Below are positions 1-64,000 of a stretch of 64,000 nt of DNA, piece by piece. The stretch lies in contig NZ_CP040330.1 in NCBI RefSeq assembly GCF_005576615.1, positions 2,790,001-2,854,000 of the forward strand, written 5' to 3'. The position numbers and the translations under genes were made by a program. This DNA comes from Natrinema versiforme (GTDB lineage: Archaea > Halobacteriota > Halobacteria > Halobacteriales > Natrialbaceae). Below the pieces are notes generated by a model. That model worked only from the letters and a program-made list of their open reading frames with translations. It searched no databases and was not told where the DNA came from. How positions within the stretch are numbered: the stretch's first letter is position 1; every line of letters begins with the position of its first letter.

Positions 1-546
1 GGTGGCCTCGACCGCGCGCTGCTGGCTGCGAGCGCCGTACTCGTCCTGTTCCTCGCGGCTGATATCGTACTCCTCGGCGACCTTCTCGGCGGTCATCCCC
101 ATCTGGAGGTTCTGCATCCCGTACTTCTCGTCGAGTTTCGGATACATCTCGCCGCTGTCGGCCGCACCCATCTTGACGCGGCTCATGCTCTCGACGCCGC
201 CGGCGATGACCGCGTCGTGGCGGCCAGCGGCGATCGAGTCCGCGGCGCTGATGATCGCCTGCGCGGAGGAGGCACACTGGCGGTCGATGGTCGTCGCCGG
301 AACCGACTCGCCGAGGGAAGAGAAGAGCGCGATCTGTCGTGCGATGTTCGTCCGCTGCTCCGAGCGCTGCTGGGCACAGCCCCACATCAGGTCGTCGACG
401 CCCTCGCCCTCGACGCCCGTCTCGGCGAGCATCTCGTCGACCAGCGGGATCGAGAGGTCTTCGCTGCGAATATCCGCGAGCGCACCGTCTTCTCTCCCCT
501 GTGCCGTTCTAACAGCGCTAACGATTACTGGTGTATTATCTGCCAT
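1..546 (-). CDS. Thiolase (acetyl-CoA C-acetyltransferase type), N-terminal part, runs off window
   Basis: This is the first 182 residues of a thiolase; the rest lies beyond the left edge. The family joins or cleaves acyl-CoA units in fatty-acid, ketone or isoprenoid metabolism in the cytoplasm. The N-terminus carries the family sequence ending in VRTAQG. The acylated cysteine lies in RQCASSAQA (Cys about 91), and GGVESMSR follows near residue 117. The ATG at 546 is the only sensible start. The reading frame stays open to base 1. Which of the several haloarchaeal thiolase paralogues it is cannot be told from half the protein. Confidence 0.93.
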   Translation of the reverse strand, partial: MADNTPVIVSAVRTAQGREDGALADIRSEDLSIPLVDEMLAETGVEGEGVDDLMWGCAQQRSEQRTNIARQIALFSSLGESVPATTIDRQCASSAQAIISAADSIAAGRHDAVIAGGVESMSRVKMGAADSGEMYPKLDEKYGMQNLQMGMTAEKVAEEYDISREEQDEYGARSQQRAVEAT

Positions 547-858
547 TGTATGACATCATTGTTCGTGTCGTAAATAGCTATCTCTGCCGGAAAGCGATCG
601 GTGCAAGCAGCGAAGAATGGAGACCTCGAGAAACACCAGTCGTGCCGCTCGAGCGAAACAGCCAGTTCCTCGAGCAGTCCGAAGACGGCGATGTCCGGAG
701 ACCAACTGTGTCGACGCCCATGATCGGGTCTTCCATTGGCGACGGAGCGCGAGCGCGAGGGCGAGATGCCGAGCTGTCAGTGGTGAACGTCGCCACTACT
801 TTCCGCTTTGAATATATTGTATCACAAAACTTATTGCATAGATTACCAGTCTAGTACT
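547..858. promoter_or_regulatory. Divergent intergenic region with promoter-like AT-rich patch
   Basis: These 312 bases separate the leftward thiolase from a rightward lipoprotein gene. Most of the stretch shows no convincing reading frame. A TATA-like run, AATATATT at 811-818, lies about 41 bases before the lipoprotein ATG and is the best candidate archaeal promoter. The AT-rich patch continues to the start codon. No clear operator was seen. Confidence 0.4.
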
Positions 859-1839
859 ATGGTTCGCCGCCGCCAGATTCTGCTCACGACACTCGCCGCC
901 GGAGCGACCGGTATCGCGGGCTGTACGAACGACGATACCTCCGACGACAGTACCGAACCCACCGACGAACAGGACGATGAACCGGACGACGACGGAACTC
1001 CGGCGGATCTCGAACGTCGAGGTGACGGTATCTACGAGGTCGATATCGGCGCGATCAGCGACGGGCAGGTACAGCTCCACGAGGGAGGGGTCACAGAGGG
1101 GACAGTGTCGTACGTTTCCCCGATCAGGATCGAGTGGATGTACGGTCACCTCCGGGACGCCGATGTCCCAGAGTCGTTCGAGATCGACCCGGTCCTCAAC
1201 ACGACCGACGACGCGGAGAACCTCTTTGTGGCACCGGTCTACGACGCCGACGCCGGGAACTGGACGATCAACGCCTACGCCGACGAGATCTACTACGAGA
1301 CACGGGAGAACCACCAGATCCACCTCGGGAAGTTCATGGGGGCCGTCGACGACCGGGAGATCGAGGAACACGACGCGGGGTTCACTGAACACCACGACGG
1401 CATCTACCGAGCGACCGTCGAGTTCGGCCCGACGCCGGGCGATTCCGAGGACCCCCGCATGGTTCACGTCTCGAACATGACCATCGAGGAGGCCGATAGC
1501 GACGAAACGGGTCCCGAAGTTGGCGGTTTCCTGAATCCGAACGTCATCGACCGCGATCCGCCCGAGGTTCCGTCCGTCGAGTTCTCGTTCGAGTACGACG
1601 ACGCGGCCCAGCGAGTCACGATTACTCACGAGAGCGGTGAGACGCTCGACGGTGAGTCGACGTGGACCGTCCTCGGCGGCGATCCCACCGACAAGCAGTT
1701 CTCCGGCGAAATCGCACCCGGCGATCAGCTCACCGTCGCGGTGACGGACGCGAGCCCGGGTGACGTACTCATGATCGCCTGGACCGGTCCCGAAACGGAC
1801 GACGGAATTCCGCTCGGTAGCGTCGAGATTCCGGAGTGA
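859..1839 (+). CDS. Secreted lipoprotein of unknown function
   Basis: A 326-residue protein anchored outside the cell. It starts MVRRRQILLTT and reaches a lipobox-like GIAGC at about residue 22, followed by a long Asp/Glu/Thr-rich linker typical of haloarchaeal lipoproteins. The rest looks like two beta-rich domains, the second at about residues 220-326. The region before the second domain resembles haloarchaeal proteins annotated as periplasmic iron-binding-like (DUF7350 type), but I cannot confirm this by eye. The ATG at 859 is preferred over an upstream in-frame GTG at 808 because only the shorter protein begins with the signal peptide. It runs tail-to-tail with aroA, one base apart. Confidence 0.75.
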   Translation: MVRRRQILLTTLAAGATGIAGCTNDDTSDDSTEPTDEQDDEPDDDGTPADLERRGDGIYEVDIGAISDGQVQLHEGGVTEGTVSYVSPIRIEWMYGHLRDADVPESFEIDPVLNTTDDAENLFVAPVYDADAGNWTINAYADEIYYETRENHQIHLGKFMGAVDDREIEEHDAGFTEHHDGIYRATVEFGPTPGDSEDPRMVHVSNMTIEEADSDETGPEVGGFLNPNVIDRDPPEVPSVEFSFEYDDAAQRVTITHESGETLDGESTWTVLGGDPTDKQFSGEIAPGDQLTVAVTDASPGDVLMIAWTGPETDDGIPLGSVEIPE

Positions 1840-1840
1840 G

Positions 1841-3145
1841 CTACCGTCCGTCGTCGCGCTCGAGGGCCACGCCTAACTTCTCGAGCACGCCGAAGAAGCC
1901 GGGGAACGAGACGTCGACGTGGTCGGCACCCTCGATGGTGGTCTCGCCGTCGGCCGCGAGGCCGGCGAGTGCGAGCGCCATGATGATCCGGTGATCGTCG
2001 CACCCGGAGACGGTCGCCCCCTCGAGGACCGAGTCGCCGCCGTGAACCGTCAGCGAATCCTGCTCTTCGGTCGTCTCGACGCCCAGCTTTCCTAACTCCT
2101 CGGCCATCGCGCTCACGCGGTCGGTCTCCTTGTAGCGGACGTGCTCGGCGTTCGTAATCTTCGTCTCACCGTCCGCGACCGCGCCCAGCGTTGCGATCGT
2201 CGGGAGCAGGTCGGGCGTGTCTTCGACGTCGACCTCGATCCCAGAGAGCGGGGCCGTCGAGACATCGATCGTCCCCTCGTCGCGGTTCCAGTCCACGTCG
2301 GCACCCATCCGCTCGACGATGTCGACGATGGCGCTGTCGCCCTGCGCGCTGGGGTGTGCGCCCTCGATGCGGACGCCGTCGCCGTCGCGGCCGGCGATCG
2401 CACCCGCCGCGAGCGGATACGAGATCGACGAGAAGTCGCCGGGGACCGCGTACTCGCCGTCGGCGGGCGCGTACGATTGCCCGCCGTCGACGGCGAACCC
2501 GGTCTCCGTCTGTCGGGCCTCGACGCCGAAGTCTGCGAGCACCTCGAGCGTGATATCGACGTAGGGCGCGGACTTGAGTTCCGTCTCGAGGTCGATTTCG
2601 ATCCCCTCGTCGGTGACCGCGCCGGCCATGAGCAGAGCCGTGATGTACTGCGAGGACACGTCGCCGGGGATCGACACCTCGCCGCCCGCGAGGGGGCCGG
2701 TGACGACCAGCGGGGCCTGCCCGTTCCCGCGGGTGCTCTCGGCCTCGGCGTCGAGGGCGGAAAGCGCCTCGAGCAGCGGGCCCTGCGGCCGCGAGCGCAG
2801 GGACTCGTCGCCGGTCAGGACCGTGATCCCGTCGGCCAGCGCCGCCGCGGCGGTGACGAGTCGCATGGTCGTCCCGCTGTTCGCACAGTCGATGACGTCC
2901 GCCGGCACGTCGGGACGGCCGCCGAAGCCGTCGACCGCGAGCGTGCCGTCCGCAGCCCGGTCGACGTCGCCGCCGAACAGTTCGACCGCGCGAGCGGTCG
3001 CCTGCGTGTCCGCGCTCCAGAGGGCGTCGCGGACGGTCGCGCCGTCGGCGTAGCCCGCGGCGAGGATCGCCCGGTGGGTGTAGCTCTTCGAGGGCGGTGC
3101 CCGCGCCGTGCCGGCGACGCTCGAGGGCGTGATCGTGACGTTCAT
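1841..3145 (-). CDS. aroA: 3-phosphoshikimate 1-carboxyvinyltransferase (EPSP synthase)
   Basis: This is the shikimate-pathway enzyme that transfers enolpyruvate from PEP to shikimate-3-phosphate, the step before chorismate. Its 434 residues match the usual family length. Recognisable family motifs are PSKSYTHRA at residues 18-26, NSGTTMRL at 89-96 and SRPQGPLL (substrate binding), and CDDHRI near residue 385. It begins MNVTITPS, as haloarchaeal AroA does. It is the last gene before a convergent lipoprotein. A TyrA-type dehydrogenase of the same aromatic pathway lies 58 kb away in this window, so the pathway genes are dispersed here. Confidence 0.97.
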
Positions 3146-3300
3146 GCTCGCTCTGTGGAGTGGCCGCGCCTTACCGATACCGATCCCAGCAGTATCGACT
3201 CGAGGCGAGCGGTTCGGGTCCGAATTCGGTCAGAGCGCGTCTGTGTCCGTCGATCGGAGGGCAAATGGAAGAATCCGATTTAGGCGAAAACGACGCCGAA

Positions 3301-4440
3301 TTACGGACAGCCGATCGAGGCCGCGATCTCCCGCAGCGGGTCGTCCGCGACCAGACTCGAGACTTCGTAGCTCACGTCGCCACAGTCCCAGAAGATGCTC
3401 TGAATCCGGCCGTCCCGGTAGTAGGCCGTCCGGCCGTCGATCTCAATCTCCTCGAGGAGGGTCGGTTTGAATCGCGGTTCCTCGCGGACGACGACGAAGA
3501 GTTCGCGGGCGACGACGTTCGGATCGTCGTACCACAGCGTCGTCGTCGTGCCGCCGTACTCGTCGGCCCGCTCGACGACGGTGATTCGATCGGAGAGATA
3601 CGCGTCGGGAACGTCCGAGTCCGGCAGGTCGTACGGGACTGCATCCTCGGCGACCTCGACCGAGCGGAAGATCCCCGCCGGCTTCGACCCGTCGGTGACG
3701 ACATCGGCGTCGGCCGGCGGCTGGTAGGTGAACGTTTTCGGCTTCAGCCCCTCGTCGATCGCGAGGTCCTCGTACGTGACGGTCAGACTGTAGCGCGTCT
3801 CCTCGCCGTCGCTGACCTCGTTTCGCTCCTTGACCGGATACCGGTACTCGTCGTCGATCCAGACCGTCCGCGAGACGTCTAGCTCCTCGAGATCGCCCGG
3901 CGACAGCGGAACGGCGTACGTCGTGTCCCCGACGACGAGATCGATCCGCCGCCCCGTCTCGTCGAGCGGCGGCCGCGTTTCGATGATGTGGGCGTCGCGT
4001 CCGTCGACGGTCGCCGTCCCGCCGTAGCCGAGCCGATAGTCCGCGAGGAGGGTCTCGAGTACCTGCAGCGTGCGGTCGGCGTCGACCTTGGTCCCGTGAA
4101 ACTGGACGTCCACCATGTCCGTCTCCGGGTTGTACTCCCACGTGACCTCCCGGTTGGTCACGATGACCGAGTCGGCCGGTACGTCCGGATCGGTCGACTC
4201 GATGACCTCGATCCGCTGATTGGCCGGCGGCTTCCGGGCGACCCGCTCCGTGCGCTCGACGGTCTCGTCCGGGGTTTCGACCGTCACGGTTCGTCGGGCC
4301 TCGAGGTCGGTCATGTGACGGCGCGTCTCGATCGCGTCCCGGACGAAATCAGCACTCGAGGGGGAGTCGTCGGCCGGCGAACTGACACAGCCGGCGAGTG
4401 CGATCGCGGCCCCCGCTGCCAGAATCCGGCGACGGTTCAT
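3301..4440 (-). CDS. LolA-like lipoprotein
   Basis: A 379-residue exported lipoprotein. MNRRRILAAGAAIALAGC is a short signal with a lipobox (LAGC, Cys18), after which a Ser/Asp-rich linker leads into a long beta-rich domain. The pattern of alternating strands (for example SVIVTNREVTWEYNP and RYPVKERNEV) resembles the incomplete beta-barrel of LolA/LolB-type lipoprotein carriers, which haloarchaea encode without having an outer membrane. The client is unknown. The gene is divergent from the M24 peptidase, with about 100 bases between them, and is unlikely to share an operon. Confidence 0.78.
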   Translation of the reverse strand: MNRRRILAAGAAIALAGCVSSPADDSPSSADFVRDAIETRRHMTDLEARRTVTVETPDETVERTERVARKPPANQRIEVIESTDPDVPADSVIVTNREVTWEYNPETDMVDVQFHGTKVDADRTLQVLETLLADYRLGYGGTATVDGRDAHIIETRPPLDETGRRIDLVVGDTTYAVPLSPGDLEELDVSRTVWIDDEYRYPVKERNEVSDGEETRYSLTVTYEDLAIDEGLKPKTFTYQPPADADVVTDGSKPAGIFRSVEVAEDAVPYDLPDSDVPDAYLSDRITVVERADEYGGTTTTLWYDDPNVVARELFVVVREEPRFKPTLLEEIEIDGRTAYYRDGRIQSIFWDCGDVSYEVSSLVADDPLREIAASIGCP

Positions 4441-4540
4441 ACGCGGTGATTACCTCCTTTATTGATAAGTTTGTGGATTCGAATCGATCCGAACGGCTGA
4501 GATCCACGGGATTATGTACGCCGACGTTACAGATTCGCAC

Positions 4541-5737
4541 ATGAACGTCGATGTCGACCTCTCCGCGCTTCGCGAGTATTTCGAGGCCGAAGGCGTAGAC
4601 GGCTATCTCATCGATGACGACGCCTCGGACTCCGACCAGCGGTACGTCTCCGGCTTTACCGCCCCGGACCCCTACCAGACGCTGGTGACCCGAGACGGCG
4701 TCCACCTGCTCGTCTCGGGACTCGAGTACGGGCGGGCGAGCGCGGACGCGAACGCCGATTCGGTCACCCGGCGGGCGGCGTACGACTACCAGCGGCTGGT
4801 CGCCGAACACGGCCAGTACGAGGGCAAAATCCGCACGCTCGCCGCCTTTCTCGAGGCCCACGACGTCGAATCGATCGCGGTCCCGCGGAACTTTCCGACG
4901 GGGACCGCGGACGGTCTGCGGGAGTTCGGCCTCGGCGTGACGGTCGAACGCGAGGGGATCATCGCGACTATCCGCGCGACGAAAACCGATTGGGAGGTCG
5001 ACCAGATCCGGGCGAGCCAGCGAGCCAACGAGGCCGCGATGGCGAGAGCCGAGGAGCTGATCGCGACCGCCGATATCGAGGACGGGATTCTCGTCCGCGA
5101 CGGCGACCCGCTCACCAGCGAGCGAGTCACGGAGGAGATCGAGGTCACCCTGCTCCGCCACGGCTGTGGGTTAGACGAGACTATCGTCGCCTGCGGAGCC
5201 GACGGCGCGGATCCCCACGACCGCGGCAGCGGCCCGCTCGAGCCCGACGAGTTGATCGTGATCGACATTTTCCCGCGGGACAAGGAGACGGGCTACTTCG
5301 CGGACATGACCCGAACGTTCGCCCGCGGCGACCCCGGCGAGGAAGCCCGCCGGCGCTACGAGGTCACTCGCGACGCGTACGAGGCCGCCCTCGAGACCGT
5401 CGAAGCCGGCGTGACGGGAGCCGACGTGCACGGCACAGCCTGTGACGTGATCGAGGACGCGGGCTACGAGACCCTGCGGAGCGATCCGAACGCCGAGACC
5501 GGCTTCATCCACAGCACGGGCCACGGCGTCGGCCTCGACATCCACGAGGAGCCGAGCGTCTCGCCCGCCGGTGGCGACCTCGAGCCGGGTCACGTCATCT
5601 CGATCGAACCCGGCATCTACGATCCCGCGGTCGGCGGCGTCCGCATCGAGGACCTGATCGTCGTCACCGAAGACGGCTACGAGAACCTGACCGAGTATCG
5701 GATCGGGCTCGAGCCGACCGCCGACGGGGAACGGTAG
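4541..5737 (+). CDS. M24-family metallopeptidase (Xaa-Pro aminopeptidase type)
   Basis: This cytoplasmic peptidase probably removes N-terminal residues before proline. It has 398 residues: an N-terminal creatinase-like domain (about 1-140) and a C-terminal pita-bread domain. The expected dinuclear metal ligands are visible: Asp in VIDIFPRDK, Asp in YFADMTRTF, His in STGHGVGLDIHE, Glu in ISIEPGIYDP and Glu in GGVRIEDL. The ATG at 4541 (MNVDVDLSALREYF) is preferred because family members begin close to this point. An in-frame ATG at 4514 would add nine residues. No operon partner is evident. Confidence 0.92.
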   Translation: MNVDVDLSALREYFEAEGVDGYLIDDDASDSDQRYVSGFTAPDPYQTLVTRDGVHLLVSGLEYGRASADANADSVTRRAAYDYQRLVAEHGQYEGKIRTLAAFLEAHDVESIAVPRNFPTGTADGLREFGLGVTVEREGIIATIRATKTDWEVDQIRASQRANEAAMARAEELIATADIEDGILVRDGDPLTSERVTEEIEVTLLRHGCGLDETIVACGADGADPHDRGSGPLEPDELIVIDIFPRDKETGYFADMTRTFARGDPGEEARRRYEVTRDAYEAALETVEAGVTGADVHGTACDVIEDAGYETLRSDPNAETGFIHSTGHGVGLDIHEEPSVSPAGGDLEPGHVISIEPGIYDPAVGGVRIEDLIVVTEDGYENLTEYRIGLEPTADGER

Positions 5738-5798
5738 ACCGCCGCGGGTTCGGTGATGTATCGGTTCGGACCGGAATGTCGTCTCTGACACTGCGGCG

Positions 5799-6221
5799 TC
5801 AGTCGTCGTCCGCCGAATACGACGTGCGGGCGTTCGAGGAAGCGCCGGTCGATGAGTCTTCGACCCGTTCTAGCACGGCGATCGTCCCCGCGGCGTACGC
5901 GACTACGCCGGCACCCGTGACGAGGAACCCGAGTCCGAGCCGTAGCTCCTCGGAAACCGGGAGCGCCGGACTCACCCCCGTGAGAGCGGCGAGGGTAACG
6001 AGTCCGATGCTGAGCCCCGTCCACCGCTTATCGGCCCACGTTTCGCCCGTGGCGTATGCTGGATACAGACGGCCGATGCGGAAGGTGAGTCCGAGCCCGC
6101 AGGCCCAGCACAGCCCGGCTACGAGCGCGAGGCTGGCGTATCCGCTGAGCCAGTAGATCCCGGCCCCGATTCCGCCTCCGAGCAAGAGAGCGATGAGGGT
6201 GTGTCGACGGGCGCGTTGCAT
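5799..6221 (-). CDS. Small four-helix membrane protein, unknown function
   Basis: A 140-residue integral membrane protein. Four hydrophobic stretches are visible at about residues 8-26, 30-46, 67-84 and 93-115, with an acidic/serine cytoplasmic tail. No catalytic motif and no family were recognised. It stands alone between the M24 peptidase and the aldo/keto reductase. The codon pattern and GC content match the host chromosome, so it is probably a true gene. Confidence 0.7.
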   Translation of the reverse strand: MQRARRHTLIALLLGGGIGAGIYWLSGYASLALVAGLCWACGLGLTFRIGRLYPAYATGETWADKRWTGLSIGLVTLAALTGVSPALPVSEELRLGLGFLVTGAGVVAYAAGTIAVLERVEDSSTGASSNARTSYSADDD

Positions 6222-6333
6222 AGTGGCGGAAACGTTCGACTGTCAGATAAATGTAATCGAATATACGTTATTGGTACTCGCTGTGACCCTCGCTTCGGGT
6301 ACCGAAACGGAGTCGAGCCACGACGATCCTGAG

Positions 6334-7350
6334 TCAGCGATAGCCGCCGTCGTCTGCCCCGCGAGCGGCGTCGATCCGCTCGAACTGCTCGTCGCTCAAC
6401 TCGAGGTCGACCGCGCCGACGTTCTCTTCGAGTTGGTCGGTCGTCCGCGCGCCGACGATCGGCACGCAGGTAACCCGGTCTTGCTCCATCAGCCAGCGCA
6501 GCGAGACCTGTGCGGGTGTGGCATCGATTTCGTCGGCAACGGTCTCAACGGCCTCGAGGACGTCCCACGCGGTGTCGCTCGTGTAGCGGTCCTCGAACAG
6601 GTCGGTGAGGCTGCCGCGGGCGCCGTCGGGTGCGATGACGGTCCCGTCGTCGGCCCGCTCGTACTTTCCGGTGAGGAAGCCGCCGGCCAGCGGCGAGTAC
6701 GGACAGACGGCGATGTCCTGATCGGCACAGACGTCGAGGTAATCGCCCACGTCGTCCGTATCGGCCGCGTTGAACATCGGCTGAGTCACGTCGAAGCGCT
6801 CGAGGCCCTCGGCGTCGCTCGTCCACAGCGCCTTGGTGAGCTTCCAGGCGGCCATGCTCGAGGCCCCCAGATAGTGGACCTTCCCCTCCCGGACGAGTTC
6901 GGTCAGCGTCTGCATGGTCTCCCGGATCGGCGTGGTCTCGTCCCAGCGGTGGATGTAGTACAGGTCGAGGTAGTCGGTTCCGAGCCGCTCTAAGGTGCCC
7001 TCGATCTGGGCGCGGATGTGCTTGCGCCCGAGCCCGGAGTCGTTCGGTCCGGGTTCGCCGCGACCGTCGAACGGGAAGTAGACCTTCGAGGCGAGGACGA
7101 CGTCCTCGCGGTGGATATCGCGGTCCTCGAGCCACTCGCCGATCCACTTCTCGCTGGTGCCGTTCGGATCGCCGTAGACGTTCGCGGTGTCGATGAAGTT
7201 GATGCCGCGATCCCAGGCGGTGTCGAGCAGTTCGTGGGCCTCCTCGCGGTCAGTTTCGACGGTGCCGTCGCTCTCCTTTCCGAAGCGCCACGTGCCGAAG
7301 CAAAGTTTCGAGACTGTCGTACCCGTATCGCCGAGCGTGGTGTACTCCAT
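6334..7350 (-). CDS. Aldo/keto reductase
   Basis: An NAD(P)H-dependent oxidoreductase of the TIM-barrel AKR superfamily, 338 residues. It shows MEYTTLGDTGTTVSKLCFGT at the start, the catalytic Asp and Tyr in NFIDTANVYGD, the Lys in LASKVYFPF, and the His in LDLYYIHRWD. C-terminal cofactor-binding residues follow in CVPIVGARTTDQLEEN. The ATG at 7350 fits the family start; an upstream ATG at 7377 would add nine residues. The substrate cannot be told from sequence; general aldehyde or sugar reduction is typical. Confidence 0.92.
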   Translation of the reverse strand: MEYTTLGDTGTTVSKLCFGTWRFGKESDGTVETDREEAHELLDTAWDRGINFIDTANVYGDPNGTSEKWIGEWLEDRDIHREDVVLASKVYFPFDGRGEPGPNDSGLGRKHIRAQIEGTLERLGTDYLDLYYIHRWDETTPIRETMQTLTELVREGKVHYLGASSMAAWKLTKALWTSDAEGLERFDVTQPMFNAADTDDVGDYLDVCADQDIAVCPYSPLAGGFLTGKYERADDGTVIAPDGARGSLTDLFEDRYTSDTAWDVLEAVETVADEIDATPAQVSLRWLMEQDRVTCVPIVGARTTDQLEENVGAVDLELSDEQFERIDAARGADDGGYR

Positions 7351-7408
7351 GGGCACAGGTTCGTCCGCAGGGTGCAAAACGGATGGGGAAGCGGCGAGCG
7401 AGCGTCGG

Positions 7409-7585
7409 TCACTCGAGCGCGGTGACGATTCGTCGAACGCGGACGCGATGGGACCGCGAGCGGTCCTCTCGTCGTTCCGAAATGATCCGCTCGAGTTCGG
7501 TCGCTGTCTCGTCGGTCAGGGTGCCGTAGTACTCCTCGAGTCCGGTCACGTCTCCGTGTTTGGGTTCGAACAGGAAAACGCTCAC
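7409..7585 (-). CDS. Small acidic/basic protein, possible translationally coupled gene
   Basis: A possible 58-residue protein that starts at a GTG sharing one base with the TAG stop of the upstream LLM oxidoreductase gene (TAGTG). The sequence begins MSVFLFEPKHGDVTG and is followed by a helix-rich segment (ETATELERIISERRED) and a basic tail. No family was recognised. The stop-start coupling and the helical, charged composition argue for a real gene; the short length and absence of a known domain argue for caution. Confidence 0.45.
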   Translation of the reverse strand: MSVFLFEPKHGDVTGLEEYYGTLTDETATELERIISERREDRSRSHRVRVRRIVTALE

Positions 7586-8538
7586 TAGAACGACGGCAGT
7601 ACCTCCTCCTCGTAGAACTCGATCGCCTTCTCCTGTTCCTCGCCGATCTGGTGGAAGTAGACGTGATCGTAGCCGGCGTCGATTGCCTGCTCGATGCTGT
7701 CGATGTGGGCCTGTGGGTCCGGCTCGGTGGCCGTGCCGGCCTCGGCGATGTCCTCTTTCTCGACCATCTGGGCGGCCTGTTCGAAGTGGGCCGGCGTCGG
7801 GAGTTCCTGCCCGAGTTCGCCCGAAATCGAGCCGTTTGGCCACTGCTCGTAGATCGTCTCGATCGCCTCCTCCTCGCTGTCTGCGTAGCAGCCGTGGAGT
7901 TGGGTGTACTTCGGCCCCTCGCCGCCGGCCTCCTCGTAGGCCTCGACCGGCTCCGATTTGGGGCCGGAACACCAGAGCCCGTCGGCGGTCTCGGCGACCC
8001 ACTGGGCCGTCTGCGGGCCGAACGCGCTCCCGATCGTCGTCGGCTGCTCGTCGGGAACCGTATAGAGCCGCGCGTTCTCGACCGTGTAGTACTCGCCGTG
8101 GTGGCTCGTCGTCTCGCCGGTCCAGAGCGACCGCATCACGTCCATCGCCTCGTCCAACATCTCGAGGCGAACGTCGTGTTCGGGCCAGCGCTCGCCGGTG
8201 ACGTGCTCGTTCAGGTTCTCGCCGGTGCCGACGCCGAACGTGAAGCGATCGCCGAGCATCTCGTCGACGGTGGCGACCGCGTGGGCGACGTTGACCGGAT
8301 GGATCCGGATCGTCGGGCAGGTGACGCCGACGCCGACCTCGATCTCGTCGGTCGCGGTCGCGATCCCGCCCAGCGTCGACCAGACGAACGGCGACTCGCC
8401 CTGCGCGGAGACCCACGGATGGAAGTGATCCGAAATCGAGAGGAAGTCGAAGCCGGCGTCCTCCGCCTTGCGGGCGATATCGACCAGTTCCTGCGGACCG
8501 AACTCCTCGCTCGAGAGGGTGTATCCGAGTTTGACCAT
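7585..8538 (-). CDS. F420-dependent LLM-class oxidoreductase (TIGR03557-like)
   Basis: A 317-residue member of the bacterial-luciferase-like (LLM) family, most likely using the deazaflavin F420, which haloarchaea make. It begins MVKLGYTLSSEEFGPQELVD and contains FDFLSISDHFHPW and GTGENLNEHVTGERWP, characteristic of the F420-binding glucose-6-phosphate dehydrogenase-like subgroup. Activity on glucose-6-phosphate is not implied. It appears to be followed by a coupled small ORF. Confidence 0.9.
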   Translation of the reverse strand: MVKLGYTLSSEEFGPQELVDIARKAEDAGFDFLSISDHFHPWVSAQGESPFVWSTLGGIATATDEIEVGVGVTCPTIRIHPVNVAHAVATVDEMLGDRFTFGVGTGENLNEHVTGERWPEHDVRLEMLDEAMDVMRSLWTGETTSHHGEYYTVENARLYTVPDEQPTTIGSAFGPQTAQWVAETADGLWCSGPKSEPVEAYEEAGGEGPKYTQLHGCYADSEEEAIETIYEQWPNGSISGELGQELPTPAHFEQAAQMVEKEDIAEAGTATEPDPQAHIDSIEQAIDAGYDHVYFHQIGEEQEKAIEFYEEEVLPSF

Positions 8539-8761
8539 TCTCGGCTCGCTACCACGAACTGACCGGTAACGGTTGAGCCTGCGAGGGCAAGAGCGCGGGC
8601 GCGGTTCGGAGGTGCGCGGTTCGGAACGAACGAAGTGAGTGAGAACCGCGATGCGAACGGCGACGCCGTGAGCGATATCCGTATTCGAACGTGGACGACA
8701 CCGTCCGTGAGTCCTTGCGAGAATCGAACCCCTTACCCGCGATGCGCGGGAACCGCTCCGT

Positions 8762-9748
8762 ATGGAAGCCGTAGTCGACGCGACGGATCTCGAGAAGCGC
8801 TACGGCGAGACGACGGCGCTCGCGGGGGCGTCGCTGTCCGTCGAGGCCGGCGAGGTCTTCGCGCTGATCGGCCCGAACGGGGCCGGCAAGACGACGCTCG
8901 TCCGCGCGCTGACGGGAACGACCGACCCGGACGACGGAACGGCACGAATTCTCGGCGAGACGCCGTCGGCCGTCGACCGCGACCGGCTCGGCGTGTTGCC
9001 ACAGGAGTTCTCGCCGCCCGCCCGGCTCAGCGCGCGCGAACTGCTGGCCTATTACGCGGGCCTCTACGACGACGCGCGGGACCCCGACGACGTCCTCGCG
9101 GATGTCGGCCTCGTCGACGCCGGCGAGACGTGGTACGAGGATCTCTCGGGCGGCCAGCAGCGTCGGGCCTGCGTCGGCTCCACGCTGGTCAACGACCCCG
9201 ACCTGCTCTTCCTCGACGAGCCGACGACCGGCATCGACCCCGCCGGTCGCCGCACCGTCTGGCGGCTGATCGAGGACCTCGCCGACGCCGGGACGACCGT
9301 CGTCCTGACCACCCACGACATGGCCGAGGCCGAACGCCTCGCCGACCGCGTCGGCCTGCTCGCCGACGGCCGCCTCGTCGCGCAGGGAACGCCCGAGGCG
9401 CTCGTCCGCGACCACGGCGGCTCGAGCCGGCTCACGGTCGAAACGGCCGCCGATTTGGACGCCTTCGCCGACCTCGAGTACCCGGTCGAACGCCCGGACC
9501 GCGGCCGGGGCCGCAATCCGGAGAAGGCGGTCGTCGTCCGCGACATCGATCCCGCCGCGATCGGCGCGGTGGTCGACTACCTCGAGGCGCGGGACATCGA
9601 GTACACCGAACTCTCGTGGGCCGAACCCGACCTCGAGGATGTCTATCTCTCCCTGGCCGATACGGCGGAACGCGAGCGGACTGATCGTCTCGAGGGCGAG
9701 CGCGGAGCCGACGACTCCGATCTCGCACGTGCGGGTGAGACGGCATGA
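8762..9748 (+). CDS. ABC transporter ATP-binding protein (ABC-2 exporter)
   Basis: The ATPase subunit of an ABC-2 type efflux system, 328 residues. Walker A is GPNGAGKTT at residues 37-45. The signature LSGGQQRR and Walker B LLFLDEPT follow in order, then the switch histidine in TTHDMAEAE. A C-terminal extension of about 100 residues is typical of DrrA/NatA-type subunits. The gene overlaps the permease gene by four bases (ATGA), so the two are translationally coupled. The cargo is unknown: drug, lipid or sodium export are all possible. Confidence 0.95.
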   Translation: MEAVVDATDLEKRYGETTALAGASLSVEAGEVFALIGPNGAGKTTLVRALTGTTDPDDGTARILGETPSAVDRDRLGVLPQEFSPPARLSARELLAYYAGLYDDARDPDDVLADVGLVDAGETWYEDLSGGQQRRACVGSTLVNDPDLLFLDEPTTGIDPAGRRTVWRLIEDLADAGTTVVLTTHDMAEAERLADRVGLLADGRLVAQGTPEALVRDHGGSSRLTVETAADLDAFADLEYPVERPDRGRGRNPEKAVVVRDIDPAAIGAVVDYLEARDIEYTELSWAEPDLEDVYLSLADTAERERTDRLEGERGADDSDLARAGETA

Positions 9749-10518
9749 GTCGGATGGGCCGTGTCGGGGCCGAGACGAGCGCCGGGTGGCGGTCGTTCGT
9801 CCGCCGGCGGACGGCGGTCTTTTTCACCTTCTTCTTCCCGGTAATCCTGATCGTCATCTTCGGGGCGCTCATTCGCACCGATCCGACCGGAGAGGGGCTG
9901 TTCACGGAGCCGGCGGCGTACTACGTGCCGGGCTATCTCGCCGTCGTCGTCCTCTTTACGCCCCTGTCGCGGATGGGCAGCGAGGTCGCGCGCCACCGCG
10001 AGGGCAGTCGCTTCGAGAAGCTCGCGACGACGCCGCTTTCCCGCGGCGAGTGGCTGCTCGCCCAGATCGTCGTCAACGCCGTCATCATCGGACTGGCGAG
10101 CCTGCTCATCCTCGGATTGGTGATCGTGCTGACCGGCGCTGAGATCGCGTTCTCGCCGTTGCTGGTGCCGTACATCCTCGTCGGCGTCGTCTGCTTCTGT
10201 AGCGTCGGCGCGATGCTCGGCAGCTTCACCGACTCCCAAGACGGCGCGGTCGCCGCCAGCAACGCGATCGGCCTCCCGCTGCTCTTCCTCTCGGAGACGT
10301 TCATCTCGCTGTCCCAACTGCCCGGCTGGTTCGAGCCGCTGGTGAACCTCTCGCCGCTGACCTACTTCGCGCGGGGCGTGCGGGCCGCGACCGACGCCGA
10401 CGCGGGGACGCCCGCTGTCGCCGGCGTCGATCCCGCGATCGCGAATCTCGGAATCCTCGCCGTCCTCGCTGTCGTCGCGTTCGTAATCGGTGCGTGGTCG
10501 ATTCCGCGGACGGACTGA
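9745..10518 (+). CDS. ABC-2 type transporter permease
   Basis: The membrane partner of the preceding ATPase, 257 residues. About six hydrophobic helices are visible: residues 28-47, 61-78, 105-130, 140-165, 175-195 and a C-terminal one at 228-250. The family signature before the last helices is visible as NLSPLTYFARGVRA. It begins inside the stop codon of the ATPase gene. It shares its arrangement, but not close sequence identity, with the second ABC-2 pair at 30.5-32.4 kb. Confidence 0.93.
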   Translation: MSRMGRVGAETSAGWRSFVRRRTAVFFTFFFPVILIVIFGALIRTDPTGEGLFTEPAAYYVPGYLAVVVLFTPLSRMGSEVARHREGSRFEKLATTPLSRGEWLLAQIVVNAVIIGLASLLILGLVIVLTGAEIAFSPLLVPYILVGVVCFCSVGAMLGSFTDSQDGAVAASNAIGLPLLFLSETFISLSQLPGWFEPLVNLSPLTYFARGVRAATDADAGTPAVAGVDPAIANLGILAVLAVVAFVIGAWSIPRTD

Positions 10519-10608
10519 CTGCGGGGCCGAGACGAATCGACAGCGAACGATTCTCCGCCGCGAGAACGAACCGATTTACGCCCGGCACTCGAATCGCCGC
10601 CCATCAGT

Positions 10609-11988
10609 ATGCGCTCAGCCCACCCTACGGAGCAGGCCGTCGGCATGGACCACTACGTCAGCGAGACCGACGGCGTCGGCGGTCGCCTGCGCGAGGACGA
10701 CGCGGACTTCCGGGTGCGCGAACTCGAGCGCTTCGACACCGAACCCGTCGACGCGCCGACGGACGCCTACCCCCACCTCGTCTTCCGGGCGACGCTGCGA
10801 GGGTGGGACACCAACGATTTCGCCTCGCGGCTCTCGGACGCGCTCGGCCTCTCGAGAGAGCGGGTCAACTGGGCCGGCACGAAGGACAAGTATGCCGTGA
10901 CCACCCAGCTGTTTTCGGTCTACGGAGCCGATCCCGCGGACCTGCCGGAAATCGACGGCGTCGATCTCGAGGTTCTGGGCCGCGCGGGGCGGAACCTCGA
11001 GTTCGGCGACCTCGCGGGCAACGCGTTCGAACTCGTCGTCACCGACCCCGAACGGCCGGAAAACGCCGCGGCGATCACCGACGAACTGCGCGCGTTCGGC
11101 GGGCTCGAGAGCGGCGGTGGCGGGGCGTCGAACGGCGATTCCGACGACGAGAGAGCGGTCTCGATCGGCGTCCCCAACTTCTTCGGCCAGCAGCGCTTCG
11201 GGAGCCGCCGGCCGGTGACCCATAAAGTAGGCCTCGCGATCGCCCGCGACGACTGGGAGGGCGCGGTGATGGCCTACCTCGGGAATCCGACGGACGCGGA
11301 ACCCGAGGGAACGCAGGAAGCCAGAGCCTTCGTCGAGGAGACGAGAGACTGGCAGGAAGCCCTCGAGCGGGTGCCACACCGACTGCGCTACGAGCGCTCG
11401 ATGATCCACGCCCTCGCCGAGTACGACGGCGAGCCGGGTCCCGAGCAGTTCAGAGCGGCCCTCGAGCGGGTGCCCTCGAACCTCCAGCGGCTGTTCGTCC
11501 ACGCAGCCCAGTCCTACGCGTTCAACCTGATGCTTTCCGAGCGCCTCGAGCGCGGGCTCCCCTTCGACCGCCCCGTCGCGGGCGACGTGGTCTGTTTCTC
11601 GGACACCGACGCTCCCGACGGGCTCGCACTGCCCGACACCGATCGGCTCCAGCGGGTCGACGAGCGCCGGGTCGACTCGGTGACCCGCCACTGCGAGCGC
11701 GGCCGGGCGTTCGTCACCGCGCCGCTGGTCGGCACCGAGACCGAACTCGCCGACGGCGAGCAGGGCGAAATCGAGCGCAGCGTTCTCGACGACCTCGGCC
11801 TCGAGCCCGCGGACTTCGATCTTCCCGGCGAGTTCAATTCGACCGGTACCCGGCGAGCCGTGCTCCTCCGGACGGATCTGGCCCTCGAGACGGAGCCGCT
11901 GACCCTCGAGTTCGCGCTGCCGAAGGGGTCGTACGCGACGGTCGTCCTGCGGGAGTACCTGAAGGTCGATCCGGTCGACCTCGGCTGA
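10609..11988 (+). CDS. truD: tRNA pseudouridine(13) synthase TruD
   Basis: Converts U13 in the D-loop of certain tRNAs to pseudouridine. Its 459 residues are long for bacteria but usual for archaea, because the TRUD insertion domain is larger. The catalytic aspartate sits in [14 protein letters not shown], and [19 protein letters not shown] is the second family motif. A Gly/Ser-rich stretch near residues 164-180 is a haloarchaeal insertion. The start at 10609 gives the usual N-terminal extension before [12 protein letters not shown]; a start at the internal Met of MDHYV is possible. Confidence 0.96.
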
Positions 11989-12133
11989 GAGCAATGGGAC
12001 TGACGCCAGTTCCCGGCGACCAGCACCGACGCGAGCGGCGACATGACACAATCTTTAGGTCGTTGTCACGAGTATCGACGCGACGAATGGACACCGCGAC
12101 TCACCACGCGCCGAATCGGGAACTTCCCCACGT

Positions 12134-12430
12134 ATGATCGGGACCCACGGAGACCGCGAGATCGTCGACTGGCGGAAGACGACCGAGGACGGGGAGACGG
12201 TGTACGAGATCGAGTACGACGGGCCCGCGCCGGAGTTGACGGGCCGATCGAAGTCGCTGTTCGGCGCGAGCAGCGGCGGAACGGTCCCGGCCGGCGAGCA
12301 GTACTACCAGCTTCCGGACGGCGAACAAATCGCCGCGACCGAGGCGGCGTTCGAGGTCGACGGAAGTACGCTTCGGGTCCGCCGCCAGCGATCGCTAGTG
12401 GCTCGTCTGCGACGGTACCTACCGTGGTGA
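12134..12430 (+). CDS. Small conserved-looking hypothetical protein
   Basis: A 98-residue acidic protein with a basic C-terminal end (RQRSLVARLRRYLPW). It has no membrane segment, no cysteine and no recognised motif. The third-position GC bias is strong and host-like, supporting a coding role. It is separated from truD by about 145 bases. No function is proposed. Confidence 0.6.
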   Translation: MIGTHGDREIVDWRKTTEDGETVYEIEYDGPAPELTGRSKSLFGASSGGTVPAGEQYYQLPDGEQIAATEAAFEVDGSTLRVRRQRSLVARLRRYLPW

Positions 12431-12476
12431 CGGCCCGACCAGTATTGTTAAGTAACTATCAGGTGTTTTGGGACCT

Positions 12477-12803
12477 ATGTTCGAGTCCTACTCGCTATTC
12501 CTGTCGGCGCTATACGTCGTACAGGGGCTACTGGGCCTCTTCGAACAGCGGCTCTACACCGACACGCAGCGAGCGCGCGCACCGCTGCTCTCGAGAGTCC
12601 ATCTCCTCAGTTCGATCGCGATCACCGTCGTCGGCGTCGCCAGCGCGTTCTGGGTTCGCCTGAGCGGACTCCCGACGATCTGGTATCCGACGATCCTCTC
12701 GTGCGGGCTGTTTGTCCAGATCGTCGTTCAGGGGCGGATGTACCGGGCGATGGGCGTCTCACACAGCCCGGTGATCGACCGCGTTTCGGCGCGCCTGCAC
12801 TGA
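12477..12803 (+). CDS. Small membrane protein, unknown function
   Basis: A 108-residue integral membrane protein with about three hydrophobic helices: residues 4-22, 40-60 and 66-86. It starts MFESYSLFLSALYVVQGLL. The ATG at 12477 is preferred over a TTG three codons earlier. No family was recognised. The next gene lies on the opposite strand and is convergent. Confidence 0.65.
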   Translation: MFESYSLFLSALYVVQGLLGLFEQRLYTDTQRARAPLLSRVHLLSSIAITVVGVASAFWVRLSGLPTIWYPTILSCGLFVQIVVQGRMYRAMGVSHSPVIDRVSARLH

Positions 12804-12825
12804 CTGCCGCCTTGAGTCGTCCTTC

Positions 12826-13344
12826 TCAGAAGAAGGTTCGGAGTATCGCACCGAAGCCGGTGGCTCCGATACAGACCGCGAGGAGGCCGCCGATTCCGGT
12901 CACCGCGAGCGCCCCGCTGAGACAGGCAGCAACCAGCAGCGGCTTCAACCAGCCGTCGTTGCGACCGACCAGTCGGTCGGCGATGGCGAGGTAGGCGATC
13001 GCGCCGCCGATCGCCCACACCAGATACGCGACGACGATGAGCGGCACTGCGAGCAGGATGCCGATGATCGTGATGGCCAGGAGCAGTATCACTAACCCGA
13101 ACGCGAGCAGCGAGATGATCCCGTACGCGAAGGTTCCGACCGGGTCCTCGAGCACGTCCCCCATCATCCGCTCGGTGAACTCGGGGGCAACGGCGACCAA
13201 AATCGCGCCGACGACCAGCGTGGACAGGAACGCGCCGATCGCGCCGCCGAGAAGTCCGTTCGTCGTCCCGATATCGACGTTGACGCCGGGGTCAGTCTGT
13301 GCGAGCAGCGAGGCAATCCGTGGCCAGTAGTCGAATCCGATCAT
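12826..13344 (-). CDS. Membrane protein with four to five helices, unknown function
   Basis: A 172-residue protein rich in Gly, Ala and Ile. Hydrophobic segments lie at about residues 30-50, 75-97, 99-118 and 140-168. The spacing and composition resemble the membrane part of haloarchaeal bactofilin-associated or polymer-forming cytoskeletal membrane proteins, but the bactofilin repeat is absent. The ATG at 13344 is chosen because upstream in-frame sequence is a poor, arginine-rich extension that overlaps the surE promoter. Confidence 0.7.
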   Translation of the reverse strand: MIGFDYWPRIASLLAQTDPGVNVDIGTTNGLLGGAIGAFLSTLVVGAILVAVAPEFTERMMGDVLEDPVGTFAYGIISLLAFGLVILLLAITIIGILLAVPLIVVAYLVWAIGGAIAYLAIADRLVGRNDGWLKPLLVAACLSGALAVTGIGGLLAVCIGATGFGAILRTFF

Positions 13345-13464
13345 GCATCCCGTAGGAGCGACGAGTACGTAAACCGAACTGTCACGGAGCCCGCGGACAG
13401 TCGGGACCGAACCCGCGGGGGACCGAACTGATACGTAGCTCGCCCGCCACCGGACGAACAGGCA

Positions 13465-14301
13465 ATGGAACTGGATTCGGACCCCCACATTCTCCTGACG
13501 AACGACGACGGAATCGACGCGCCCGGCATCCGAGCATTACACGACGCGCTCTCGGCGGTCGGCACGGTCACGGTCGTCGCGCCCGACCGGAACCGGAGCG
13601 CGGTCGGCCGGTCGCTGTCCTACGGCCGGACGCGGTCGGCCGACGACGACCGCTCGCTGGATCTCGAGGCCGACTCGTTTACCTCGCTGGTCCCGCACAC
13701 AGACCACGACCTCGGCTACGCCGTCGACGGCACCCCCTGTGACTGCGCCATCGTCGGGGTCAAGGCCCTCGAGCCGGCCCCCGATATCGTCGTCTCGGGC
13801 TGTAACTCGGGGGCGAACCTCGGGACCTACGTGTTCTCCCGATCGGGGACCGTCAGCGCCGCCATGGAGGCGGCCTTCCTCGGCACCCCGTCGATCGCCG
13901 TCTCGATGGACACGCTCGGCCACGACGGCGACCTCGAGCCGGCGGACTTCGAACGCGCGGGCGAGATCGCCGCGACGTTGGTTGACGGCGCGCCCGGAAC
14001 CGGGCTGTTCGACCGCGTGGACTACCTGAACGTCAACGTGCCGCGGCCGGACTGCAAGCCCAATGGCGTCGAACTGACTCGGCCGACCGACGTCTACGAG
14101 ATGGACGCGACGTTCGAGAACGGCCGGTTTCAGCTGACCAACCGGCTCTGGCAGCAGATGGCGAACCGGGACATTCCCGACCCCGACGACACCGACCGGC
14201 ACGCGCTGCTCGAGGAGCAGGTGTCGGTCTCGCCGCTCAGAGTGCCCTACGAGGTCGTCGACACGGAGCCGGTTCGGACCGTTCTCACCGACATTCTGTA
14301 G
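13465..14301 (+). CDS. surE: 5'/3'-nucleotidase SurE, first copy
   Basis: A survival-protein E nucleotidase that dephosphorylates nucleoside monophosphates in the cytoplasm, 278 residues. The metal-binding motif is LLTNDDGIDAPG near residue 12, with VVAPDRNRSAVGRSLSYG and the metal Asn in VVSGCNSGANLGTYV following. It differs from the second SurE at 58.6 kb by longer loops, for example SYGRTRSADDDRSLD after the first motif. Both copies look intact, so substrate specialisation between them is plausible. Confidence 0.95.
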   Translation: MELDSDPHILLTNDDGIDAPGIRALHDALSAVGTVTVVAPDRNRSAVGRSLSYGRTRSADDDRSLDLEADSFTSLVPHTDHDLGYAVDGTPCDCAIVGVKALEPAPDIVVSGCNSGANLGTYVFSRSGTVSAAMEAAFLGTPSIAVSMDTLGHDGDLEPADFERAGEIAATLVDGAPGTGLFDRVDYLNVNVPRPDCKPNGVELTRPTDVYEMDATFENGRFQLTNRLWQQMANRDIPDPDDTDRHALLEEQVSVSPLRVPYEVVDTEPVRTVLTDIL

Positions 14302-14309
14302 TTGCTGAC

Positions 14310-14570
14310 CATCTCGAACGCGGTTCTCTCGAGAACCCTACTAATGGAAACAGCCTCGAGCGGGCCGAGTTCGAACTCCGAGACCCCGAGACGGGCGAGG
14401 CTATCGACGCGGCGACGGCGGCTCTCGGCGGTGACAGCGAGACCGTGACCCGGACGCTGCGCGCTCGAGGGAGCGAACAACTCGCGGTGTATCGAATCGT
14501 CGTCACCGCTATCGACGCGGACGGAAACGTCGGGAGCGACGAGACGACCGTGAGCGGGAGCGGGCCGTAG
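14310..14570 (+). pseudogene. Remnant of a secreted Ig-like/PKD-like domain protein
   Basis: Just after surE a reading frame is open to a TAG at 14568-14570 but has no good start. It reads NSLERAEFELRDPETGEAI and ends with IDADGNVGSDETTVSGSGP, typical of the last strands of an Ig-fold or PKD repeat in haloarchaeal surface proteins. With no start, signal or upstream half, this is best read as a decayed gene end. Bases 14571-14702 after it hold nothing I recognise. Confidence 0.4.
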
Positions 14571-14702
14571 CTCGGCCCCAGCGTCCGTTCGACTTTGCTC
14601 CCGGAATCGCCGGATTCCGGTCCGTTCGTCCGGTGAAACGCAGCCGAATCCCGCCGCCGTCGAAAACAGGCCTGTTTTACCTGTGTCGCCCGATGCCTCG
14701 AT

Positions 14703-15452
14703 ATGGAGTGTCGTCACTGCGCATCGCCGCTCGAGAAACCCGGTGACTTCTGTCTGGTCTGTCGGGAGGCCAACACCGAGGCGATCGTCCTCGAGGCGGC
14801 GCGCGACAGGGCGACCATCACGATGCTCGCCGGCGAGCCCGACGAGCCGGGCGAGCGAGACGCCGACGAACAGGTTCTCGGGGAGACGACGATCACGACG
14901 ACGCCGGAGGACGGCGAGAACGAGCCGATCGAACTCCGGAACTTCGCGGGGCTGATCGGCGACGAAATCCGGCGGAAACGCCCGGATGAGGTCTACGCCG
15001 GCGGCGTGCGAGCGGTGATCCGCGCCGTTCGCGAGGACGTTCACCACCCGTTCTACCGCGTCGACGACGACGAGCCCGTCGCGGCGGTCCTCGAGCGCCG
15101 CGGGAACCGCGCGCTCGACGTGGTCGAGACGCCGCCGGCCGAGAAGATCAGCGGCAGTCACTCGACGCTCATCGGCGGCCGGACGGGAATGCGGGCCATT
15201 CACACCGTCGCGGATCACCCCCACGTCAAGAAGGTGATTCCGGGCCCCATCGACGCCGGCGGCAAGGGCTCCCAATCCGGCATGCGCGCGAAGGTGACCC
15301 GCGCCGACGACGGCGGCAACGTTCGCATGCTCCTGCGGGACGGCTCGAGCGTGCAGGAAAACCGCGTCGTGACGACCGCTCGCGACCGCGAAATGGGCGA
15401 GCGGATTCGCGAGGATCTCAACGACGTGCTCGCGGACGCGGAGTTCCAGTAG
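14703..15452 (+). CDS. DUF2103 family protein with N-terminal zinc ribbon
   Basis: A 249-residue archaeal protein with an N-terminal metal site, CRHC at residues 3-6 and CLVC at 18-21. The C-terminal half carries KISGSHSTLIGG and HVKKVIPGPI, which I associate with DUF2103, a predicted metal-binding family of unknown role. An acidic linker lies between the halves. The ATG at 14703 is directly followed by the first zinc pair, fixing the start. Confidence 0.82.
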   Translation: MECRHCASPLEKPGDFCLVCREANTEAIVLEAARDRATITMLAGEPDEPGERDADEQVLGETTITTTPEDGENEPIELRNFAGLIGDEIRRKRPDEVYAGGVRAVIRAVREDVHHPFYRVDDDEPVAAVLERRGNRALDVVETPPAEKISGSHSTLIGGRTGMRAIHTVADHPHVKKVIPGPIDAGGKGSQSGMRAKVTRADDGGNVRMLLRDGSSVQENRVVTTARDREMGERIREDLNDVLADAEFQ

Positions 15453-15611
15453 TCGCTCGTCGTGTATCGCCGTCCCAGACCGCTAGCCGTCGATGTCGAT
15501 TCCGCAGTCGGGAGACTCTCGAGGCAAATATTGTGCCGAATCGATGGAAGTGTCAGTTGCTGCTGGTTGTCCGAGCCTTATCGGGACAGCCGTAATTAGA
15601 TATAATTAGCC
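15453..15611. other. Intergenic stretch, TATA-like run before small membrane gene
   Basis: No reading frame or hairpin stands out. The AT-rich run TAATTAGATATAATTAG at 15593-15609 lies immediately before the ATG of the next gene and is unusual against the GC-rich surroundings. Sequence this close to the start would fit a transcript with almost no leader only if the promoter lies further upstream. Confidence 0.3.
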
Positions 15612-15818
15612 ATGCTCGAGCGACCGGACGCCGTCCTGACCCTCATCCCGTTGCTGGCGATGAGCGGTCTCGCGGTCCGCACGCTCCTCGCGGCCCCGAG
15701 TATCGGCCCGGGACTGCTTACCGCGCCGCTTGCGATCGCCGGGTATCTCGCCGCGCTCGCGCTCGTCTTTCTGGAACTGCTGGCGTGGCCGGTCGCCGAG
15801 CGAATCGGCGGGTCGTGA
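15612..15818 (+). CDS. Small two-helix membrane protein
   Basis: A 68-residue hydrophobic protein with two helices: residues 9-28 and 37-58. It starts [19 protein letters not shown] and ends with a short charged tail. No family was recognised. It directly precedes the ribosomal L37Ae cluster on the same strand, but an 83-base gap containing that cluster's promoter region separates them. Confidence 0.6.
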
Positions 15819-15901
15819 TCGGGGCCGAGCGACGAAGTGCCGTCCGAGAGCCGTCACGACTCAACAGGTTTAAGAATCCGCTGGCGATAGTGAGGACTAC
15901 T

Positions 15902-16165
15902 ATGGCCAAGAAAGGACAGGTCGGTAGCGCTGGCCGCTTCGGCGCCCGCTACGGCCGCGTCGCACGACGTCGCGTCAGCGAGATCGAAGACGACATGGAA
16001 AACGCCGAAGTCGACGGCGACGATGTCACCCGCGTCGGCACCGGCATCTGGAAGAACGAGGAGACCGGCGAGGTCTTCACCGGCGGCGCGTACCGCCCGG
16101 AGACCCCCGCCGGCCGCACCGTCCAGCGCTCCATCCGCGCTGCCCTCGCAGAGGACGACGAATAA
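15902..16165 (+). CDS. rpl37ae: Large ribosomal subunit protein eL43 (L37Ae), zinc-free form
   Basis: An 87-residue protein of the 50S subunit. The N-terminus [18 protein letters not shown] and the later [18 protein letters not shown] and [10 protein letters not shown] match L37Ae. Usual family members hold a zinc ribbon of two Cys pairs; here there is no cysteine in the whole protein, the pairs being replaced by acidic and polar residues. It starts at the ATG at 15902, eight bases after a TTTAAGAATCC promoter-like region. It is followed 19 bases later by rpoP, the usual archaeal order. Confidence 0.92.
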
Positions 16166-16184
16166 CGCGTCATTCAGGTCCCGC

Positions 16185-16319
16185 ATGAGTTACAAATGCT
16201 CTCGCTGTAAACGCGACGTCCAGCTCGACGAGTACGGCGGCGTCCGCTGTCCCTACTGCGGCCACCGCGTGCTCCTGAAAGAACGCAGCCGCGACGTCAA
16301 GGAAGTCGACGTCCAGTAA
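16185..16319 (+). CDS. rpoP: DNA-directed RNA polymerase subunit P
   Basis: A 44-residue zinc-ribbon subunit of archaeal RNA polymerase (Rpb12 homologue) that helps assemble the Rpo3/Rpo11 subunits. The two metal pairs are CSRC at residues 5-8 and CPYC at 22-25. It lies between rpl37ae and pcc1, which is the conserved archaeal context. The length is typical. Confidence 0.97.
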
Positions 16320-16325
16320 CTGCGC

Positions 16326-16592
16326 GTGTCTTCTCACGATGCGACCCTCGAGTTCGACTACGAGACCGCGTCGCGCGCCGAACTCGTCGCCGAGAGCGTC
16401 GGCCGCGAAATCGGCGAGATCGACGACGAGCGCTCGCGGACGACCATCGAACGGGAGGGTGCCCGCGTTCACATCGAGATCGACGCCGACGACGTAATCG
16501 CGCTTCGAGCGGCGCTGAACACGTGGTTTTCGCTGATCGATGTCGCGGAACGGACCGCCGACGTGGGTGCAGCCGTTCTCGAGTCCCAGTAG
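16326..16592 (+). CDS. pcc1: KEOPS complex subunit Pcc1
   Basis: An 88-residue dimerising subunit of the KEOPS complex, which makes the t6A modification at position 37 of ANN-decoding tRNAs. The sequence has the family beta-alpha-beta pattern, with HIEIDADDVIALRAALNTW and a C-terminal helix. It starts with GTG six bases after the rpoP stop, so the two are almost certainly co-transcribed. Confidence 0.93.
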   Translation: MSSHDATLEFDYETASRAELVAESVGREIGEIDDERSRTTIEREGARVHIEIDADDVIALRAALNTWFSLIDVAERTADVGAAVLESQ

Positions 16593-16714
16593 GTCGTGGC
16601 TCTCCGTCCCGTGGCTCTCGCCCTCATAGATAATCCCGTCTCGAGCGACCCGTATCGACCCGACCCTGTACCGGCAGGCAACGCGGTCTTCGTCCTCGTT
16701 TCCGAATTCGCGGT

Positions 16715-17263
16715 ATGGCCGAACGGGAGGGGACGTGGCTCGGACTGCGGCGGGACGCCAAGCCGCTGGTGATCGCCGGCCTCGCGCTCGGACTCGGTCT
16801 GGGCGGCTTCTTCGACGGAATCGTCTTCCACCAGATTCTCCAGATCCATCACATGCTCTCGTCCTATCCCGACTCGAGCGTCGCGACCGATCTGGAGCTC
16901 AACGTGATGGCCGACGGGCTCTTTCACCTCGGGACGTACGTGTTCACGATCATCGGCGTCGTGTTGCTCTCTCGAGCGTGGCGGTTCCACTCGGTCCCGA
17001 ACTCCGGGCGGGCGCTGTTCGGCGCGGTGATCATGGGCTGGGGCGTGTTCAACCTCGTCGAGGGGATCGTCGATCACCACCTGCTCGGGCTGCATCACGT
17101 CTGGCCCGCCGGTCCCGGCCCGATCGTCCTCTGGGACGCAGTCTTCCTGCTCTGGGGCGCGCTTTTCCTCGTCGGGGGCTACCTCGTGATCCGAACCGAC
17201 AGCGCCGCGACGCCGACGGCCGGCGACGACGCGGTCGCAACCGACGGACGCGGTTCGAACTAG
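16715..17263 (+). CDS. DUF2243 four-helix membrane protein
   Basis: A 182-residue membrane protein. The motif [19 protein letters not shown] at about residues 29-47 and the later [20 protein letters not shown] mark DUF2243, a family of unknown role with conserved intramembrane histidines that may bind metal or haem. Four hydrophobic helices lie at about 18-36, 70-90, 102-122 and 140-158. It interrupts the otherwise conserved pcc1-pfdB neighbourhood on the same strand. Confidence 0.87.
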
Positions 17264-17346
17264 GGCAGGACGATCGGCAGTCGGTGCCGACCGCCGACCG
17301 GAAGACAAAGCTGGTCTTTATCAGTCCGGAGGGCGACGGTCGAGAT

Positions 17347-17745
17347 ATGCAAGGAAACCTGCCGCCCGAGGCACAGGAGAAAATCGAGCAGCTTCAGGAC
17401 CTACAGGAGACGGCACAGGAAGTCGCCGTCCAGAAACAGGAAGCCGAATCGGGTCTCACCGAGGCACAGAACGCCCTCGACGAGCTCGAGAACATCGACG
17501 AGGGAACGACGATGTACCGAAACGTCGGCGAACTCCTCGTCGAGACCGACTACGATCAGGCCGAAGAGGACCTCGAGGACAAGGTCGACTCGCTCGAGAT
17601 CCGTCTCGAGACCCTCGAGAAGCAAGAAGAGCGCGTCCAGGACCAATTCGAGAGCCTGCAGGAGGAACTCGAGGACATGCTCGGCGGCGGCGGCATGGGC
17701 GGCGGTCCGGCCGGCCCCGGCGGTCCGGGCGCTGGCGGCGCGTAA
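17347..17745 (+). CDS. pfdB: Prefoldin subunit beta
   Basis: A 132-residue chaperone subunit that, with the alpha subunit, forms the hexameric jellyfish-shaped prefoldin that passes unfolded proteins to the thermosome. Two long heptad-rich helices (about 8-55 and 70-112) flank the beta hairpin at about 56-68. A Gly/Met/Pro-rich tail ends the protein. It begins [17 protein letters not shown]. It abuts the DUF3194 gene with no gap, as in many archaea. Confidence 0.95.
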
Positions 17746-18003
17746 ATGCCGACTGACGAGCCGTCGGACGAGACCGTCGTTCAGACGGCGGCCGACGCCG
17801 CGGAAGGCGTCATCTTCTCACAGTACAAACAGTCCGACGTGCGCGATTACGACGTGACCGTCGTCTTCGAGGACGGCGTCCTCGAGGTCGACGTCTACCT
17901 CAACGCGCCCGAGGATGACGAGGCCGATCCCGACCCCGAACAGGTCGCCGACGACGCCGCGCTCGCGGCGCGACACGCGGTCGATGAACTGTTCGAGGCG
18001 TAG
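17746..18003 (+). CDS. DUF3194 family protein
   Basis: An 85-residue acidic protein with a helix-sheet-sheet-helix pattern, including VTVVFEDGVLEVDVYLN. It starts at the base after the prefoldin stop codon. Archaeal DUF3194 genes are found beside prefoldin beta and rpoP/pcc1, so a role linked to folding or translation is suggested by context only. Confidence 0.88.
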   Translation: MPTDEPSDETVVQTAADAAEGVIFSQYKQSDVRDYDVTVVFEDGVLEVDVYLNAPEDDEADPDPEQVADDAALAARHAVDELFEA

Positions 18004-18073
18004 GCACGCGGTTTCGTTCGATTCGCTGTACTCCTGTACTGGTGAGCGATCCGCTCGAGTAGTGACCGTCTCA

Positions 18074-18499
18074 CTACCGTAACCGCCCGCTCCCGATGAC
18101 TGCGAGCCCGAGGGCACCGACGAGTATCAACGCGCTGAGCGCGGGCTCCGGAAAGGTATCGATTTGTTCGCCGACGACGCCCACGACGACGAGCAGTCCG
18201 GCGACTGCGGCGGGAAGCGGCCGTGCGACCAGTTGCTGTCCGAAGGCCCGGAGCGACCAGTATCCCATCTCGAGTCTCGACGCGACGGCGGCCCCGAACG
18301 GGCGGTTTCCGTCCGGGTTTGCGGCCGGTTCGAACACCTCGAGTTCGGCCTCTGCGACCCGCTCGAGTTCGCCGGTGTTGACTCGCCGACCGTCCGGGTC
18401 CCCCACGCGGAGTAACGTCGCGGTCTTCCCGCTCGTTCCGACGACGCGGTAGATTCCGTCGGGATAGTCGCTATCGGTCGGGCGGAGATGGTCGTGCAT
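18074..18499 (-). CDS. Membrane-anchored protein of unknown function
   Basis: A 141-residue protein with a soluble N-terminal half of beta strands (GIYRVVGTSGKTATLLRV) and two C-terminal membrane helices at about residues 95-110 and 118-137. No family was recognised. The start at 18499 (MHDHLRPTDSD) has a GGTG purine run before it; an in-frame ATG at 18514 would add five residues. It is convergent with the DUF3194 gene. Confidence 0.7.
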   Translation of the reverse strand: MHDHLRPTDSDYPDGIYRVVGTSGKTATLLRVGDPDGRRVNTGELERVAEAELEVFEPAANPDGNRPFGAAVASRLEMGYWSLRAFGQQLVARPLPAAVAGLLVVVGVVGEQIDTFPEPALSALILVGALGLAVIGSGRLR

Positions 18500-18577
18500 G
18501 GACACCGAAGTCATTCTACTGCGACAGTTTAGCTACCGAGCCGACCCCCGTAACTGTGCGGGCTCGAGTTTCGTTCC

Positions 18578-20902
18578 CTACCGCCGAGAGTGACCGGGTG
18601 CGAGCAACTCGATCGGATGCGGAACCTCGCGCTCGAGCAGCGCCTCGAGCTGGTCGCCACACGACGTTCCGGACGCGACGACGGTTTCCGCGTCCTCGAC
18701 CTGTGTCGCTAACCGCTCGCCAACGTCCATACTCAGTTCGTAGTACTCCTGCTTGTAGCCAAAGGAGCCCGCCATACCGCAACACTCAGCGCTGGAGCTC
18801 TCGGGCGCGTAGCCACAGCGCTCGAGGACGGCAACGGTGGGCGCTTCGAGGTCGAGCGTGCGCTGCTGGCAGTGGGAGTGGTAGGCGACCGGCTCCGATC
18901 CGTCGCCGGTCGACAGGGCCGACGGCTCGGCTCCGTTCTCGAGCAGGCCGTAGACGTACTCGCAGATCTCGTAGCTGCTCTCCTGGAGCCGATCGAACGA
19001 CTGCTCGGGGAGCAGGCGTTCGTACTCGCGGTGCATGGCCGCCAGATCGGACGGCTCGATGACGACCACGTCCTGGCCAGCATCGAGGTCTTCGGCCAGC
19101 GCGGCGAAGAGCCGGCTGGCCTGCCGGTCCGCCGTCGCGATCATCCCCTGTGAGAGCGCCGCACGCCCGCTCTCGGGCAAGTCCGGGACTCGAACCGGCA
19201 CGCCGAGCGCCTCGAGTGTCCTGACCGCGGCTTTCCCGCGCTCTGTGTCGACGTAGTTCGTGTAGACGTCCGGGTAGAGGACGACCTCGCGGTCGATCTC
19301 GGCCCCGCCGTCTCGAGCGGCTCGCGCCGCCCGTCGGCTCGAGGCGTCCGGGCCACCTCGCTCCTCGAACCAGTCGACGAGCGATTCCTGCCGGAACGTC
19401 GGCAGATCGCGCCGGCGGTCGATTCCGAGGGCGTGCTCGAGGGCCGCGCGGACGGGGCCGGCGTCGGCGAGCCAGTTCGAGACGGGCGCGGTCGCGCTGG
19501 CGGCCTTCGCGACGGTGCCGATGTTGCCGAAGAAGCGTTTTCCGGGGTCGATCCCGCCTGCTTCCTCGTCGGGCGTGAGCCCGTCGACGAGGAAGTCGTA
19601 CGACTCCGCGTCGCCGCTGCGGTTGATCCGGTCCCGGACGACGGTGTTGATCCACGGGATGTCGATCTTCACCGGACAGGCGTCGACGCAGCGCGTACAG
19701 CCGGTACAGAGGTCGTTGAACTCGGCCGCCGAGTCCTGTCCGTGGACGCCGGCCTCCCAGCCGGTCGCGATGCCGCCCGAATAGGTCTCGCCGCCGAACC
19801 CGTGGCCGCCGACCGACTGGAAGTTCGCACACGAGTTCGAGCAGGCTCCACAGCGGATGCAGTACAGCGTCTCCCGGAGCTGATCGTCCTCGCGCATGTC
19901 CGTGCGGCCGTTGTCCAGCAAGACGAGGTGGAAATCGCGGTCCGAGTTCCCGGGTCCGTCGGCCGCTCCGTTACCGTCGCCCGTGATCGGCTCGTCCGGC
20001 GACTCGAAATCCAGCGTCGGCGAGTCGGTCGGCGGGGACAGCATCGTCACGTACTGCGAGATCGGCTGGCCCGTCGCACTCTTGGCGATCAGGTCGACGA
20101 AGGGCTCGAGGTCCGACAGCGTCGGGATCAGTTTCTCCACGCCCGCGATCGCGACGTGGGTGTCGGGCGTGACCGCGCACTTGCGGGCGTTGCCCTCGTT
20201 CGTGATGAGCGTGATCGTCCCGCTCTCGGCGACGACGAAGTTCGCACCCGTAATCCCCACGTCGGCCTCGGTGATGATCTCGCCGAGATGGTCGCGAGCG
20301 AACCGCGTGAGTTCCTCAGCGGTATCGAACGGCTCGTCGGGGTCGAACCGCTCGTTGAACAGGTCGGCGATCTGCCCGCGATCGAGGTGCATCGCCGGGC
20401 CGACGATGTGGGAGGGCGTGTCGTCGGCGACTTGCAACACCCACTCGCCGAGATCGGTCTCGGTGACGTCGATCCCCGCGGCCTCGAGTCCCTCGTTGAG
20501 ATCGATCTCCTCGGTCGTCATCGATTTGGATTTGACGACCGACGGCGCGTCGGCGTCGCCTGTCGTCCCGCTCGCGTCGGCCGTATCGGCCGCGTCGGCC
20601 TCGTTCCGGACCACGTCTGCCACGTACGCGTTCGCGTCCGCGGCGTCGTCCGCCACGTAGACGGTGCCGCCGTTGGCTTCGACGGCCGCCCGGACCGTCT
20701 CGATCAACTCCGGCAGTCGCTCGATAGCGTCTTCCTTGATCGCCCGCGCGTCGGTTCGCAGTGCCTCGAGGTCGTCGGTTCCGCCGTAGGTCTCCTTCCG
20801 GCGGTCGTTCGAGGCGCTCGCCTGGGCGTGGATCGCCGGCCCCTCGGTCTCGAGCAGGTGCCGGATCCGCTCGGCCCGCTCGGATCGCGTTCGTTGGGCC
20901 AT
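18578..20902 (-). CDS. LutB/LutA-type fusion: LUD domain, ferredoxin and CCG-domain iron-sulfur protein
   Basis: A 774-residue fusion of parts separate in bacterial LutABC lactate oxidation. The N-terminal half (about 50-330) is a LUD domain. Two 4Fe-4S motifs follow near residues 350-430 (CIRCGACSNSC and CTGCTRCVDACP). The C-terminal part (about 540-770) is of the LutA/GlpC heterodisulfide-reductase type, with one visible cysteine-rich CCG motif, CCGMAGSFGYK. It probably passes electrons from a hydroxyacid such as lactate or glycolate to the respiratory chain. It follows the LutC-type gene by one base on the same strand, indicating an operon. Confidence 0.9.
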   Translation of the reverse strand: MAQRTRSERAERIRHLLETEGPAIHAQASASNDRRKETYGGTDDLEALRTDARAIKEDAIERLPELIETVRAAVEANGGTVYVADDAADANAYVADVVRNEADAADTADASGTTGDADAPSVVKSKSMTTEEIDLNEGLEAAGIDVTETDLGEWVLQVADDTPSHIVGPAMHLDRGQIADLFNERFDPDEPFDTAEELTRFARDHLGEIITEADVGITGANFVVAESGTITLITNEGNARKCAVTPDTHVAIAGVEKLIPTLSDLEPFVDLIAKSATGQPISQYVTMLSPPTDSPTLDFESPDEPITGDGNGAADGPGNSDRDFHLVLLDNGRTDMREDDQLRETLYCIRCGACSNSCANFQSVGGHGFGGETYSGGIATGWEAGVHGQDSAAEFNDLCTGCTRCVDACPVKIDIPWINTVVRDRINRSGDAESYDFLVDGLTPDEEAGGIDPGKRFFGNIGTVAKAASATAPVSNWLADAGPVRAALEHALGIDRRRDLPTFRQESLVDWFEERGGPDASSRRAARAARDGGAEIDREVVLYPDVYTNYVDTERGKAAVRTLEALGVPVRVPDLPESGRAALSQGMIATADRQASRLFAALAEDLDAGQDVVVIEPSDLAAMHREYERLLPEQSFDRLQESSYEICEYVYGLLENGAEPSALSTGDGSEPVAYHSHCQQRTLDLEAPTVAVLERCGYAPESSSAECCGMAGSFGYKQEYYELSMDVGERLATQVEDAETVVASGTSCGDQLEALLEREVPHPIELLAPGHSRR

Positions 20903-20903
20903 C

Positions 20904-21410
20904 CTATCGGTCCTCCAGAACGATCACGTGGACCTCGCCGGGCCCGTGGACGCCGTGGACGAGGTCGCCCATGTCCGCCGTCGCGCTCCGCCCGGTCGCG
21001 AAGACGACGCTGTCCCGGCCCGCGTCGAACCCGTCCGCGAGCCGGTCGAAACCGGCGCTGAGATTCGGGACGACATCGCTCTCCGGGACAACCGCGACGT
21101 GACGATCCGGGTAGAGGGCGATCGGTTCCGCGCCGTCGGCCGTCGACTCCACGGCGACGCTGCCGTACTCCGCGATTGCGAACCCGACGGGAGTGACGCC
21201 CGTTCGTGCCGCCTCGAGTTCGGCGGTCGTCGGCTCGATCGTCACCGCTTCGGGGAGCGAAACGCCCTCGTAGGGAAGCGCTGCGCCGACGGCCGGCGCG
21301 TCGGCGACCGCGTCGATCCGCTCGCTCGCGTCGGCGGCCGCGACGCGCTCGAATTCTACTTCGAGTCCCTCGAGTGCGCGTTCGAACCGGCCGATAGTGT
21401 CAACTGTCAT
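20904..21410 (-). CDS. LutC-type LUD domain protein
   Basis: A 168-residue LUD-domain protein that is the upstream partner of the fused LutB/LutA gene. It carries the family pattern GFAIAEYGSVAVES and RHVAVVPESDVVPNL, and ends GPGEVHVIVLEDR. The start at 21410 (MTVDTIGRFERALEG) is preferred to an ATG four codons upstream. The stop is one base from the start of the next gene. Confidence 0.9.
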   Translation of the reverse strand: MTVDTIGRFERALEGLEVEFERVAAADASERIDAVADAPAVGAALPYEGVSLPEAVTIEPTTAELEAARTGVTPVGFAIAEYGSVAVESTADGAEPIALYPDRHVAVVPESDVVPNLSAGFDRLADGFDAGRDSVVFATGRSATADMGDLVHGVHGPGEVHVIVLEDR

Positions 21411-21535
21411 CGTCACCCACATCCCGGCGGACGGGCAAGAGACTGACGGTCAATCGGGGCCGTGGTGAGCCGCGCTGCTCGAGTGCGTGTTCGATCTCTC
21501 AGGTGGCGAAAAAGAAACTGAATGCCGGGCTGCTT

Positions 21536-22033
21536 TCACTCCGAGACCGACAGTTCGCCGTAATCGAACTCCTCGCCCATCTCCGAGAGGCTGTCGAGTT
21601 CGTCCTGCTCCTCTCGGAGCGTCTCCTCTAAGGTGTCCGCGACGTCGTCCATGCCGAGCTGATCCGCCATCGGGATGAGGTTCCCGTAGACGGCGATCTC
21701 GTAGTGTTCGGACTTCTGGCCGGCGGCGATGTTGAACCGGTCGATGGCCTCCTGACTGGGATCCTTGTCCATGAACTCCTCGTGGGCCTCGATCATCCCG
21801 TCGACGACCGGATCCGTCTCGGCCTCCGCGTCGGCGTCGAGTTGCTCGAACACGTCTTCGATGCGCTCGACGTGATTTTGCGTCTCCTCGCGGTGCTCGG
21901 CGAAGCCCGACTTGAGTTCCTCGCTCGAGGCAGTTTGCTCGAGTTCGTCGAGGGCTTCGACGAGTTGCTGTTCGGTGTAATACGCGTGTTTCAGTCCGTC
22001 TACGAAGAGGTCTTCGGTTGAGTCGATAGTCAT
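21536..22033 (-). CDS. DUF892 (YciE/YciF) ferritin-like protein
   Basis: A 165-residue four-helix-bundle protein of the ferritin-like superfamily, associated with stress response in bacteria. Family features include DLFVDGLKHAYYTEQQLVEAL near the N-terminus, HREETQNHVERIEDVFEQL, and IAAGQKSEHYEIAVYGNLI. The conserved Glu/His residues could bind a di-iron centre. The length is usual. It stands alone. Confidence 0.92.
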   Translation of the reverse strand: MTIDSTEDLFVDGLKHAYYTEQQLVEALDELEQTASSEELKSGFAEHREETQNHVERIEDVFEQLDADAEAETDPVVDGMIEAHEEFMDKDPSQEAIDRFNIAAGQKSEHYEIAVYGNLIPMADQLGMDDVADTLEETLREEQDELDSLSEMGEEFDYGELSVSE

Positions 22034-22160
22034 AGGCGCTCGTGTGAGTCGACAGCGCTGATTTCAATAAACAGGTGGCTTGCAGATGAGACGGTCGCCG
22101 GTCGCCGCAATCGTCCGAACCCACACGAGCACGTATGATAGCGGTGTGGCGGGACCGGGA

Positions 22161-22715
22161 CTATCGCGATTCGCAGATCGCGACGAAGTTCTCGAAAATC
22201 TCGTCGCCCTCCTCGGTGTGGGCGACCTCGGGGTGCCACTGGACACCGTAGAGGTCGCGGTCGGTGTCGCTCATCGCTTCGACGTCACACACGTCGCTTC
22301 TCGCGGTCAGTTCGAAGCCGTCCGGCAGTTCCGTGACCTCGTCGGCGTGGCTCGCCCAGACGCGGGTCTCGGGGTGCAGGGTGCCGGTCAGCGGGTCGTC
22401 GTCGTCGACGATGTCGACGGTGACGTCCGCGTAGCCGCCGTAGTCGCCGCTGCCGACGCTCCCGCCGAGTTCCTCGGCGATCAGTTGCATCCCCAGACAG
22501 ATGCCGAGGACCGGGATATCGGCCTCGAGGTACTCGGCCGACGCGCCGATCCGATCCATGTCGGGACCGCCCGAGAGGACGACACCGTCGGCGTCGGCGG
22601 CTTCTGGCGGCGTGTCGTTGTCGATCAGTTCCGTGTCGACGCCGAGGTCGCGAAGCGCTCGGCGTTCCAAGTGGGTGAACTGTCCGTGGTTGTCCACCAC
22701 GACGATCTTCGTCAT
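22161..22715 (-). CDS. guaAA: GMP synthase subunit A (glutamine amidotransferase)
   Basis: The glutaminase half of archaeal two-subunit GMP synthase, 184 residues. It releases ammonia from glutamine for the ATP-pyrophosphatase subunit, which is encoded elsewhere. The catalytic triad is visible: Cys in ILGICLGMQL and His/Glu in GVQWHPEVAHTEEG. The ATG at 22715 (MTKIVVVDNHGQFTH) matches the family start; an upstream in-frame ATG at 22736 would add seven poor residues. Confidence 0.95.
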   Translation of the reverse strand: MTKIVVVDNHGQFTHLERRALRDLGVDTELIDNDTPPEAADADGVVLSGGPDMDRIGASAEYLEADIPVLGICLGMQLIAEELGGSVGSGDYGGYADVTVDIVDDDDPLTGTLHPETRVWASHADEVTELPDGFELTARSDVCDVEAMSDTDRDLYGVQWHPEVAHTEEGDEIFENFVAICESR

Positions 22716-22865
22716 TGCGTGCTCGTAGCGGCTCACTCGGTAAAAACGGTCCGAAAACCGCGCTCGGCTCGCACGCGAGGCGGAACGCTATCGCTGCCCC
22801 GTCATAAGCGATGAACGACTCGAGGCGCGGCCTTTTCAGTGCACAGTACAATCCCGGCATAGAGT

Positions 22866-23087
22866 ATGACTCGCCCGAGTATCGATGCCGGCGATATGCG
22901 GTGGGGATGGACCTGTCCGCTGTGCGAGACGGACGCCTCGGTCTCGAGGGATCCCGAGTCCGAGACGTTCCGATGGGAGTGTGACGACGAGTCGTGCGAG
23001 GCGGTGGGCTTTGGCTTCACCTCGCGACGCAAGGCCAGACTCGCCCTCAGAGAGTACCGCGAGCGGTATCAGAACATCTACCGGTAG
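22866..23087 (+). CDS. Small zinc-ribbon protein
   Basis: A 73-residue protein with two metal pairs: CPLC near residue 17, and Cys residues in CDDESCEAVGFGF near 39-44. A basic C-terminal helix follows. It is one of several tiny haloarchaeal zinc-finger proteins in this window and may bind nucleic acid. The first Met may be at 22866 or at 22896 (MRWGWTCPLC). No partner is evident. Confidence 0.72.
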   Translation: MTRPSIDAGDMRWGWTCPLCETDASVSRDPESETFRWECDDESCEAVGFGFTSRRKARLALREYRERYQNIYR

Positions 23088-23188
23088 TCGGGTTACGACG
23101 GGCTGCTCGAGGCCCATCGATTCCGCCGATGTAACCCGTGAGTCGGCGTTCCGGTACGTTTATGCGTTCGTCACCGGATGACAGAGAC

Positions 23189-23326
23189 ATGGCTGTCGAT
23201 CTGAGCGAATTCGACCATCCGACGTGGCTCACTGTCGTGGGAACGGGTATCGGCTACGGACTGATCCTCGCCGTGCTGACGCTGGCGATGTTCGTCGTGC
23301 CGTGGCTCGTCTTCTCCGCCCTGTAG
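23189..23326 (+). CDS. Single-helix membrane microprotein
   Basis: A 45-residue protein with an acidic start (MAVDLSEFDHPTW) and one long hydrophobic helix from about residue 16 to 45. The ATG at 23189 gives the clean membrane microprotein; upstream in-frame sequence to 23138 is arginine-rich and unlikely to be translated. Function unknown. Confidence 0.6.
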   Translation: MAVDLSEFDHPTWLTVVGTGIGYGLILAVLTLAMFVVPWLVFSAL

Positions 23327-23470
23327 CGCCGCGAGCACTGGCTGTCGTTCGCACTCGTTTTCCCGCTTCGGTAGGACCGAATCGTCGACTCGAGCCGGGT
23401 CTCTAGATATCGTTTCGATCGGGTCGATCGTCCACCGGTCACTATGCGACTCGAGTCCCTACGCCTACCC

Positions 23471-24619
23471 ATGCACGTCGTCGTTCTCGGTGCGGGCTAC
23501 GCGGGGCTGACCCTGACGCGGTTGCTCGAGGAAGACCTCCCCGAGACGGTCGACATCACGCTGGTCGACCGGTCGCCGGACCACCTCGTTCAGCACGAAC
23601 TCCACCGGGTGATCCGCCGGCCGGAACTGGCCGCGGCGATCACAGTCCCGCTGCCCGAGGTGCTCGAGCGGGCCGCCGTCCGCGTCGCTCGCGTCGAGGA
23701 AATCGACCGCGACGAGCGGGTCGTGTCCCTCTCGACCGGCGCGCTCTCCTACGACGCGGCGGCGATCTGTCTGGGCGCGCGGACCGCCTACTACGGGCTC
23801 GAGGGCGTCCGGGAGCACTCGACGCCGCTCAAGCGGCTCTCGCACGCGAATCGGATTCGGTCGGGCGCGCTCGAGACGTTCCGCGGCGACGACCCGCGGC
23901 TCGTCGTCGGCGGGGCCGGCCTCTCCGGAGTGCAGGTCGCGGGAGAACTCGCGGCGCTCGCTCGCGAGGAACGGGCCGACGCGACGATTACGGTCCTCGA
24001 GCAATGCGAGCACGTCGCACCGGGGTTCTCGGACCCCTTCCAGCGCGCGGTTCGGACCGCACTCGAGGAGCAGGGGGTCGAGGTGCGGACCGACGCGGCC
24101 GTCCGGCGAGCCGACGAGACGCACGTCCACCTCGAGTCGGGCGACCGGGTCCTCTACGACCGGTTCGTCTGGACCGGCGGGATTCGGGGCGCGGACGCGC
24201 TCGAGGGCGAGCGGCCGACGGTCCGGAGCGACCTCCGGCTCGACGACCGGACGTTCGCGCTCGGGGACGCGGTCCGCGCGGTTGGCGCCGACGGGGAGCC
24301 CGTGCCGGCGAGCGCACAGGCCGCCGTGCGGGAAGCGCGGACGGTCGCGGAGAGTATCACCACCCTCGCTACGGACGGCGACGGGATCGAGGTCGACGCC
24401 GCTCTCGAGGCGTTCACCTTCGAGTCGCCCGGCTGGGTCGTCAGCGTGGGCGACGACGCGGTCGCGACGGTCGGCGACCGCGTCCTCACGGGCCGAGCAG
24501 CGAACGGCCTGAAAACGACGGTCGGGTTGGGGTATCTCTCCGCGGTCAGCGACGCCGAAACCGCGGCGGGGTTCGCCTATCGGGACCTCGTCCCGGAGCG
24601 GTTCCAGCGCGACCGGTGA
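23471..24619 (+). CDS. NDH-2-like FAD/NAD(P)-dependent oxidoreductase
   Basis: A 382-residue flavoprotein of the type II NADH dehydrogenase/sulfide:quinone reductase fold. The FAD-binding GAGYAGLTL lies at residues 7-15 (MHVVVLGAGYAG), and the second dinucleotide fold is at RLVVGGAGLSGVQVAGELA. FALGDAVRAVG is the late FAD motif. The first ATG at 23444 would put nine residues before the Rossmann fold, so 23471 is preferred. It probably oxidises NADH and feeds menaquinone, but the acceptor is not visible in sequence. Confidence 0.88.
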   Translation: MHVVVLGAGYAGLTLTRLLEEDLPETVDITLVDRSPDHLVQHELHRVIRRPELAAAITVPLPEVLERAAVRVARVEEIDRDERVVSLSTGALSYDAAAICLGARTAYYGLEGVREHSTPLKRLSHANRIRSGALETFRGDDPRLVVGGAGLSGVQVAGELAALAREERADATITVLEQCEHVAPGFSDPFQRAVRTALEEQGVEVRTDAAVRRADETHVHLESGDRVLYDRFVWTGGIRGADALEGERPTVRSDLRLDDRTFALGDAVRAVGADGEPVPASAQAAVREARTVAESITTLATDGDGIEVDAALEAFTFESPGWVVSVGDDAVATVGDRVLTGRAANGLKTTVGLGYLSAVSDAETAAGFAYRDLVPERFQRDR

Positions 24620-24674
24620 GCGGAGACGTTCCGCGGCGGTCCGCTCGCGGGACGCCGTCGCGATCGAGCCGTCC

Positions 24675-25693
24675 TCACTCGAGCGAGATGACGACCTTCC
24701 CCTGATGGTCGCCGGCTTCGACGTAGCGGTAGGCCTCTCGAACCTCGTCGAAGTCGAAGACGCGGTCGATGACGGGTTCCATGTCGGTCGCGGCCATCGC
24801 GCGGTTCATCCGGTCGAACATCGCGCGGCTGCCGACGCCCATCACGCCCTCGACGGTGAGCGCCTTCTGGAGCATCAGTCCTGGATGCACCTGCCCGTCC
24901 TGCCCGGCGAGCACGCCGATGAGATGGACGTGGCCGTTGACCGCCGCGGCCTCGAGGGACCGCTCGAGCGTTCCCGGGCCGCCGACTTCGATGACGTGAT
25001 CGACGCCGCCGTCGGTCCGCTCTCGGACGGCCTCGCCCCACTCCGGAGTTGCCTCGTAGTTGATCGTCCGCGACGCGCCGAGGTCGCGAGCGCGCTCGAG
25101 TTTGTCGTCGCTCGAGGAGGTGACGATGACCTCGGCCCCCTGCATCGTCGCGAACTGGAGCGCGAACGTCGAGACGCCGCCGGTTCCGAGCGCGAGGACG
25201 CTCTCGCCGGCGGTGAGGTCGCCGTCCTCGACGAGGGCACGCCACGCGGTCAGCCGGCACACGACAGCGTCGCGCCCTGTTCGTAGGAGAAGTGCTCGGG
25301 AAGTACCGCGAGGCTCTCCGCGGAAAACGTCGCGTATTCGGCCAGCGCGCCGTCGACGTTCCCGCCCGTCGTCCGCGCCATTTTCTCTCGTGTCCCCTCC
25401 CCCTCGATCCAGTCGGGAGCGAACGGCGTCGCGACCCGGTCGCCTTCCGAAAGTCGATCGACGTCCTCGCCGACCGCGACGACCTCGCCGGCACCGTCCG
25501 AGAGCGGGACGACCGGCAACGCCGCGCCCGGATAGGCGAGTTGATCGTTCGCGATCGCCAGATCCCGGTAGTTGAGCGAGGCCGCGTGAATCCTGACGAG
25601 CGCCTCGTCGTCGTCTGGCGTCGGCCGGTCGCGGTCGGTTCGGACGATCCCCTCGTAGTCACTCGTGGCTTCCTGAACTTCGTAGAGTTTCAT
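24675..25693 (-). pseudogene. Zinc-type alcohol dehydrogenase (MDR family) broken by a one-base frameshift
   Basis: Two overlapping frames together make one NAD(P)-dependent medium-chain dehydrogenase/reductase. The N-terminal piece (25250-25693) holds the GroES-like domain and ends EQGATLSCAG at a stop. The C-terminal piece (24675-25262) resumes LTAWRALVEDGDL in another frame, with the cofactor motif ALGTGGVSTFALQFA. At the junction, GCCGGCTGACC reads as a stop, but adding one C restores SCAGLTAW. Either the gene is freshly inactivated or there is a base-calling error. Together the pieces match full family length of about 339. Confidence 0.85.
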
Positions 25694-25806
25694 CACCGGA
25701 GCAATGGCCCTGCCGGACTTCGGTCTGCCGCCCGGCGACCGTTTTGCTGGCTCCCAGCGCTACCGGCAATCGGCTGTCCGGCACCGAGCGGCCGCGAGCG
25801 TCGGCG

Positions 25807-26784
25807 TCACGTCCACCGATCCAGCCCCGTCTGCGTGACGCTCTCCTCGATGCGCTCGAAGCCGCGTTCGACCTCGCCGGCGTCGACGCCCCACTCGTCG
25901 GTGACGTAGGCCCTCGCGGCCTCGAGGTCCGGATCGACGCTCGCGTCGAACTCGTAGTCGTCGGTCACGTCGGGATCGCGGAACAGTTGGCGAACGCGGT
26001 CGCCGTACTCGACGTGATCGCCACGCGCCTCGAGGACGCTCCAGAGGTCGCCGTGTTCGGTGATCGCCGAAATCGCCGTCTTCGGTCCGATTCCGGAAAC
26101 GCCCTCGTTGAAGTCCGTCCCGATGAGGATCGCCGCGTCGATCAGCTGCTCGAGGGTCAGGTCGTGGTGGGCGAGGCTGGCCTCGAGATCCATCAGTTCG
26201 GGATCGCCCTTGCTCGTCAGTTGGCGCAGGGTCAGCGGGGAGCCAAAGAGGAGGGCGTCGTAGTCTTCCGACCCCACGTAGTCGGCGTCGCCCCGTTTGA
26301 CCATGTGGGCGGCCTGGGCCTCGCCCTCCGCCGGCGCTTCGACGATGGGTACGTCAAGCAGTCGCAGCAGTTCGCGGCTCGTCTCCTGGATCGTCGGCGT
26401 CAGCCGCTGCGTTCGGGACTCGAGTTGCGCGATGGCGACCGCGTCGCCCTCCTCGCGGGCGGTCTCGAGTTGCGCCTCGTAGCTCCGGCGCTGTTCGCGG
26501 CGGGACTCGATCTCGTCGTCTTTCAGTTCGGAGGGGCCGCCGTCGAAGACCATCACCGGCGTGATGTCGTGTTCGAAGAACTTGGGCAGCCCCTGGACGA
26601 TCCCGACGAGGTTGGCGACCTCGGTTCCGTCCCCGGTCGTGTACGTCGCGCTGTCGGTCCACTTGACCGTCGTCGTCAGATAGCGGTAGAGCCAGTTGTG
26701 CGCGTCGACGGCGACGGTCCCCTCGATGTCGTCGAAGGGAATCTCCTCGATGACGGCGATATCCCGAAGTGCGGCGTTTCCCAT
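25807..26784 (-). CDS. fen: Flap endonuclease 1
   Basis: A structure-specific 5' nuclease that trims flaps during Okazaki-fragment maturation and repair, 325 residues. The N-terminal and internal nuclease domains carry [42 protein letters not shown] and [11 protein letters not shown], with the acidic metal ligands. The helix-hairpin-helix motif is [13 protein letters not shown]. The protein stops soon after residue 320 (GLDRWT), where a PCNA-binding peptide would be expected, and no clear QxxhxxFF box is seen. Confidence 0.96.
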
Positions 26785-26907
26785 TGGCAGCCATTTGGGC
26801 GGACCGGGATTTGAATCGTTGGCTTCGACCCGCCCGCGTACCGAGTCGATCGGCGTCGATACGAAGTTTTATTCCGGGGATGAAATGAATATACACTAAC
26901 TGATAGC

Positions 26908-28299
26908 ATGGATACCGCCTCGAGCCCGGGTCGTCGGGCAGTGCTCGCCGGCGTCGGAACGCTGCTCGGCGCGGGCGCGGGCTGTCTCGGCGCGGACCGG
27001 ACGCCCGCCGCGAGCGAGACCGACTGGCGAATGTACGGCCGCGATCCGGGCCGAACGCGGTACGTCTCGGACGCTGACCTGCCACGGGACGGCGTCGAGA
27101 TCGCTTGGTCGCGCTCGGTCAGCGCGTCCGGGTGGCTCCCGCCGGTCGTCGCGAACGGGACCGTCTACTGCCAGTACGCAAACGGGCTGTTCGTCGTCGA
27201 TGCCGAGACCGGCGACGGAGATGTCGCCAATACCTACGGCGGCTTCGGTCGGGGTGCCGGCCCGATGGCGTTCGCCTCGACGACGGTCTACCGGGACGGC
27301 GTGTTGCTCGTCCCGTACGGGAACGCGGTCGCCGGCTACGCCGCCGAACCCGACGGCTGGCCCGAGACCGTCTCGGGGATCGGCGAGGACCGGGCGCGCT
27401 GGTGGATCGACGGCGAGGGCGTTAGTACGGCGCCGCCCGGCGGGTTCGGTGCGGACGCGGCGCAGTCCGGCACACCGGTCGTCGCGGACGGGACCGTCGT
27501 TAGCCTCCATCCGCAGGGAACCGTTTCGGCCGTCACGCCCGACGATGGTGGCGAACGCTGGCGATACGGACTCGCGGCCGCCAACCCCGACGACGAGTAC
27601 TCGCTCGTTCCCATCGACCACGTCGTCGACACCGCGACCGGGACCGTCGTCGTGAAAGGGCGCGTCCTCGGCGGACCGGTGCTCGTCGGACTCGACCTCG
27701 CGGACGGCACTCTCGAGTGGACCGTCGGCGAGGGGCGGACCCCCGAGTGGCGGGTCGAGGCCGGCGACAGTATGGCGGCACGCGACGGGACGGTCTACAC
27801 CGTCGGATGGACGGAATCGGACTCGAGCCGGGCGGTTCGGATCCGCGAACTCGACGCGGCGTCGGGAGGTCGCGGCTGGACTCGCCCGCTCGAGCGCGAC
27901 GCACACGTCGGGTTCGCCGTTGACGAGACGACCGTCTACCACGTCGGCGTGATCGAAGCCGACGAGGGGGCTGACCCGATCGGCGTCGCGGCCATCGACC
28001 GCGCGGACGGCGGCGTTCGGTGGACGGAGACCATCGACGACGCGCCCGGCAGCATCCTGACGGAAGGGGGCCCACCGCCGACGGTCGCCGGCGACCTCCT
28101 GCTCGTCCCCAGCCGTGCGGGTCTCCACGCCCTCGCGACGGCGGACGGGGAACGACTGTGGACGTTCACGGAAACGGTCGGGACCTCAGGCGGCGGCGAA
28201 ACCGAACGCGCCGCCCTGACACCGGCGGTCGTCGCCGGCGATCGAATCGTCATCGGAACGACGCTGATGCTCTACGGGCTGGGTGACGATGGCGACTGA
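26908..28299 (+). CDS. PQQ-type beta-propeller lipoprotein
   Basis: A 463-residue exported protein. The N-terminal SPGRRAVLAGVGTLLGAGAG resembles a Tat signal, and the next residue is a lipobox-like cysteine. The mature part is a propeller of repeats seen as VVANGTVYCQ, LFVVDAETGDG, and GVAAIDRADGGVRWTET with aligned Trp residues. Such proteins serve as secreted dehydrogenase-like or assembly scaffolds; a PQQ cofactor is not assured. It overlaps by 17 bases the membrane-protein gene that follows, so they are likely coupled. An AT-rich promoter patch (TTTTATTCCGGGG) lies upstream near 26868. Confidence 0.83.
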   Translation: MDTASSPGRRAVLAGVGTLLGAGAGCLGADRTPAASETDWRMYGRDPGRTRYVSDADLPRDGVEIAWSRSVSASGWLPPVVANGTVYCQYANGLFVVDAETGDGDVANTYGGFGRGAGPMAFASTTVYRDGVLLVPYGNAVAGYAAEPDGWPETVSGIGEDRARWWIDGEGVSTAPPGGFGADAAQSGTPVVADGTVVSLHPQGTVSAVTPDDGGERWRYGLAAANPDDEYSLVPIDHVVDTATGTVVVKGRVLGGPVLVGLDLADGTLEWTVGEGRTPEWRVEAGDSMAARDGTVYTVGWTESDSSRAVRIRELDAASGGRGWTRPLERDAHVGFAVDETTVYHVGVIEADEGADPIGVAAIDRADGGVRWTETIDDAPGSILTEGGPPPTVAGDLLLVPSRAGLHALATADGERLWTFTETVGTSGGGETERAALTPAVVAGDRIVIGTTLMLYGLGDDGD

Positions 28300-29146
28300 C
28301 GACTCCGATTCCGACGCGGTGAACGGGGGCGAGACGGGGTCGGAGCCGGTCGTCTCGAGCCTCGGGGCCGGTCCCGGTCTCGGGTCGATTCTCGCGACCG
28401 CGGTCGCCCTGCTCCGCGGACGGCCGTCGCTGCTCGTCCCCTTCGCCGTCGCCGGTGCGCTCGGTGCCGCAAGTACGGTCGCTAGGCTCGCGTCGCCGTA
28501 CCCCGTTGGCCTCGCGCCGTTCCCCGACCGTGGCCTCGTCCAGCTTTCGCTGCCGCTTGTCCCGCGGCTCGAGCCGACGGTCGAAATCAGTTCCGCGATC
28601 CTGTCCGGGATGAAACCCCGGTTTCTCGTCGCCTTCATCGGCTGGCAGGCGCTGCTCAGCGCCGCGACGGCGGTCGCGTTCGCCTGGTGTCTCTGGCTGG
28701 CGGCCGCGGACACGAACGGGGTTGTCCCGCCGCTCGATCGGGTCGCCCGACTCGTCGCGTTCGTCGCGGTCGTCGACGGCGTCTCGCTCGGCACGGTAGT
28801 CCTGGCCGGCGCGTGGACCGGGTTCGGCATCGGGCTCGCGTTCGTGGCGCTACTCCTGATCGCTCCCGTTTTCGTCGCGCTCTTCGTCGCTCCCGCGGCC
28901 ATCGTGATCGACGGCGACGATCTGGTCGCGGCCGCACGCGAGAGCCTCGAGTACGCGGTCGCAAGTCCCGGCACGATTCTGGTGATATTGGTCGGGCTCG
29001 GCTCCGTCGGATACGCACTGACCGGCGTCTCGCGGCTCGCGTCGTCGCCCGTTGGAGCCGTGCTGGCGACCGTCGTCAGCGTGACCGTCGCGGGAACAGT
29101 CCACGCCGTCGCGGTCGCCGCGCTCCACTCGGCGGGGCCGCAGTAG
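28283..29146 (+). CDS. Multi-helix membrane protein, unknown function
   Basis: A 287-residue membrane protein with an acidic, Gly/Ser-rich cytoplasmic start and about six hydrophobic helices, including LLVPFAVAGALGAAS, AFVAVVDGVSLGTVVLA and LATVVSVTVAGTVHAVAV. It begins with GTG at 28283 inside the previous gene, or ATG at 28289. The arrangement resembles haloarchaeal DUF7847-type membrane proteins, but this is only a resemblance. Coupling to the propeller lipoprotein suggests a shared envelope role. Confidence 0.75.
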   Translation: MTMATDDSDSDAVNGGETGSEPVVSSLGAGPGLGSILATAVALLRGRPSLLVPFAVAGALGAASTVARLASPYPVGLAPFPDRGLVQLSLPLVPRLEPTVEISSAILSGMKPRFLVAFIGWQALLSAATAVAFAWCLWLAAADTNGVVPPLDRVARLVAFVAVVDGVSLGTVVLAGAWTGFGIGLAFVALLLIAPVFVALFVAPAAIVIDGDDLVAAARESLEYAVASPGTILVILVGLGSVGYALTGVSRLASSPVGAVLATVVSVTVAGTVHAVAVAALHSAGPQ

Positions 29147-29207
29147 GGTTGTCGGCTGGGGACTCCGTTGTGTCGCGACCCGTCGTCGATACGGCCTCGC
29201 CGTCCGT

Positions 29208-29810
29208 TCACTCACCGCCAGTCTCCGGCGGCTCACTGCCGAGCCGCGACTCGAGGAACGCCTCCTCGTCCGCCGAGAGGTCGCGAGCGCGGTACTCCTC
29301 GAGTCCCGCCTGATACCGCTCGCGCGGGGTCCAGTCCGCGTCGGCATCCGGGGTTGCGTCCGCATCCGTCCCCGGGTCCGAGTCCGGGCTCGGATACTCG
29401 AGGATCAGTTCGGCGATGCCCGTCGTCTCGCCGGTGTAGGCGAAGCCGGTCCGGTAGAGCGCCTCGTAGGCGAAGGGGTTGTTGACGGCGATCCGGAGCC
29501 GGTCGTAGCCGCGCTCGAGGGCCCGATCGCGGACCAGTCGACAGAGCCGCGGGCCGATCCCCTCGCCGCGGCGCTCGCGGTCGACGGTCACGTAACGCAG
29601 CCACAGCGTGTCGCCGTCGGTGCGGTCCTCGTTGAACGCGACGGCCGCGACGATCCGGCCGTCCTCGGCTCGAGCCACCGCTTTCCCCGTGTTCGTCATG
29701 ACGAACTTCCCGGCGTAGCTGAACCGTTCGTGATCGAGTCGGAGTTTGGGGCCGTCGGGCGGCCACTCGAGCAGTTCGTACTCCACGGGAGCGCTTGGCG
29801 AGCGAGCCAC
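29208..29810 (-). CDS. GNAT-family N-acetyltransferase
   Basis: A 200-residue acetyltransferase. The acetyl-CoA-binding motif A is visible as VDRERRGEGIGPRLCRLVRDR. The acceptor is unknown. The C-terminal 50 residues are Asp/Glu-rich with no known domain, and probably reflect haloarchaeal acidity. The start is GTG at 29810; a later GTG at 29786 would remove eight residues. It lies back-to-back with the next membrane protein. Confidence 0.88.
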   Translation of the reverse strand: MARSPSAPVEYELLEWPPDGPKLRLDHERFSYAGKFVMTNTGKAVARAEDGRIVAAVAFNEDRTDGDTLWLRYVTVDRERRGEGIGPRLCRLVRDRALERGYDRLRIAVNNPFAYEALYRTGFAYTGETTGIAELILEYPSPDSDPGTDADATPDADADWTPRERYQAGLEEYRARDLSADEEAFLESRLGSEPPETGGE

Positions 29811-29905
29811 TACAATGCACGGATCGGGACGTTCCGTCAGCCCTGAGATGCCGGAAAACCGACGGAACGAACACTTTTGGACTCGTTTGTGGTATCGATG
29901 ACACG

Positions 29906-30451
29906 ATGAGTAGCGAATCCAACACCGTGGCTACGACCGGACTCAGCGGCAACACCGGATGGCTCGTCGGCGGCGCGCTCGGCGGTGCGATCGGTGCGGT
30001 CGCGTTCGGCATCGTCATGTGGCTGCTCGACCCGGACGTCCTCTCGGCCGCGATCCCGTCGATCTACGGGCTCGATCCCGTCAGCCCCGTGGGTTGGGCA
30101 GTCCACGTCGCACACGGGGTCGTCCTCGGAATCGTCTTCGGGGTGCTGGTCACGCGCCCGCCGATCCTCGGTGCCCTTCGAACCGATGTCGAGACGGATG
30201 CGCTCTCCCGAACCGGGATCGTCTTCCGAACGACCGCCGCCGGGTTCGTCTTCGGGCTGCTCGTCTGGACGGTCCTCCCCCTCATCGTCCTCCCCGTCTG
30301 GCTGGACGCGGTCGGCGGTAGCGGGGCCGAACCGCTCACGACGGCCGCCGCGGGGAGCCTGTTCGGCCACCTGCTGTTCGGAACCGTCCTCGGGGCCGTC
30401 TTCGCGGTGACCGTGGATCTCCACGACCGGACGGCCGAAACGCCGTTTTAG
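29906..30451 (+). CDS. Four-helix membrane protein, histidine-kinase-like location unknown role
   Basis: A 181-residue membrane protein with helices at about residues 18-40, 62-84, 104-128 and 148-170 (for example GHLLFGTVLGAVFAVTV). It starts MSSESNTVATTGLSGN at 29906, which is preferred to an in-frame ATG 37 codons upstream. The Gly-rich packing resembles haloarchaeal membrane proteins of unknown function. Its stop is 114 bases before the next exporter pair, and a TetR-type operator lies in that gap. Confidence 0.7.
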   Translation: MSSESNTVATTGLSGNTGWLVGGALGGAIGAVAFGIVMWLLDPDVLSAAIPSIYGLDPVSPVGWAVHVAHGVVLGIVFGVLVTRPPILGALRTDVETDALSRTGIVFRTTAAGFVFGLLVWTVLPLIVLPVWLDAVGGSGAEPLTTAAAGSLFGHLLFGTVLGAVFAVTVDLHDRTAETPF

Positions 30452-30533
30452 CGCGGACCCTCCGCAGCGCCGTTCCGAGTCTGCTATCGTTTTCGTTTCG
30501 AAAATCCAACCAGAACCGACGACTGTTTATTGA

Positions 30534-30551
30534 TTGACCGTTCAGTCAGTA
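30534..30551 (+). promoter_or_regulatory. TetR-type operator-like inverted repeat before ABC exporter
   Basis: The sequence TTGACCGTTCAGTCAGTA contains TGACCG and CAGTCA as near-perfect inverted half-sites with two central bases, similar to operators of TetR-family drug regulators. It ends 15 bases before the exporter ATG and lies where a TATA box or initiation site would be. No tetR gene is adjacent, so the repressor would act in trans. Confidence 0.5.
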
Positions 30552-30565
30552 TACGAGATGACACC

Positions 30566-31654
30566 ATGAACGCGATACGCGTCGACGGACTAACCAAGGA
30601 ATTCGACGGCGTGACCGCCGTCGACGACCTCTCGTTTACGGTCGCGCAGGGCGAACTGTTCGGCCTGCTCGGACCGAACGGGGCCGGCAAATCCACGCTC
30701 ATCAACATGCTGGTGACGCTGTTGCCACCGAGCGCGGGAACCGCGACCGTCAACGGCCGCGATATCCGCGCCGAAAAGGGAGCCGTCCGATCCAGTCTGG
30801 GAATCGTCTTTCAGGAACCAGCGCTCGACGAGGAACTCACCGGCGCGGAAAACCTCGCCTTTCACTCGCGGCTGTACGGCCAGCACGCGACCGAACGGGA
30901 CGACCGCATCGACGAGGTGCTCGCGCTCGTCGGCCTCGAGGCCGAGCGGGACGACCCCGTCGGCACCTACTCGGGCGGCATGAAACGTCGCCTCGAGATC
31001 GGCCGCGGGCTGTTGCACGAGCCCGCGGTCCTCTTCCTCGACGAGCCGACCGTCGGTCTCGACGCACGCACCCGCCGGGACATGTGGGCGTACATCGAGC
31101 GGCTGAACGCGGAGGCCGGCGTCTCGATCGTCCTGACGACCCACTACATTGAGGAGGCCGAACGTCTCTGTGACCGCGTCGCGATCGTCGACGAGGGCGA
31201 CATCGTCGCGATGGACTCGCCGACGGCGCTCAAAGACTCGCTGGGCGGCGACGTCGTCGCCCTCGAGTTCGCGGACGACGTTCCCGCCGCACTGCTCGAG
31301 CGACTCCCCGAACAGCCGTGGATTCGCGAACACGCCGTCGTCGACACCGGCGTCCACGTCACGGTCGACGACGGCGACGCGCGGATCGCCGACCTCGTCC
31401 GTCTCGCCGACGACGCAGGCGCTCGGATCTCGGCGGTCGACCTGCGCGAGCCGACCCTCGAGAACGTCTTCCTCGACCTGACCGATCACTCGGCCAGCGA
31501 CGAGCGGAGCGGGACCGGCCTCGAGTTCGGCACCGGCAGCGAGGGCACCAGATCGGCCGCGAACGGCTCGAGCGCGGCGATGGGAGCCGGTGACTCGGGT
31601 TCGAGTTCGGACGCCGATCGCTCGAGTACGGTCTCGACGGAGGAGCAGCCGTGA
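30566..31654 (+). CDS. ABC transporter ATP-binding protein (DrrA-like)
   Basis: The ATPase subunit of a second ABC-2 exporter, 362 residues. Walker A is GPNGAGKST. The signature is YSGGMKRRLEIGRG, and Walker B is FLDEPTVGLDARTRRDMW, typical of daunorubicin-type DrrA subunits. A Ser/Asp/Thr-rich tail of about 50 residues ends the protein, with no known function. The ATG at 30566 (MNAIRVDGLTKEF) is the family start; the in-frame ATG at 30530 would overlap the operator. Confidence 0.94.
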   Translation: MNAIRVDGLTKEFDGVTAVDDLSFTVAQGELFGLLGPNGAGKSTLINMLVTLLPPSAGTATVNGRDIRAEKGAVRSSLGIVFQEPALDEELTGAENLAFHSRLYGQHATERDDRIDEVLALVGLEAERDDPVGTYSGGMKRRLEIGRGLLHEPAVLFLDEPTVGLDARTRRDMWAYIERLNAEAGVSIVLTTHYIEEAERLCDRVAIVDEGDIVAMDSPTALKDSLGGDVVALEFADDVPAALLERLPEQPWIREHAVVDTGVHVTVDDGDARIADLVRLADDAGARISAVDLREPTLENVFLDLTDHSASDERSGTGLEFGTGSEGTRSAANGSSAAMGAGDSGSSSDADRSSTVSTEEQP

Positions 31655-32421
31655 ACGTCGTCGACTGGCAGGCCATCTATGGGCTCTGGCTGCGCGACAC
31701 CAAACGGTTCCTCCGGACGCCGTCGCGGATCGTCGGCTCGCTCGCGATGCCGCTGCTGTTCCTCGTCTTCATGGGCTTCGGGTTTCAGGGCGCGGCGATC
31801 CCCGGCCTCCCCGAAGACGTGGACTACCTCCAGTACCTCGTCCCCGGTATCGTCGGTTTCACCATGCTGTTCGGGGCCTCCTTCGCCGGGCTCTCGATCC
31901 TCGCGGATCAGGAGGTCGGCTTTCTCAAGGAGATTCTCGTCGCACCCGTCAGCCGTACGTCCATCGTCCTCGGCCGGATCGCGGGCGGCTCGACGACGGC
32001 GCTCGTCCAAGCGCTACTCATCCTCCTGCTCTCGATCCCGCTCGGGTTCGCGCCGGTGAGCCTGCTCTCGGTACCCCTCGCGGTCGTCTTCCTCGCGCTG
32101 CTCGCGATCACCTTCGTCGGCTTCGGGATCGCGCTCGCGTCCCAGTTCAGCGACAGCGAAGGGTTCGGCCTGATCGTCCAGTTCGTCATCTTCCCGCTCT
32201 TTTTCCTCTCCGGCGCGCTGTACCCGCTCGAGGGACTGCCGAGTTCGGTGCGATATCTGGCGTACGCGAACCCGCTGACCTACGGGGTCGACGGCCTGCG
32301 GGCGGTGCTGGTCGGCACGTCGTCGTTCTCCGTCCTGGTCGATCTCGGCGCGCTCGGGTTCTCGTCGGTCGTGATGGTCGCGATCGGTGCATCGCTGTTC
32401 GAGCGCGTCGAAGCGGTGTGA
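31651..32421 (+). CDS. ABC-2 type transporter permease (DrrB-like)
   Basis: A 256-residue membrane permease partnered with the preceding ATPase. It starts with GTG overlapping the ATPase stop (GTGA). About six helices are visible, with the family sequence YLAYANPLTYGVDGLRAVL before the last two. Drug or lipid export is likely; the TetR-type operator upstream favours drug response. Confidence 0.93.
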   Translation: MNVVDWQAIYGLWLRDTKRFLRTPSRIVGSLAMPLLFLVFMGFGFQGAAIPGLPEDVDYLQYLVPGIVGFTMLFGASFAGLSILADQEVGFLKEILVAPVSRTSIVLGRIAGGSTTALVQALLILLLSIPLGFAPVSLLSVPLAVVFLALLAITFVGFGIALASQFSDSEGFGLIVQFVIFPLFFLSGALYPLEGLPSSVRYLAYANPLTYGVDGLRAVLVGTSSFSVLVDLGALGFSSVVMVAIGASLFERVEAV

Positions 32422-32463
32422 GAGCGGGTGCTCGAGAAGGTTGGTTTCGGGAACTTCAACAGC

Positions 32464-32499
32464 CGTTCGTCGAAACGTGCACGGACCGGGATTTGAACC
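32464..32499 (-). repeat. Partial copy of tRNA-Gly 3' end, direct relative to the tRNA
   Basis: These 36 bases match 34 of 36 bases of 32585-32620, which span the tRNA-Gly 3' end and 14 bases of its flank. Because the match runs past the tRNA end, this looks like an attachment-site duplication left by an integrated element that was later lost, rather than chance similarity. Confidence 0.6.
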
Positions 32500-32547
32500 A
32501 TCTGAAGACGGTCACGTCCGCTCCGCTCACGCACTGCGTCTTCCGTA

Positions 32548-32569
32548 ATTCAAATCCCTCTATCGCGCA
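32548..32569 (+). repeat. Inverted fragment of tRNA-Gly 3' end
   Basis: The plus strand reads ATTCAAATCCC here and ends CGCGCA, as does the 3' end of the same tRNA on the opposite strand. It keeps the T-loop (TTCAAATCCC) and the final six bases with a changed stem between. It cannot form a tRNA alone. It is a second relic of the tRNA end in the same 200 bases. Confidence 0.45.
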
Positions 32570-32598
32570 TTTTCTCCTCACGTTCGTTCGTCGAAAAG

Positions 32599-32669
32599 TG
32601 CGCGGACCGGGATTTGAACCCGGGCCATGAGCTTGGAAGGCTCAGGTCCTACCACTAGACCATCCGCGC
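32599..32669 (-). tRNA. tRNA-Gly(TCC)
   Basis: A 71-base cloverleaf. The acceptor arms GCGCGGA and TCCGCGC pair perfectly, with discriminator A. The anticodon loop CTTCCAA gives anticodon TCC (reads GGA), and the T-loop is GTTCAAATC. The CCA tail is not encoded. It is a normal, uninterrupted gene, with copies of its 3' half nearby. Confidence 0.97.
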
Positions 32670-32837
32670 GCATCTCCCGGTTTTCGTCCCACGTTTAAGG
32701 CTCTTCCTTTTCCGCTCGAGTCACGGCTAGCGATTAGCCCGCATCGAGGACCGGGTTACGCGAAAAAACGGTGTCGCATCAGCCAGCGGATGGTGGTCAC
32801 GAGCGCGCTCCACAATGGAATCGGCAAGTCGGGACGC

Positions 32838-33782
32838 CTATCGCTCGAGCAGGGCACCCGAGGAGCCGACGGCGATGTCGACGGGGCCGGTGGCGACGGC
32901 TCGGAGGTTCTCGCCGACCGGCGTCTCGTTCCGGGTCCACTTGCCGTCCTCGAGTTCGAAGACCGCGCCACCGCTGCCGACGGTGTAGCCGGTGCCGGCG
33001 TCGGTCTCGATGTCGAAGAGGGCGGCGTCACCGAGGCTCTCGGGGACCCACTGGCTCCCGTTGTACGTGAACACGGAGGCGTTACCGCCGCTGACACGGA
33101 CGTCGTCCGCGGCGTCGCTGTCGAGGCCGTAGTAGGTGACCCCGGCGTCCTCGATGCCGATCGGGTTCCACGTGACGCCGTCGTCGGTGGCGAACACCTT
33201 TCCGTTGGTGTCGACGACGTGGCCCGAGCGGGCGTCGTAGAACTCGATCGCCTTCAGTCCGGAGCCGCTGCCGGGGACCTCGTAGTTCCACGTGCCCTCT
33301 TTGCCGTTGTCGAAGCTGTAGTGGACGGAGCCGGAGTCGTCGGCCACGTACACGTCCGCTTCGCCCGCGGGGCCGGTGACGGCGATGTCGTTGAAGTTCG
33401 CCGTGAAGTCGTTGGGCGCCGAGCGGTCGACGAGGTTGCCGGTCGTCACGTCGTACTCGCCGATCGCACCGCTCGAGCCGACGAGCCAGAGGCGCTCGCC
33501 GTCGTCGGTGGTGTCGACGCCGTAGAGGTCGTTGCCGTTGCCGGTGGGACCGCCCTGCAGGACGACCTCCCAGCCGCCGGCGGTGCGTTCGATGACCAGT
33601 CCGGAGCCCGCGACCGCGTGCGGATTCGTCGCCGTGTAGGCGACGTCGTGGATCGTGCTGTCGACCGGGGTCTCGACGACCGTCCAGTCGGACTCGGCGG
33701 CGGAAACCGTCGCGGGAACGGTAGCTGCGGCAAGCGATGCGCCTGCGGCCTTCAGTGCCGAACGTCGGGTGAGACGCGTCAT
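32838..33782 (-). CDS. Secreted beta-propeller protein (Ycf48/WD40-like)
   Basis: A 314-residue protein exported by the twin-arginine route: MTRLTRRSALKAAGASLAAA carries the RR pair, and a signal peptidase site follows near TVSAAES. The mature part is a propeller of repeats with the pattern GDRLWLVGSSGAIGEYD and VYVADDSGSVHYSFDNG, similar to photosystem II assembly factor Ycf48-type proteins. In a haloarchaeon this is just the fold, not a role in photosynthesis. No lipobox is present. It stands alone between tRNA-Gly and a methyltransferase. Confidence 0.8.
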   Translation of the reverse strand: MTRLTRRSALKAAGASLAAATVPATVSAAESDWTVVETPVDSTIHDVAYTATNPHAVAGSGLVIERTAGGWEVVLQGGPTGNGNDLYGVDTTDDGERLWLVGSSGAIGEYDVTTGNLVDRSAPNDFTANFNDIAVTGPAGEADVYVADDSGSVHYSFDNGKEGTWNYEVPGSGSGLKAIEFYDARSGHVVDTNGKVFATDDGVTWNPIGIEDAGVTYYGLDSDAADDVRVSGGNASVFTYNGSQWVPESLGDAALFDIETDAGTGYTVGSGGAVFELEDGKWTRNETPVGENLRAVATGPVDIAVGSSGALLER

Positions 33783-34090
33783 AGCGTATCCGGGGCTGGC
33801 AGCGAGACGATCATAAAAGCCGGATGTTCTTCAGACCATTCCAGTCCATTCCGGACCTTTCATTCCATTTTATTTCGTTCTCAGTGACTGCCACTCGGCC
33901 GGATATTCGGCGCGTAACTGGGCCAACCCGCGAAAAACGGTTTCCGGTGGAGATTGGCTCTGGCTACCACGGGAAATCTACACACTTCGTGGGTTTCGAC
34001 GGCACTGGTATCGAAACGGTATAGCGGAGGGCCCCTCGAGCGAGTTCTCGACGCCGCGCGCGGAACTCGTCCCGATCGCGATCCGATGGG
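33783..34090. other. Intergenic, no gene recognised
   Basis: These 308 bases contain a run with repeated CATTCC-type units at 33837-33866 (CCATTCCAGTCCATTCCGGAC). It could be part of the propeller gene's promoter region, which reads leftward from 33782. No reading frame here has coding bias. No terminator or RNA was seen. Confidence 0.3.
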
Positions 34091-34774
34091 CTACCGACTC
34101 CGCGATCGGCCGTGTCCCGCCACCGTCGCGTAACAGTTGCCGCTCGAGAGTTCCCACTCGCGGAGCTCGAGGTCGCTGTTCTCGAGATCGGCCTCGAATT
34201 CGTCGGGCGCGTAGATGTGGTAGAAGCGGTCGACCGGTTCGCCGCCGGGGAGGGTCCACTCGACCGTCGTGTCGAAGCCCTCGGGCTCCTCGAACCGGTC
34301 GTGGGCGGTCGACCACGCGCTGACCAGCGCGCGGCCGTCGGGCGAGAGCACCCGCGCGAGTTCGTCCAGACTTGCCCGGCGGGCCGCTCGCGTCGGCAGG
34401 TGGTGCAGCGTCGCGACGTAGACCGCGATGTCGATCGCGTCGTCGGCCACCGGAAGCCTCGCCGCGTCGCCCTGTACCAGTTCGACATCGAACTCGCGCT
34501 CGAGGGCACGGTTTCGCCCCGTCTCGAGTAGCCCGCGGCTGACGTCGAGGCCGACGACGGACTCGCAGTCGGCGGCGAGGAGTTCGGCGTGCCGGCAGTT
34601 GCCACAGCCGAGATCGAGTCCGACGCCGCCGGCTCCGTGGTCGGCCGCGCTCGCGACGAAGGATTCGACCTCGGGCCACGCGTACTCCCGCGTGGACGCG
34701 AAGTGTGTCGCGATCCGGTCGTAGGTGTCGCGCACGTCGTCTCGGCTGTGTGCTCGCTCCTGATCCCCGGCCAT
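34091..34774 (-). CDS. Class I SAM-dependent methyltransferase (Trm9/UbiE-like)
   Basis: A 227-residue methyltransferase. Motif I is VGLDLGCGNCRHAELLAA, followed by VVGLDVSRGLLETGR and VQGDAARLPVADDAIDIAV. The order and the C-terminal HIYAPDEFEADLEN resemble Trm9-like tRNA wobble-uridine methyltransferases, but free small-molecule methylation is equally possible. The ATG at 34774 (MAGDQERAHSRDD) gives the expected length; the longer upstream frame is not supported. Confidence 0.88.
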   Translation of the reverse strand: MAGDQERAHSRDDVRDTYDRIATHFASTREYAWPEVESFVASAADHGAGGVGLDLGCGNCRHAELLAADCESVVGLDVSRGLLETGRNRALEREFDVELVQGDAARLPVADDAIDIAVYVATLHHLPTRAARRASLDELARVLSPDGRALVSAWSTAHDRFEEPEGFDTTVEWTLPGGEPVDRFYHIYAPDEFEADLENSDLELREWELSSGNCYATVAGHGRSRSR

Positions 34775-35040
34775 CGTCGGATTTCGTCGGGGTATCCGGA
34801 AAAAGCGTTCGCAAAGCCGCTCGGATTTCCACTCGGGGTCCCCCGGCGAGCGGCTGTAGTGTGTCGCTACTGTGGGGTATCGGGGTCGATGCGCTTCATC
34901 GGGCGTGAGTCGGCAGCCACAGGGCCCCCAATGCTCCATCGGGCGCCGGGACGTGACCGTGTGAATGTGAGACCGTGACGGGGGCTCGAGGGATTCGAGG
35001 GGTTTATCTACTCCCGACGGGAACTGTGGGATGCGTACGA

Positions 35041-35112
35041 GGGCTCGTAGATCAGGGGTAGATCACTCCCTTGGCATGGGAGAGGCCCCGGGTTCAAATC
35101 CCGGCGAGTCCA
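35041..35112 (+). tRNA. tRNA-Ala(GGC), provirus integration target
   Basis: A 72-base cloverleaf with acceptor GGGCTCG paired to CGAGTCC (one G-U pair) and discriminator A. The anticodon loop TTGGCAT gives GGC (reads GCC). The gene is intact, so the element's own 3' end rebuilt the tRNA. Its last 12 bases are attL, with three flanking bases. Confidence 0.97.
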
Positions 35113-35114
35113 CT
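35100..35114 (+). repeat. attL, tRNA-Ala 3' end core
   Basis: The 15-base core CCCGGCGAGTCCACT covers the last 12 bases of tRNA-Ala plus three downstream bases. It recurs exactly at 56724-56738. A partly preserved GTT nine bases before the core is shared with attR, as expected from the T-loop. The integrase gene begins 113 bases to the right. Confidence 0.85.
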
Positions 35115-35226
35115 CGAAATTTTGCGTTTCAGACGTTCTACTTGCTGAATTCCGTTCCCTAAGGGTGTTCTGACGGCTATCGATACGACAGTGCTGACAG
35201 CGGCTTGCTTGAGAGTCATGTTCCTG

Positions 35227-36234
35227 TTATAGGCCTTCGATGAAGTCGCGTCGCTGTTCCATCTTCTCACGGTCTGTACGGCGGTCGTAGTGGCGATCGA
35301 GAACTTCCGAGGAAACGTCACAGCGGTCGCTGACGATTTTCTCGGGGATGTCCTCGCGGAGCTGGTACGTGATCGCGCCGCGCCGGATCGTGTGCGGCGA
35401 GAGACTGCTTGGGCAGTCGTAGTAGTGCCCGTACTCCGTGGCTTCGCAGTCGTTCGGATCGCGGTCGTGGGGACACCCCTCGATCATGCAGGGCTGTGTG
35501 AGTCGGTACACTTCAGACCGGATCTGGCCGGAACTCAGCCGGCCCTGATCGCTCGTTACCAGCGGCTCGCGGCCGTGGTCATCCACGATATCGTGGCGGT
35601 GGAAGCGGATGTACTCGTCGAGGACATCGCAGTAGTAATCGTCGAGCGCGATCGCCCGCTCGGCCGGCTCCTGATTCTTGAGCGGTGTGTCGGTATCCGG
35701 CCTATGTCGGAGCCAGAAGCACTGGTCCTCGGGTTCGTAGTCCTCGAGGTCGACCGCTCGAAGGCTCCCGAGGCGGATCCCCGTGTGCCAGAGGATCGCC
35801 ATGATGACGTGCTCGCGGCTCGCGCGCTTGTACCGCTCGAGGTAGCCGATGATCTTGTGGGCGCGATCGGCGTCGAGCATCTCGTCGCGCGCTTCGTCAC
35901 CGCGGTCGACATCCGGAAGCTTCACTCGCTCGCGCATTCCCGGTTCGACGGCATCAATCGAGGCGCAGAACTCGAGGAAGACGCGCAACGTCGCGAGCTG
36001 CCCGCGGAGCGTGACGATGTTCACGTCCTGTTGTCGCCACACCCGATAGCGGTGGAGATCCCGACCGGTGAGATCGTTGAGGTTGTCTATTCCAACCTCG
36101 TTGCACCACTCGACGAAGGCATTCAGCCGGTACTTGTGGTTCTGCAGCGTCTTCGCGCTGATCTCGAGTTCGCGGTGCGAGACGTAGAGGTCGACCGCCT
36201 CACGGGGCGAGATCGGCTCGAGGCCGTCGCTCAT
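35227..36234 (-). CDS. int: Tyrosine recombinase (provirus integrase)
   Basis: The 335-residue integrase, which would recombine attP with the tRNA-Ala 3' end. The N-terminal SAM-like DNA-binding domain spans about 10-95, with the catalytic domain following. Catalytic residues visible are Arg154 in TGIRLGSL, His281-xx-Arg284 in SPHTIRRGA, and His315 with nucleophile Tyr316 in LDRHYDRR. A cysteine-rich insert at about 249-274 (Cys249, 254, 263, 274) looks like a zinc-binding loop. The gene ends 113 bases from attL and overlaps by four bases the next gene upstream. Confidence 0.95.
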   Translation of the reverse strand: MSDGLEPISPREAVDLYVSHRELEISAKTLQNHKYRLNAFVEWCNEVGIDNLNDLTGRDLHRYRVWRQQDVNIVTLRGQLATLRVFLEFCASIDAVEPGMRERVKLPDVDRGDEARDEMLDADRAHKIIGYLERYKRASREHVIMAILWHTGIRLGSLRAVDLEDYEPEDQCFWLRHRPDTDTPLKNQEPAERAIALDDYYCDVLDEYIRFHRHDIVDDHGREPLVTSDQGRLSSGQIRSEVYRLTQPCMIEGCPHDRDPNDCEATEYGHYYDCPSSLSPHTIRRGAITYQLREDIPEKIVSDRCDVSSEVLDRHYDRRTDREKMEQRRDFIEGL

Positions 36235-36440
36235 GCCGTCACCCTCCGTGTCGCGTAGTTCTGGAGTTGGCAGAAGACGCCACCGCGCCGGAGCTCTCTT
36301 CCGTCATCGGTGTAGACGATGTGACCGCCGGCATGACACTCGCTACAGCGGTAACAGGTCGTGTCTGTCGAACCCCAGGTGGTTCGCCGTGCGGTCGCGC
36401 CGCAGGTCTTGCAGGTGACCGTCTCGGGGTCGTCACGCAT
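36231..36440 (-). CDS. Small zinc-ribbon protein
   Basis: A 69-residue protein with two metal-binding pairs, CKTC at about residues 10-13 and CYRCSEC at about 29-35. It sits directly upstream of, and overlaps, the integrase gene. The ATG at 36440 has a GGTGAT purine run four bases before it; other in-frame starts at 36446 and 36449 exist. Such proteins are often excisionase- or regulator-like in haloarchaeal elements, but no direct evidence is seen. Confidence 0.72.
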   Translation of the reverse strand: MRDDPETVTCKTCGATARRTTWGSTDTTCYRCSECHAGGHIVYTDDGRELRRGGVFCQLQNYATRRVTA

Positions 36441-36753
36441 CGCCATCACCGTCCTCGACGATCAGGTCCTCGAGGTCGCTTCGATCGGCGGCGTGTTCCT
36501 CGTCGGCGAGTCCTTCGGTGAACGTCGCGACTTCGTCGCGGAACAGGCGGAAGAACTCGCGCGTGCTTTCCTCCGAGCGGACCTGCGAATGCTGCTTTGT
36601 GATCGAGGCGACCATCGACTCGAAGATCTGGTCTTCGTCCTCGAGCACGTCGATCCCGTCAGAGAGTCGCCGGTAGGCGAGCATCTTCTGGAACCTGCGG
36701 GTGTTGACAACGGCCTCGATCTCCTCGTCGGAGAGTGCCGTGACTTCGATCAC
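36433..36753 (-). CDS. Unknown acidic protein of the integrase operon
   Basis: A 106-residue, very acidic, helix-rich protein that starts with GTG overlapping the preceding gene by four bases and ends inside the zinc-ribbon gene. It has no cysteines or membrane segment and no recognised domain (middle part MLAYRRLSDGIDVLEDEDQI). Its position between a PadR-like regulator and the integrase suggests a role in control of integration or maintenance. Confidence 0.7.
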   Translation of the reverse strand: MIEVTALSDEEIEAVVNTRRFQKMLAYRRLSDGIDVLEDEDQIFESMVASITKQHSQVRSEESTREFFRLFRDEVATFTEGLADEEHAADRSDLEDLIVEDGDGDA

Positions 36754-37331
36754 GCCTCCTCACCTCCGTCGGTCGCGGCGATCTCGATCCCGCAGGCGTC
36801 CGCGCGTCGGTGAACGCTCTCCCCAAGCATCGCCTCGGCGTCGGCCGTCAGCGTGTAGCTGTTCGTCCGACCGTCGAGTTCGTCGCGCTCGAGGAGATCG
36901 TCATCGATCAGTCTATCGAGGTTCTGGTACAGCCGGCTGTGACCGATCTCGCCGTAGTACTCCTGAAGGTCGTCTTTGATCGCGAGCCCGTAGGGGTCCT
37001 TTCCGACTGACTCGAGTCCAGCGATCGCCTCGAGGATGTCCCGCTGGAAGCCGGAGAGGTCGCCCCACGCGATACCGCCGTCGGCGACCAGCTCGGGCTC
37101 GGCTTCGTAGTCCTCAGCGAGTTCGTTCGCTTGCTGCCGACCTTCAGGCGAGCCCGATGCAGGGCCACCGTCAGCTCGGAGGTGCGCACAGGAGCGACAG
37201 ACCGGTTCGTTGCTCCGAGCGTCGTAGCCGTCCGCTCGAGCGCCGCAGGCGCAGCGAGCGTCAGACCTTTTGGCTGGCGATGCCTCTTGCCGTGCGTGGG
37301 GTGTATGCCCCACGGAAGTTCCGAGATTCAT
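36750..37331 (-). CDS. PadR-like winged-helix regulator with N-terminal zinc ribbon
   Basis: A 193-residue regulator at the head of the integrase operon. Cys pairs near residues 27-29 (CACG) and 45-48 (CRSC) form a possible zinc ribbon. The winged helix follows at about 92-165: LSGFQRDILEAIAGLES, then GLAIKDDLQEYYGEIGHS and LYQNLDRLIDDDLLERDELD. This resembles PadR-family repressors. It likely controls its own operon and the facing repressor genes from the 210-base region between them. Confidence 0.82.
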   Translation of the reverse strand: MNLGTSVGHTPHARQEASPAKRSDARCACGARADGYDARSNEPVCRSCAHLRADGGPASGSPEGRQQANELAEDYEAEPELVADGGIAWGDLSGFQRDILEAIAGLESVGKDPYGLAIKDDLQEYYGEIGHSRLYQNLDRLIDDDLLERDELDGRTNSYTLTADAEAMLGESVHRRADACGIEIAATDGGEEA

Positions 37332-37541
37332 TCCGGATCACCGGAGTTACCTTCCGGGCGGCGCTCCAACGCCGCCCAATCTCACATACCAACAAGAGTC
37401 ATCTTCATCCGAGTTGGTAACTCCGCAACTCCACCTTTGTATCCAATATGCATAAATGCATCGCAGACTCGAAAAGCAATCCAAGATAGAGATATGGGTA
37501 AATACTGGGAAATAGGTTCCCCCATCCTGTATTAGGATTTA
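37332..37541. promoter_or_regulatory. Divergent lysogeny-control region
   Basis: These 210 bases separate the leftward integrase operon and the rightward repressor pair. They hold two inverted repeats: GGGAA/TTCCC with five spacer bases at 37507-37521, and ATCCT/AGGAT with five spacer bases at 37524-37538, the latter ending three bases before the repressor ATG. The palindromic unit ATGCAT occurs twice near 37450-37465. These are plausible operators for the PadR-like and phiH-like regulators. Confidence 0.55.
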
Positions 37542-37853
37542 ATGAGGCAGTCGGGTACTTGGATGACAATCTGGGATGACCGGATTCTCGAAATCATTCG
37601 TAACGAAGGGCCAACACCAGTAGGTAAATTAACGGAACGTGATGGGGTTCGAATTAGTCAGTCATCAGTTTCTCGAAGGTGCCAGAAACTGGCGGATCAC
37701 CGACTCTTGATCCCGATCGGGAACGGCGTCTACGATATCTCCGATATTGGGGAAGCCTATCTCGATGAGGAGTACGACGCCGAAAACGAGACCTACCTCA
37801 ACGGCGGCGACTCGAGTGATGGACCGAGCGCCAGTGGAACCACCCAACCCTAA
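37542..37853 (+). CDS. phiH-repressor-like winged-helix protein
   Basis: A 103-residue DNA-binding protein. It begins MRQSGTWMTIWDDRILEII, close in layout to the repressor of haloarchaeal virus phiH1 (MRQS..WMT.WDDRILE). A winged helix (RISQSSVSRRCQKLADHRLL) follows, then IGNGVYDISDIGEAYLDEEY. The start codon is only three bases after an inverted repeat. It probably maintains lysogeny. It is followed without a gap by a related gene. Confidence 0.85.
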   Translation: MRQSGTWMTIWDDRILEIIRNEGPTPVGKLTERDGVRISQSSVSRRCQKLADHRLLIPIGNGVYDISDIGEAYLDEEYDAENETYLNGGDSSDGPSASGTTQP

Positions 37854-38143
37854 TGAGCCGAAAGCCCGCCTGCTGGATGTGTACGCTTGATGAACGGATT
37901 CTCGAGCATCTCTCGGAGGATTCGTGGTCGACACCACGGCATATGTCTCAAGTTGTCAAACTCACTGCGTCACGTGGGCGGGTCGAAGAGCGATGTCTGA
38001 TGCTTTCTCAGGTCGGACTAGTCGCTCCGATCTTCGAGGATAGCAACATGTACGAAATCACCGGCGAAGGACAGGGGTACCTCGATGGCGAGCTTGATGC
38101 CGAAAATCGGCCAGACCCGTCTCCTAAAATATTGCAAGAATAA
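37853..38143 (+). CDS. Second phiH-repressor-like winged-helix protein
   Basis: A 96-residue paralogue of the preceding gene, starting in the TAATG overlap. It keeps the pattern WMCTLDERILEHLSEDSWS, ALT-type helices (HMSQVVKLTASRGRVEERC) and ITGEGQGYLDGELDAEN. It is more divergent and slightly shorter. Two adjacent copies suggest a duplication followed by specialisation, perhaps a repressor/anti-repressor or heterodimer pair. Confidence 0.78.
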   Translation: MSRKPACWMCTLDERILEHLSEDSWSTPRHMSQVVKLTASRGRVEERCLMLSQVGLVAPIFEDSNMYEITGEGQGYLDGELDAENRPDPSPKILQE

Positions 38144-38166
38144 GATAGATCGCTGGTTCTCAGCGC

Positions 38167-38787
38167 CTATAGCCGATAGAGATTGACCGCTTCACTTGTG
38201 AGTGTATAGCGGTACGCCTCATACCGGAAAGTTATCATCCCGTAGTCTCCTCGAGTAGAGAGACCTGGATGGTCTTGGATCGCTGGAACAGCGGTCCGCA
38301 ATGTTTTCACCGGATCACCTGTTCGGAGTCGATTTTCGATTCTTGCTGGGTTGATTCCGAACTCGTCTTTGAGAACACTTCGATGAGTCACTCCACCATC
38401 TGCAACTGCGGCCGAATCGCCGGTATCAGTAGCGTGCATATGGTCGATAAGTGCCTCAAGGGCGTCTTCTGCTGTATCTTCTACCTCTCCATTGATGATT
38501 TCGCCATCGGTTCCTAACCATTCTGCGATAACGAAAGTACGTAGATCATCAGCTACTTCTGGATCAGACTCTACGAGTCCGATTTCTTGTAGATGATCTA
38601 GTGAGGTTTTTGGATCATAAGTCAGTGATAAGTTGAGTTCTGTCTCAGTATCACTGGATTTGATCCCCTCATGAGCGGGACCGATTCCATTACGAAGGAA
38701 CCGATATGCAATCGCGATCATCTCTTCACTACAGTCTTTGCTTCCTTTCAGGAAGCGGATCACTCGTTTTACGTGTTGCCGACCCAT
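38167..38787 (-). CDS. Unknown AT-rich cargo protein
   Basis: A 206-residue soluble protein. It begins MGRQHVKRVIRFLKGSKDCS and contains HLQEIGLVESDPEVADDL, which has the look of a winged-helix or coiled regulatory segment. No family was recognised. The base composition is far more AT-rich than the flanking genes. An in-frame ATG at 38862 would add 25 poor, basic residues. The two convergent repressor genes end 24 bases away. Confidence 0.6.
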   Translation of the reverse strand: MGRQHVKRVIRFLKGSKDCSEEMIAIAYRFLRNGIGPAHEGIKSSDTETELNLSLTYDPKTSLDHLQEIGLVESDPEVADDLRTFVIAEWLGTDGEIINGEVEDTAEDALEALIDHMHATDTGDSAAVADGGVTHRSVLKDEFGINPARIENRLRTGDPVKTLRTAVPAIQDHPGLSTRGDYGMITFRYEAYRYTLTSEAVNLYRL

Positions 38788-38880
38788 TTCTCTGAATCTG
38801 CGACCATTCCAGTCGCTTGCGGATCTACCGCGAGGGCAAAATCTATATTGGGTGAGATACAAGCCCCACTCGCAATAGAT

Positions 38881-38994
38881 TACCTTGCGGTTCTGTAAAC
38901 CCGGTCCGTAAGGTAATTTCTACGACCTGGGCGGCACCCGTCCTGTGTGGCAGCCGGTTGGGTGCTGCGCAGGGCGACTCAACCTGTTTAGGTT
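38881..38994 (+). ncRNA. Candidate structured RNA element
   Basis: This strip holds three hairpins and no reading frame. Stem 1 pairs TTACCTTGCGG (38881-38891) with CCGTAAGGTAA (38907-38917). Stem 2 pairs CCTG and GCGGCACCC (38927-38940) with GGGTGCTGC and CAGG (38960-38973), a 13-pair helix with one mismatch and a 20-base loop, within which CTG...CAG can pair. Stem 3 is AACCT/AGGTT with a GTTT loop at 38981-38994, then a T-rich run. GC content is much higher than its surroundings. It might be a small RNA, an RNA relic of a transposon, or a terminator cluster. Confidence 0.45.
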
Positions 38995-39089
38995 GTCCTT
39001 TCTTGAGTTACATCTGATCTAACTGCTAATAGGTGCGTTTATATAATAAGTCTTCGTCTGTATAGGTACAGACATCTGGACTGATACCG

Positions 39090-39710
39090 ATGACAGATAA
39101 AGATAATGGGAGCAGTCGCCGAAATACGGGTATGCTTACAGCCAGAGATCGAGAGGTATTAAGTGGTGGTTCTGACCTGACACGAAGTGCAGAAAGAGAC
39201 GCAAAATATCGAATAAGAGAAAAAGTGAAACAAGGCTTTGACGATATGTCTTTTCTAATGGATAATCTTGGTGAAAAGGATAGAGAATTAATATTCGATG
39301 ACTTACTCAAGCAAGAAGTTGACCACATTGCGGCAACTCTTGCATTAATCTACCTAGGAATTGAGGATTCACCCGTTGACCGAAAAGATCCCGACAAGTT
39401 GTTTATGGAATCTCTTGGTGTGGCATACTACGTGTGCACAAATGAAAGAGGAGAACTCTACGATGTAGACTTCAGTATTAACGTAGAAAGGAAAAAACCA
39501 GATGAGGATAGACTATTTAGGAAAATAAAGCGAGGGGACGGCACTTATGCGGATTTTGTGCATCTACATACAATGGGATTAGTAGAGGATTTATACGAAT
39601 ACGTAATTGAAGAAGAGAAGGTGATATCAATCAGTATGCTGGGTTCAGAAACTGAATACGAAATAACTCCGAGAACCGCGAAGGCAAGATTAAGTTCTGG
39701 GAGTAATTAG
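39090..39710 (+). CDS. Unknown AT-rich cargo protein with haloarchaeal regulatory-type N-terminus
   Basis: A 206-residue protein. The start MTDKDNGSSRRNTGMLTARD has the spacing of haloarchaeal regulators that begin LTxRDRE...RIRERV (here RIREKVKQGFDDMSFLMDNL). The C-terminal part shows alternating strands and helices but no recognised domain. Codon use is AT-rich, unlike the viral core genes. An AT-rich promoter-like run lies upstream (TTTATATAATAAG near 39035). Confidence 0.6.
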   Translation: MTDKDNGSSRRNTGMLTARDREVLSGGSDLTRSAERDAKYRIREKVKQGFDDMSFLMDNLGEKDRELIFDDLLKQEVDHIAATLALIYLGIEDSPVDRKDPDKLFMESLGVAYYVCTNERGELYDVDFSINVERKKPDEDRLFRKIKRGDGTYADFVHLHTMGLVEDLYEYVIEEEKVISISMLGSETEYEITPRTAKARLSSGSN

Positions 39711-39716
39711 CGAGAG

Positions 39717-40085
39717 TTAATTTTCATCATCGAGATGAGCGAGCGCCGAATTATTCGGATCGATATCTTCGACGAACCGTAGCAGCCGTCGCGTTGCCGT
39801 CGGATTCTCCTCAATATGTTCGAGGAAGTGAACCATCCCCTGCAGCGCGACGTTCTGCTTGTGGTAGTCCCACGTTCGAAGCTGGATTCTGAGGTCCTTG
39901 TCGGTGATGACCTTCACGCCCTCGTCCTGTAAGGTTTCTCGAGCGTCGGCTTCGACCTTCGACAGACTCGCGACGAAGATCGTGGTACCCGAATTGATCC
40001 CATCCCGCGTTTCCCATCTTGTCGTACCGCTGGGCGGTCGCTGATGGCACTCACCACCAGAGTGACCGCGTACTCGTGACCTCAG
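39717..40085 (-). pseudogene. Decayed integrase fragment joined to an unknown frame
   Basis: The right part (about 39990-40085) matches the intact integrase at 40831-41418: STRSLRRWV...GDAGWDHLGFHDLRR there, STRSLWW-stop...GNAGWDQFGYHDLRR here. It has an internal stop and then loses the frame. The left part continues in another frame as VKVITDKDLRIQLRTWDYHK down to a stop at 39717. Together they look like a partly duplicated or recombined integrase whose 3' half was replaced. Confidence 0.65.
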
Positions 40086-40209
40086 TGAACAATGAGGTGA
40101 TTGATGTATCGATTATTCTCTCAGCCTACTTTCGACTAGTAGAATAGTCACCGTAACGAATAAACGATGGGTATGGTAACTCACTGAGAAGAATAAACAT
40201 TGAATAAGT

Positions 40210-40806
40210 ATGGAACCTGAGCAGCCAAAAAGCAGTAGTCAGGACGATGAGCCTGAAATAGAAAGTGCAGAGCTAAGTGATGTTCCAGCCGGGCTAAAAC
40301 GAATTACTGCATGGTGTTACCGTTTCCTCACAGACCGTCCAGAATGGCAGAGAGGTGTTATTGGAACGTCTACATTCCTTGGCGGGATCTATTTTGGATC
40401 CCAAATCGCTGCAGCGATTAATGTCGTTGCAGGATTACTAGCACAAACTGTCGGTACCGTTTCGTTTACAATAAATCACGTTATCTTGGTCGTTGTCGGT
40501 GTAATTGCAGGACTTCAGTGGAGAGTTTCCCGACAACTTAACATGGTTGGCGATGAAGTGGAGGATATGACTCCAAGGTCCCCCCAAACTGATGGAGGAA
40601 GAGAAATTGAGTTGAGAGACTCTGACGATGGGGGTGACGCGACCGGAGGGGGTGCAATAGGCGGAGCGATCGCTGGAGGTGCGATTGGTGCCGCCTTCGG
40701 ACCAGGTGGTGCAATTGGTGGTGCAGTGTTAGGTGCGATTCTGGGTGACGGAATAGAAAAGAACGAGGACAAGCAGCAACGAGATAATAAGGGTCAGTTC
40801 AAGTAG
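40210..40806 (+). CDS. Membrane protein with glycine-zipper C-terminus
   Basis: A 198-residue protein with an acidic start, two membrane helices at about residues 52-76 and 85-104, and a C-terminal run of glycine-zipper repeats at about 146-185: GGAIGGAIAGGAIGAAFG, then GGAIGGAVLGAILGD. Glycine zippers oligomerise in membranes and occur in pore-forming and superinfection-exclusion proteins. It could protect the lysogen or act at exit. It is AT-rich cargo, followed by a convergent integrase-like gene. Confidence 0.65.
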   Translation: MEPEQPKSSSQDDEPEIESAELSDVPAGLKRITAWCYRFLTDRPEWQRGVIGTSTFLGGIYFGSQIAAAINVVAGLLAQTVGTVSFTINHVILVVVGVIAGLQWRVSRQLNMVGDEVEDMTPRSPQTDGGREIELRDSDDGGDATGGGAIGGAIAGGAIGAAFGPGGAIGGAVLGAILGDGIEKNEDKQQRDNKGQFK

Positions 40807-40830
40807 GCTGTCAACTTCTACTGATTTTAG

Positions 40831-41418
40831 TTATAGCCAATTGACCTTAGCTCGCTCACGTTCTTGAGCCTCAGGGCTGTAACTCCCTCTATAATGCTCG
40901 AGAAAGGTCTCGAGGTCGTTCCAGCCGCCCCAGTCACAGACCAAGAGCGGATCGACATCGTCTGAGGCGAGTGCAGTCGCCCAGGTCCGACGGAGATCGT
41001 GGAACCCGAGGTGATCCCAGCCGGCGTCTCCCGTCTCGTCGTACAGTTGGTCGGCAGACGATCGAACCCACCGCCGGAGTGAGCGCGTACTCGTGATCTC
41101 GACGAGCGACGAGCTGGTCGGTGCGTCGCGCACGTCGTCGACCGTTCGGATGGTCGTCGCGAGATCGCGCGGGACCGGCGTCTCTCGGAACTTGTCACCT
41201 TTCCCGTGCCAGACGCGGAGCATCGTTCCAGCGTCGGTGTCGACGACGTCCTCCGGTGCAACATCGAGGACCTCGTGTGAGCGGAGTCCGCACCGCGCTC
41301 CGAGTGCGAACGCGATCCGCTGCTGGGTATCGTCGGCTGCCTCGAGCAACTGTTCTACTTCGTTCTGGCTGAGCCAGACCTTCATGTCGTCGCGGTTCTC
41401 GTGCTGTTGGAGATTCAT
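40831..41418 (-). CDS. Second tyrosine recombinase, catalytic domain only
   Basis: A 195-residue XerC/D-type recombinase lacking the usual N-terminal DNA-binding domain. Catalytic residues are in GARCGLRSHEV (Arg), GKGDKFR (Lys), FHDLRRTWA (His-xx-Arg) and the final FLEHYRGSY (His and Tyr). Such short forms occur in haloviruses. It may resolve circular multimers or invert or excise a segment. A decayed copy lies 750 bases to its left, so the locus has been duplicated. Confidence 0.85.
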   Translation of the reverse strand: MNLQQHENRDDMKVWLSQNEVEQLLEAADDTQQRIAFALGARCGLRSHEVLDVAPEDVVDTDAGTMLRVWHGKGDKFRETPVPRDLATTIRTVDDVRDAPTSSSLVEITSTRSLRRWVRSSADQLYDETGDAGWDHLGFHDLRRTWATALASDDVDPLLVCDWGGWNDLETFLEHYRGSYSPEAQERERAKVNWL

Positions 41419-41562
41419 GCGTCCGGGTTGCCTGCATCCCGGACAAGAACCGCGGGGAATCTAGTTTTTTCGGTGGTGCTCAAGAGGGAAATCGGGCCGA
41501 TTCTGTCCGACTCTCATCGAATTCTCGGACATGGCGTTGAAGCGGGACAGACGACGATATCG

Positions 41563-41811
41563 TTAACTCTCCAGGTCAGCTACTCTATTTTCAAGTTCCT
41601 CAATTCGCTGAACGACATCATCCATGTTGTTTAGATCTCCCGTATTCTCCTTAGAAGAGGTACTGAGTGGGTCTTCTGACAATCTCAAAGAATGACGAGC
41701 GTCCAAAATCATTCGTACATATGCAGAGAGAGACTTGTCATGCTCTTCAGCCTCTTCGTTCAGTTTCTGATACAGTTCCTCAGGGAGTTGTACTGTTATT
41801 CTTGATCGCAT
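41563..41811 (-). CDS. Ribbon-helix-helix protein with C-terminal coiled coil
   Basis: An 82-residue probable DNA-binding protein. The RHH pattern is MRSRITVQLPEELYQKLNEE then HDKSLSAYVRMILDARHSL. The C-terminus (MDDVVQRIEELENRVADLES) is heptad-patterned and may dimerise. An ATG at 41820 would add three residues. It reads away from the restriction gene and could regulate it. Confidence 0.8.
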   Translation of the reverse strand: MRSRITVQLPEELYQKLNEEAEEHDKSLSAYVRMILDARHSLRLSEDPLSTSSKENTGDLNNMDDVVQRIEELENRVADLES

Positions 41812-41992
41812 CTGGTACATCTTTCTCTGAAGAGCAAAAACATGTTATCGGTTATGATAATTCCTTCGCAGATTTCTGGAACCACAAAGACCTGATTCTC
41901 GGACACAGAAACGCAGTGAGGTTACATACGAAGTGAAGAGAGATAGTCGATGAACGACAAGAGCAAAACACCCCTAGCAGAATCTATGTTCT

Positions 41993-43144
41993 ATGACCAG
42001 TTATGGCGACAAGTACGTCGTCAATGAGACATACCGGAGTTCGATGGATCCAGCGAAAGATGAATTCCAGACATGGCTAAACGGACCAATCGAGACGGGA
42101 ATAAGAAATTCAGGCGGCATCCGCTCGATTAACAATCCGAACACCGGTGAACGCGAGTTCTTAGTCTTCTACTCCGATTCCAGTTCCTCTCAAACTCAAA
42201 ACCCATGGGAGGACGTCATCAACATGTCTGATGGGATTGCTCATTACTGGGGCGACGCTAAAGCAAGGCACCGTCCCGATCCAGACGCACCCACGGGTAA
42301 CGGCTGGGTCAAAATAGACTATACGGAAACCTACGCTCAGGGCAAGCGTGCAGACGCACCACCAGTGTTATTATTCGAACAGCCAGAATCAGGTGAAGTC
42401 ACCTTCCGTGGAGTGTGCGTGATTACTGACCTCCGAATCGAACGTCACAAAGATGAGGGCGAAACAGCCGTCAACTATCTGATTGAGCTTGCGATTCTCG
42501 ATACCGATGCCATTAGTCTGGAATGGATTCATCGAAAGGCGCGAACCGGTGTCGATACCGGCGGGCCTGACGCTTGGAACCAGTGGGTGTCGGATGGACG
42601 AATTCAACGGTACTCCATATACAAAGACAGCATCCGCGCAAAGGAGACTCAATACCCAAACGGACACGAGAAAGAACTGCTCGATGATATCCGAGACCGT
42701 CTCGATGGTCCGAATAAGGGGGTCCAACTCGAGTATCTCCTCAAATTCCTTCTCGAACAACTCCCCACATTCACTAATGTAGAGTTGACTCCCCCAAGCG
42801 GTGACAGAGGCGTAGATCTCACAGGCAGTATCGATCTCCTCGCAGATACCCATCTGAGTGGAACTGCAACAACAGTCGATTTCAAGGCTCAGGCAAAAAA
42901 CACGGCCAGCAGTATTTCTGGGAAAGAACTCAGCAGATTGGCCTCTAGAATCGATGACGGTGAGATTGGATTGTTTTTTACTACATCCCACTTCACTCAC
43001 AGCGCCCAAAAAGAGAATTCGACCACCTATCCGGTTCGGTTGTTCGCAGCTGCTGATTTAGTTGAGATGCTTCTCCAAACCGATCTTGTCGAAAGTCACC
43101 GCCTCAATGACGAGATTGTTAGCGAAATCAAGGAGTCGGCCTGA
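41993..43144 (+). CDS. Probable modification-dependent restriction endonuclease (AspBHI/Mrr-like)
   Basis: A 383-residue protein. The N-terminal half (about 1-210), with the segment HYWGDAKARHRPD, resembles the AspBHI N-terminal domain that recognises methylated cytosine. The C-terminal half is Mrr-like: an Asp in GDRGVDLTGSI (Asp275), then VDFKAQAKN (residues 295-303), the expected acid-Q-x-K nuclease core. If correct, it cuts modified foreign DNA, which would favour the provirus against competing methylated viruses. No methyltransferase is adjacent, which fits a type IV enzyme. AT-rich cargo. Confidence 0.72.
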   Translation: MTSYGDKYVVNETYRSSMDPAKDEFQTWLNGPIETGIRNSGGIRSINNPNTGEREFLVFYSDSSSSQTQNPWEDVINMSDGIAHYWGDAKARHRPDPDAPTGNGWVKIDYTETYAQGKRADAPPVLLFEQPESGEVTFRGVCVITDLRIERHKDEGETAVNYLIELAILDTDAISLEWIHRKARTGVDTGGPDAWNQWVSDGRIQRYSIYKDSIRAKETQYPNGHEKELLDDIRDRLDGPNKGVQLEYLLKFLLEQLPTFTNVELTPPSGDRGVDLTGSIDLLADTHLSGTATTVDFKAQAKNTASSISGKELSRLASRIDDGEIGLFFTTSHFTHSAQKENSTTYPVRLFAAADLVEMLLQTDLVESHRLNDEIVSEIKESA

Positions 43145-43205
43145 GCTACCACTGTACTGAACTGAATCCGTGTGTCCTCGATCTCCAGTTTTGAGTCTAC
43201 AGAAC

Positions 43206-43322
43206 ATGAATGATCGGGCAGAGGGCGCACATACTAGCCGTCCTTCGGTTCAAAATGTCCTCGAGGACCGGCTTCGCGGACAGCACTATACACCAAAAGA
43301 ATACTATAGCCTGAAGTTATAG
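43206..43322 (+). CDS. Possible 38-residue microprotein
   Basis: A short frame, ATG at 43206 to TAG at 43320-43322, between the restriction gene and the YwgA-like gene. It reads MNDRAEGAHTSRPSVQN and ends in a basic, Tyr-rich tail. No domain is visible and no Shine-Dalgarno stands out. It lies seven bases before the next ATG, so a short operon lead gene is possible. The evidence is weak. Confidence 0.25.
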   Translation: MNDRAEGAHTSRPSVQNVLEDRLRGQHYTPKEYYSLKL

Positions 43323-43328
43323 AATAAC

Positions 43329-43793
43329 ATGATGAACTCGAAGCTCCTTCCACTGGTGCTCTTAGAAGCAGATGGTGGAGAGCCAATTGAGGGGATTACC
43401 AGATACATGAAACTGGTTTTCCTTGCGCAGAAGGAGCATCTCGATAGAGAGATTTACGAGTACAATCCCGGCCAGTATGGCCCTTTCTCCAAGGACCTCT
43501 ACGACGATATAGATAAATTAGAAGAGGAAGGGTTCATAGAACGGGTTGATCAAACGACAGCCAAAGGAAACGATAAGCAAGTATATCGTTTGACAGAGAA
43601 AGGGGAGAGAACGCTCAGACAGGCAAGGGCGTTACCAGAGGAAGCTTTCCCAGAAATATTAGATAATTTGAAAGATCTGAAAGAAGAATATAACTCAATG
43701 GATCTCTGGGACTTACTGGAGTATGTTTATGCGGAGTATCCAGGAATGGCTGAAAATAGCGTTCTTGATATCCCTGTTGGGAAAGCGGCTTAA
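43329..43793 (+). CDS. YwgA/Panacea (DUF4065)-like protein
   Basis: A 154-residue protein. The pattern ITRYMKLVFLAQKEHLDR then YNPGQYGPFSKDLYDDIDKL and GFIE..., with a C-terminal helical region, matches the YwgA/Panacea fold, which is found in SocA-type antitoxins and other regulators of toxicity. The 4-base tail-to-tail overlap with the membrane gene at 43790 suggests a functional pair. No classical toxin is adjacent; the membrane protein or restriction enzyme may be the partner. Confidence 0.65.
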   Translation: MMNSKLLPLVLLEADGGEPIEGITRYMKLVFLAQKEHLDREIYEYNPGQYGPFSKDLYDDIDKLEEEGFIERVDQTTAKGNDKQVYRLTEKGERTLRQARALPEEAFPEILDNLKDLKEEYNSMDLWDLLEYVYAEYPGMAENSVLDIPVGKAA

Positions 43794-44557
43794 TCCGGGT
43801 TGTTATCCTCTTTTTCTTCACTCGACTCGGTGGATGTTGCGATGAATTTTAACTCTTTCATCTCCTGGTCGTCTTCCTCCGTTGACTTGGAGTCTGAGTT
43901 GTCATTCTGTTGCTTTATCGCTTCTGCCCTGTCCGCATCGGATATACTGTCAAATTCTACGTGAGAGATCCCTTGGTTGTGAAGGTATGCATAGCCCGTG
44001 TAGTTATAATTCTCAGAGATTGTTCCGTTTTCTTCTCGAATAATGCGACGAGGTTCTTCTAAAAGAATATCTCGGTCTAGACTGATTTCACCCTTATCCT
44101 CAACCCTTCCCCAAAGCTCATCACCAGATTGCATGCGAACGCGGACCTGATATTTCTCAGATTCAGATTCAGATTCAATCCTTGAAAAGAACTCATACCA
44201 AAGTCCTTGGCGGCTAGCGATGGTCTCTCCACCGAATTCAAACATTCCTAGCACATTCCCAATCAGAAGTGAAATGATCATGAGGTGGAAATACACAGAA
44301 AGTGTATTTAATGGAGTATCCAAGATAGGCAAGAGGTCAGTATAGGTCAAGATATCTACCGAGATACCACTATATAAGAAGTAAGCGATTGTGGCTGAAA
44401 GGAGACTTACGCCGAAGCTCAAAGCAATAGTATCTGTCCGATTAAGCCAATCTGCACGATCTGCAATCAATAATCCGTATTTCACTCCAGCTATCCCAGG
44501 AAGTATAAATAGAGTTATTGTGATTAGATTGAATCCTATTGAAATACCACCTGGCAT
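43790..44557 (-). CDS. Membrane protein, DUF6338-like
   Basis: A 255-residue protein with four N-terminal hydrophobic segments at about residues 8-28, 42-62, 78-100 and 103-112, then a soluble domain (about 125-205, e.g. YQVRVRMQSGDELWGRV) and a long Ser/Asp/Glu-rich tail. The arrangement resembles DUF6338, a family seen beside defence genes. It is convergent with the Panacea-like gene by a 4-base overlap (stop codons interlocked). Confidence 0.55.
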   Translation of the reverse strand: MPGGISIGFNLITITLFILPGIAGVKYGLLIADRADWLNRTDTIALSFGVSLLSATIAYFLYSGISVDILTYTDLLPILDTPLNTLSVYFHLMIISLLIGNVLGMFEFGGETIASRQGLWYEFFSRIESESESEKYQVRVRMQSGDELWGRVEDKGEISLDRDILLEEPRRIIREENGTISENYNYTGYAYLHNQGISHVEFDSISDADRAEAIKQQNDNSDSKSTEEDDQEMKELKFIATSTESSEEKEDNNPD

Positions 44558-44631
44558 GAGAGTACTTACAGAGAGTCATTATAGTATACATGTAAAAGAA
44601 TCGGTTATGGGATATTATAAGATGATTTCAT

Positions 44632-44826
44632 TCACATGTCTTTAGGGAAATCACTTGAGTCAATTAGTGATATTTTCCATGTTCGATCTTCTGTTCGAGT
44701 CACCCGAACTGGTTGATCTTTCACATTTCCATCCTCATCAACGCAACCGAGTGCCCGAAGTTCACTCTTCGGGAGCACAACACCGCCCGACGTTCTACCA
44801 ACTTGAACCAACTTGTGGATAGGCAT
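44632..44826 (-). CDS. AbrB/SpoVT-like small DNA-binding protein
   Basis: A 64-residue protein beginning MPIHKLVQVGRTSGGVVLPK and continuing VTRTEDRTWKISLID, the swapped-hairpin pattern typical of AbrB-type DNA-binding domains, often antitoxins or transition regulators. It ends the AT-rich cargo block, and 107 bases later the late viral operon begins on the other strand, so it may bind that promoter. Confidence 0.7.
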   Translation of the reverse strand: MPIHKLVQVGRTSGGVVLPKSELRALGCVDEDGNVKDQPVRVTRTEDRTWKISLIDSSDFPKDM

Positions 44827-44933
44827 GGCGCTCGTTTCGTAAAACGTTCTGAGTCTGTTTAAACATTGGTCTCACCAGTACGAGACTATGATATTCCCGA
44901 CCGCTATCACCCGCTCTCGAGTCCCATCGAAGC

Positions 44934-45257
44934 ATGGGTGCAGACAATCCGCCACCGACTGACGAGAAGCCTATCGACGAGGTCTACCACGACCGGAATC
45001 TCCTCGCGATCGCCTTCGCGAGAGCGATCCGGCTCACGTGGGGCCCGAACACCGCGGGCTGGTACTGGCACGACGGGTGGCCAGTCGTCTGGGTCGATAC
45101 ACCGACCGGACAGAAGTCCTGGCACGTCACGCCCGACCTCGAGGATGTCCTCGAGCGCTCGTCACTCCAACAGACCGACCCGGAAAACGGTTACGACGGG
45201 CACTCGCGGACGCTCAAGAACTGCCGGCTCGCCCGCTACATCACCGGGTCCTACTGA
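44934..45257 (+). CDS. First late-module protein, unknown
   Basis: A 107-residue acidic protein at the head of the rightward late operon. It shows GWYWHDGWPVVWVDTPTG, a Trp-rich strand pattern, and no known domain. It shares a TGATG overlap with the following gene at 45257. GC content returns to host-like here, distinguishing the viral core from the AT-rich cargo to the left. Confidence 0.75.
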   Translation: MGADNPPPTDEKPIDEVYHDRNLLAIAFARAIRLTWGPNTAGWYWHDGWPVVWVDTPTGQKSWHVTPDLEDVLERSSLQQTDPENGYDGHSRTLKNCRLARYITGSY

Positions 45258-46012
45258 TGACGGAACGGATCGGGTTCGGATCGAAAGCGGGGGCCGATCG
45301 GTTCCGCGAGAAGTACACCGACCACCTCTGCAGTGACGATGATCGCCGGCTCAAGACTGTCGCGATCTCCTCGAGCGCTCCCGACCACGTCCTCGAGACG
45401 GCGACGATCGAGGCCGCGGCGGGGCGCTCCGAACGCGGTGGCCGCGGCGGCCAGGCCGAGCTGACCGACCACGAACGCGAGTCGATCGATTTCTCCCGAA
45501 CCTCGATGCCCCATGCCAGGAGCGTGAAGGGCCTGATGCTCGAGGAGGGCGTCGACGACTGGCTCGCGTACTACGACCATACGCTCAGCGTCGACGAACA
45601 CCGCGAGGTAGCCGAGCGAGCGACCCGCGACGAACGCGGTGATCGGCTCGACGCCGAGACCAACGTCGACGATCGCCTCGCCGATCTCGAGGGGGCGCAG
45701 GACGAGCAGTGCGGCCACGCTCGCGACCACTGCGAGGACGGCGAGGACGAGGCCTGTGAGTTCCTCGTCGAGTCGTGCGGCTTCGATGAGGAAGACGTTG
45801 AGGCACTCGTCGGCGACGCTCGAGCAGACGACCCACCGGGCGAACTCTACGGCGCGAAGAATCTGGCTTGGCGACGCTACCAGATCGCCGTCGCGGAGGC
45901 GAAAGAGGCCGCGGCCGCGATTAACGAACTGAACGACCTTCTCGGGAAGCCGGCGACGGCGTTCCGCGAGCTGGGTCAGCGCGAACTGACGAAAGACGAC
46001 ATCGACTGGTAA
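45257..46012 (+). CDS. Late-module protein, unknown, helix-rich
   Basis: A 251-residue, strongly acidic, helical protein (FGSKAGADRFREKYTDHLC at the start). It has a Cys/His cluster at about 153-182 (CGHARDHC...CEFLVESC) that could bind zinc, and a C-terminal helical region IAVAEAKEAAAAINELND. No family was recognised. By position ahead of the ATPase gene it may take part in capsid assembly, in DNA ejection, or as a tape-like internal protein. Confidence 0.7.
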   Translation: MTERIGFGSKAGADRFREKYTDHLCSDDDRRLKTVAISSSAPDHVLETATIEAAAGRSERGGRGGQAELTDHERESIDFSRTSMPHARSVKGLMLEEGVDDWLAYYDHTLSVDEHREVAERATRDERGDRLDAETNVDDRLADLEGAQDEQCGHARDHCEDGEDEACEFLVESCGFDEEDVEALVGDARADDPPGELYGAKNLAWRRYQIAVAEAKEAAAAINELNDLLGKPATAFRELGQRELTKDDIDW

Positions 46013-46016
46013 CACC

Positions 46017-46676
46017 ATGACAGGCTATTTCTGCCCCGTCGAGGGGTGCGACAAACACGACGATGAATGGAACGACGAGCAACCTCCTTTTGCCTCGAAG
46101 GAGGCGGTCAGGAGCCACATCAATGCGATGAGCGGCGACGACCACCAGCGAGCAAGGGACGAAGGGGCCTGGGAAGGGGCCCCGACTAGCAGCGAAGGCG
46201 CAGACAGCGAGGGGGTCGAGAGCAGTGACGAGCAGCAACCCGAAGGGACCGAGAGCAGCAACGACCGGCCAGACGAGCAGGCAGAAAGCAGCGACGAAGG
46301 GGGCCAAAGCAGCCCCTCGAGCAGCGACACCCCTGACGAGAGCAACGACGACCAGGGAGACGAGCAAGTGAAACCCGCAGACAGCACCGACCCGTGGGAC
46401 CCAGACGAGCAGGCAGATGACCAGCAAAAAGGGGCCGCTCAAGGGGCCCCAAGCAGTGGCTCTACCCCCTCGAGCAGCGCCTCGATCGGTGGGCCGAGTC
46501 TACGGACCACTGCCGTCCTGATCGGGGCGGCCGTCGCCGTGGCACTCCTGATCCTCTTGTGGCGCCGTCGCCGGTCGAACACGATCGACGCCGACTCGGC
46601 CGAGCCGACGCCCGACGAGGACGACTCGAGCGGCAACGGCATCGACCGCGAGGCCGGGGGTGGTCTCGTTGACTGA
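46017..46676 (+). CDS. Low-complexity acidic membrane protein with C2H2-like start
   Basis: A 219-residue protein. The start YFCPVEGCDKHDDEW has a Cys-Cys-His pattern and a later His (RSHINAM), a zinc-finger-like motif. Residues about 55-150 are a run of Ser/Asp/Glu/Gly/Pro repeats including QAESSDEGG and SSSDTPDESNDDQ, and the coding strand is markedly purine-rich. A single transmembrane helix (LIGAAVAVALLILLW) at about 173-187 precedes a basic stop-transfer sequence. Likely virion membrane protein. Confidence 0.7.
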   Translation: MTGYFCPVEGCDKHDDEWNDEQPPFASKEAVRSHINAMSGDDHQRARDEGAWEGAPTSSEGADSEGVESSDEQQPEGTESSNDRPDEQAESSDEGGQSSPSSSDTPDESNDDQGDEQVKPADSTDPWDPDEQADDQQKGAAQGAPSSGSTPSSSASIGGPSLRTTAVLIGAAVAVALLILLWRRRRSNTIDADSAEPTPDEDDSSGNGIDREAGGGLVD

Positions 46677-47187
46677 CGACCGAGACGGAGATCGCGAGGA
46701 CGATCCCGAGCCCGAGGAGTCCCTCGAGGAAGACGCGTACGCAGATATCGATCCGGAAATCGCCGAACAGGTCGCGGAAGCCGACGCCGAGGACCCCGAC
46801 GAGGAGGTAGACGTCGACGACCCGGCAGAGGAGCAGGACGACACCGACGACAGTACCAGTACCGGCGACCGGAAGACGGTCGGCCACGTCTACTGCCGGG
46901 CCCTCGGTGCCGGAGCGGCGATCAGCCAGGATCGAATGGGCTCGGGCGTTGACGACCGATCGGCGGTGATCGACGAGTACGCCGACCTCGCGAAGGAACT
47001 CGACCTCGACGAGTACATGGACCAGTGGTACCGGGAGAACCTGAGCGGCAGCTCGGAACTTGGACCCGGTCAGGGGCTCGTCGCGATGACCTCGCTGTTC
47101 GCCGTGATGGTCCTCGTCGAGGACACGGAGATGCTCGACGGGGCGATCGACTCCATGAGCGGAGCCACCGCGGAGGTAGAGGCATGA
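46660..47187 (+). CDS. Late-module acidic protein with C-terminal helix
   Basis: A 175-residue acidic protein. It starts with GTG at 46660 inside the preceding gene (17-base overlap); a TTG at 46669 is possible. About residues 1-66 are Asp/Glu-rich, and a hydrophobic segment (GLVAMTSLFAVMVLVED) lies at about 143-159. The gene after it begins in an ATGA overlap. Function unknown, but the tight coupling puts it with the packaging/assembly genes. Confidence 0.68.
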   Translation: MVSLTDDRDGDREDDPEPEESLEEDAYADIDPEIAEQVAEADAEDPDEEVDVDDPAEEQDDTDDSTSTGDRKTVGHVYCRALGAGAAISQDRMGSGVDDRSAVIDEYADLAKELDLDEYMDQWYRENLSGSSELGPGQGLVAMTSLFAVMVLVEDTEMLDGAIDSMSGATAEVEA

Positions 47188-47771
47188 ACCTCCGCGAGAT
47201 CGCGACCGGCGGCGACCCCCGGAAGGCCCTCGCGACGAAGTTCTTCCAGAGTAAGCAGGCCGAAGCCTTCCTCTCGATCGTCGCTCACCGCGAGCGTCGG
47301 ATCATGGAAGCCGTCGCCGATCTCCAGCAGGCCGTCGACGATGACGACATTGAACCCCTCAAGGGACTCCCGTCCGTCGACGACCGCGTCGAGCAAATCC
47401 GCTCGATGGCACTCGCGATGATCGATGATTCGCTCCCCGCCTGGTACGTCGAGGAAGCGATCGACATCGACAACGCCGAGGAAGCCGCCCAGTACGCCGA
47501 CCTCACGGACGAGGAATGGCAGACGACCAAAGAGACGTGGGCTGACCGCTACCGCGAGCAAGGTGTCGAGGGCGGCGTCGACGAACTCGCCACGGCTCAC
47601 GTCCGGACCCGATTCGATGTCGACGACCTCGAGACGTTCCGTGAGGCCGTCGTCGAGTGGCCGAATGAGCGACAGCAAGCCGTCCTCGAGGAGGCACTCG
47701 CTGGCGGCCTCGAGATGGCCGAGCAGGGGATCCGCGACGTAACCGACGCCGTCGACTCGGAGGACAGATGA
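47184..47771 (+). CDS. Late-module protein directly upstream of the packaging ATPase
   Basis: A 195-residue acidic helix-rich protein (MNLREIATGGDPRKALATKF then FLSIVAHRERRIMEAVADLQ). It has no cysteine or membrane helix. It begins in an ATGA overlap with the preceding gene and ends in an ATGA overlap with the ATPase. Genes in this place in SH1-type viruses are mostly uncharacterised; an assembly or packaging accessory role is an inference from position. Confidence 0.68.
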   Translation: MNLREIATGGDPRKALATKFFQSKQAEAFLSIVAHRERRIMEAVADLQQAVDDDDIEPLKGLPSVDDRVEQIRSMALAMIDDSLPAWYVEEAIDIDNAEEAAQYADLTDEEWQTTKETWADRYREQGVEGGVDELATAHVRTRFDVDDLETFREAVVEWPNERQQAVLEEALAGGLEMAEQGIRDVTDAVDSEDR

Positions 47772-48553
47772 ACCTCGCGTTCGGTGCCCGAACGAACTGG
47801 GGCAAATCGTACGGCTTACAGGCGTACACCGAGCGGAACGCGCCGGAGTACGACCGGACAGTCCTTGTCGACTACAAGGACGAGTACACCGGCCTGGTCG
47901 AGTCGGGACTCCTGCAGCGACTCCCGCTCCGAGTGGGAACTGACGATCTCTCGCGGGCTGAGTGGCAACGGATCTTCGAGGACAACAGCAGCCTCCAACT
48001 CGCCCGCGATGGCATGACCGATGACGCCTGGCGCGAGGCGATCGCGACCGCCATCGCCGCGCTTGCCCAGCTCGAGGAACGCACGTTCTTGGGGCTGGAC
48101 GAGGCCCACCGCCTCGCTCCCCAACGGGACGGCTACCCCGACGAGTTCGATACGCTCGCGACGACCTGGCACGGCGATGGGATGGGCGTTGCGTGGGTCA
48201 CCCAGCGCTTCGCGAAGCTCGATGAAGACATCGCTTCGCAGTGTCAGGCGTCAATGCTCGGCGGGTTCGGCTCAGGGAACGACCTCGACAAGGTCCGCGG
48301 AATCGTCGAGTATCCGGCTGATGTCCACAAGGCCGACGCCGAAACGTGTCCGCGAACGCTCCCCGGTGAACTGCTCGTTGACGGCGAACCGCTCACACTC
48401 CGGCGATTCAGCGATGATGCGGGCAACACGATCGGCTCCGAGTGGATTTACTCGGATGACACCACCCTCAGACGTATCGATTCACGCGAATGGACGCTCA
48501 AGAGTACGCACTACGGCAGCGATCGAGTCCGGATCAAACACCCCTTCGACTAA
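47768..48553 (+). CDS. Genome-packaging ATPase (A32/P9-type, HerA-FtsK superfamily)
   Basis: A 261-residue ATPase. Walker A is GARTNWGKS (Gly6 to Ser14) at the extreme N-terminus. Walker B is TFLGLDEAHRL at about 106-116, and a glutamine-containing sensor stretch follows (VAWVTQRFAKLDED). The small size and N-terminal Walker A match packaging ATPases of internal-membrane viruses (PRD1 P9, SH1-like). Strong context: RHH gene after it, capsid genes to the right. Confidence 0.88.
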   Translation: MNLAFGARTNWGKSYGLQAYTERNAPEYDRTVLVDYKDEYTGLVESGLLQRLPLRVGTDDLSRAEWQRIFEDNSSLQLARDGMTDDAWREAIATAIAALAQLEERTFLGLDEAHRLAPQRDGYPDEFDTLATTWHGDGMGVAWVTQRFAKLDEDIASQCQASMLGGFGSGNDLDKVRGIVEYPADVHKADAETCPRTLPGELLVDGEPLTLRRFSDDAGNTIGSEWIYSDDTTLRRIDSREWTLKSTHYGSDRVRIKHPFD

Positions 48554-48559
48554 CACACG

Positions 48560-48742
48560 ATGCGCATTGATGTTTCACTCCGCGGGAGCAAAGCCGATCA
48601 GTTCGAACGGATTAAAGAGCATCTCGAAGAGCGTCGCGGTCACGACCTTTCGCGAACCGAAGTGGCCGGAATCCTGATGGCCGAGTTCGAACAGAGCCTC
48701 GAGGACAACCGTGATAGTTCTATCAAACCACTTAGTGGATAG
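48560..48742 (+). CDS. Small RHH-like DNA-binding protein
   Basis: A 60-residue protein: MRIDVSLRGSKADQFERIKE then ERRGHDLSRTEVAGILMAEF, a ribbon-helix-helix pattern. It lies six bases after the ATPase gene and could repress late genes or package with the DNA. It ends just before an AT-rich inserted gene on the other strand. Confidence 0.72.
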   Translation: MRIDVSLRGSKADQFERIKEHLEERRGHDLSRTEVAGILMAEFEQSLEDNRDSSIKPLSG

Positions 48743-48791
48743 CGAACCTAATACTCACGCACATAATTGTGAATTATAAGCTCGTGAGCAA

Positions 48792-49355
48792 TTATAATAC
48801 CGGAATTAAGGACGATACAAATTCAGATTGTACAAATGTTGATAAAACTATAAGAAAGAAGCCAATGCCACGCCACCGCTGGATTGGATCCTCCTCTAAC
48901 CTATTAGCCTCTTCATTTATCCAGATGTCAATAACCTGTATTGGGCCAACTTTTTCTGATTCTCCTTCAGTGATTGGATTCTTCAACTCTTCGGCCTTCA
49001 GCGCCTCTACTCCTGCTGAATCAATCGCATATACTATTGATCCTCTATCAGCCAGATCTTCTCCTCCCTCAAGACTAAAATTGATTTCAGAAGTATGAAA
49101 ACCTTGACAACTAGTGTCATTATTTTGCAATAGTTCTCTACCCAACTCTTTCTCTATAATTTTGTAAATTAGTTCGAAAGAGGGATCTTCCACGGTTAGT
49201 TGGCCTTGTCTAGATAATTTCACCCTTCCAGATTTCAGTACTTCAATTTTTTCTTGGTTGACAAAGCACGGTTTGAGTGATGGAAAGGTGGGTAGTATAA
49301 CAAGACCGGACCCTACTATTCCTAATACCAGACCAACCACGGGAATCCAATTCAT
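48792..49355 (-). CDS. AT-rich inserted membrane protein (moron)
   Basis: A 187-residue protein, strongly AT-rich and opposite to the late genes it sits between. Hydrophobic helices are visible at residues 3-23 and 165-183, with a soluble core (VKLSRQGQLTVEDPSFELI). No family was recognised. Its orientation, composition and place in the late block mark it as a separately acquired gene, perhaps expressed in the lysogen (superinfection exclusion or host defence). Confidence 0.62.
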   Translation of the reverse strand: MNWIPVVGLVLGIVGSGLVILPTFPSLKPCFVNQEKIEVLKSGRVKLSRQGQLTVEDPSFELIYKIIEKELGRELLQNNDTSCQGFHTSEINFSLEGGEDLADRGSIVYAIDSAGVEALKAEELKNPITEGESEKVGPIQVIDIWINEEANRLEEDPIQRWRGIGFFLIVLSTFVQSEFVSSLIPVL

Positions 49356-49519
49356 TATGTGATATTAGTATCTCACAATTGTAGATGTTGGGATTTATCA
49401 GACTTTCTTCCTAAAGAATAGAAGTCCAATAGAGAAAGCAAGATCGGTATCGATTGTGACTGAAACGGCGAGACGCCGCAGAACGACGCAGGACGACACT
49501 ACACGCGTCTGCTGACTGA

Positions 49520-49541
49520 GTATTTAACGCGCTCTTATATC
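49520..49541 (+). promoter_or_regulatory. Probable promoter of the capsid-gene block
   Basis: Two TATA-like motifs, TATTTAA at 49521-49527 and CTTATAT at 49534-49540, lie 42-48 and 29-35 bases before the ATG of the first capsid-block gene, in an otherwise GC-rich area. The second has the spacing expected of a short-leader archaeal promoter. It would drive the late block separately from the ATPase cluster, cut off by the inserted AT-rich gene. Confidence 0.5.
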
Positions 49542-49568
49542 CGAATTCAGCCGGTTGATCAGAACCGC

Positions 49569-49844
49569 ATGGCGATGAATTTCGATCAGGCCACGCAGGC
49601 CCTGACTGACAGCGACGTGTGGATGGATGTCGGCATGGTCGCGGGCGGCTACCTTGCCCCGTACCTCGTCGACACGGCAACCGGCACGATGCTCCCGTCC
49701 GAAATCTTCGGCATCGGCGGGATGGCCCTCGGCGAGATGGTCGTTAGCAACCGAGCGTTCACCCTCGGCTCGGGCGCGTTTGTCGTTCGCGAGGCGGCCG
49801 AGCGCTTCAACGCCCAGGGAATGATCAACGAGGTGCTGGCGTAG
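49569..49844 (+). CDS. Small membrane-associated virion protein (VP12-like position)
   Basis: A 91-residue protein with a hydrophobic segment (VAGGYLAPYLVDTATGTML, then IFGIGGMALGEMVV) at about 23-60. It starts MAMNFDQATQALTDS and ends one base before the next ATG. In SH1 a small membrane protein precedes the small capsid protein; this gene occupies the same place. The assignment rests on position and size. Confidence 0.7.
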   Translation: MAMNFDQATQALTDSDVWMDVGMVAGGYLAPYLVDTATGTMLPSEIFGIGGMALGEMVVSNRAFTLGSGAFVVREAAERFNAQGMINEVLA

Positions 49845-50336
49845 ATGAGCCTCTCGCTGTACGCTGCGCTCGGTGATACCTCGAAATACATCTCGACGGA
49901 GACGAACATCACCGATCAGCTAACGCCGGTCCTCACAATCAGTCCCAAAGACGGTATCGGAGTACTCATCCGGAACGCCGTCAGTGTCGGTGACAAATCC
50001 GGTCTCCCGATTTACGGCAAGTTCAACGACTCGAACGGAAATCCGCTTCCGGCGAACACTCGAGTCGCGCTCGGCTACAAGGCTCCGACCGACGAGAGCA
50101 TCCAGGTCGTCTCGGATCCCAAGGCCACGATCGCGAGCTACATCAAGAACAGTGTCTCCGATCAGCAGGACGATCGGAAGGTCGACGCCGTCAAGCACCA
50201 GCTCAAGGGCGAGAAGCTCGAGGTGCGGGACATCGACGAAGCGTACATCCTCGTCGATTCCTCCGAGCAGATCGACCACGCCCAGAGCGAGATCTACTTC
50301 GAGGAAGCCGCGCTCGCGGAGGTGGACCTCGAGTAA
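49845..50336 (+). CDS. Probable small major capsid protein (VP7-like)
   Basis: A 163-residue protein with a beta-rich pattern (SPKDGIGVLIRNAVSVGDKS; NPLPANTRVALGYKA) consistent with a single jelly-roll. The 163-residue/245-residue pair directly after a small membrane protein and close to a packaging ATPase matches the small and large capsid proteins of SH1/SNJ1-type viruses in order and size. Eye-level evidence only; the fold has not been modelled. It overlaps the next gene by one base (TAATG). Confidence 0.65.
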   Translation: MSLSLYAALGDTSKYISTETNITDQLTPVLTISPKDGIGVLIRNAVSVGDKSGLPIYGKFNDSNGNPLPANTRVALGYKAPTDESIQVVSDPKATIASYIKNSVSDQQDDRKVDAVKHQLKGEKLEVRDIDEAYILVDSSEQIDHAQSEIYFEEAALAEVDLE

Positions 50337-51073
50337 TGACGATCAAGAACAAACTAAAGGCGGCCGACTGGGTCCCCGGAAGTATCACCCTCCGCGAGTT
50401 CGACACCCAGCCGGGCACGCCCGGCGAAGCGAGCGTCGTCGCCGAGATCAAACTCGGTCGGCCGCTTCAGCTTCGCGACGATCCCGACAGCGAGCTGCGA
50501 CTCGTTCTCCCGGCACACGAACACTTCACGACCAACGGGACCGCCGACGAGCAGGAGACGTTCGAACTCGGTCATAATCTGATCGAGAGCCCGTCGACGC
50601 AGGATTTCCTGCTATGGGAGGACGGGAACGTCGTGCAGCCCGACAGCGTTGACTACGACGACAACTCCTTCGACTACACCTCGAGCGGGACGGAGACGGA
50701 CCTCGACGTCTTCTACGTGCCTCGGAATCCGGCGTCGGTCGAGATTCGGAAGACCGCACCGGGAGCAGGCGGTAAGGTCAATCAGACGCTCAAGGAGGCA
50801 CAGACGGCGATCCTGCACACTCGCGATCAGGCTCAGCAGGAGATCCAGTTCGGCTTCGACCGAACTCCGCTGCAGCCGTACCTCCCGCGGAAGTTCAAGC
50901 TACAGGTCGTCGTTGACGCTCCGTATACGGTCGCGTTCGAGGCTCCCGAGCGAGCCAACGGGACGCCTCGAGCCCGTAATGCCCTGCTGTCGCTGCCGCG
51001 GTTCCAGACCGAGGCCCGAATCGAGGGCCTGGGCGCGGCGGTCAAGCAGGACATGATCGGAGTCCGGGGGTGA
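50336..51073 (+). CDS. Probable large major capsid protein (VP4-like)
   Basis: A 245-residue, beta-rich protein; the segment SVVAEIKLGRPLQLRDDP and the aromatic DNSFDYTSSGTETDLDVFYV are typical of strand-rich capsid proteins. SH1 VP4 is of similar size and also follows VP7. A single jelly-roll with insertions is expected. A helix-like region near residues 144-170 (LKEAQTAILHTRDQAQQEIQ) could line the inner face. Starts in the TAATG junction with VP7-like gene. Confidence 0.65.
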   Translation: MTIKNKLKAADWVPGSITLREFDTQPGTPGEASVVAEIKLGRPLQLRDDPDSELRLVLPAHEHFTTNGTADEQETFELGHNLIESPSTQDFLLWEDGNVVQPDSVDYDDNSFDYTSSGTETDLDVFYVPRNPASVEIRKTAPGAGGKVNQTLKEAQTAILHTRDQAQQEIQFGFDRTPLQPYLPRKFKLQVVVDAPYTVAFEAPERANGTPRARNALLSLPRFQTEARIEGLGAAVKQDMIGVRG

Positions 51074-51124
51074 TCCCCCGTGCAGGGCGGCTTATCCGAC
51101 GGTACCGAACCCGGAGAGTTAGCG

Positions 51125-51310
51125 ATGACGACGGCTACGTCGGCGTCGACTGCGACCTCGAGTCCGGAGAACCAGAACCAACCCCAGCAGCCCCCGGAGA
51201 GCCCGACAGCGCGGCTTGTCTACGGCACGCAGTGGACGCAGGACGACATCATGATCGGCCTGCTGGCGCTGCAGGCGGTGCTGCTGGTCTTCGTCACAAT
51301 TCGATCATGA
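51125..51310 (+). CDS. Small single-helix virion protein (VP13-like position)
   Basis: A 61-residue protein with a Gln/Pro/Ser-rich N-terminal half and a C-terminal membrane helix (IMIGLLALQAVLLVFVTI). The ATG at 51125, eight bases after GGAGAG, is the better start than an in-frame GTG at 51080. It is followed in an ATGA overlap by a 25-residue ORF. In SH1 a similar small membrane protein follows VP4. Confidence 0.65.
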   Translation: MTTATSASTATSSPENQNQPQQPPESPTARLVYGTQWTQDDIMIGLLALQAVLLVFVTIRS

Positions 51311-51384
51311 ACGGACACACGCAGGGGCTCGTTGGCGTGACCGTCGCGGGCCCTCCTGATGGAATCGGCACGGAGGTGAGCTGA
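51307..51384 (+). CDS. Possible 25-residue coupled microprotein
   Basis: A frame of 25 codons starting inside the previous stop (ATGA) and ending three bases before the next gene. It reads MNGHTQGLVGVTVAGPPDG. Translational coupling on both sides supports expression; the length is the only reason for doubt. No domain is recognised. Confidence 0.4.
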   Translation: MNGHTQGLVGVTVAGPPDGIGTEVS

Positions 51385-51387
51385 CCG

Positions 51388-52167
51388 ATGGCGGGACCTG
51401 CTGCAGCGATGGCCGCTGGCGAGGCGGCCGACAAGGCTGGAGATGTCGCGGAGCCTGCTGCAGAGGCCGCGAGCGATATCTCGGACAGCATGAGTGAAGC
51501 CGCCCAGAATAGCCGCGGCTTCAACATCGCGATGGTGATCGGCGCGATCGTCATCGGCTACATGATGTACCGGGTCCTGCAGATGATGAGTGCCCCCGGT
51601 CAGACCGTCGACGGAATCGGCGACTCGCTTGGCAACATCGTCGACGGGACGACCAACGCAGCCGGTGGGGCTGGCGATGCAGCCGGTGGAATCGGCGGCG
51701 CGATCGGCGATATCTGGGGTGGTTCAACCGACGCAGCCGGCGGTCTCGGTGGTGCGATTGGTGATATCTGGAGTGGCTCAACAGACGCAGCCGGCGGGAT
51801 TGGCAATGCTGTCGGCGATGTGTGGAGTGGATCGACCGGTGCACTCGGCGATATCTGGGGAGGGTCGACCGATGTCGCGGACGGTGCCAGCGATGCGGTC
51901 GGCGACGCGATCGACGCTGGCGGTGACCTCTTCGGTGGTATCGTCGATACCGGTGGCGACGCAGCCGACGGTGCGGCCGACACTGGTGGTGATCTACTCG
52001 ATGGCTTCCTGAGCGCTGGCGGGAATGCGGCCGACGAGGCCACCGACACTGGTGGTGACGTGGTCGATGGCGCAACGGATGCCGGAGGAGATGTCATCGA
52101 CGGCGCAGCCGACGCTGGCGGCGATCTCGTCGACGGGGCAACCGACTTCGCTGGAGGGCTGATCTAA
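51388..52167 (+). CDS. Repeat-rich membrane/coiled virion protein (VP2-like position)
   Basis: A 259-residue Gly/Ala/Asp-rich protein. After a helical N-terminus and a membrane segment (FNIAMVIGAIVIGYMMYRVL, about 46-65), two repeat systems follow: about three 18-residue units such as GGLGGAIGDIWSGSTDAA, then seven 11-residue units of the type DTGGDVVDGAT. No other protein domain is visible. The 11-residue spacing suits a right-handed coiled or amphipathic rod, so it may form a membrane-anchored fibre or tape. Confidence 0.75.
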   Translation: MAGPAAAMAAGEAADKAGDVAEPAAEAASDISDSMSEAAQNSRGFNIAMVIGAIVIGYMMYRVLQMMSAPGQTVDGIGDSLGNIVDGTTNAAGGAGDAAGGIGGAIGDIWGGSTDAAGGLGGAIGDIWSGSTDAAGGIGNAVGDVWSGSTGALGDIWGGSTDVADGASDAVGDAIDAGGDLFGGIVDTGGDAADGAADTGGDLLDGFLSAGGNAADEATDTGGDVVDGATDAGGDVIDGAADAGGDLVDGATDFAGGLI

Positions 52168-52168
52168 G

Positions 52169-52384
52169 ATGGAGCCCGTCGCCCTGCTCAACAACTTCGG
52201 CTTCCCTGCCGTTGCGTTCGGACTCATGTGGCGTCTCTACCGCGAGGAACGTAACGAGCGCCGGGAAGAGCGTAGCAAGTGGCTCGAGGCAATCCAAGAG
52301 CACACGGCCGCCGTGCGCGATCTCCGGCGCGATGTCAAGACTGTCGCGACCGACGGCGGCGAGCAGGAGGGGGATGCACCGTGA
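52169..52384 (+). CDS. Small membrane and coiled-coil protein
   Basis: A 71-residue protein: a short hydrophobic helix (LLNNFGFPAVAFGLMW, about 6-21) followed by a charged coiled coil (ERNERREERSKWLEAIQEH). This is the layout of small membrane proteins and of holin-associated factors. It overlaps the next gene in GTGA. Confidence 0.65.
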   Translation: MEPVALLNNFGFPAVAFGLMWRLYREERNERREERSKWLEAIQEHTAAVRDLRRDVKTVATDGGEQEGDAP

Positions 52385-52857
52385 TCGGCTCGTCGACTGT
52401 CGGCCCGAACAGCCCCATCGAGCGCGTCCTCGAGGACTACGGCGTCGGAGTCTCGTCGTGGGGCGAGGACCTCGTCGAGAGCGACACCGAGCGGCTACTG
52501 CTCGCGTTGCTCCTCGAACACCGCGGCGAGAACGCGGTCGAGGCGCTCAACCCCGAAGCGGAGGACAGCCAGGAGGCCGCGTATTTCGTGACAGAAGATC
52601 CGCTTCCGGTAACGACGGCCGAAGAGAATCGTCTCAAATGGGGATTCCCGGCGACCTCGGTCACCGTCTGGGGATTCGACGAGCCGATCTATGTCGCATT
52701 CCGGTCGGAAGGCGACTATCGAAAGATCCCTCTCGAGCCCTCAGACGCTCCGTATCATGCGGGTCCGGAAGGTGGGCTCGGAGCGTCAGCCGCGTGGATT
52801 CGGAAACAGAGTAGCGAGACAGCAGACACGACTGTGAAGGTTAAAGCGTACAAGTGA
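52381..52857 (+). CDS. Late-module protein, probably spike base or connector, unknown
   Basis: A 158-residue protein starting with GTG in a GTGA overlap. It begins MIGSSTVGPNSPIERVLEDY and has beta-rich features in the C-terminal half (ATSVTVWGFDEPIYVAFRSE). No family was recognised. It ends in a GTGA overlap with the following spike-type gene, suggesting the two products are made together. Confidence 0.65.
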   Translation: MIGSSTVGPNSPIERVLEDYGVGVSSWGEDLVESDTERLLLALLLEHRGENAVEALNPEAEDSQEAAYFVTEDPLPVTTAEENRLKWGFPATSVTVWGFDEPIYVAFRSEGDYRKIPLEPSDAPYHAGPEGGLGASAAWIRKQSSETADTTVKVKAYK

Positions 52858-53855
52858 AAATGACGACAATCGAAGAAACGACGGGGAAACTCCCCGACCT
52901 CATCGACGGTATCGCATCGGCCGCGACCGCTCTCAGCGAGTGGTCCGACGCAGATCCCGCCGTCACGAACGACGGCAGTTCGACCAACTACGTCGACAAC
53001 GGGCGCGTTCTACAGCACTCCTCGAGCGGGCTGTACGTCGGGCTGTTCCTCCAGAACTCGAGGTATGCTCGCCACGAAGACGACTACAACAACGCCAACG
53101 CGGGCGGTATCCGAGTTGTTCACTCATCGGACTGGGACACCGAGAATAACGTTCCCGCCGGCAACACCGACGTTCGGAGCGCTGACCCATGGAGCGGCGA
53201 TGTCGGAAACAACGCGTCAGCCTCGTTCACGACGTATAACACCGACACTGGCGAATACAATTGGACCCACGGGAACGCGAACGGCTCGACCCAAGTCTAC
53301 GTCCTCGAGACGGGCGACGGTATCGGAACCCTCCAAGAGACGGACGTGACCTACTTCGGGTCCGTGACGAACAACTGGATCAACTTCGGTGCGTGGAACA
53401 CGAAAGACGGCCAAAACGGGCGTTGCGGGTACTACACGGCTGAGTACATCCAAGACAAGTTCTGGGCCGACGGCAACCAGCCGTTCGCGGCCTACGCCCA
53501 GTCGAGCACCAGCAGAGGAAGCGAAACGGCCCTCGCGAGCTTTCAGGTCTACTACGGTCGGGCCAACAACAACACCAGCTACCCGTACAGTGCGGCCGGA
53601 TTCGATCGACCCGAGTGGTGTGTCGTCAATCCCGATTCGGCGGATGACACCTACTTCTTCCGCCGAGGAGTCATGTACCAGACCTCGAGCCAGAGCATCC
53701 CCGTCGCCTACATCAAGGCGATCATCGGGAACGACATCAACGAGGGCGGTGCCCACGGCGACACGATCGACCACAGCGGTGAAACCTACCGCGCGCTTCG
53801 CCAGTCCGGAGCAGGCACCGACAAGACGATCTCGGCTGCACTGCGGTACGAGTAA
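52854..53855 (+). CDS. Probable spike or receptor-binding protein
   Basis: A 333-residue protein. After a helical start (LPDLIDGIASAATALSEW) it is rich in Asn, Gly, Tyr, Ser and Thr with little Lys, for example DWDTENNVPAGNTDV and YGRANNNTSYPYSAAG. This is typical of exposed, sugar- or envelope-binding spike domains. In SH1 the spike proteins VP3 and VP6 are the last two genes of the late block, and here too it is followed by one more, separate protein. The start GTG overlaps the previous stop; an ATG at 52860 is two codons later. Confidence 0.6.
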   Translation: MKMTTIEETTGKLPDLIDGIASAATALSEWSDADPAVTNDGSSTNYVDNGRVLQHSSSGLYVGLFLQNSRYARHEDDYNNANAGGIRVVHSSDWDTENNVPAGNTDVRSADPWSGDVGNNASASFTTYNTDTGEYNWTHGNANGSTQVYVLETGDGIGTLQETDVTYFGSVTNNWINFGAWNTKDGQNGRCGYYTAEYIQDKFWADGNQPFAAYAQSSTSRGSETALASFQVYYGRANNNTSYPYSAAGFDRPEWCVVNPDSADDTYFFRRGVMYQTSSQSIPVAYIKAIIGNDINEGGAHGDTIDHSGETYRALRQSGAGTDKTISAALRYE

Positions 53856-53858
53856 GCG

Positions 53859-54512
53859 ATGGCCTCCTACGCAACCACCAGCAAACAGAGCGATTCCGAC
53901 GGCTTCGGCACCAAGGACGTGACGGACCGCTCGAGCGGATCGACCGTCGCTGGTGGCGTCACCCTTTCGAGTCGGTCGCTCGTCGATCGTGGCGGCGTCA
54001 CGGTCGAAGGGGCAGCCGCGACGACCGACCACAACCTCGAGCATCGACTGGGTCAGTTCGTAACTCCGGTACAGGATGTCGAAGGCGTCCAACCGGAAGG
54101 CGTCGCGGCAGCGTCGAAGTCCTCGAGCACCACGTTCGACGGCGTCGCCGGCGGAATCGAGTCTCCAACAGCCGCGTACATCCCGAGCGCGTACTTCCGA
54201 CGGGTTCAGGGCGTTGCGATCAACCCGAAGGGCGAACGGATCACCAACGGGAAATGGGTCATCGCGCAGGACGGTCTGCCGACCGCCGGGAAGGTCGACG
54301 ACAACGGCGAGTTCCAGATAAACCTGCTCCGCAACGAGTACGAGAACTTCGCCCTGCTCGTCGAAGCAGAGGACTACAGCGGGCTCGACTACGTCTGGTA
54401 TCAGTACCGGCGGACGGTCATCGATTCGACGCGGGCCGAAGTCGTCCTCGTCTTCGAGGAATCACAGGTGACGAACGGTCTTGCCAGCGATGTGGGAGTA
54501 CATCTCGGATGA
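53859..54512 (+). CDS. Last late-module protein, probable spike partner (VP6-like position)
   Basis: A 217-residue protein with Ser/Thr-rich N-terminal repeats of the type SSGSTVAGGVTLSSRSL and a C-terminal half that looks like a carboxypeptidase-regulatory-like or beta-sandwich domain (RITNGKWVIAQDGLPTAGKV, then DDNGEFQINLLRNEYENF). This suggests a fibre or sandwich protein exposed on the virion. It starts three bases after the previous stop. It is the last gene of the high-GC viral core. Confidence 0.62.
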   Translation: MASYATTSKQSDSDGFGTKDVTDRSSGSTVAGGVTLSSRSLVDRGGVTVEGAAATTDHNLEHRLGQFVTPVQDVEGVQPEGVAAASKSSSTTFDGVAGGIESPTAAYIPSAYFRRVQGVAINPKGERITNGKWVIAQDGLPTAGKVDDNGEFQINLLRNEYENFALLVEAEDYSGLDYVWYQYRRTVIDSTRAEVVLVFEESQVTNGLASDVGVHLG

Positions 54513-54601
54513 TATTCGAGCGCGTTGCACAGCAGAAAAACACTCTTTGACGAAACTTGGTTTCCAATGGTTTTTGAACCTATATCTCATGGGATCTACA
54601 T

Positions 54602-55501
54602 GTGCCCATTCAAGAAAGCGAACGCCACTGGTGGGGTGGTATAGAACAGAACGAACGTGCTTGGAGATATCTGTCTTTTCCAGCATTTACGAAGCTTTTG
54701 AGAACGGAGGAATTATTCTTTAGAAAAGTCTCAAAATTTCCCGATCCGTACGAGGGATCCATCCCGCATTCGTTGACTGAAATTAGGAAAAAAGATGCGA
54801 GGATGGCTAATATCCCTCCGGAACGCTTCGAGAAAGTTTATTCTGAAATAAATGACCATGCCCGAAAATGCTCGTACGCTAATTGTTGGCACCTGAATAG
54901 TAATGAGTCAGAGGCTATGTGGCAGAAGTATGGTGATAAGGGGATCGCAATAATATCTAGCGTTGATAATTTTATCCCTTCTTTTAAAAACCAAGATAAG
55001 TTGCTGTTCGCAAGACCTGTGAGATATATTGATTATTTCAAATCATTTGAAACGCTGTCTGGTGAAGAGCGCACCGAGCTTAAGGGAATTGGAAGCGAAA
55101 TACTTGACGAATTTGCTGCTATTAATTTTGTTAAAAGAGGTAGCTTCAAGTATGAGAGAGAATTCCGGATATTACAGCCGGATCTATCCTATTTTCCTAT
55201 AAAAGAGTACGAAGACCGAGAGTACAACATTCGTATTGACGGAGAAAAAGAGAAATATCCTGCCTTCACTCAGAAATCTGGTGTGCCTGTTTGTGTTGAT
55301 TTCACAAAAACACCAGAAGGCTGGAAAAGAGAACTTGAAGTCAATCTATCTACGTTAATAGATGAAATAAGAGTCGCACCTGGAGCAGGAGAGTGGTTCT
55401 ACAAAACTGTATGTGAGGTGGTTGACGAAGTTGGTTCATCAGGGATATCTTCTGATTTAGTTCAACCATCTGTGGCCGATGTTCATGATCCTAAAAGATA
55501 G
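54602..55501 (+). CDS. DUF2971 family protein (possible abortive-infection cargo)
   Basis: A 299-residue protein, strongly AT-rich. Family marks are AWRYLSFPAFTKLLRTEELF with FPDPYEGS, then CSYANCWHLNSNESEAMW and QKYGDKGIAIISS, corresponding to the DUF2971 consensus. DUF2971 proteins are linked to abortive infection in some bacteria, but their activity is unknown. The start is a GTG at 54602, shortly after an AT-rich stretch at 54570-54600. The gene sits between spike genes and the right regulators, a typical site for lysogenic cargo. Confidence 0.75.
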   Translation: MPIQESERHWWGGIEQNERAWRYLSFPAFTKLLRTEELFFRKVSKFPDPYEGSIPHSLTEIRKKDARMANIPPERFEKVYSEINDHARKCSYANCWHLNSNESEAMWQKYGDKGIAIISSVDNFIPSFKNQDKLLFARPVRYIDYFKSFETLSGEERTELKGIGSEILDEFAAINFVKRGSFKYEREFRILQPDLSYFPIKEYEDREYNIRIDGEKEKYPAFTQKSGVPVCVDFTKTPEGWKRELEVNLSTLIDEIRVAPGAGEWFYKTVCEVVDEVGSSGISSDLVQPSVADVHDPKR

Positions 55502-55533
55502 GGGCTATGAAACATAAATGATAACAGAATCTA

Positions 55534-55995
55534 TTATACGATTATCTTTTCCTCAGATTCAACAATATCTTTACCGTCGGTGTACCGCATCGGCGGGACG
55601 ATCACCCAGACGTGCTGATTCCCTGCCCACACCGAGACGTAGCCTTCGCTCTCGAGGGGCTTGATGATCTCGTCGAGGACGGCACTCTTCGGCGTGCTGT
55701 TGTCGTAGAGCTTGTTCTTCGCGGTCTCGAGTTTCACACGTCGTTTGCTCTTGTGGCGGGCAGACGCTCGCTCGTGGAGCATCCGGTACGCCTCGGCGAG
55801 TCGCTCATCGTCGGGCAGCACCGGTTGGGGCGCGTTGAGATCGCCCTTCGCTTCGACTTCTTTCTGGACTAGCTCGCGAAGCTTTTCACTCCGATTCTTA
55901 TCCTCGCGGTCGGCGATCTCGTCGAGCGTCTCGAGCAGTTCGTCAGGACAGCCGAACGAGACGCGGCTCGAGGGGTCGTGATCCATCCGCCCCAT
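55534..55995 (-). CDS. RHH DNA-binding protein with C-terminal winged-helix-like domain
   Basis: A 153-residue regulator. The N-terminus SSRVSFGCPDELLETLDEIA then NRSEKLRELVQKEV is a ribbon-helix-helix pattern. The C-terminal half (LDEIIKPLESEGYVSVWAG then VWVIVPP) resembles a winged helix. The ATG at 55995 is preceded by GGGGTGA; a second ATG at 55986 would shorten it by three residues. It is the last gene of the leftward right-end operon. Confidence 0.75.
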   Translation of the reverse strand: MGRMDHDPSSRVSFGCPDELLETLDEIADREDKNRSEKLRELVQKEVEAKGDLNAPQPVLPDDERLAEAYRMLHERASARHKSKRRVKLETAKNKLYDNSTPKSAVLDEIIKPLESEGYVSVWAGNQHVWVIVPPMRYTDGKDIVESEEKIIV

Positions 55996-56120
55996 CAGTG
56001 GCTCACCCCGATTTGCATATCCCGTGAATACGGGGGCGGCGTCGGGTTGTGCAGTTCGTATGCAAGGGGGGAGGGGATGCCTACGGAGGCGGCTATCGCG
56101 CGGGTGTGCGTGCGCGTCAT
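55995..56120 (-). CDS. Coupled 41-residue ORF between SWIM and RHH genes
   Basis: A 41-codon frame linked on both sides: its ATG overlaps the stop of the SWIM gene (ATGA), and its stop overlaps the ATG of the RHH gene (TGATG). It reads MTRTHTRAIAASVGIPSPLA and ends in a basic HNPTPPPYSRDMQ segment. The close coupling supports translation. No family was recognised. Confidence 0.5.
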   Translation of the reverse strand: MTRTHTRAIAASVGIPSPLAYELHNPTPPPYSRDMQIGVSH

Positions 56121-56548
56121 GGCCGCACCTCTGCCTCCCGCTCGTGGCGTCGTGTCTTCTCGATCGCCCCATCATGTGGCTCGCCCTCGAGCGCCTCGTT
56201 GGTCGCGTGGCGCATCTCGTGTTCGTCGTCGGGAGTGCCGTCGGTCAACTTCACGTCTATCAGTTCGAGGAAGGCAGCCTTCCGGAGCGTGCAGAGATGG
56301 GCGCACGGGCCGTCGTGGTACTCCCACCCCTTGCAGTCGCATCGACCGATGTACTCGCCGTCCTCGAGGCCGAGCGCACAGTAGTGGACGCTCTCGCCGT
56401 CTCTGAGCGTGACCTTGTAGCCGAACCGACCGAACGACTCGATCAGTGCCTCGCGTGGATCCGCTCGAGCCCACGACTCGGTGTCTGCGTCCCGTTCCTC
56501 GAGGAAGTCGATGTCCTCACCGTCGGTCGGCTCTGGGAAGGCGCTCAT
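56117..56548 (-). CDS. SWIM zinc-finger protein
   Basis: A 143-residue protein with the SWIM pattern C-x-C-x9-C-x-H seen in CDCKGWEYHDGPCAHL near residue 70. An acidic N-terminus and a helix follow. SWIM domains bind DNA or proteins and are common in haloarchaeal proviruses and plasmids. It lies between two coupled microproteins, and its start overlaps the upstream stop (ATGA). Confidence 0.85.
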   Translation of the reverse strand: MSAFPEPTDGEDIDFLEERDADTESWARADPREALIESFGRFGYKVTLRDGESVHYCALGLEDGEYIGRCDCKGWEYHDGPCAHLCTLRKAAFLELIDVKLTDGTPDDEHEMRHATNEALEGEPHDGAIEKTRRHEREAEVRP

Positions 56549-56667
56549 CGGCCGTGGGACACCTCCTGAAGATCGTGCGGACCGTTCTCACAAACGCGAC
56601 GGGGGAGGCCGCCGGTCGAGGTTTCGGTGACCATCCGACCACCGCAGTGCGGGCAGTACCGGGTCAC
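56545..56667 (-). CDS. Zinc-ribbon microprotein at the right end of the provirus
   Basis: A 40-residue protein, GTG at 56667 to TGA at 56545, preceded by a GGAGGTG purine run. It reads MTRYCPHCGGRMV and later CENGPHDL, so it has a CxxC pair and another Cys/His, enough for a zinc knuckle. It overlaps the SWIM gene start. It is the outermost gene before attR. Confidence 0.6.
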   Translation of the reverse strand: MTRYCPHCGGRMVTETSTGGLPRRVCENGPHDLQEVSHGR

Positions 56668-56723
56668 GCTCCGACACCTCCGCTGTACTGCGATTGATTA
56701 CGACCGCGGATTACAGTTGCCCG

Positions 56724-56738
56724 CCCGGCGAGTCCACT
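56724..56738 (+). repeat. attR, tRNA-Ala 3' end core
   Basis: CCCGGCGAGTCCACT here is identical to bases 35100-35114. A shared GTT nine bases before it belongs to the tRNA T-loop. To the right the base composition and gene content are host-like again. Together with the integrase beside the other copy this defines the element's ends. Confidence 0.85.
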
Positions 56739-56871
56739 TCTCTATCACTCGGTTCCCACGGAGCCGACAGCACTGTGTTTGAGGCTCCAAAACTTCTCGA
56801 GCCTCGAGCAGAGAAACGCCACGCTAAACAGGACAGTCAGAGGCAGTTACAAACCGCCGCTCGAGTCGGTC

Positions 56872-57000
56872 TCAGAAGAGGCCTCTGAAGAGATACAGCG
56901 CGACACCGGAGAGGACGATGAAACTGAGGAAACCGACGAAGATGAGTCCTGCTTGGCGTCCGGTGAGCGATTCCCCGTCGAGGAATTCGTCTGAAGGCAT
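56872..57000 (-). CDS. Single-helix membrane microprotein
   Basis: A 42-residue protein with an acidic start (MPSDEFLDGESLTGRQAG) and one hydrophobic helix (LIFVGFLSFIVLSGVALYLF). An upstream in-frame ATG at 57066 would add 22 poor residues, so the ATG at 57000 is preferred. Function unknown. Confidence 0.6.
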   Translation of the reverse strand: MPSDEFLDGESLTGRQAGLIFVGFLSFIVLSGVALYLFRGLF

Positions 57001-57179
57001 GAGTGCTGTCTTCGCAACTCGGTCGCTTAAACATGATGGTCCCGTGAGGCGGACAGTCGCGACCACGAACGGGCTGATCGATCGGCTAGAGACGCGCTAC
57101 TCGAGGCAGGTCGCAACGCACCGATCACCCGCCGACCGATGGAGGGGCAATGCTCGAGCGAACGGCGGAAAGCGGATAC

Positions 57180-57371
57180 TCACCCCTCGTCGGGTCCCAC
57201 CTCCGAATCGTCGTCGGAGTCTTCGACGAGTTCGAAATCGGTCGAGCCACACGAGCAACTTTCTTGGCCGATGACTCGTATCTCGCCGTCGGGCCACTGT
57301 CGAGCCGCATAGATCGATCCACACGCGGTACATGCTGCAAGCACCCGTGTTACGTCATCTTTGTGTGCCAT
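57180..57371 (-). CDS. Small zinc-ribbon protein
   Basis: A 63-residue protein with Cys pairs CTAC at residues 14-17 and CSC at about 39-41, spaced as a zinc ribbon, then a very acidic tail. It starts MAHKDDVTRVLAACTAC. No partner is evident. The acidic tail is typical of host proteins. Confidence 0.7.
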   Translation of the reverse strand: MAHKDDVTRVLAACTACGSIYAARQWPDGEIRVIGQESCSCGSTDFELVEDSDDDSEVGPDEG

Positions 57372-57470
57372 CCCCAGTGGAAAGGTAGCAAAACTACGGA
57401 ATGAACCTTTCCACTTGGATGAAGTTCATTGCGGAGAACAACCACGACGCTGACCGAGGCAGCGACGCGT

Positions 57471-57650
57471 TCAATCGCGGTAAACGATGTACCCGCGAGT
57501 CTCGAGTTCCTCGAGGACCGCGTCAGGAACCGTCGACTCCGGGCCGCTCGTGTCGTCGTACGCGAGTTCGGTCTCGCCGACGACCTCGAACGAGTAGTCG
57601 GTTCCCTCGTAGTCGACCACGACCTGCGCGTCCTCGATCGTGAGATCCAT
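57471..57650 (-). CDS. Small acidic protein, unknown function
   Basis: A 59-residue acidic protein of beta-rich pattern (MDLTIEDAQVVVDYEGTDYS) with the C-terminal helix LEELETRGYIVYRD. A start five codons upstream at 57665 is possible. No domain recognised. Confidence 0.58.
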   Translation of the reverse strand: MDLTIEDAQVVVDYEGTDYSFEVVGETELAYDDTSGPESTVPDAVLEELETRGYIVYRD

Positions 57651-57902
57651 CGGAATCGGCCCCACCTACGCCGACGCCGCCCAAAAAGCTGGGCCGGGAG
57701 ATGGCCGGGTAGCGGTCGGCCGCGAATCGTCGCCCGACTGTAACGCCGAAGCGCCCGGAGAGAAACCAGAACCATACCCGCTCGAGAACGACCGGACTGA
57801 ACACCACTGAGTCCCCAGTTCGGTCGATCCCGCCGCCGCTCGAGTCGAAACAGTCTCGGCGTAGAATCGTCGTCGCCGTTCGCAGGTCGGATAACGGGAA
57901 CG

Positions 57903-58298
57903 TTATTCGTTGAGATGGCCGCGGTAGCCCTTGGGTTCGAAACCGCGTCGGCAGATCACGCGCTTGCGACCGACGGTAATCGCACTGACTTGGTCGTCGT
58001 CTTCCATGCGGTCGATGACGTCCGCGAGACGATCCTGGGACCAGCCGGTCTCCTCGCGGACGGTCGATTGATCGACGCGGCCGCCGCGTTTGACGAGCAG
58101 TCTGAGAACCTTGTCCTCGTCCGGCAGTTCGCGTTCGTCGACGCCGTATTCGATGTCTTCGGCGTAGCTTAACGTTTCGTCGTCGGTTTCCTCGGTCGGT
58201 TCCTCGGCCGCTGTTGTCTCGGACTCGTCCGATGGGGACTCGTCGGACGACCCGGTCCAGAGAGACGAGAGGCGAGTCCAGAGTGTATTGAATACCAT
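57903..58298 (-). CDS. Winged-helix regulator
   Basis: A 131-residue protein with an acidic, Ser/Thr-rich N-terminal half and a winged helix at about 60-115: EDKVLRLLVKRGGRVDQSTV then TGWSQDRLADVIDRMEDDDQ and ITVGRKRVICRRGFEPKGY. This is the haloarchaeal IclR/Lrp-like or HTH-20 style domain. The intergenic repeats upstream at 58309 and 58378 may be its operators. Confidence 0.78.
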   Translation of the reverse strand: MVFNTLWTRLSSLWTGSSDESPSDESETTAAEEPTEETDDETLSYAEDIEYGVDERELPDEDKVLRLLVKRGGRVDQSTVREETGWSQDRLADVIDRMEDDDQVSAITVGRKRVICRRGFEPKGYRGHLNE

Positions 58299-58614
58299 CT
58301 ATTGATCACGCTCCGTTGGGACTATCACAGCTTGAACGCCCACCTACCTTGATTTTATGTTCCATATATGACATGGTTGCGCTCCGTTGGTTACGTTGTG
58401 ACTATCGTGACGGTGCCGTTGTCGAATAGCAACCGCCTTGCGACCCGCAAGTCAGTTATCACTTTCAGCGACCGACAGGCTCGCCGACAACCGCACCCGG
58501 CCGATCGAGCACACGTACCACGTGTCCGATACCGCGGTAATCGATGGTTTCCGCGCCTCGAGTCCCGAAACGACCGACGACTCACGACCGGTCATGACTC
58601 GAGCGGACACGGTC
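58299..58614. promoter_or_regulatory. Intergenic region with a repeated motif upstream of the winged-helix gene
   Basis: These 316 bases hold no gene. The motif CGCTCCGTTGG occurs at 58309-58319 and again within 58378-58390, each followed by ACTATC (directly the first time, after a 10-base spacer the second). A TATA-like CCATATATG lies near 58363. Such spaced repeats could be operators of the adjacent winged-helix regulator or of surE. Confidence 0.35.
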
Positions 58615-59403
58615 TCAGCGGCTCCGGTAGGAGTCGGCGAGCGCGTCGAGCGCCTCGTGGTGGTTCGTCGTGTGCGGGGCGGTCAGCGGCGAGACGCTGA
58701 TGCGGCCCTCGACGACGGCGCGGCGGTCGGTCCCCTCGGGGTCGGGGAGCGACTCGGGGTCCATATCGTCCCAGACGCGGTCCTGAAGGGTGACGTGGGC
58801 ACCCTCGCGCTCGGCATCCATCTCGTAGCGCTTCGAGGGGCGCGTGATCTCGATCGGCGCGGGCTCCCCGTCGGGCAGCGGGACGTTGACGTTGAGGTAC
58901 GCGGCGTGCTCGAAGACGCCCTCCTCGAGCGCGCGCTCGGCGAGATACGAGGTCACGCGGGTCGCTTCCGCGTACTCGTCGGCCGTCAGTTCGACGTCCT
59001 CGAAGGGCGTGTCGTCGACGGGAACGTACAGCGACGTCGCGATCGCGGGGACGTCGAAGAAGGCGGCCTCGACGGCCGCGCTGATCGTTCCCGATCGCCC
59101 GAGGACGTACTCCCCGAGGTTCGCGCCCTTGTTACAGCCCGCGACGACCAAGTCGGGATAGGGGCCGAGTTCGGCGAGGCCGGCGACGACGCAGTCGGCG
59201 GGCGTGCCGTGGACCGCGTAGCCCAGTTCGCGCTCGTCGACGTCGACTTCGTGGGAGAGCGACCGGCCGCAGGCACTTCGGTCGTCGGCCGGGGCGACGA
59301 CGGTCACGTTGGCGTGCTCGGAGAGGGCGTCGTACAGCGCCCTGATACCGGTGCTGTCGATCCCGTCGTCGTTGGTCAACAGGATCTCGAGGTCGTCGCT
59401 CAT
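58615..59403 (-). CDS. surE: 5'/3'-nucleotidase SurE, second copy
   Basis: A 262-residue nucleotidase. The metal motif is LLTNDDGIDSTG near residue 10, with VVAPADDRSACGRSLSHEV and the metal Asn in VVAGCNKGANLGEYV. It is shorter than the copy at 13.5 kb in the loop after the second motif. Two surE paralogues are known in haloarchaea; their division of labour is not known. Confidence 0.95.
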   Translation of the reverse strand: MSDDLEILLTNDDGIDSTGIRALYDALSEHANVTVVAPADDRSACGRSLSHEVDVDERELGYAVHGTPADCVVAGLAELGPYPDLVVAGCNKGANLGEYVLGRSGTISAAVEAAFFDVPAIATSLYVPVDDTPFEDVELTADEYAEATRVTSYLAERALEEGVFEHAAYLNVNVPLPDGEPAPIEITRPSKRYEMDAEREGAHVTLQDRVWDDMDPESLPDPEGTDRRAVVEGRISVSPLTAPHTTNHHEALDALADSYRSR

Positions 59404-59472
59404 GTCACGGCGGTCGGGCGGCGGCGCGAAAAGCCCACCGCTTCCGCGACGGATCGCCGTCGGTCGCCGATC

Positions 59473-61062
59473 TCAGCCGAGCCGGTCGACGATCGTCTCC
59501 TCGTCGACGACCAAGTTGTAGGCTTCCTCGTCGTCGTTCCAGAGCGCGAGGATCCCCTCGAACGAACAGATATCGCCGTACTCGGCCTCGAGCAGCGGGC
59601 GGTTGAGCGCGGTTTCCCTCGTGAGGACCGCGTAGTGGTCGATCTCCTCGCTGCCGTCGCTGATCTTGAACAGCGGGTTTGATCGCCCGCCGCGACCGTC
59701 GCTCCCGCCCCCGCCGTTCCCGCCGTCGGAGAGCGAGCGGCTGAGCTTCGCCGCGACGAGGTCGATCCGCTCGGTGACGTGGCGTTCCATCTCGTCCATC
59801 TTCGCCCACTCGTTCGTCTCGAGGGCCATGTCGATCCGGCGGCGGCCGTCGAGACGGAGCTGGGAGTAGGAAAACTGCACGTCGACGTTGACGAACTCGC
59901 CGGGCGCGTGGTCCTCGTCGTCGGCCGGCGCGGCCTCGTCGAGTCGGCGCTGGAATTCCGGGACGGCCAACGCCGGCCGCACGTCGAACGACCAGCCCCG
60001 ATCCGAGGGCCGTTCGCCGGGCCAGAGACGGACGGTGGGGCCGTAGGCGGTGACTTGACCGCGGCGGTATTGCTCCGCGTCGCCGCCGCTCTCGTTGTCG
60101 AACGCTACCGCCGTCCGCTTCCAGAGCCGTTCATCCTCGAGTTCGCGTTCGACTGCGCGCAACTGCACGCTCGTGTTCTTGTCGGCGGGTGCCATCGCGA
60201 GGAACGTCCCCTTGGGCGCGAGCGTCTCGAGATATGACCGCGCGACGGCGGTCGGATCCTCGAGTTCGCTCAGCACGTTACAGGCGAAGATCAGATCGAA
60301 GCCGTCGTCGGGGGCGGTGGGATCGAACTCCTCGCCGGAATCGTCGCCATCACTGCCACCGCCGTTGACGGCCTCGCTCGGATCGAACGCCTCCGCGGTC
60401 TCCCGGTGAATCGTCGTGTGGACGTTCCGCCCCGTCTCCGCGAGCAGGTCCTCGAGTACGTCCGCGGCCGCGCTCGGCTCGACGGCGTGGTACTCGAGCA
60501 AGGCGTCGTCGGGGAGGTAGTCACAGAGGCCGAGCGCGGGGCCGCCGACGCCGGCACCGATGTCGAGGACCCGGAGATTGCGGCCCAGCAGCCCCCGGTC
60601 CGCGAGGTCGTCTAACGCGTACTGGATCGCCGCGTAGTAACCCGGCAGGTGATAGATCGCGTAGCCGGCCGCGACGTCCTCGTCGTACTCGACCGGCCGG
60701 CCGTCGAGGTAGTCGGCCTTGAACCGGCGGATCGTCGACCGGAGCAGGTCCCCGGAGACGCCCTCCTCCCAGTCGGGGCCGTAGCGCTCGACGAGCAGGT
60801 CCTCGAGCCGACGCTCGTACTCGGCGGGGAACCGCTCGACCGGCCCGCGCCGCGGGGAGACGGGTTCGTCGTCGACGGGGACGAACGTGCCATCGTCTCG
60901 CTCGATCAACCCCAGCAGCGCGGCGTCCTCGCGGAGGTGCTGCCGGACGACCGCCGGGTGCGGAGTCCCCTCGACGTACTCGCAGATCTCCTCGGGATCG
61001 ATCGGCCGGACGTTGCGCAGATACTTCGCGTTCGATCGGATCGCCTCTCGTTGCTCACTCAC
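59473..61062 (-). CDS. Rsm22-like methyltransferase
   Basis: A 529-residue SAM-dependent methyltransferase. The N-terminal region (about 1-130) is helical. Motif I is VLDIGAGVGGPALGLCDYLP at about 171-190, with YHAVEPSAAADVLEDLLAE and LIFACNVLSELEDPTAVARS following. This arrangement is that of Rsm22 family proteins, which modify the small ribosomal subunit RNA or associate with it. A Gly/Asp-rich insert at about 235-255 is a haloarchaeal feature. It overlaps the dehydrogenase gene by four bases. Confidence 0.85.
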   Translation of the reverse strand: MSEQREAIRSNAKYLRNVRPIDPEEICEYVEGTPHPAVVRQHLREDAALLGLIERDDGTFVPVDDEPVSPRRGPVERFPAEYERRLEDLLVERYGPDWEEGVSGDLLRSTIRRFKADYLDGRPVEYDEDVAAGYAIYHLPGYYAAIQYALDDLADRGLLGRNLRVLDIGAGVGGPALGLCDYLPDDALLEYHAVEPSAAADVLEDLLAETGRNVHTTIHRETAEAFDPSEAVNGGGSDGDDSGEEFDPTAPDDGFDLIFACNVLSELEDPTAVARSYLETLAPKGTFLAMAPADKNTSVQLRAVERELEDERLWKRTAVAFDNESGGDAEQYRRGQVTAYGPTVRLWPGERPSDRGWSFDVRPALAVPEFQRRLDEAAPADDEDHAPGEFVNVDVQFSYSQLRLDGRRRIDMALETNEWAKMDEMERHVTERIDLVAAKLSRSLSDGGNGGGGSDGRGGRSNPLFKISDGSEEIDHYAVLTRETALNRPLLEAEYGDICSFEGILALWNDDEEAYNLVVDEETIVDRLG

Positions 61063-61844
61063 GTTGGTTCACCCCCGGTATCGCGCCGCTCGTCGCTCCC
61101 CGCTCCGTCGCCGTGCCAGTTCGCTGCCGCCTCCCGGTACAGCGCCTCGAGGTCGTCGGCGTCGGCGGCCGCGATCTCGCTCGCGGCGTCGGCGACCGCG
61201 TCCGCGCCGTCGAAGGTCGCCTGAATGTCGGCGTAAACTCGCGGCGTGCCCGCGGTCACCTGTTCAGCGAGCCGTTCCAACCCTTCGTAGATCGGGGTCT
61301 CGAACCCGTCCGGGACCGACTCCGCCGCCAGCGCGAAGGACAGAACCGCGGCGTGGGTCGCCGCTTGGACCGTCTCCATCGCCTCGTCGTGTTCCGTCAC
61401 CGTCGTCTCGAGCAACTCGTTGCCCCGCTCAGCGAGCGCGGCGAGCAGGTCGTCGGTCACCGGCCCCGCCCGGTCCCGGACGACGGCGATCGAGCCGGGT
61501 GCCCGCTCGGGCGCGAAAAGCGGGTGGAGGCTCACTCGCTCGCGGTCCGGTGCGGCCTGCTCCATGGCCGCGATCGCGGGCTCCATCACGCCCGAGACAT
61601 CGACGATCGCCCGCTCGGCTCGGTCGGCCTGCGCGGCGATCGCATCGCGTACGTGTGTCATCGGCACGGCGAGACAGACGACGTCGTACGTCGTCTCGCC
61701 CTCGAGGTCGGCGACGTCGCCCTCGGCCCGCTCGGCCGCGGCTATCGCCGCGTCCCGGTCGACATCGGCGAACGCGACCCGGGCATCGATCGCGTCCCCG
61801 AACCACGTCCCCATCGACCCCGCGCCGACGATCAGTACGTCCAT
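61059..61844 (-). CDS. tyrA: Prephenate dehydrogenase (TyrA-type)
   Basis: A 261-residue NAD(P)-dependent dehydrogenase. The Rossmann motif MDVLIVGAGSMGTWFGDAI starts at residue 1, the catalytic His lies in SLHPLFAPERAPG, and the C-terminal helical domain ends the protein. It converts prephenate toward tyrosine. The length suits single-domain archaeal TyrA. Together with aroA at 1.8 kb it is the second aromatic-pathway gene of the window. Confidence 0.9.
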   Translation of the reverse strand: MDVLIVGAGSMGTWFGDAIDARVAFADVDRDAAIAAAERAEGDVADLEGETTYDVVCLAVPMTHVRDAIAAQADRAERAIVDVSGVMEPAIAAMEQAAPDRERVSLHPLFAPERAPGSIAVVRDRAGPVTDDLLAALAERGNELLETTVTEHDEAMETVQAATHAAVLSFALAAESVPDGFETPIYEGLERLAEQVTAGTPRVYADIQATFDGADAVADAASEIAAADADDLEALYREAAANWHGDGAGSDERRDTGGEPT

Positions 61845-61959
61845 CGCCCGCTCTTACCCGCCGGCGTCGCAAAAGCCGTTCGATCCGACGGCTCGCGAGA
61901 CCGTCACTGCGGTCGAACGGTCACGGCGGCGGCTCGCGTTCGGATCCCGAACCGGCGAC

Positions 61960-62685
61960 TCAGTGACCGTGATCGCTGCCGCCGCTGTGGTCGTGATCGT
62001 GACCGCCCCCGTCGCCGTGGCCGTCGCCACTCTGCCCGTCCGGCCCCGCCTCGAGCACCTCGCGTACCTGTTCGTTGTACCGCTCGAGTCCCTCGACGGC
62101 GGCGTCGGGGCGGTCGTCGGCCGGCGGTTCCAGCCCGGGTTGGCCCTCGGGGTCCGGCCAGCCGACGACGACGGTGCCGACCATGCCGTCCCGTTCGTGG
62201 GGCGCACAGACGTAGTCGTAGACGCCCTCGATATCGAACGTCCGCGTGAACGTATCGCCGTCATCGCTCAGGTGATCGCTCGCCCACGGCTCGGCCTCGT
62301 CGGGGATGCGCTGCTGGCCGTTGTACACGTCCGGATGGTACGCGGTGGTGTCGTGGGATCCGCGTTTCAACACCCACTCGACGGTGCCACCCGGTTCGAC
62401 GTGAACGACGTGCGGGACGAAGTGCTTGCCCGCGTCGTTCGTGGTCATCTCGACCGTGATTTCGGACACTGGCTGCCCGATTTCGTGATCGGTGTCGTGG
62501 TCGTGCTCGTGAGTGTCGTCTCCGTCGTCGCTCTCGTTGCCCACGTCGGGAGTCTCGTCTCCGGGGTCGTCCTCGTTCTCCTCGGCGGTATCGTCGCTCC
62601 CGCCGAGACAGCCCGCGAGGCCGACTGCGAGACCGCTACCGCCGGACGCCAGTAGTCGCCGCCGCGTCGGATTCGAGGTGTCCAT
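61960..62685 (-). CDS. Halocyanin-type blue copper protein with histidine-rich tail
   Basis: A 241-residue lipoprotein. MDTSNPTRRRLLASGG carries an RR pair before a lipobox (LAGC) and a Asp/Glu/His-rich linker. The copper centre is in HVVHVEPGGTVEW (His) and DYVCAPHERDGMVGTVVVG (Cys, His, Met). The last about 22 residues are a Gly/Asp/His run, unusual for halocyanins, that could store or sense metal. It probably carries electrons in the envelope. The ATG at 62685 is preferred to 62826, which would add a non-signal extension. Confidence 0.9.
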   Translation of the reverse strand: MDTSNPTRRRLLASGGSGLAVGLAGCLGGSDDTAEENEDDPGDETPDVGNESDDGDDTHEHDHDTDHEIGQPVSEITVEMTTNDAGKHFVPHVVHVEPGGTVEWVLKRGSHDTTAYHPDVYNGQQRIPDEAEPWASDHLSDDGDTFTRTFDIEGVYDYVCAPHERDGMVGTVVVGWPDPEGQPGLEPPADDRPDAAVEGLERYNEQVREVLEAGPDGQSGDGHGDGGGHDHDHSGGSDHGH

Positions 62686-62828
62686 TTTCTCGTGATGATC
62701 ACGTTCCCGAAGAAAAGCGTTCGCGACTGTCACAGTTCCTGAACCGTTCCGGCGATCGCTATCGGCACAACCGGCAATCGACGTGTTCCGTGCCCGGATT
62801 CTTACAGGACCGTGCCCGAGACACACCC

Positions 62829-63959
62829 ATGACCCGAATCGGAATCGTCGGCGCAGGTGCGGCCGCCGCGGCGGCGACGTACGCCCTCGAGGAAACGCCC
62901 GCCGAAACGGAGATCACGGTCCTCGAGAAGTCCCGCGGCCTGTGCGGTCGGGCCGCGACGCGGCGGCACGACGACGTCGTCTACGACTACGGCGCGAACT
63001 ACGTCACGTCCGACGACGAGCGTGTAGTCGAGTTACTGACCGAGACGCTGGACACCGAGGGGTTGGTCGACGTGACGGACCCGGTCTCGACGTTCGACGG
63101 CGACGGTGCGGTGTCAGAGGGCGACGACCGCGACAGGCACAAGTGGACCTACCGACAGGGACTGACACAGATCGCGAAACGGCTGTTCGCGCGCACCGAC
63201 GCAACGATTCACCGAGAGACGCGGATCGAAACGGTGGTCCGGAGTGACGGCGGCGAGAGCGAGAAGGGGAGCGGAGACGCGGGCAGGCGCGGAGTCGCAG
63301 GCGGACACGGAGACGCGGACGGCGTCTGGCACCTCGAGGACGCCGACGGAACCCGGTGGGGCCCCTTCGACGTGCTCCTCCTGAACCCGCCGGCACCCCA
63401 GACCGCCGACCTGCTGCGGTCGGCCGAGTGGGACGCTGACGTGCGCGACGATCTGGTCGACGCCGTCGAGGCGGTCCCCTTCCGGACGATCTGGACCGAG
63501 ATTTTCCACTATCCGTTCGAACTCGAGCGACCCTACTACGCGCTGGTCAACACGGACAAGGCCCACGCGGTGGGCTGGATCGGCCGCGAGGAGTGCAAGC
63601 CCGGCCACGTTCCCGACGGCGAGTCACTGCTGGTCGTGCAGGCAAACCACGAGTGGTCGGTCGAACACTACGACGAGTCGCCGGCCGAGAACCGCGAGCG
63701 ACTCGCGGACCTGACCGCCGACCTCATCGGGGACGAGCGCCTGCGGGACCCGGACTGGGCCGACCAGCAGGGCTGGCGGTACGCCTTACCCGAAGACGGC
63801 GTCGACGACGACCCGCTGCGCCGCGCCGAACGCGAGGGCCTATACTGTCTCGGCGACTGGGTCGCCGGCGAGGGGCGGCTCCACGCGGCGCTCCGGAACG
63901 GGCTCGAGGTCGGCGAGCGGATCGAGCACGGGCGCGGAGCCGACGGCTGCGGCTCATAA
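62829..63959 (+). CDS. Renalase-like FAD-dependent oxidoreductase
   Basis: A 376-residue flavoprotein of the amine oxidase/renalase group. The dinucleotide motif is GIVGAGAAAAAATYAL near residue 5, followed by VLEKSRGLCGRAATRR and DYGANYVTSDDERV, typical of renalase-like NAD(P)/FAD proteins. A variable loop after residue 145 is rich in Gly/Glu/Asp. The ATG at 62829 begins at the Rossmann fold; an upstream GTG at 62790 is not needed. The substrate (an amine or oxidised NAD(P)H form) is unknown. Confidence 0.85.
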   Translation: MTRIGIVGAGAAAAAATYALEETPAETEITVLEKSRGLCGRAATRRHDDVVYDYGANYVTSDDERVVELLTETLDTEGLVDVTDPVSTFDGDGAVSEGDDRDRHKWTYRQGLTQIAKRLFARTDATIHRETRIETVVRSDGGESEKGSGDAGRRGVAGGHGDADGVWHLEDADGTRWGPFDVLLLNPPAPQTADLLRSAEWDADVRDDLVDAVEAVPFRTIWTEIFHYPFELERPYYALVNTDKAHAVGWIGREECKPGHVPDGESLLVVQANHEWSVEHYDESPAENRERLADLTADLIGDERLRDPDWADQQGWRYALPEDGVDDDPLRRAEREGLYCLGDWVAGEGRLHAALRNGLEVGERIEHGRGADGCGS

Positions 63960-64000
63960 CGCCGATGTGATCTCGTCTAACACGGCGGTATCGACGAAGA

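Follow-up and report, generated by a model that had tools for sequence, protein, structure and literature searches.

What is a run of genes resembling those of internal-membrane haloviruses doing in the 3.75-Mb contig NZ_CP040330.1 of Natrinema versiforme, and to which viruses does it belong? The initial annotation of the window (the whole 64,000-nucleotide stretch analysed here, whose numbering is used throughout) read positions 47768-54512 as a sphaerolipovirus-like virion module inside an integrated element. Our analysis indicates with high probability that positions 35100-56738 are a temperate provirus of SNJ1/Yingchengvirus type (Simuloviridae) in chromosomally integrated form, for which an excision-gated mechanism is proposed below.

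Extent and kinship of the virion genes

The virion gene block covers positions 44934-54512 (Table 1) and is collinear with the simuloviruses SNJ1 (AY048850, the type virus), Haloterrigena jeotgali icosahedral virus 1 (HJIV-1, BK013338) and NVIV-1 (Yingchengvirus NVIV1, BK013337). In all three, tblastn found order and strand of the window ORFs identical throughout, with 17 homologous ORFs in HJIV-1 and 14 in NVIV-1. All genes named in the initial annotation were recovered where it had placed them. However, the block begins earlier than supposed, with a 107-aa ORF and VP2- to VP5-type genes, and the packaging ATPase is not directly followed by the small membrane protein, since a 60-aa ORF and a minus-strand cargo gene intervene. 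The similarities lie far above chance expectation (E-values 1e-152 for the ATPase, 4e-139 and 4e-89 for the large and the small major capsid protein). Capsid proteins and ATPase are 35-40% identical to those of SNJ1, which has the same capsid families and gene order. Both spike-position genes have homologues in HJIV-1, whereas nothing in NVIV-1 matches either of them. Spike-position protein 1 diverges fast (33-38% identity to most relatives), and sequence searches with the spike-position proteins and the ATPase gave no meaningful match to a solved structure. The ORF at 52279-52857 probably starts at 52381, judging by the start of its HJIV-1 counterpart.

Table 1. Features of the integrated element and its target site (window positions; percentages are identities)
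Feature	Position	Strand	Basis or relation
tRNA-Ala (GGC), intact, integration target	35041..35113	+	ARAGORN
attL core CCCGGCGAGTCCACT, tRNA-Ala 3' end	35100..35114	+	exact direct repeat; core also in nine other proviruses
Tyrosine integrase, SNJ2 family, 335 aa	35227..36234	-	Phage_int_SAM_1 + Phage_integrase (Pfam)
Integrase operon: zinc-ribbon-like ORF, 106-aa ORF, PadR-type 193-aa protein	36231..37331	-	
Two small winged-helix regulators	37542..38143	+	weak similarity to SNJ2 gp4, 29-34%
Second tyrosine-recombinase protein (Int2), catalytic domain only, 195 aa	40831..41418	-	Pfam E=8.4e-18
Cargo: AspBHI/Mrr-type modification-dependent restriction endonuclease	41993..43144	+	Pfam 3.8e-44; PADLOC mREase_II
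Putative regulator, 64 aa, divergent from virion operon	44632..44826	-	conserved in integrated relatives
107-aa ORF, opens virion operon	44934..45257	+	SNJ1 gp17 homologue, 73%
VP2-type structural protein, 251 aa	45257..46012	+	51-56% to SNJ1/NVIV-1
VP3-type structural protein	46017..46676	+	tblastn vs SNJ1, HJIV-1, NVIV-1
VP4-type structural protein	46660..47187	+	tblastn vs SNJ1, HJIV-1, NVIV-1
VP5-type structural protein	47187..47771	+	81% to NVIV-1
Packaging ATPase, 261 aa	47768..48553	+	Walker A GARTNWGKS; 91% to NVIV-1/HJIV-1, 35% to SNJ1
60-aa ORF	48560..48742	+	kept in NVIV-1/HJIV-1, 73-75%
Inserted cargo gene, 187 aa, hydrophobic segments	48792..49355	-	not found in relatives examined
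Small membrane protein	49569..49844	+	NVIV-1 ORF04 homologue, 78-89%; SNJ1 VP6 position
Small major capsid protein, 163 aa	49845..50336	+	82-83% to HJIV-1/NVIV-1, 39% to SNJ1 PB7; predicted fold P23-77 VP16/SH1 VP7
Large major capsid protein, 245 aa	50336..51073	+	84% to NVIV-1, 86% to HJIV-1, 38% to SNJ1 PB2; predicted fold P23-77 VP17, SH1, HCIV-1, HHIV-2
Small membrane protein	51080..51310	+	73-81% to NVIV-1/HJIV-1
Gly/Ala/Asp repeat protein, 259 aa	51388..52167	+	58-62% to NVIV-1/HJIV-1; internal repeats
SNJ1 VP7 homologue, 71 aa	52169..52384	+	72-85%
Head-type protein	52279..52857	+	84% to HJIV-1
Spike-position protein 1, 333 aa	52854..53855	+	33% to HJIV-1 ORF28; 87% in L085 only
Spike-position protein 2, 217 aa	53859..54512	+	SNJ1 VP1 homologue (29%); PHROG head protein 1.7e-13
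Cargo: DUF2971 protein, candidate-defence family PDC-S31	54602..55501	+	
Ribbon-helix-helix (RHH) protein, right end	55534..56175	-	conserved among integrated relatives; no match in phage records
SWIM zinc-finger protein	56117..56548	-	distant homologues, 34-35%, in SNJ1, NVIV-1, HJIV-1
attR core CCCGGCGAGTCCACT, right boundary	56724..56738	+	exact direct repeat

Capsid folds and family placement

A sequence-profile search of the PDB with the large major capsid protein returned no match, and fold comparison was therefore required. AlphaFold models of the two major capsid proteins (pLDDT 80 and 79) matched P23-77 VP17/VP16 in Foldseek (E 7.7e-10 and 2.7e-7) as well as the capsid proteins of SH1, HCIV-1 and HHIV-2; the matches to P23-77/SH1-type capsid proteins reached VIA Z-scores of 17.4 and 14.9. 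Both proteins are accordingly modelled with the SH1/P23-77-type jelly-roll fold, as the initial annotation had expected. Structural genes of tailed viruses or pleolipoviruses, the contrary outcome that it had envisaged, were not found in the block.

Capsid folds and ATPase class are also those of SH1, HHIV-2, PH1 and HCIV-1 (Sphaerolipoviridae) and of the proviruses HalaCibP1, HalaPauP1 and HaloLacP1. However, the sphaerolipovirus ATPases (HHIV-2, PH1, HCIV-1) are only 25-26% identical to that of the element, capsid proteins of the SH1 type were undetected by tblastn, and these viruses have linear genomes of about 30 kb with terminal repeats and terminal proteins, unlike the tRNA-derived att repeats that end the element. 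By sequence kinship the element belongs with Simuloviridae and not with Sphaerolipoviridae sensu stricto; of SH1 and SNJ1, both named in the original comparison, it is the SNJ1 type that supplies the close relatives. Simuloviruses have circular dsDNA genomes of 16-19 kb and tailless 70-nm virions with an internal membrane. The element has both capsid folds, the collinear virion module and a packaging ATPase of that clade; it measures 21.6 kb from att to att and lacks RepA, the extrachromosomal provirus state and the ORF4-type lysis-lysogeny regulator. According to the ICTV, members have 17-21 ORFs in common, their proviruses are (as of 2023) extrachromosomal episomes, and NVIV-1, which is also devoid of RepA, is nevertheless an accepted member (PMC12642351). 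The three viruses differ from the element in the window: SNJ1 is a RepA rolling-circle plasmid provirus with the ORF4 regulator, HJIV-1 a free circle with RepA and without integrase, and NVIV-1 an 18.9-kb circle without integrase that carries ORF19 and a regulator of the SNJ1-ORF4 type.

Boundaries and integration module of the element

The virion block does lie within an integrated element, bounded by a 15-nt exact direct repeat of the tRNA-Ala(GGC) 3' end. As read from the DNA, an SNJ2-family integration module and a complete simulovirus virion operon form one unit, which is inserted at the tRNA gene's 3' end and has left the gene intact. The 335-aa integrase is 49.9% identical to that of the betapleolipovirus SNJ2 (OP012469) over 100% of its length and, with its two domains and an att site at a tRNA 3' end, is assigned to the SNJ2-family tyrosine integrases. 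The PadR-type protein of its operon is 56% identical to the SNJ2 recombination accessory protein gp3, and regulator similarity reaches about 34%. SNJ2 likewise has its att at a tRNA 3' end and an open frame across attP, but it forms pleomorphic vesicle virions and belongs to another realm. None of its structural genes occurs in the element; pleolipovirus spike and NTPase genes were searched for and not found, and matches are limited to SNJ2 gp1, gp3 and gp4.

An SNJ2-like left end beside an SNJ1-like right part might suggest two adjacent elements, an integrated SNJ2-type plasmid or pleolipovirus and a simulovirus block that was inserted independently. ViPREHmuk1 is a locus mixed in this way (PMC3622292), and a degraded recombinase fragment (39811-40050) would fit. 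We consider this highly improbable. In ten genomes the two parts are found jointly, flanked by the same att cores, which largely refutes a double origin, and pleolipovirus structural genes are absent.

Three further candidates were considered. Int2, which is conserved in relatives, was rejected as the integration enzyme, since it is the 335-aa integrase that adjoins attL and is the SNJ2 homologue. The 64-aa putative regulator showed no meaningful BLASTP similarity to SNJ1 ORF4 or ORF5 and was rejected as an ORF4 orthologue. The frame of 59 codons that excision would create across attP is open in 10 of 10 junctions, but that it encodes a conserved protein, as SNJ2 ORF26 does, is unproven because its variable columns are distributed 11/15/11 over the codon positions, without bias. 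No replication initiator was recognised within the element; SNJ2 Rep (gp19), SNJ1/HJIV-1 RepA and NVIV-1 ORF19 were each searched for and not found.

Distribution, persistence and proposed mechanism

Ten genomes have this architecture, with the same att core, at tRNA-Ala(GGC); a core of at least 13 nt bounds the proviruses of the nine others, one of which (G059) harbours two tandem 22.3-kb copies, 99.97% identical and with att junctions in common. All integrated relatives examined are devoid of RepA and NVIV-1 ORF19. A clean empty tRNA-Ala site was sought in relatives, but those examined have remnants or rearrangements. Could the window element be a defective remnant, integrated long ago and kept for its defence cargo while the virion genes fell out of use? 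Decayed copies do occupy the same tRNA-Ala in four related genomes (G009, G010, G011 and G015), a cargo gene interrupts the virion block and a replication gene was not recognised. Yet in the window all virion ORFs have remained intact, as have both recombinases and the two att sites, and across related genomes identity stays at about 80-94% for the capsid genes but falls off for the spike-position genes, a pattern typical of genes in use. We regard a remnant as unlikely.

The host, N. versiforme BOL5-4, is the strain of NVIV-1 itself, which is co-resident as the 18,925-bp contig C5 (100% identical to BK013337). With an ATPase 91% and capsid proteins 83-84% identical, and with neither RepA nor ORF19 in the element, one of the two might depend on the other for replication or packaging; SNJ2 interacts with co-resident viruses, according to literature cited in PMC13107129. 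Such helper dependence appears still less probable than decay. The element has a complete virion and packaging set of its own, and a capsid-gene search detected no NVIV-1-type neighbour beside most other integrated copies.

For the preferred reading, an integrated temperate provirus, we propose the following mechanism. Upon induction, integrase and accessory protein would recombine attL with attR to a circular genome, in which the minus-strand integrase operon would immediately precede the right-end genes of the same strand (SWIM, RHH); in this way early or replication functions would be switched on only after excision. In SNJ2, formation of the replication operon only upon excision has been demonstrated experimentally (PMC13107129). 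In the lysogen, the 64-aa putative regulator may keep the divergent virion operon silent, inheritance would be secured by integration instead of RepA-driven plasmid maintenance, and the restriction endonuclease and DUF2971 genes would serve as defence cargo. Its regulator is unlike the ORF4 regulator of NVIV-1 and SNJ1, and for this reason the element could presumably share a cell with NVIV-1.

Among the 125 genomes of the host's family (Natrialbaceae), 22 contain a homologous large capsid gene, as do 61 of the 391 genomes sampled from the class; its context, where examined, is mostly an integrated element with integrase. Episomal and integrated forms are interleaved in the capsid tree, which suggests that lifestyle is exchanged as a module. 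Haloarcula marina DT1, more distantly related (capsid protein 33% identical), has simulovirus-type capsid genes and counterparts of the two recombinases (40% and 44% identical) in tandem chromosomal copies at tRNA-Pro and in an 18-kb circular record (plasmid unnamed2, NZ_CP100406) that is 99.85-100% identical to them. Its junction carries a 157-bp duplication, and the record may have arisen from the tandem array during assembly. The tandem copies in G059 and DT1, together with the near-identical circular record, point to recent mobility of this class of elements. A wider proposal, to which we attach an even chance, is that these are active temperate viruses of a separate lineage. To a simulovirus capsid they would add SNJ2-type integration and excision, together with a replication switch gated by excision such as pleolipoviruses, which belong to another realm, possess. 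Capsid modules would shuttle between backbones of both kinds, episomal and integrated, and this capsid type would persist in haloarchaea mainly in integrated form rather than as a plasmid.

Integration as such is not new, since the SNJ1-related elements IHP, HaloMukP1/P2 and ViPREHmuk1 were reported as integrated earlier (PMC4284463, PMC3622292) and SH1-related proviruses have been published (PMC5332951); the broadening of lifestyle suggested in the initial annotation holds for Simuloviridae as the ICTV describes them. ViPREHmuk1 also sits at a tRNA-Ala with an integrase, but it spans 39 kb and also includes genes of pleolipoviruses and plasmids (PMC3622292), in contrast to the compact unit of 20-26 kb described here. 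What is new is a coherent, widespread, RepA-less clade with an SNJ2 integrase, which extends the described lifestyle of a family whose proviruses are still called extrachromosomal. The family profile rests on three episomal viruses, whereas the capsid-gene survey yielded mostly integrated forms where the context was examined. N. versiforme BOL5-4 holds both forms in one cell line, and superinfection immunity, module exchange and excision-gated replication are therefore directly testable there.

Virion genes and capsid folds

The initial annotation had placed a virion gene block of SH1/SNJ1-type internal-membrane haloviruses at 47768-54512, within an integrated element. The ORFs are present there and are homologues of simulovirus genes. 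The packaging ATPase shares 91% identity with that of NVIV-1 (BK013337) and HJIV-1 (BK013338), 35% with that of SNJ1 (AY048850) and 25-26% with those of HHIV-2, PH1 and HCIV-1. The 245-residue protein corresponds to the large major capsid proteins (84-86% identity in NVIV-1/HJIV-1, 38% in SNJ1 PB2) and the 163-residue protein to the small ones (82-83% in HJIV-1/NVIV-1, 39% in SNJ1); PHROGs assignments of a packaging enzyme and head-type genes agree with the homology assignments. When all window ORFs were compared by tblastn, collinearity with simuloviruses ran over 44934-54512, and the block is therefore ~2.8 kb longer to the left than annotated. The observation is confirmed and its interpretation partly supported: virus type and integration were right, the family name was not, and the novelty was overstated.

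The folds of both capsid proteins, proposed as a check, were modelled with AlphaFold2 from the window sequences and database relatives (pLDDT 80 for the large, 79 for the small protein). Both models gave significant E-values solely with the P23-77/SH1 capsid lineage. For the large protein, the matches are P23-77 VP17 (E 7.7e-10; VIA Z 17.4, rmsd 3.1, 204 aligned) as well as HHIV-2, SH1 (Z 15.8, rmsd 3.0, 197 aligned) and HCIV-1; the small protein matches P23-77 VP16 (E 2.7e-7; Z 14.9, rmsd 1.8, 126 aligned), SH1 (Z 13.2, 2.4, 137) and HCIV-1. The check was thus passed, the predicted folds being those of P23-77/SH1-type capsid proteins.

The two putative spike proteins are so named by position. 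Their genes show about 30-40% identity with most relatives, and 87% and 80% in the metagenomic contig L085, which suggests cassette exchange.

Boundaries, integration and replication

The 15-nt repeats derived from the tRNA end bound an element of 21.6 kb that encloses the virion block.

Features of the element and its insertion site (window positions)
Feature	Position	Remark
tRNA-Ala(GGC)	35041-35113	
att core CCCGGCGAGTCCACT	35100-35114 and 56724-56738	last tRNA-Ala bases, one downstream recurrence
Tyrosine integrase, full	35227-36234	adjoins attL
Degraded recombinase copy	39811-40050	
Second tyrosine recombinase	40831-41418	catalytic domain only
Modification-dependent restriction endonuclease	41993-43144	
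Packaging ATPase	47768-48553	
DUF2971/PDC-S31 protein	54602-55501	

Along its whole length, the integrase shares 49.9% identity with its counterpart in the betapleolipovirus SNJ2 (OP012469), and about 44-48% with the integrases of other pleolipoviruses. The PadR-type protein of the integrase operon shares 56% identity with the SNJ2 recombination accessory protein gp3, and two small regulators are weakly similar to SNJ2 gp4. Comparison of the SNJ2 proteins with the element revealed none of the structural or replication genes of SNJ2. Judged by these similarities, the element is chimeric, an SNJ2-type lysogeny module being joined to the virion module of a simulovirus. Conservation of the second recombinase extends across these proviruses to the Haloarcula marina DT1 element; the degraded copy lies ~1 kb from it.

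Neither RepA of SNJ1/HJIV-1 nor ORF19 of NVIV-1 had a match in the element or in the integrated relatives examined. The SNJ2 replication operon forms only once excision joins the integrase operon to the right-end genes (PMC13107129). The right-end genes of the present element (SWIM, RHH) lie on the minus strand, as in the SNJ2 layout, so that circularisation would bring both directly downstream of the integrase. A 59-codon frame spanning attP is open in 10/10 junctions, of which one occurs naturally between tandem copies, and shows no codon-position bias across the ten; its likeness to SNJ2 ORF26 is confined to placement.

The restriction endonuclease and the DUF2971/PDC-S31 protein probably serve defence of the lysogen. 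Neither the restriction gene nor the gene at 48792-49355 was found in any of the relatives examined.

Recurrence, mobility and module history

The same att core, from tRNA position 60, bounds elements in ten genomes: the present one, G002, G004, G006, G012, G082, G083, G109, G116 and G059, where three cores flank a tandem pair of 22.3-kb copies that are 99.97% identical. In G009, G010, G011 and G015, this tRNA is occupied by remnants. G013 (C4) and G014 (C44) carry simulovirus-type genes close to tRNA-Ala(CGC); those of G013 are accompanied by a divergent integrase (47%) and by a 15-nt sequence repeated from this tRNA. Relative to the integrase, the virion block is inverted in G061 (L120-L121), G109 (L124-L125) and G128 (L126) compared with the window and G059; either the second recombinase or ordinary rearrangement may have caused this. 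G384 (C1, L146-L151) carries several simulovirus-type tandem units at tRNA-Val, their number uncertain because the contig end, flanks included, is repeated at its start.

H. marina DT1 carries two chromosomal copies in tandem at tRNA-Pro; a circular record of 18,001 bp from this strain matches them at 99.85-100% identity and encodes homologues of both recombinases. This plasmid record (L140, NZ_CP100406) has 157 bp directly duplicated at its circular junction (~8340-8650), which suggests an untrimmed assembly overlap, and the record might therefore be an assembly product of the tandem array.

Integrated SNJ1-related elements have been published as IHP and HaloMukP1/P2 (PMC4284463), ViPREHmuk1 is located at a tRNA-Ala and has an integrase (PMC3622292), proviruses of the SH1 type lie between integrase and tRNA (PMC5332951), and HCIV-1-related sequence is reported in N. 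versiforme, Natrialba asiatica and Na. aegyptia (PMC4958249). By the ICTV 2023 description, the proviruses of simuloviruses are extrachromosomal episomes (PMC12642351). We found no account of this compact RepA-less clade in the open-access literature searched, though one may exist elsewhere.

Large capsid gene homologues occur in 22/125 genomes of the host's family and, across the class, in 61/391 sampled genomes. A tree of large capsid proteins groups SNJ1 with the integrated elements of G059, G061, G109 and G128 (support 98/99) and HJIV-1 with that of G005 (98/95). The RepA proteins of SNJ1 and HJIV-1 are 82% identical, yet their large capsid proteins share 38% and 86% identity, respectively, with that of the window; capsid and maintenance modules thus have different histories. 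G094 (Natrinema versiforme JCM 10478) has three distinct large capsid genes, on C5, C27 and C59, one of which is 94% identical to that of the window. The metagenomic contig L087 (IMG/VR 3300021446), an episome-type relative, combines an NVIV-1-type backbone (ORF19 79%) with simulovirus capsid genes, and the part examined has no integrase.

Contig C5 of the present genome (18,925 bp) is, once rotated, 100% identical to NVIV-1, whose recorded host is N. versiforme BOL5-4; the window therefore most probably comes from this strain. A single genome thus houses two members of one virus group, one episomal and one integrated.
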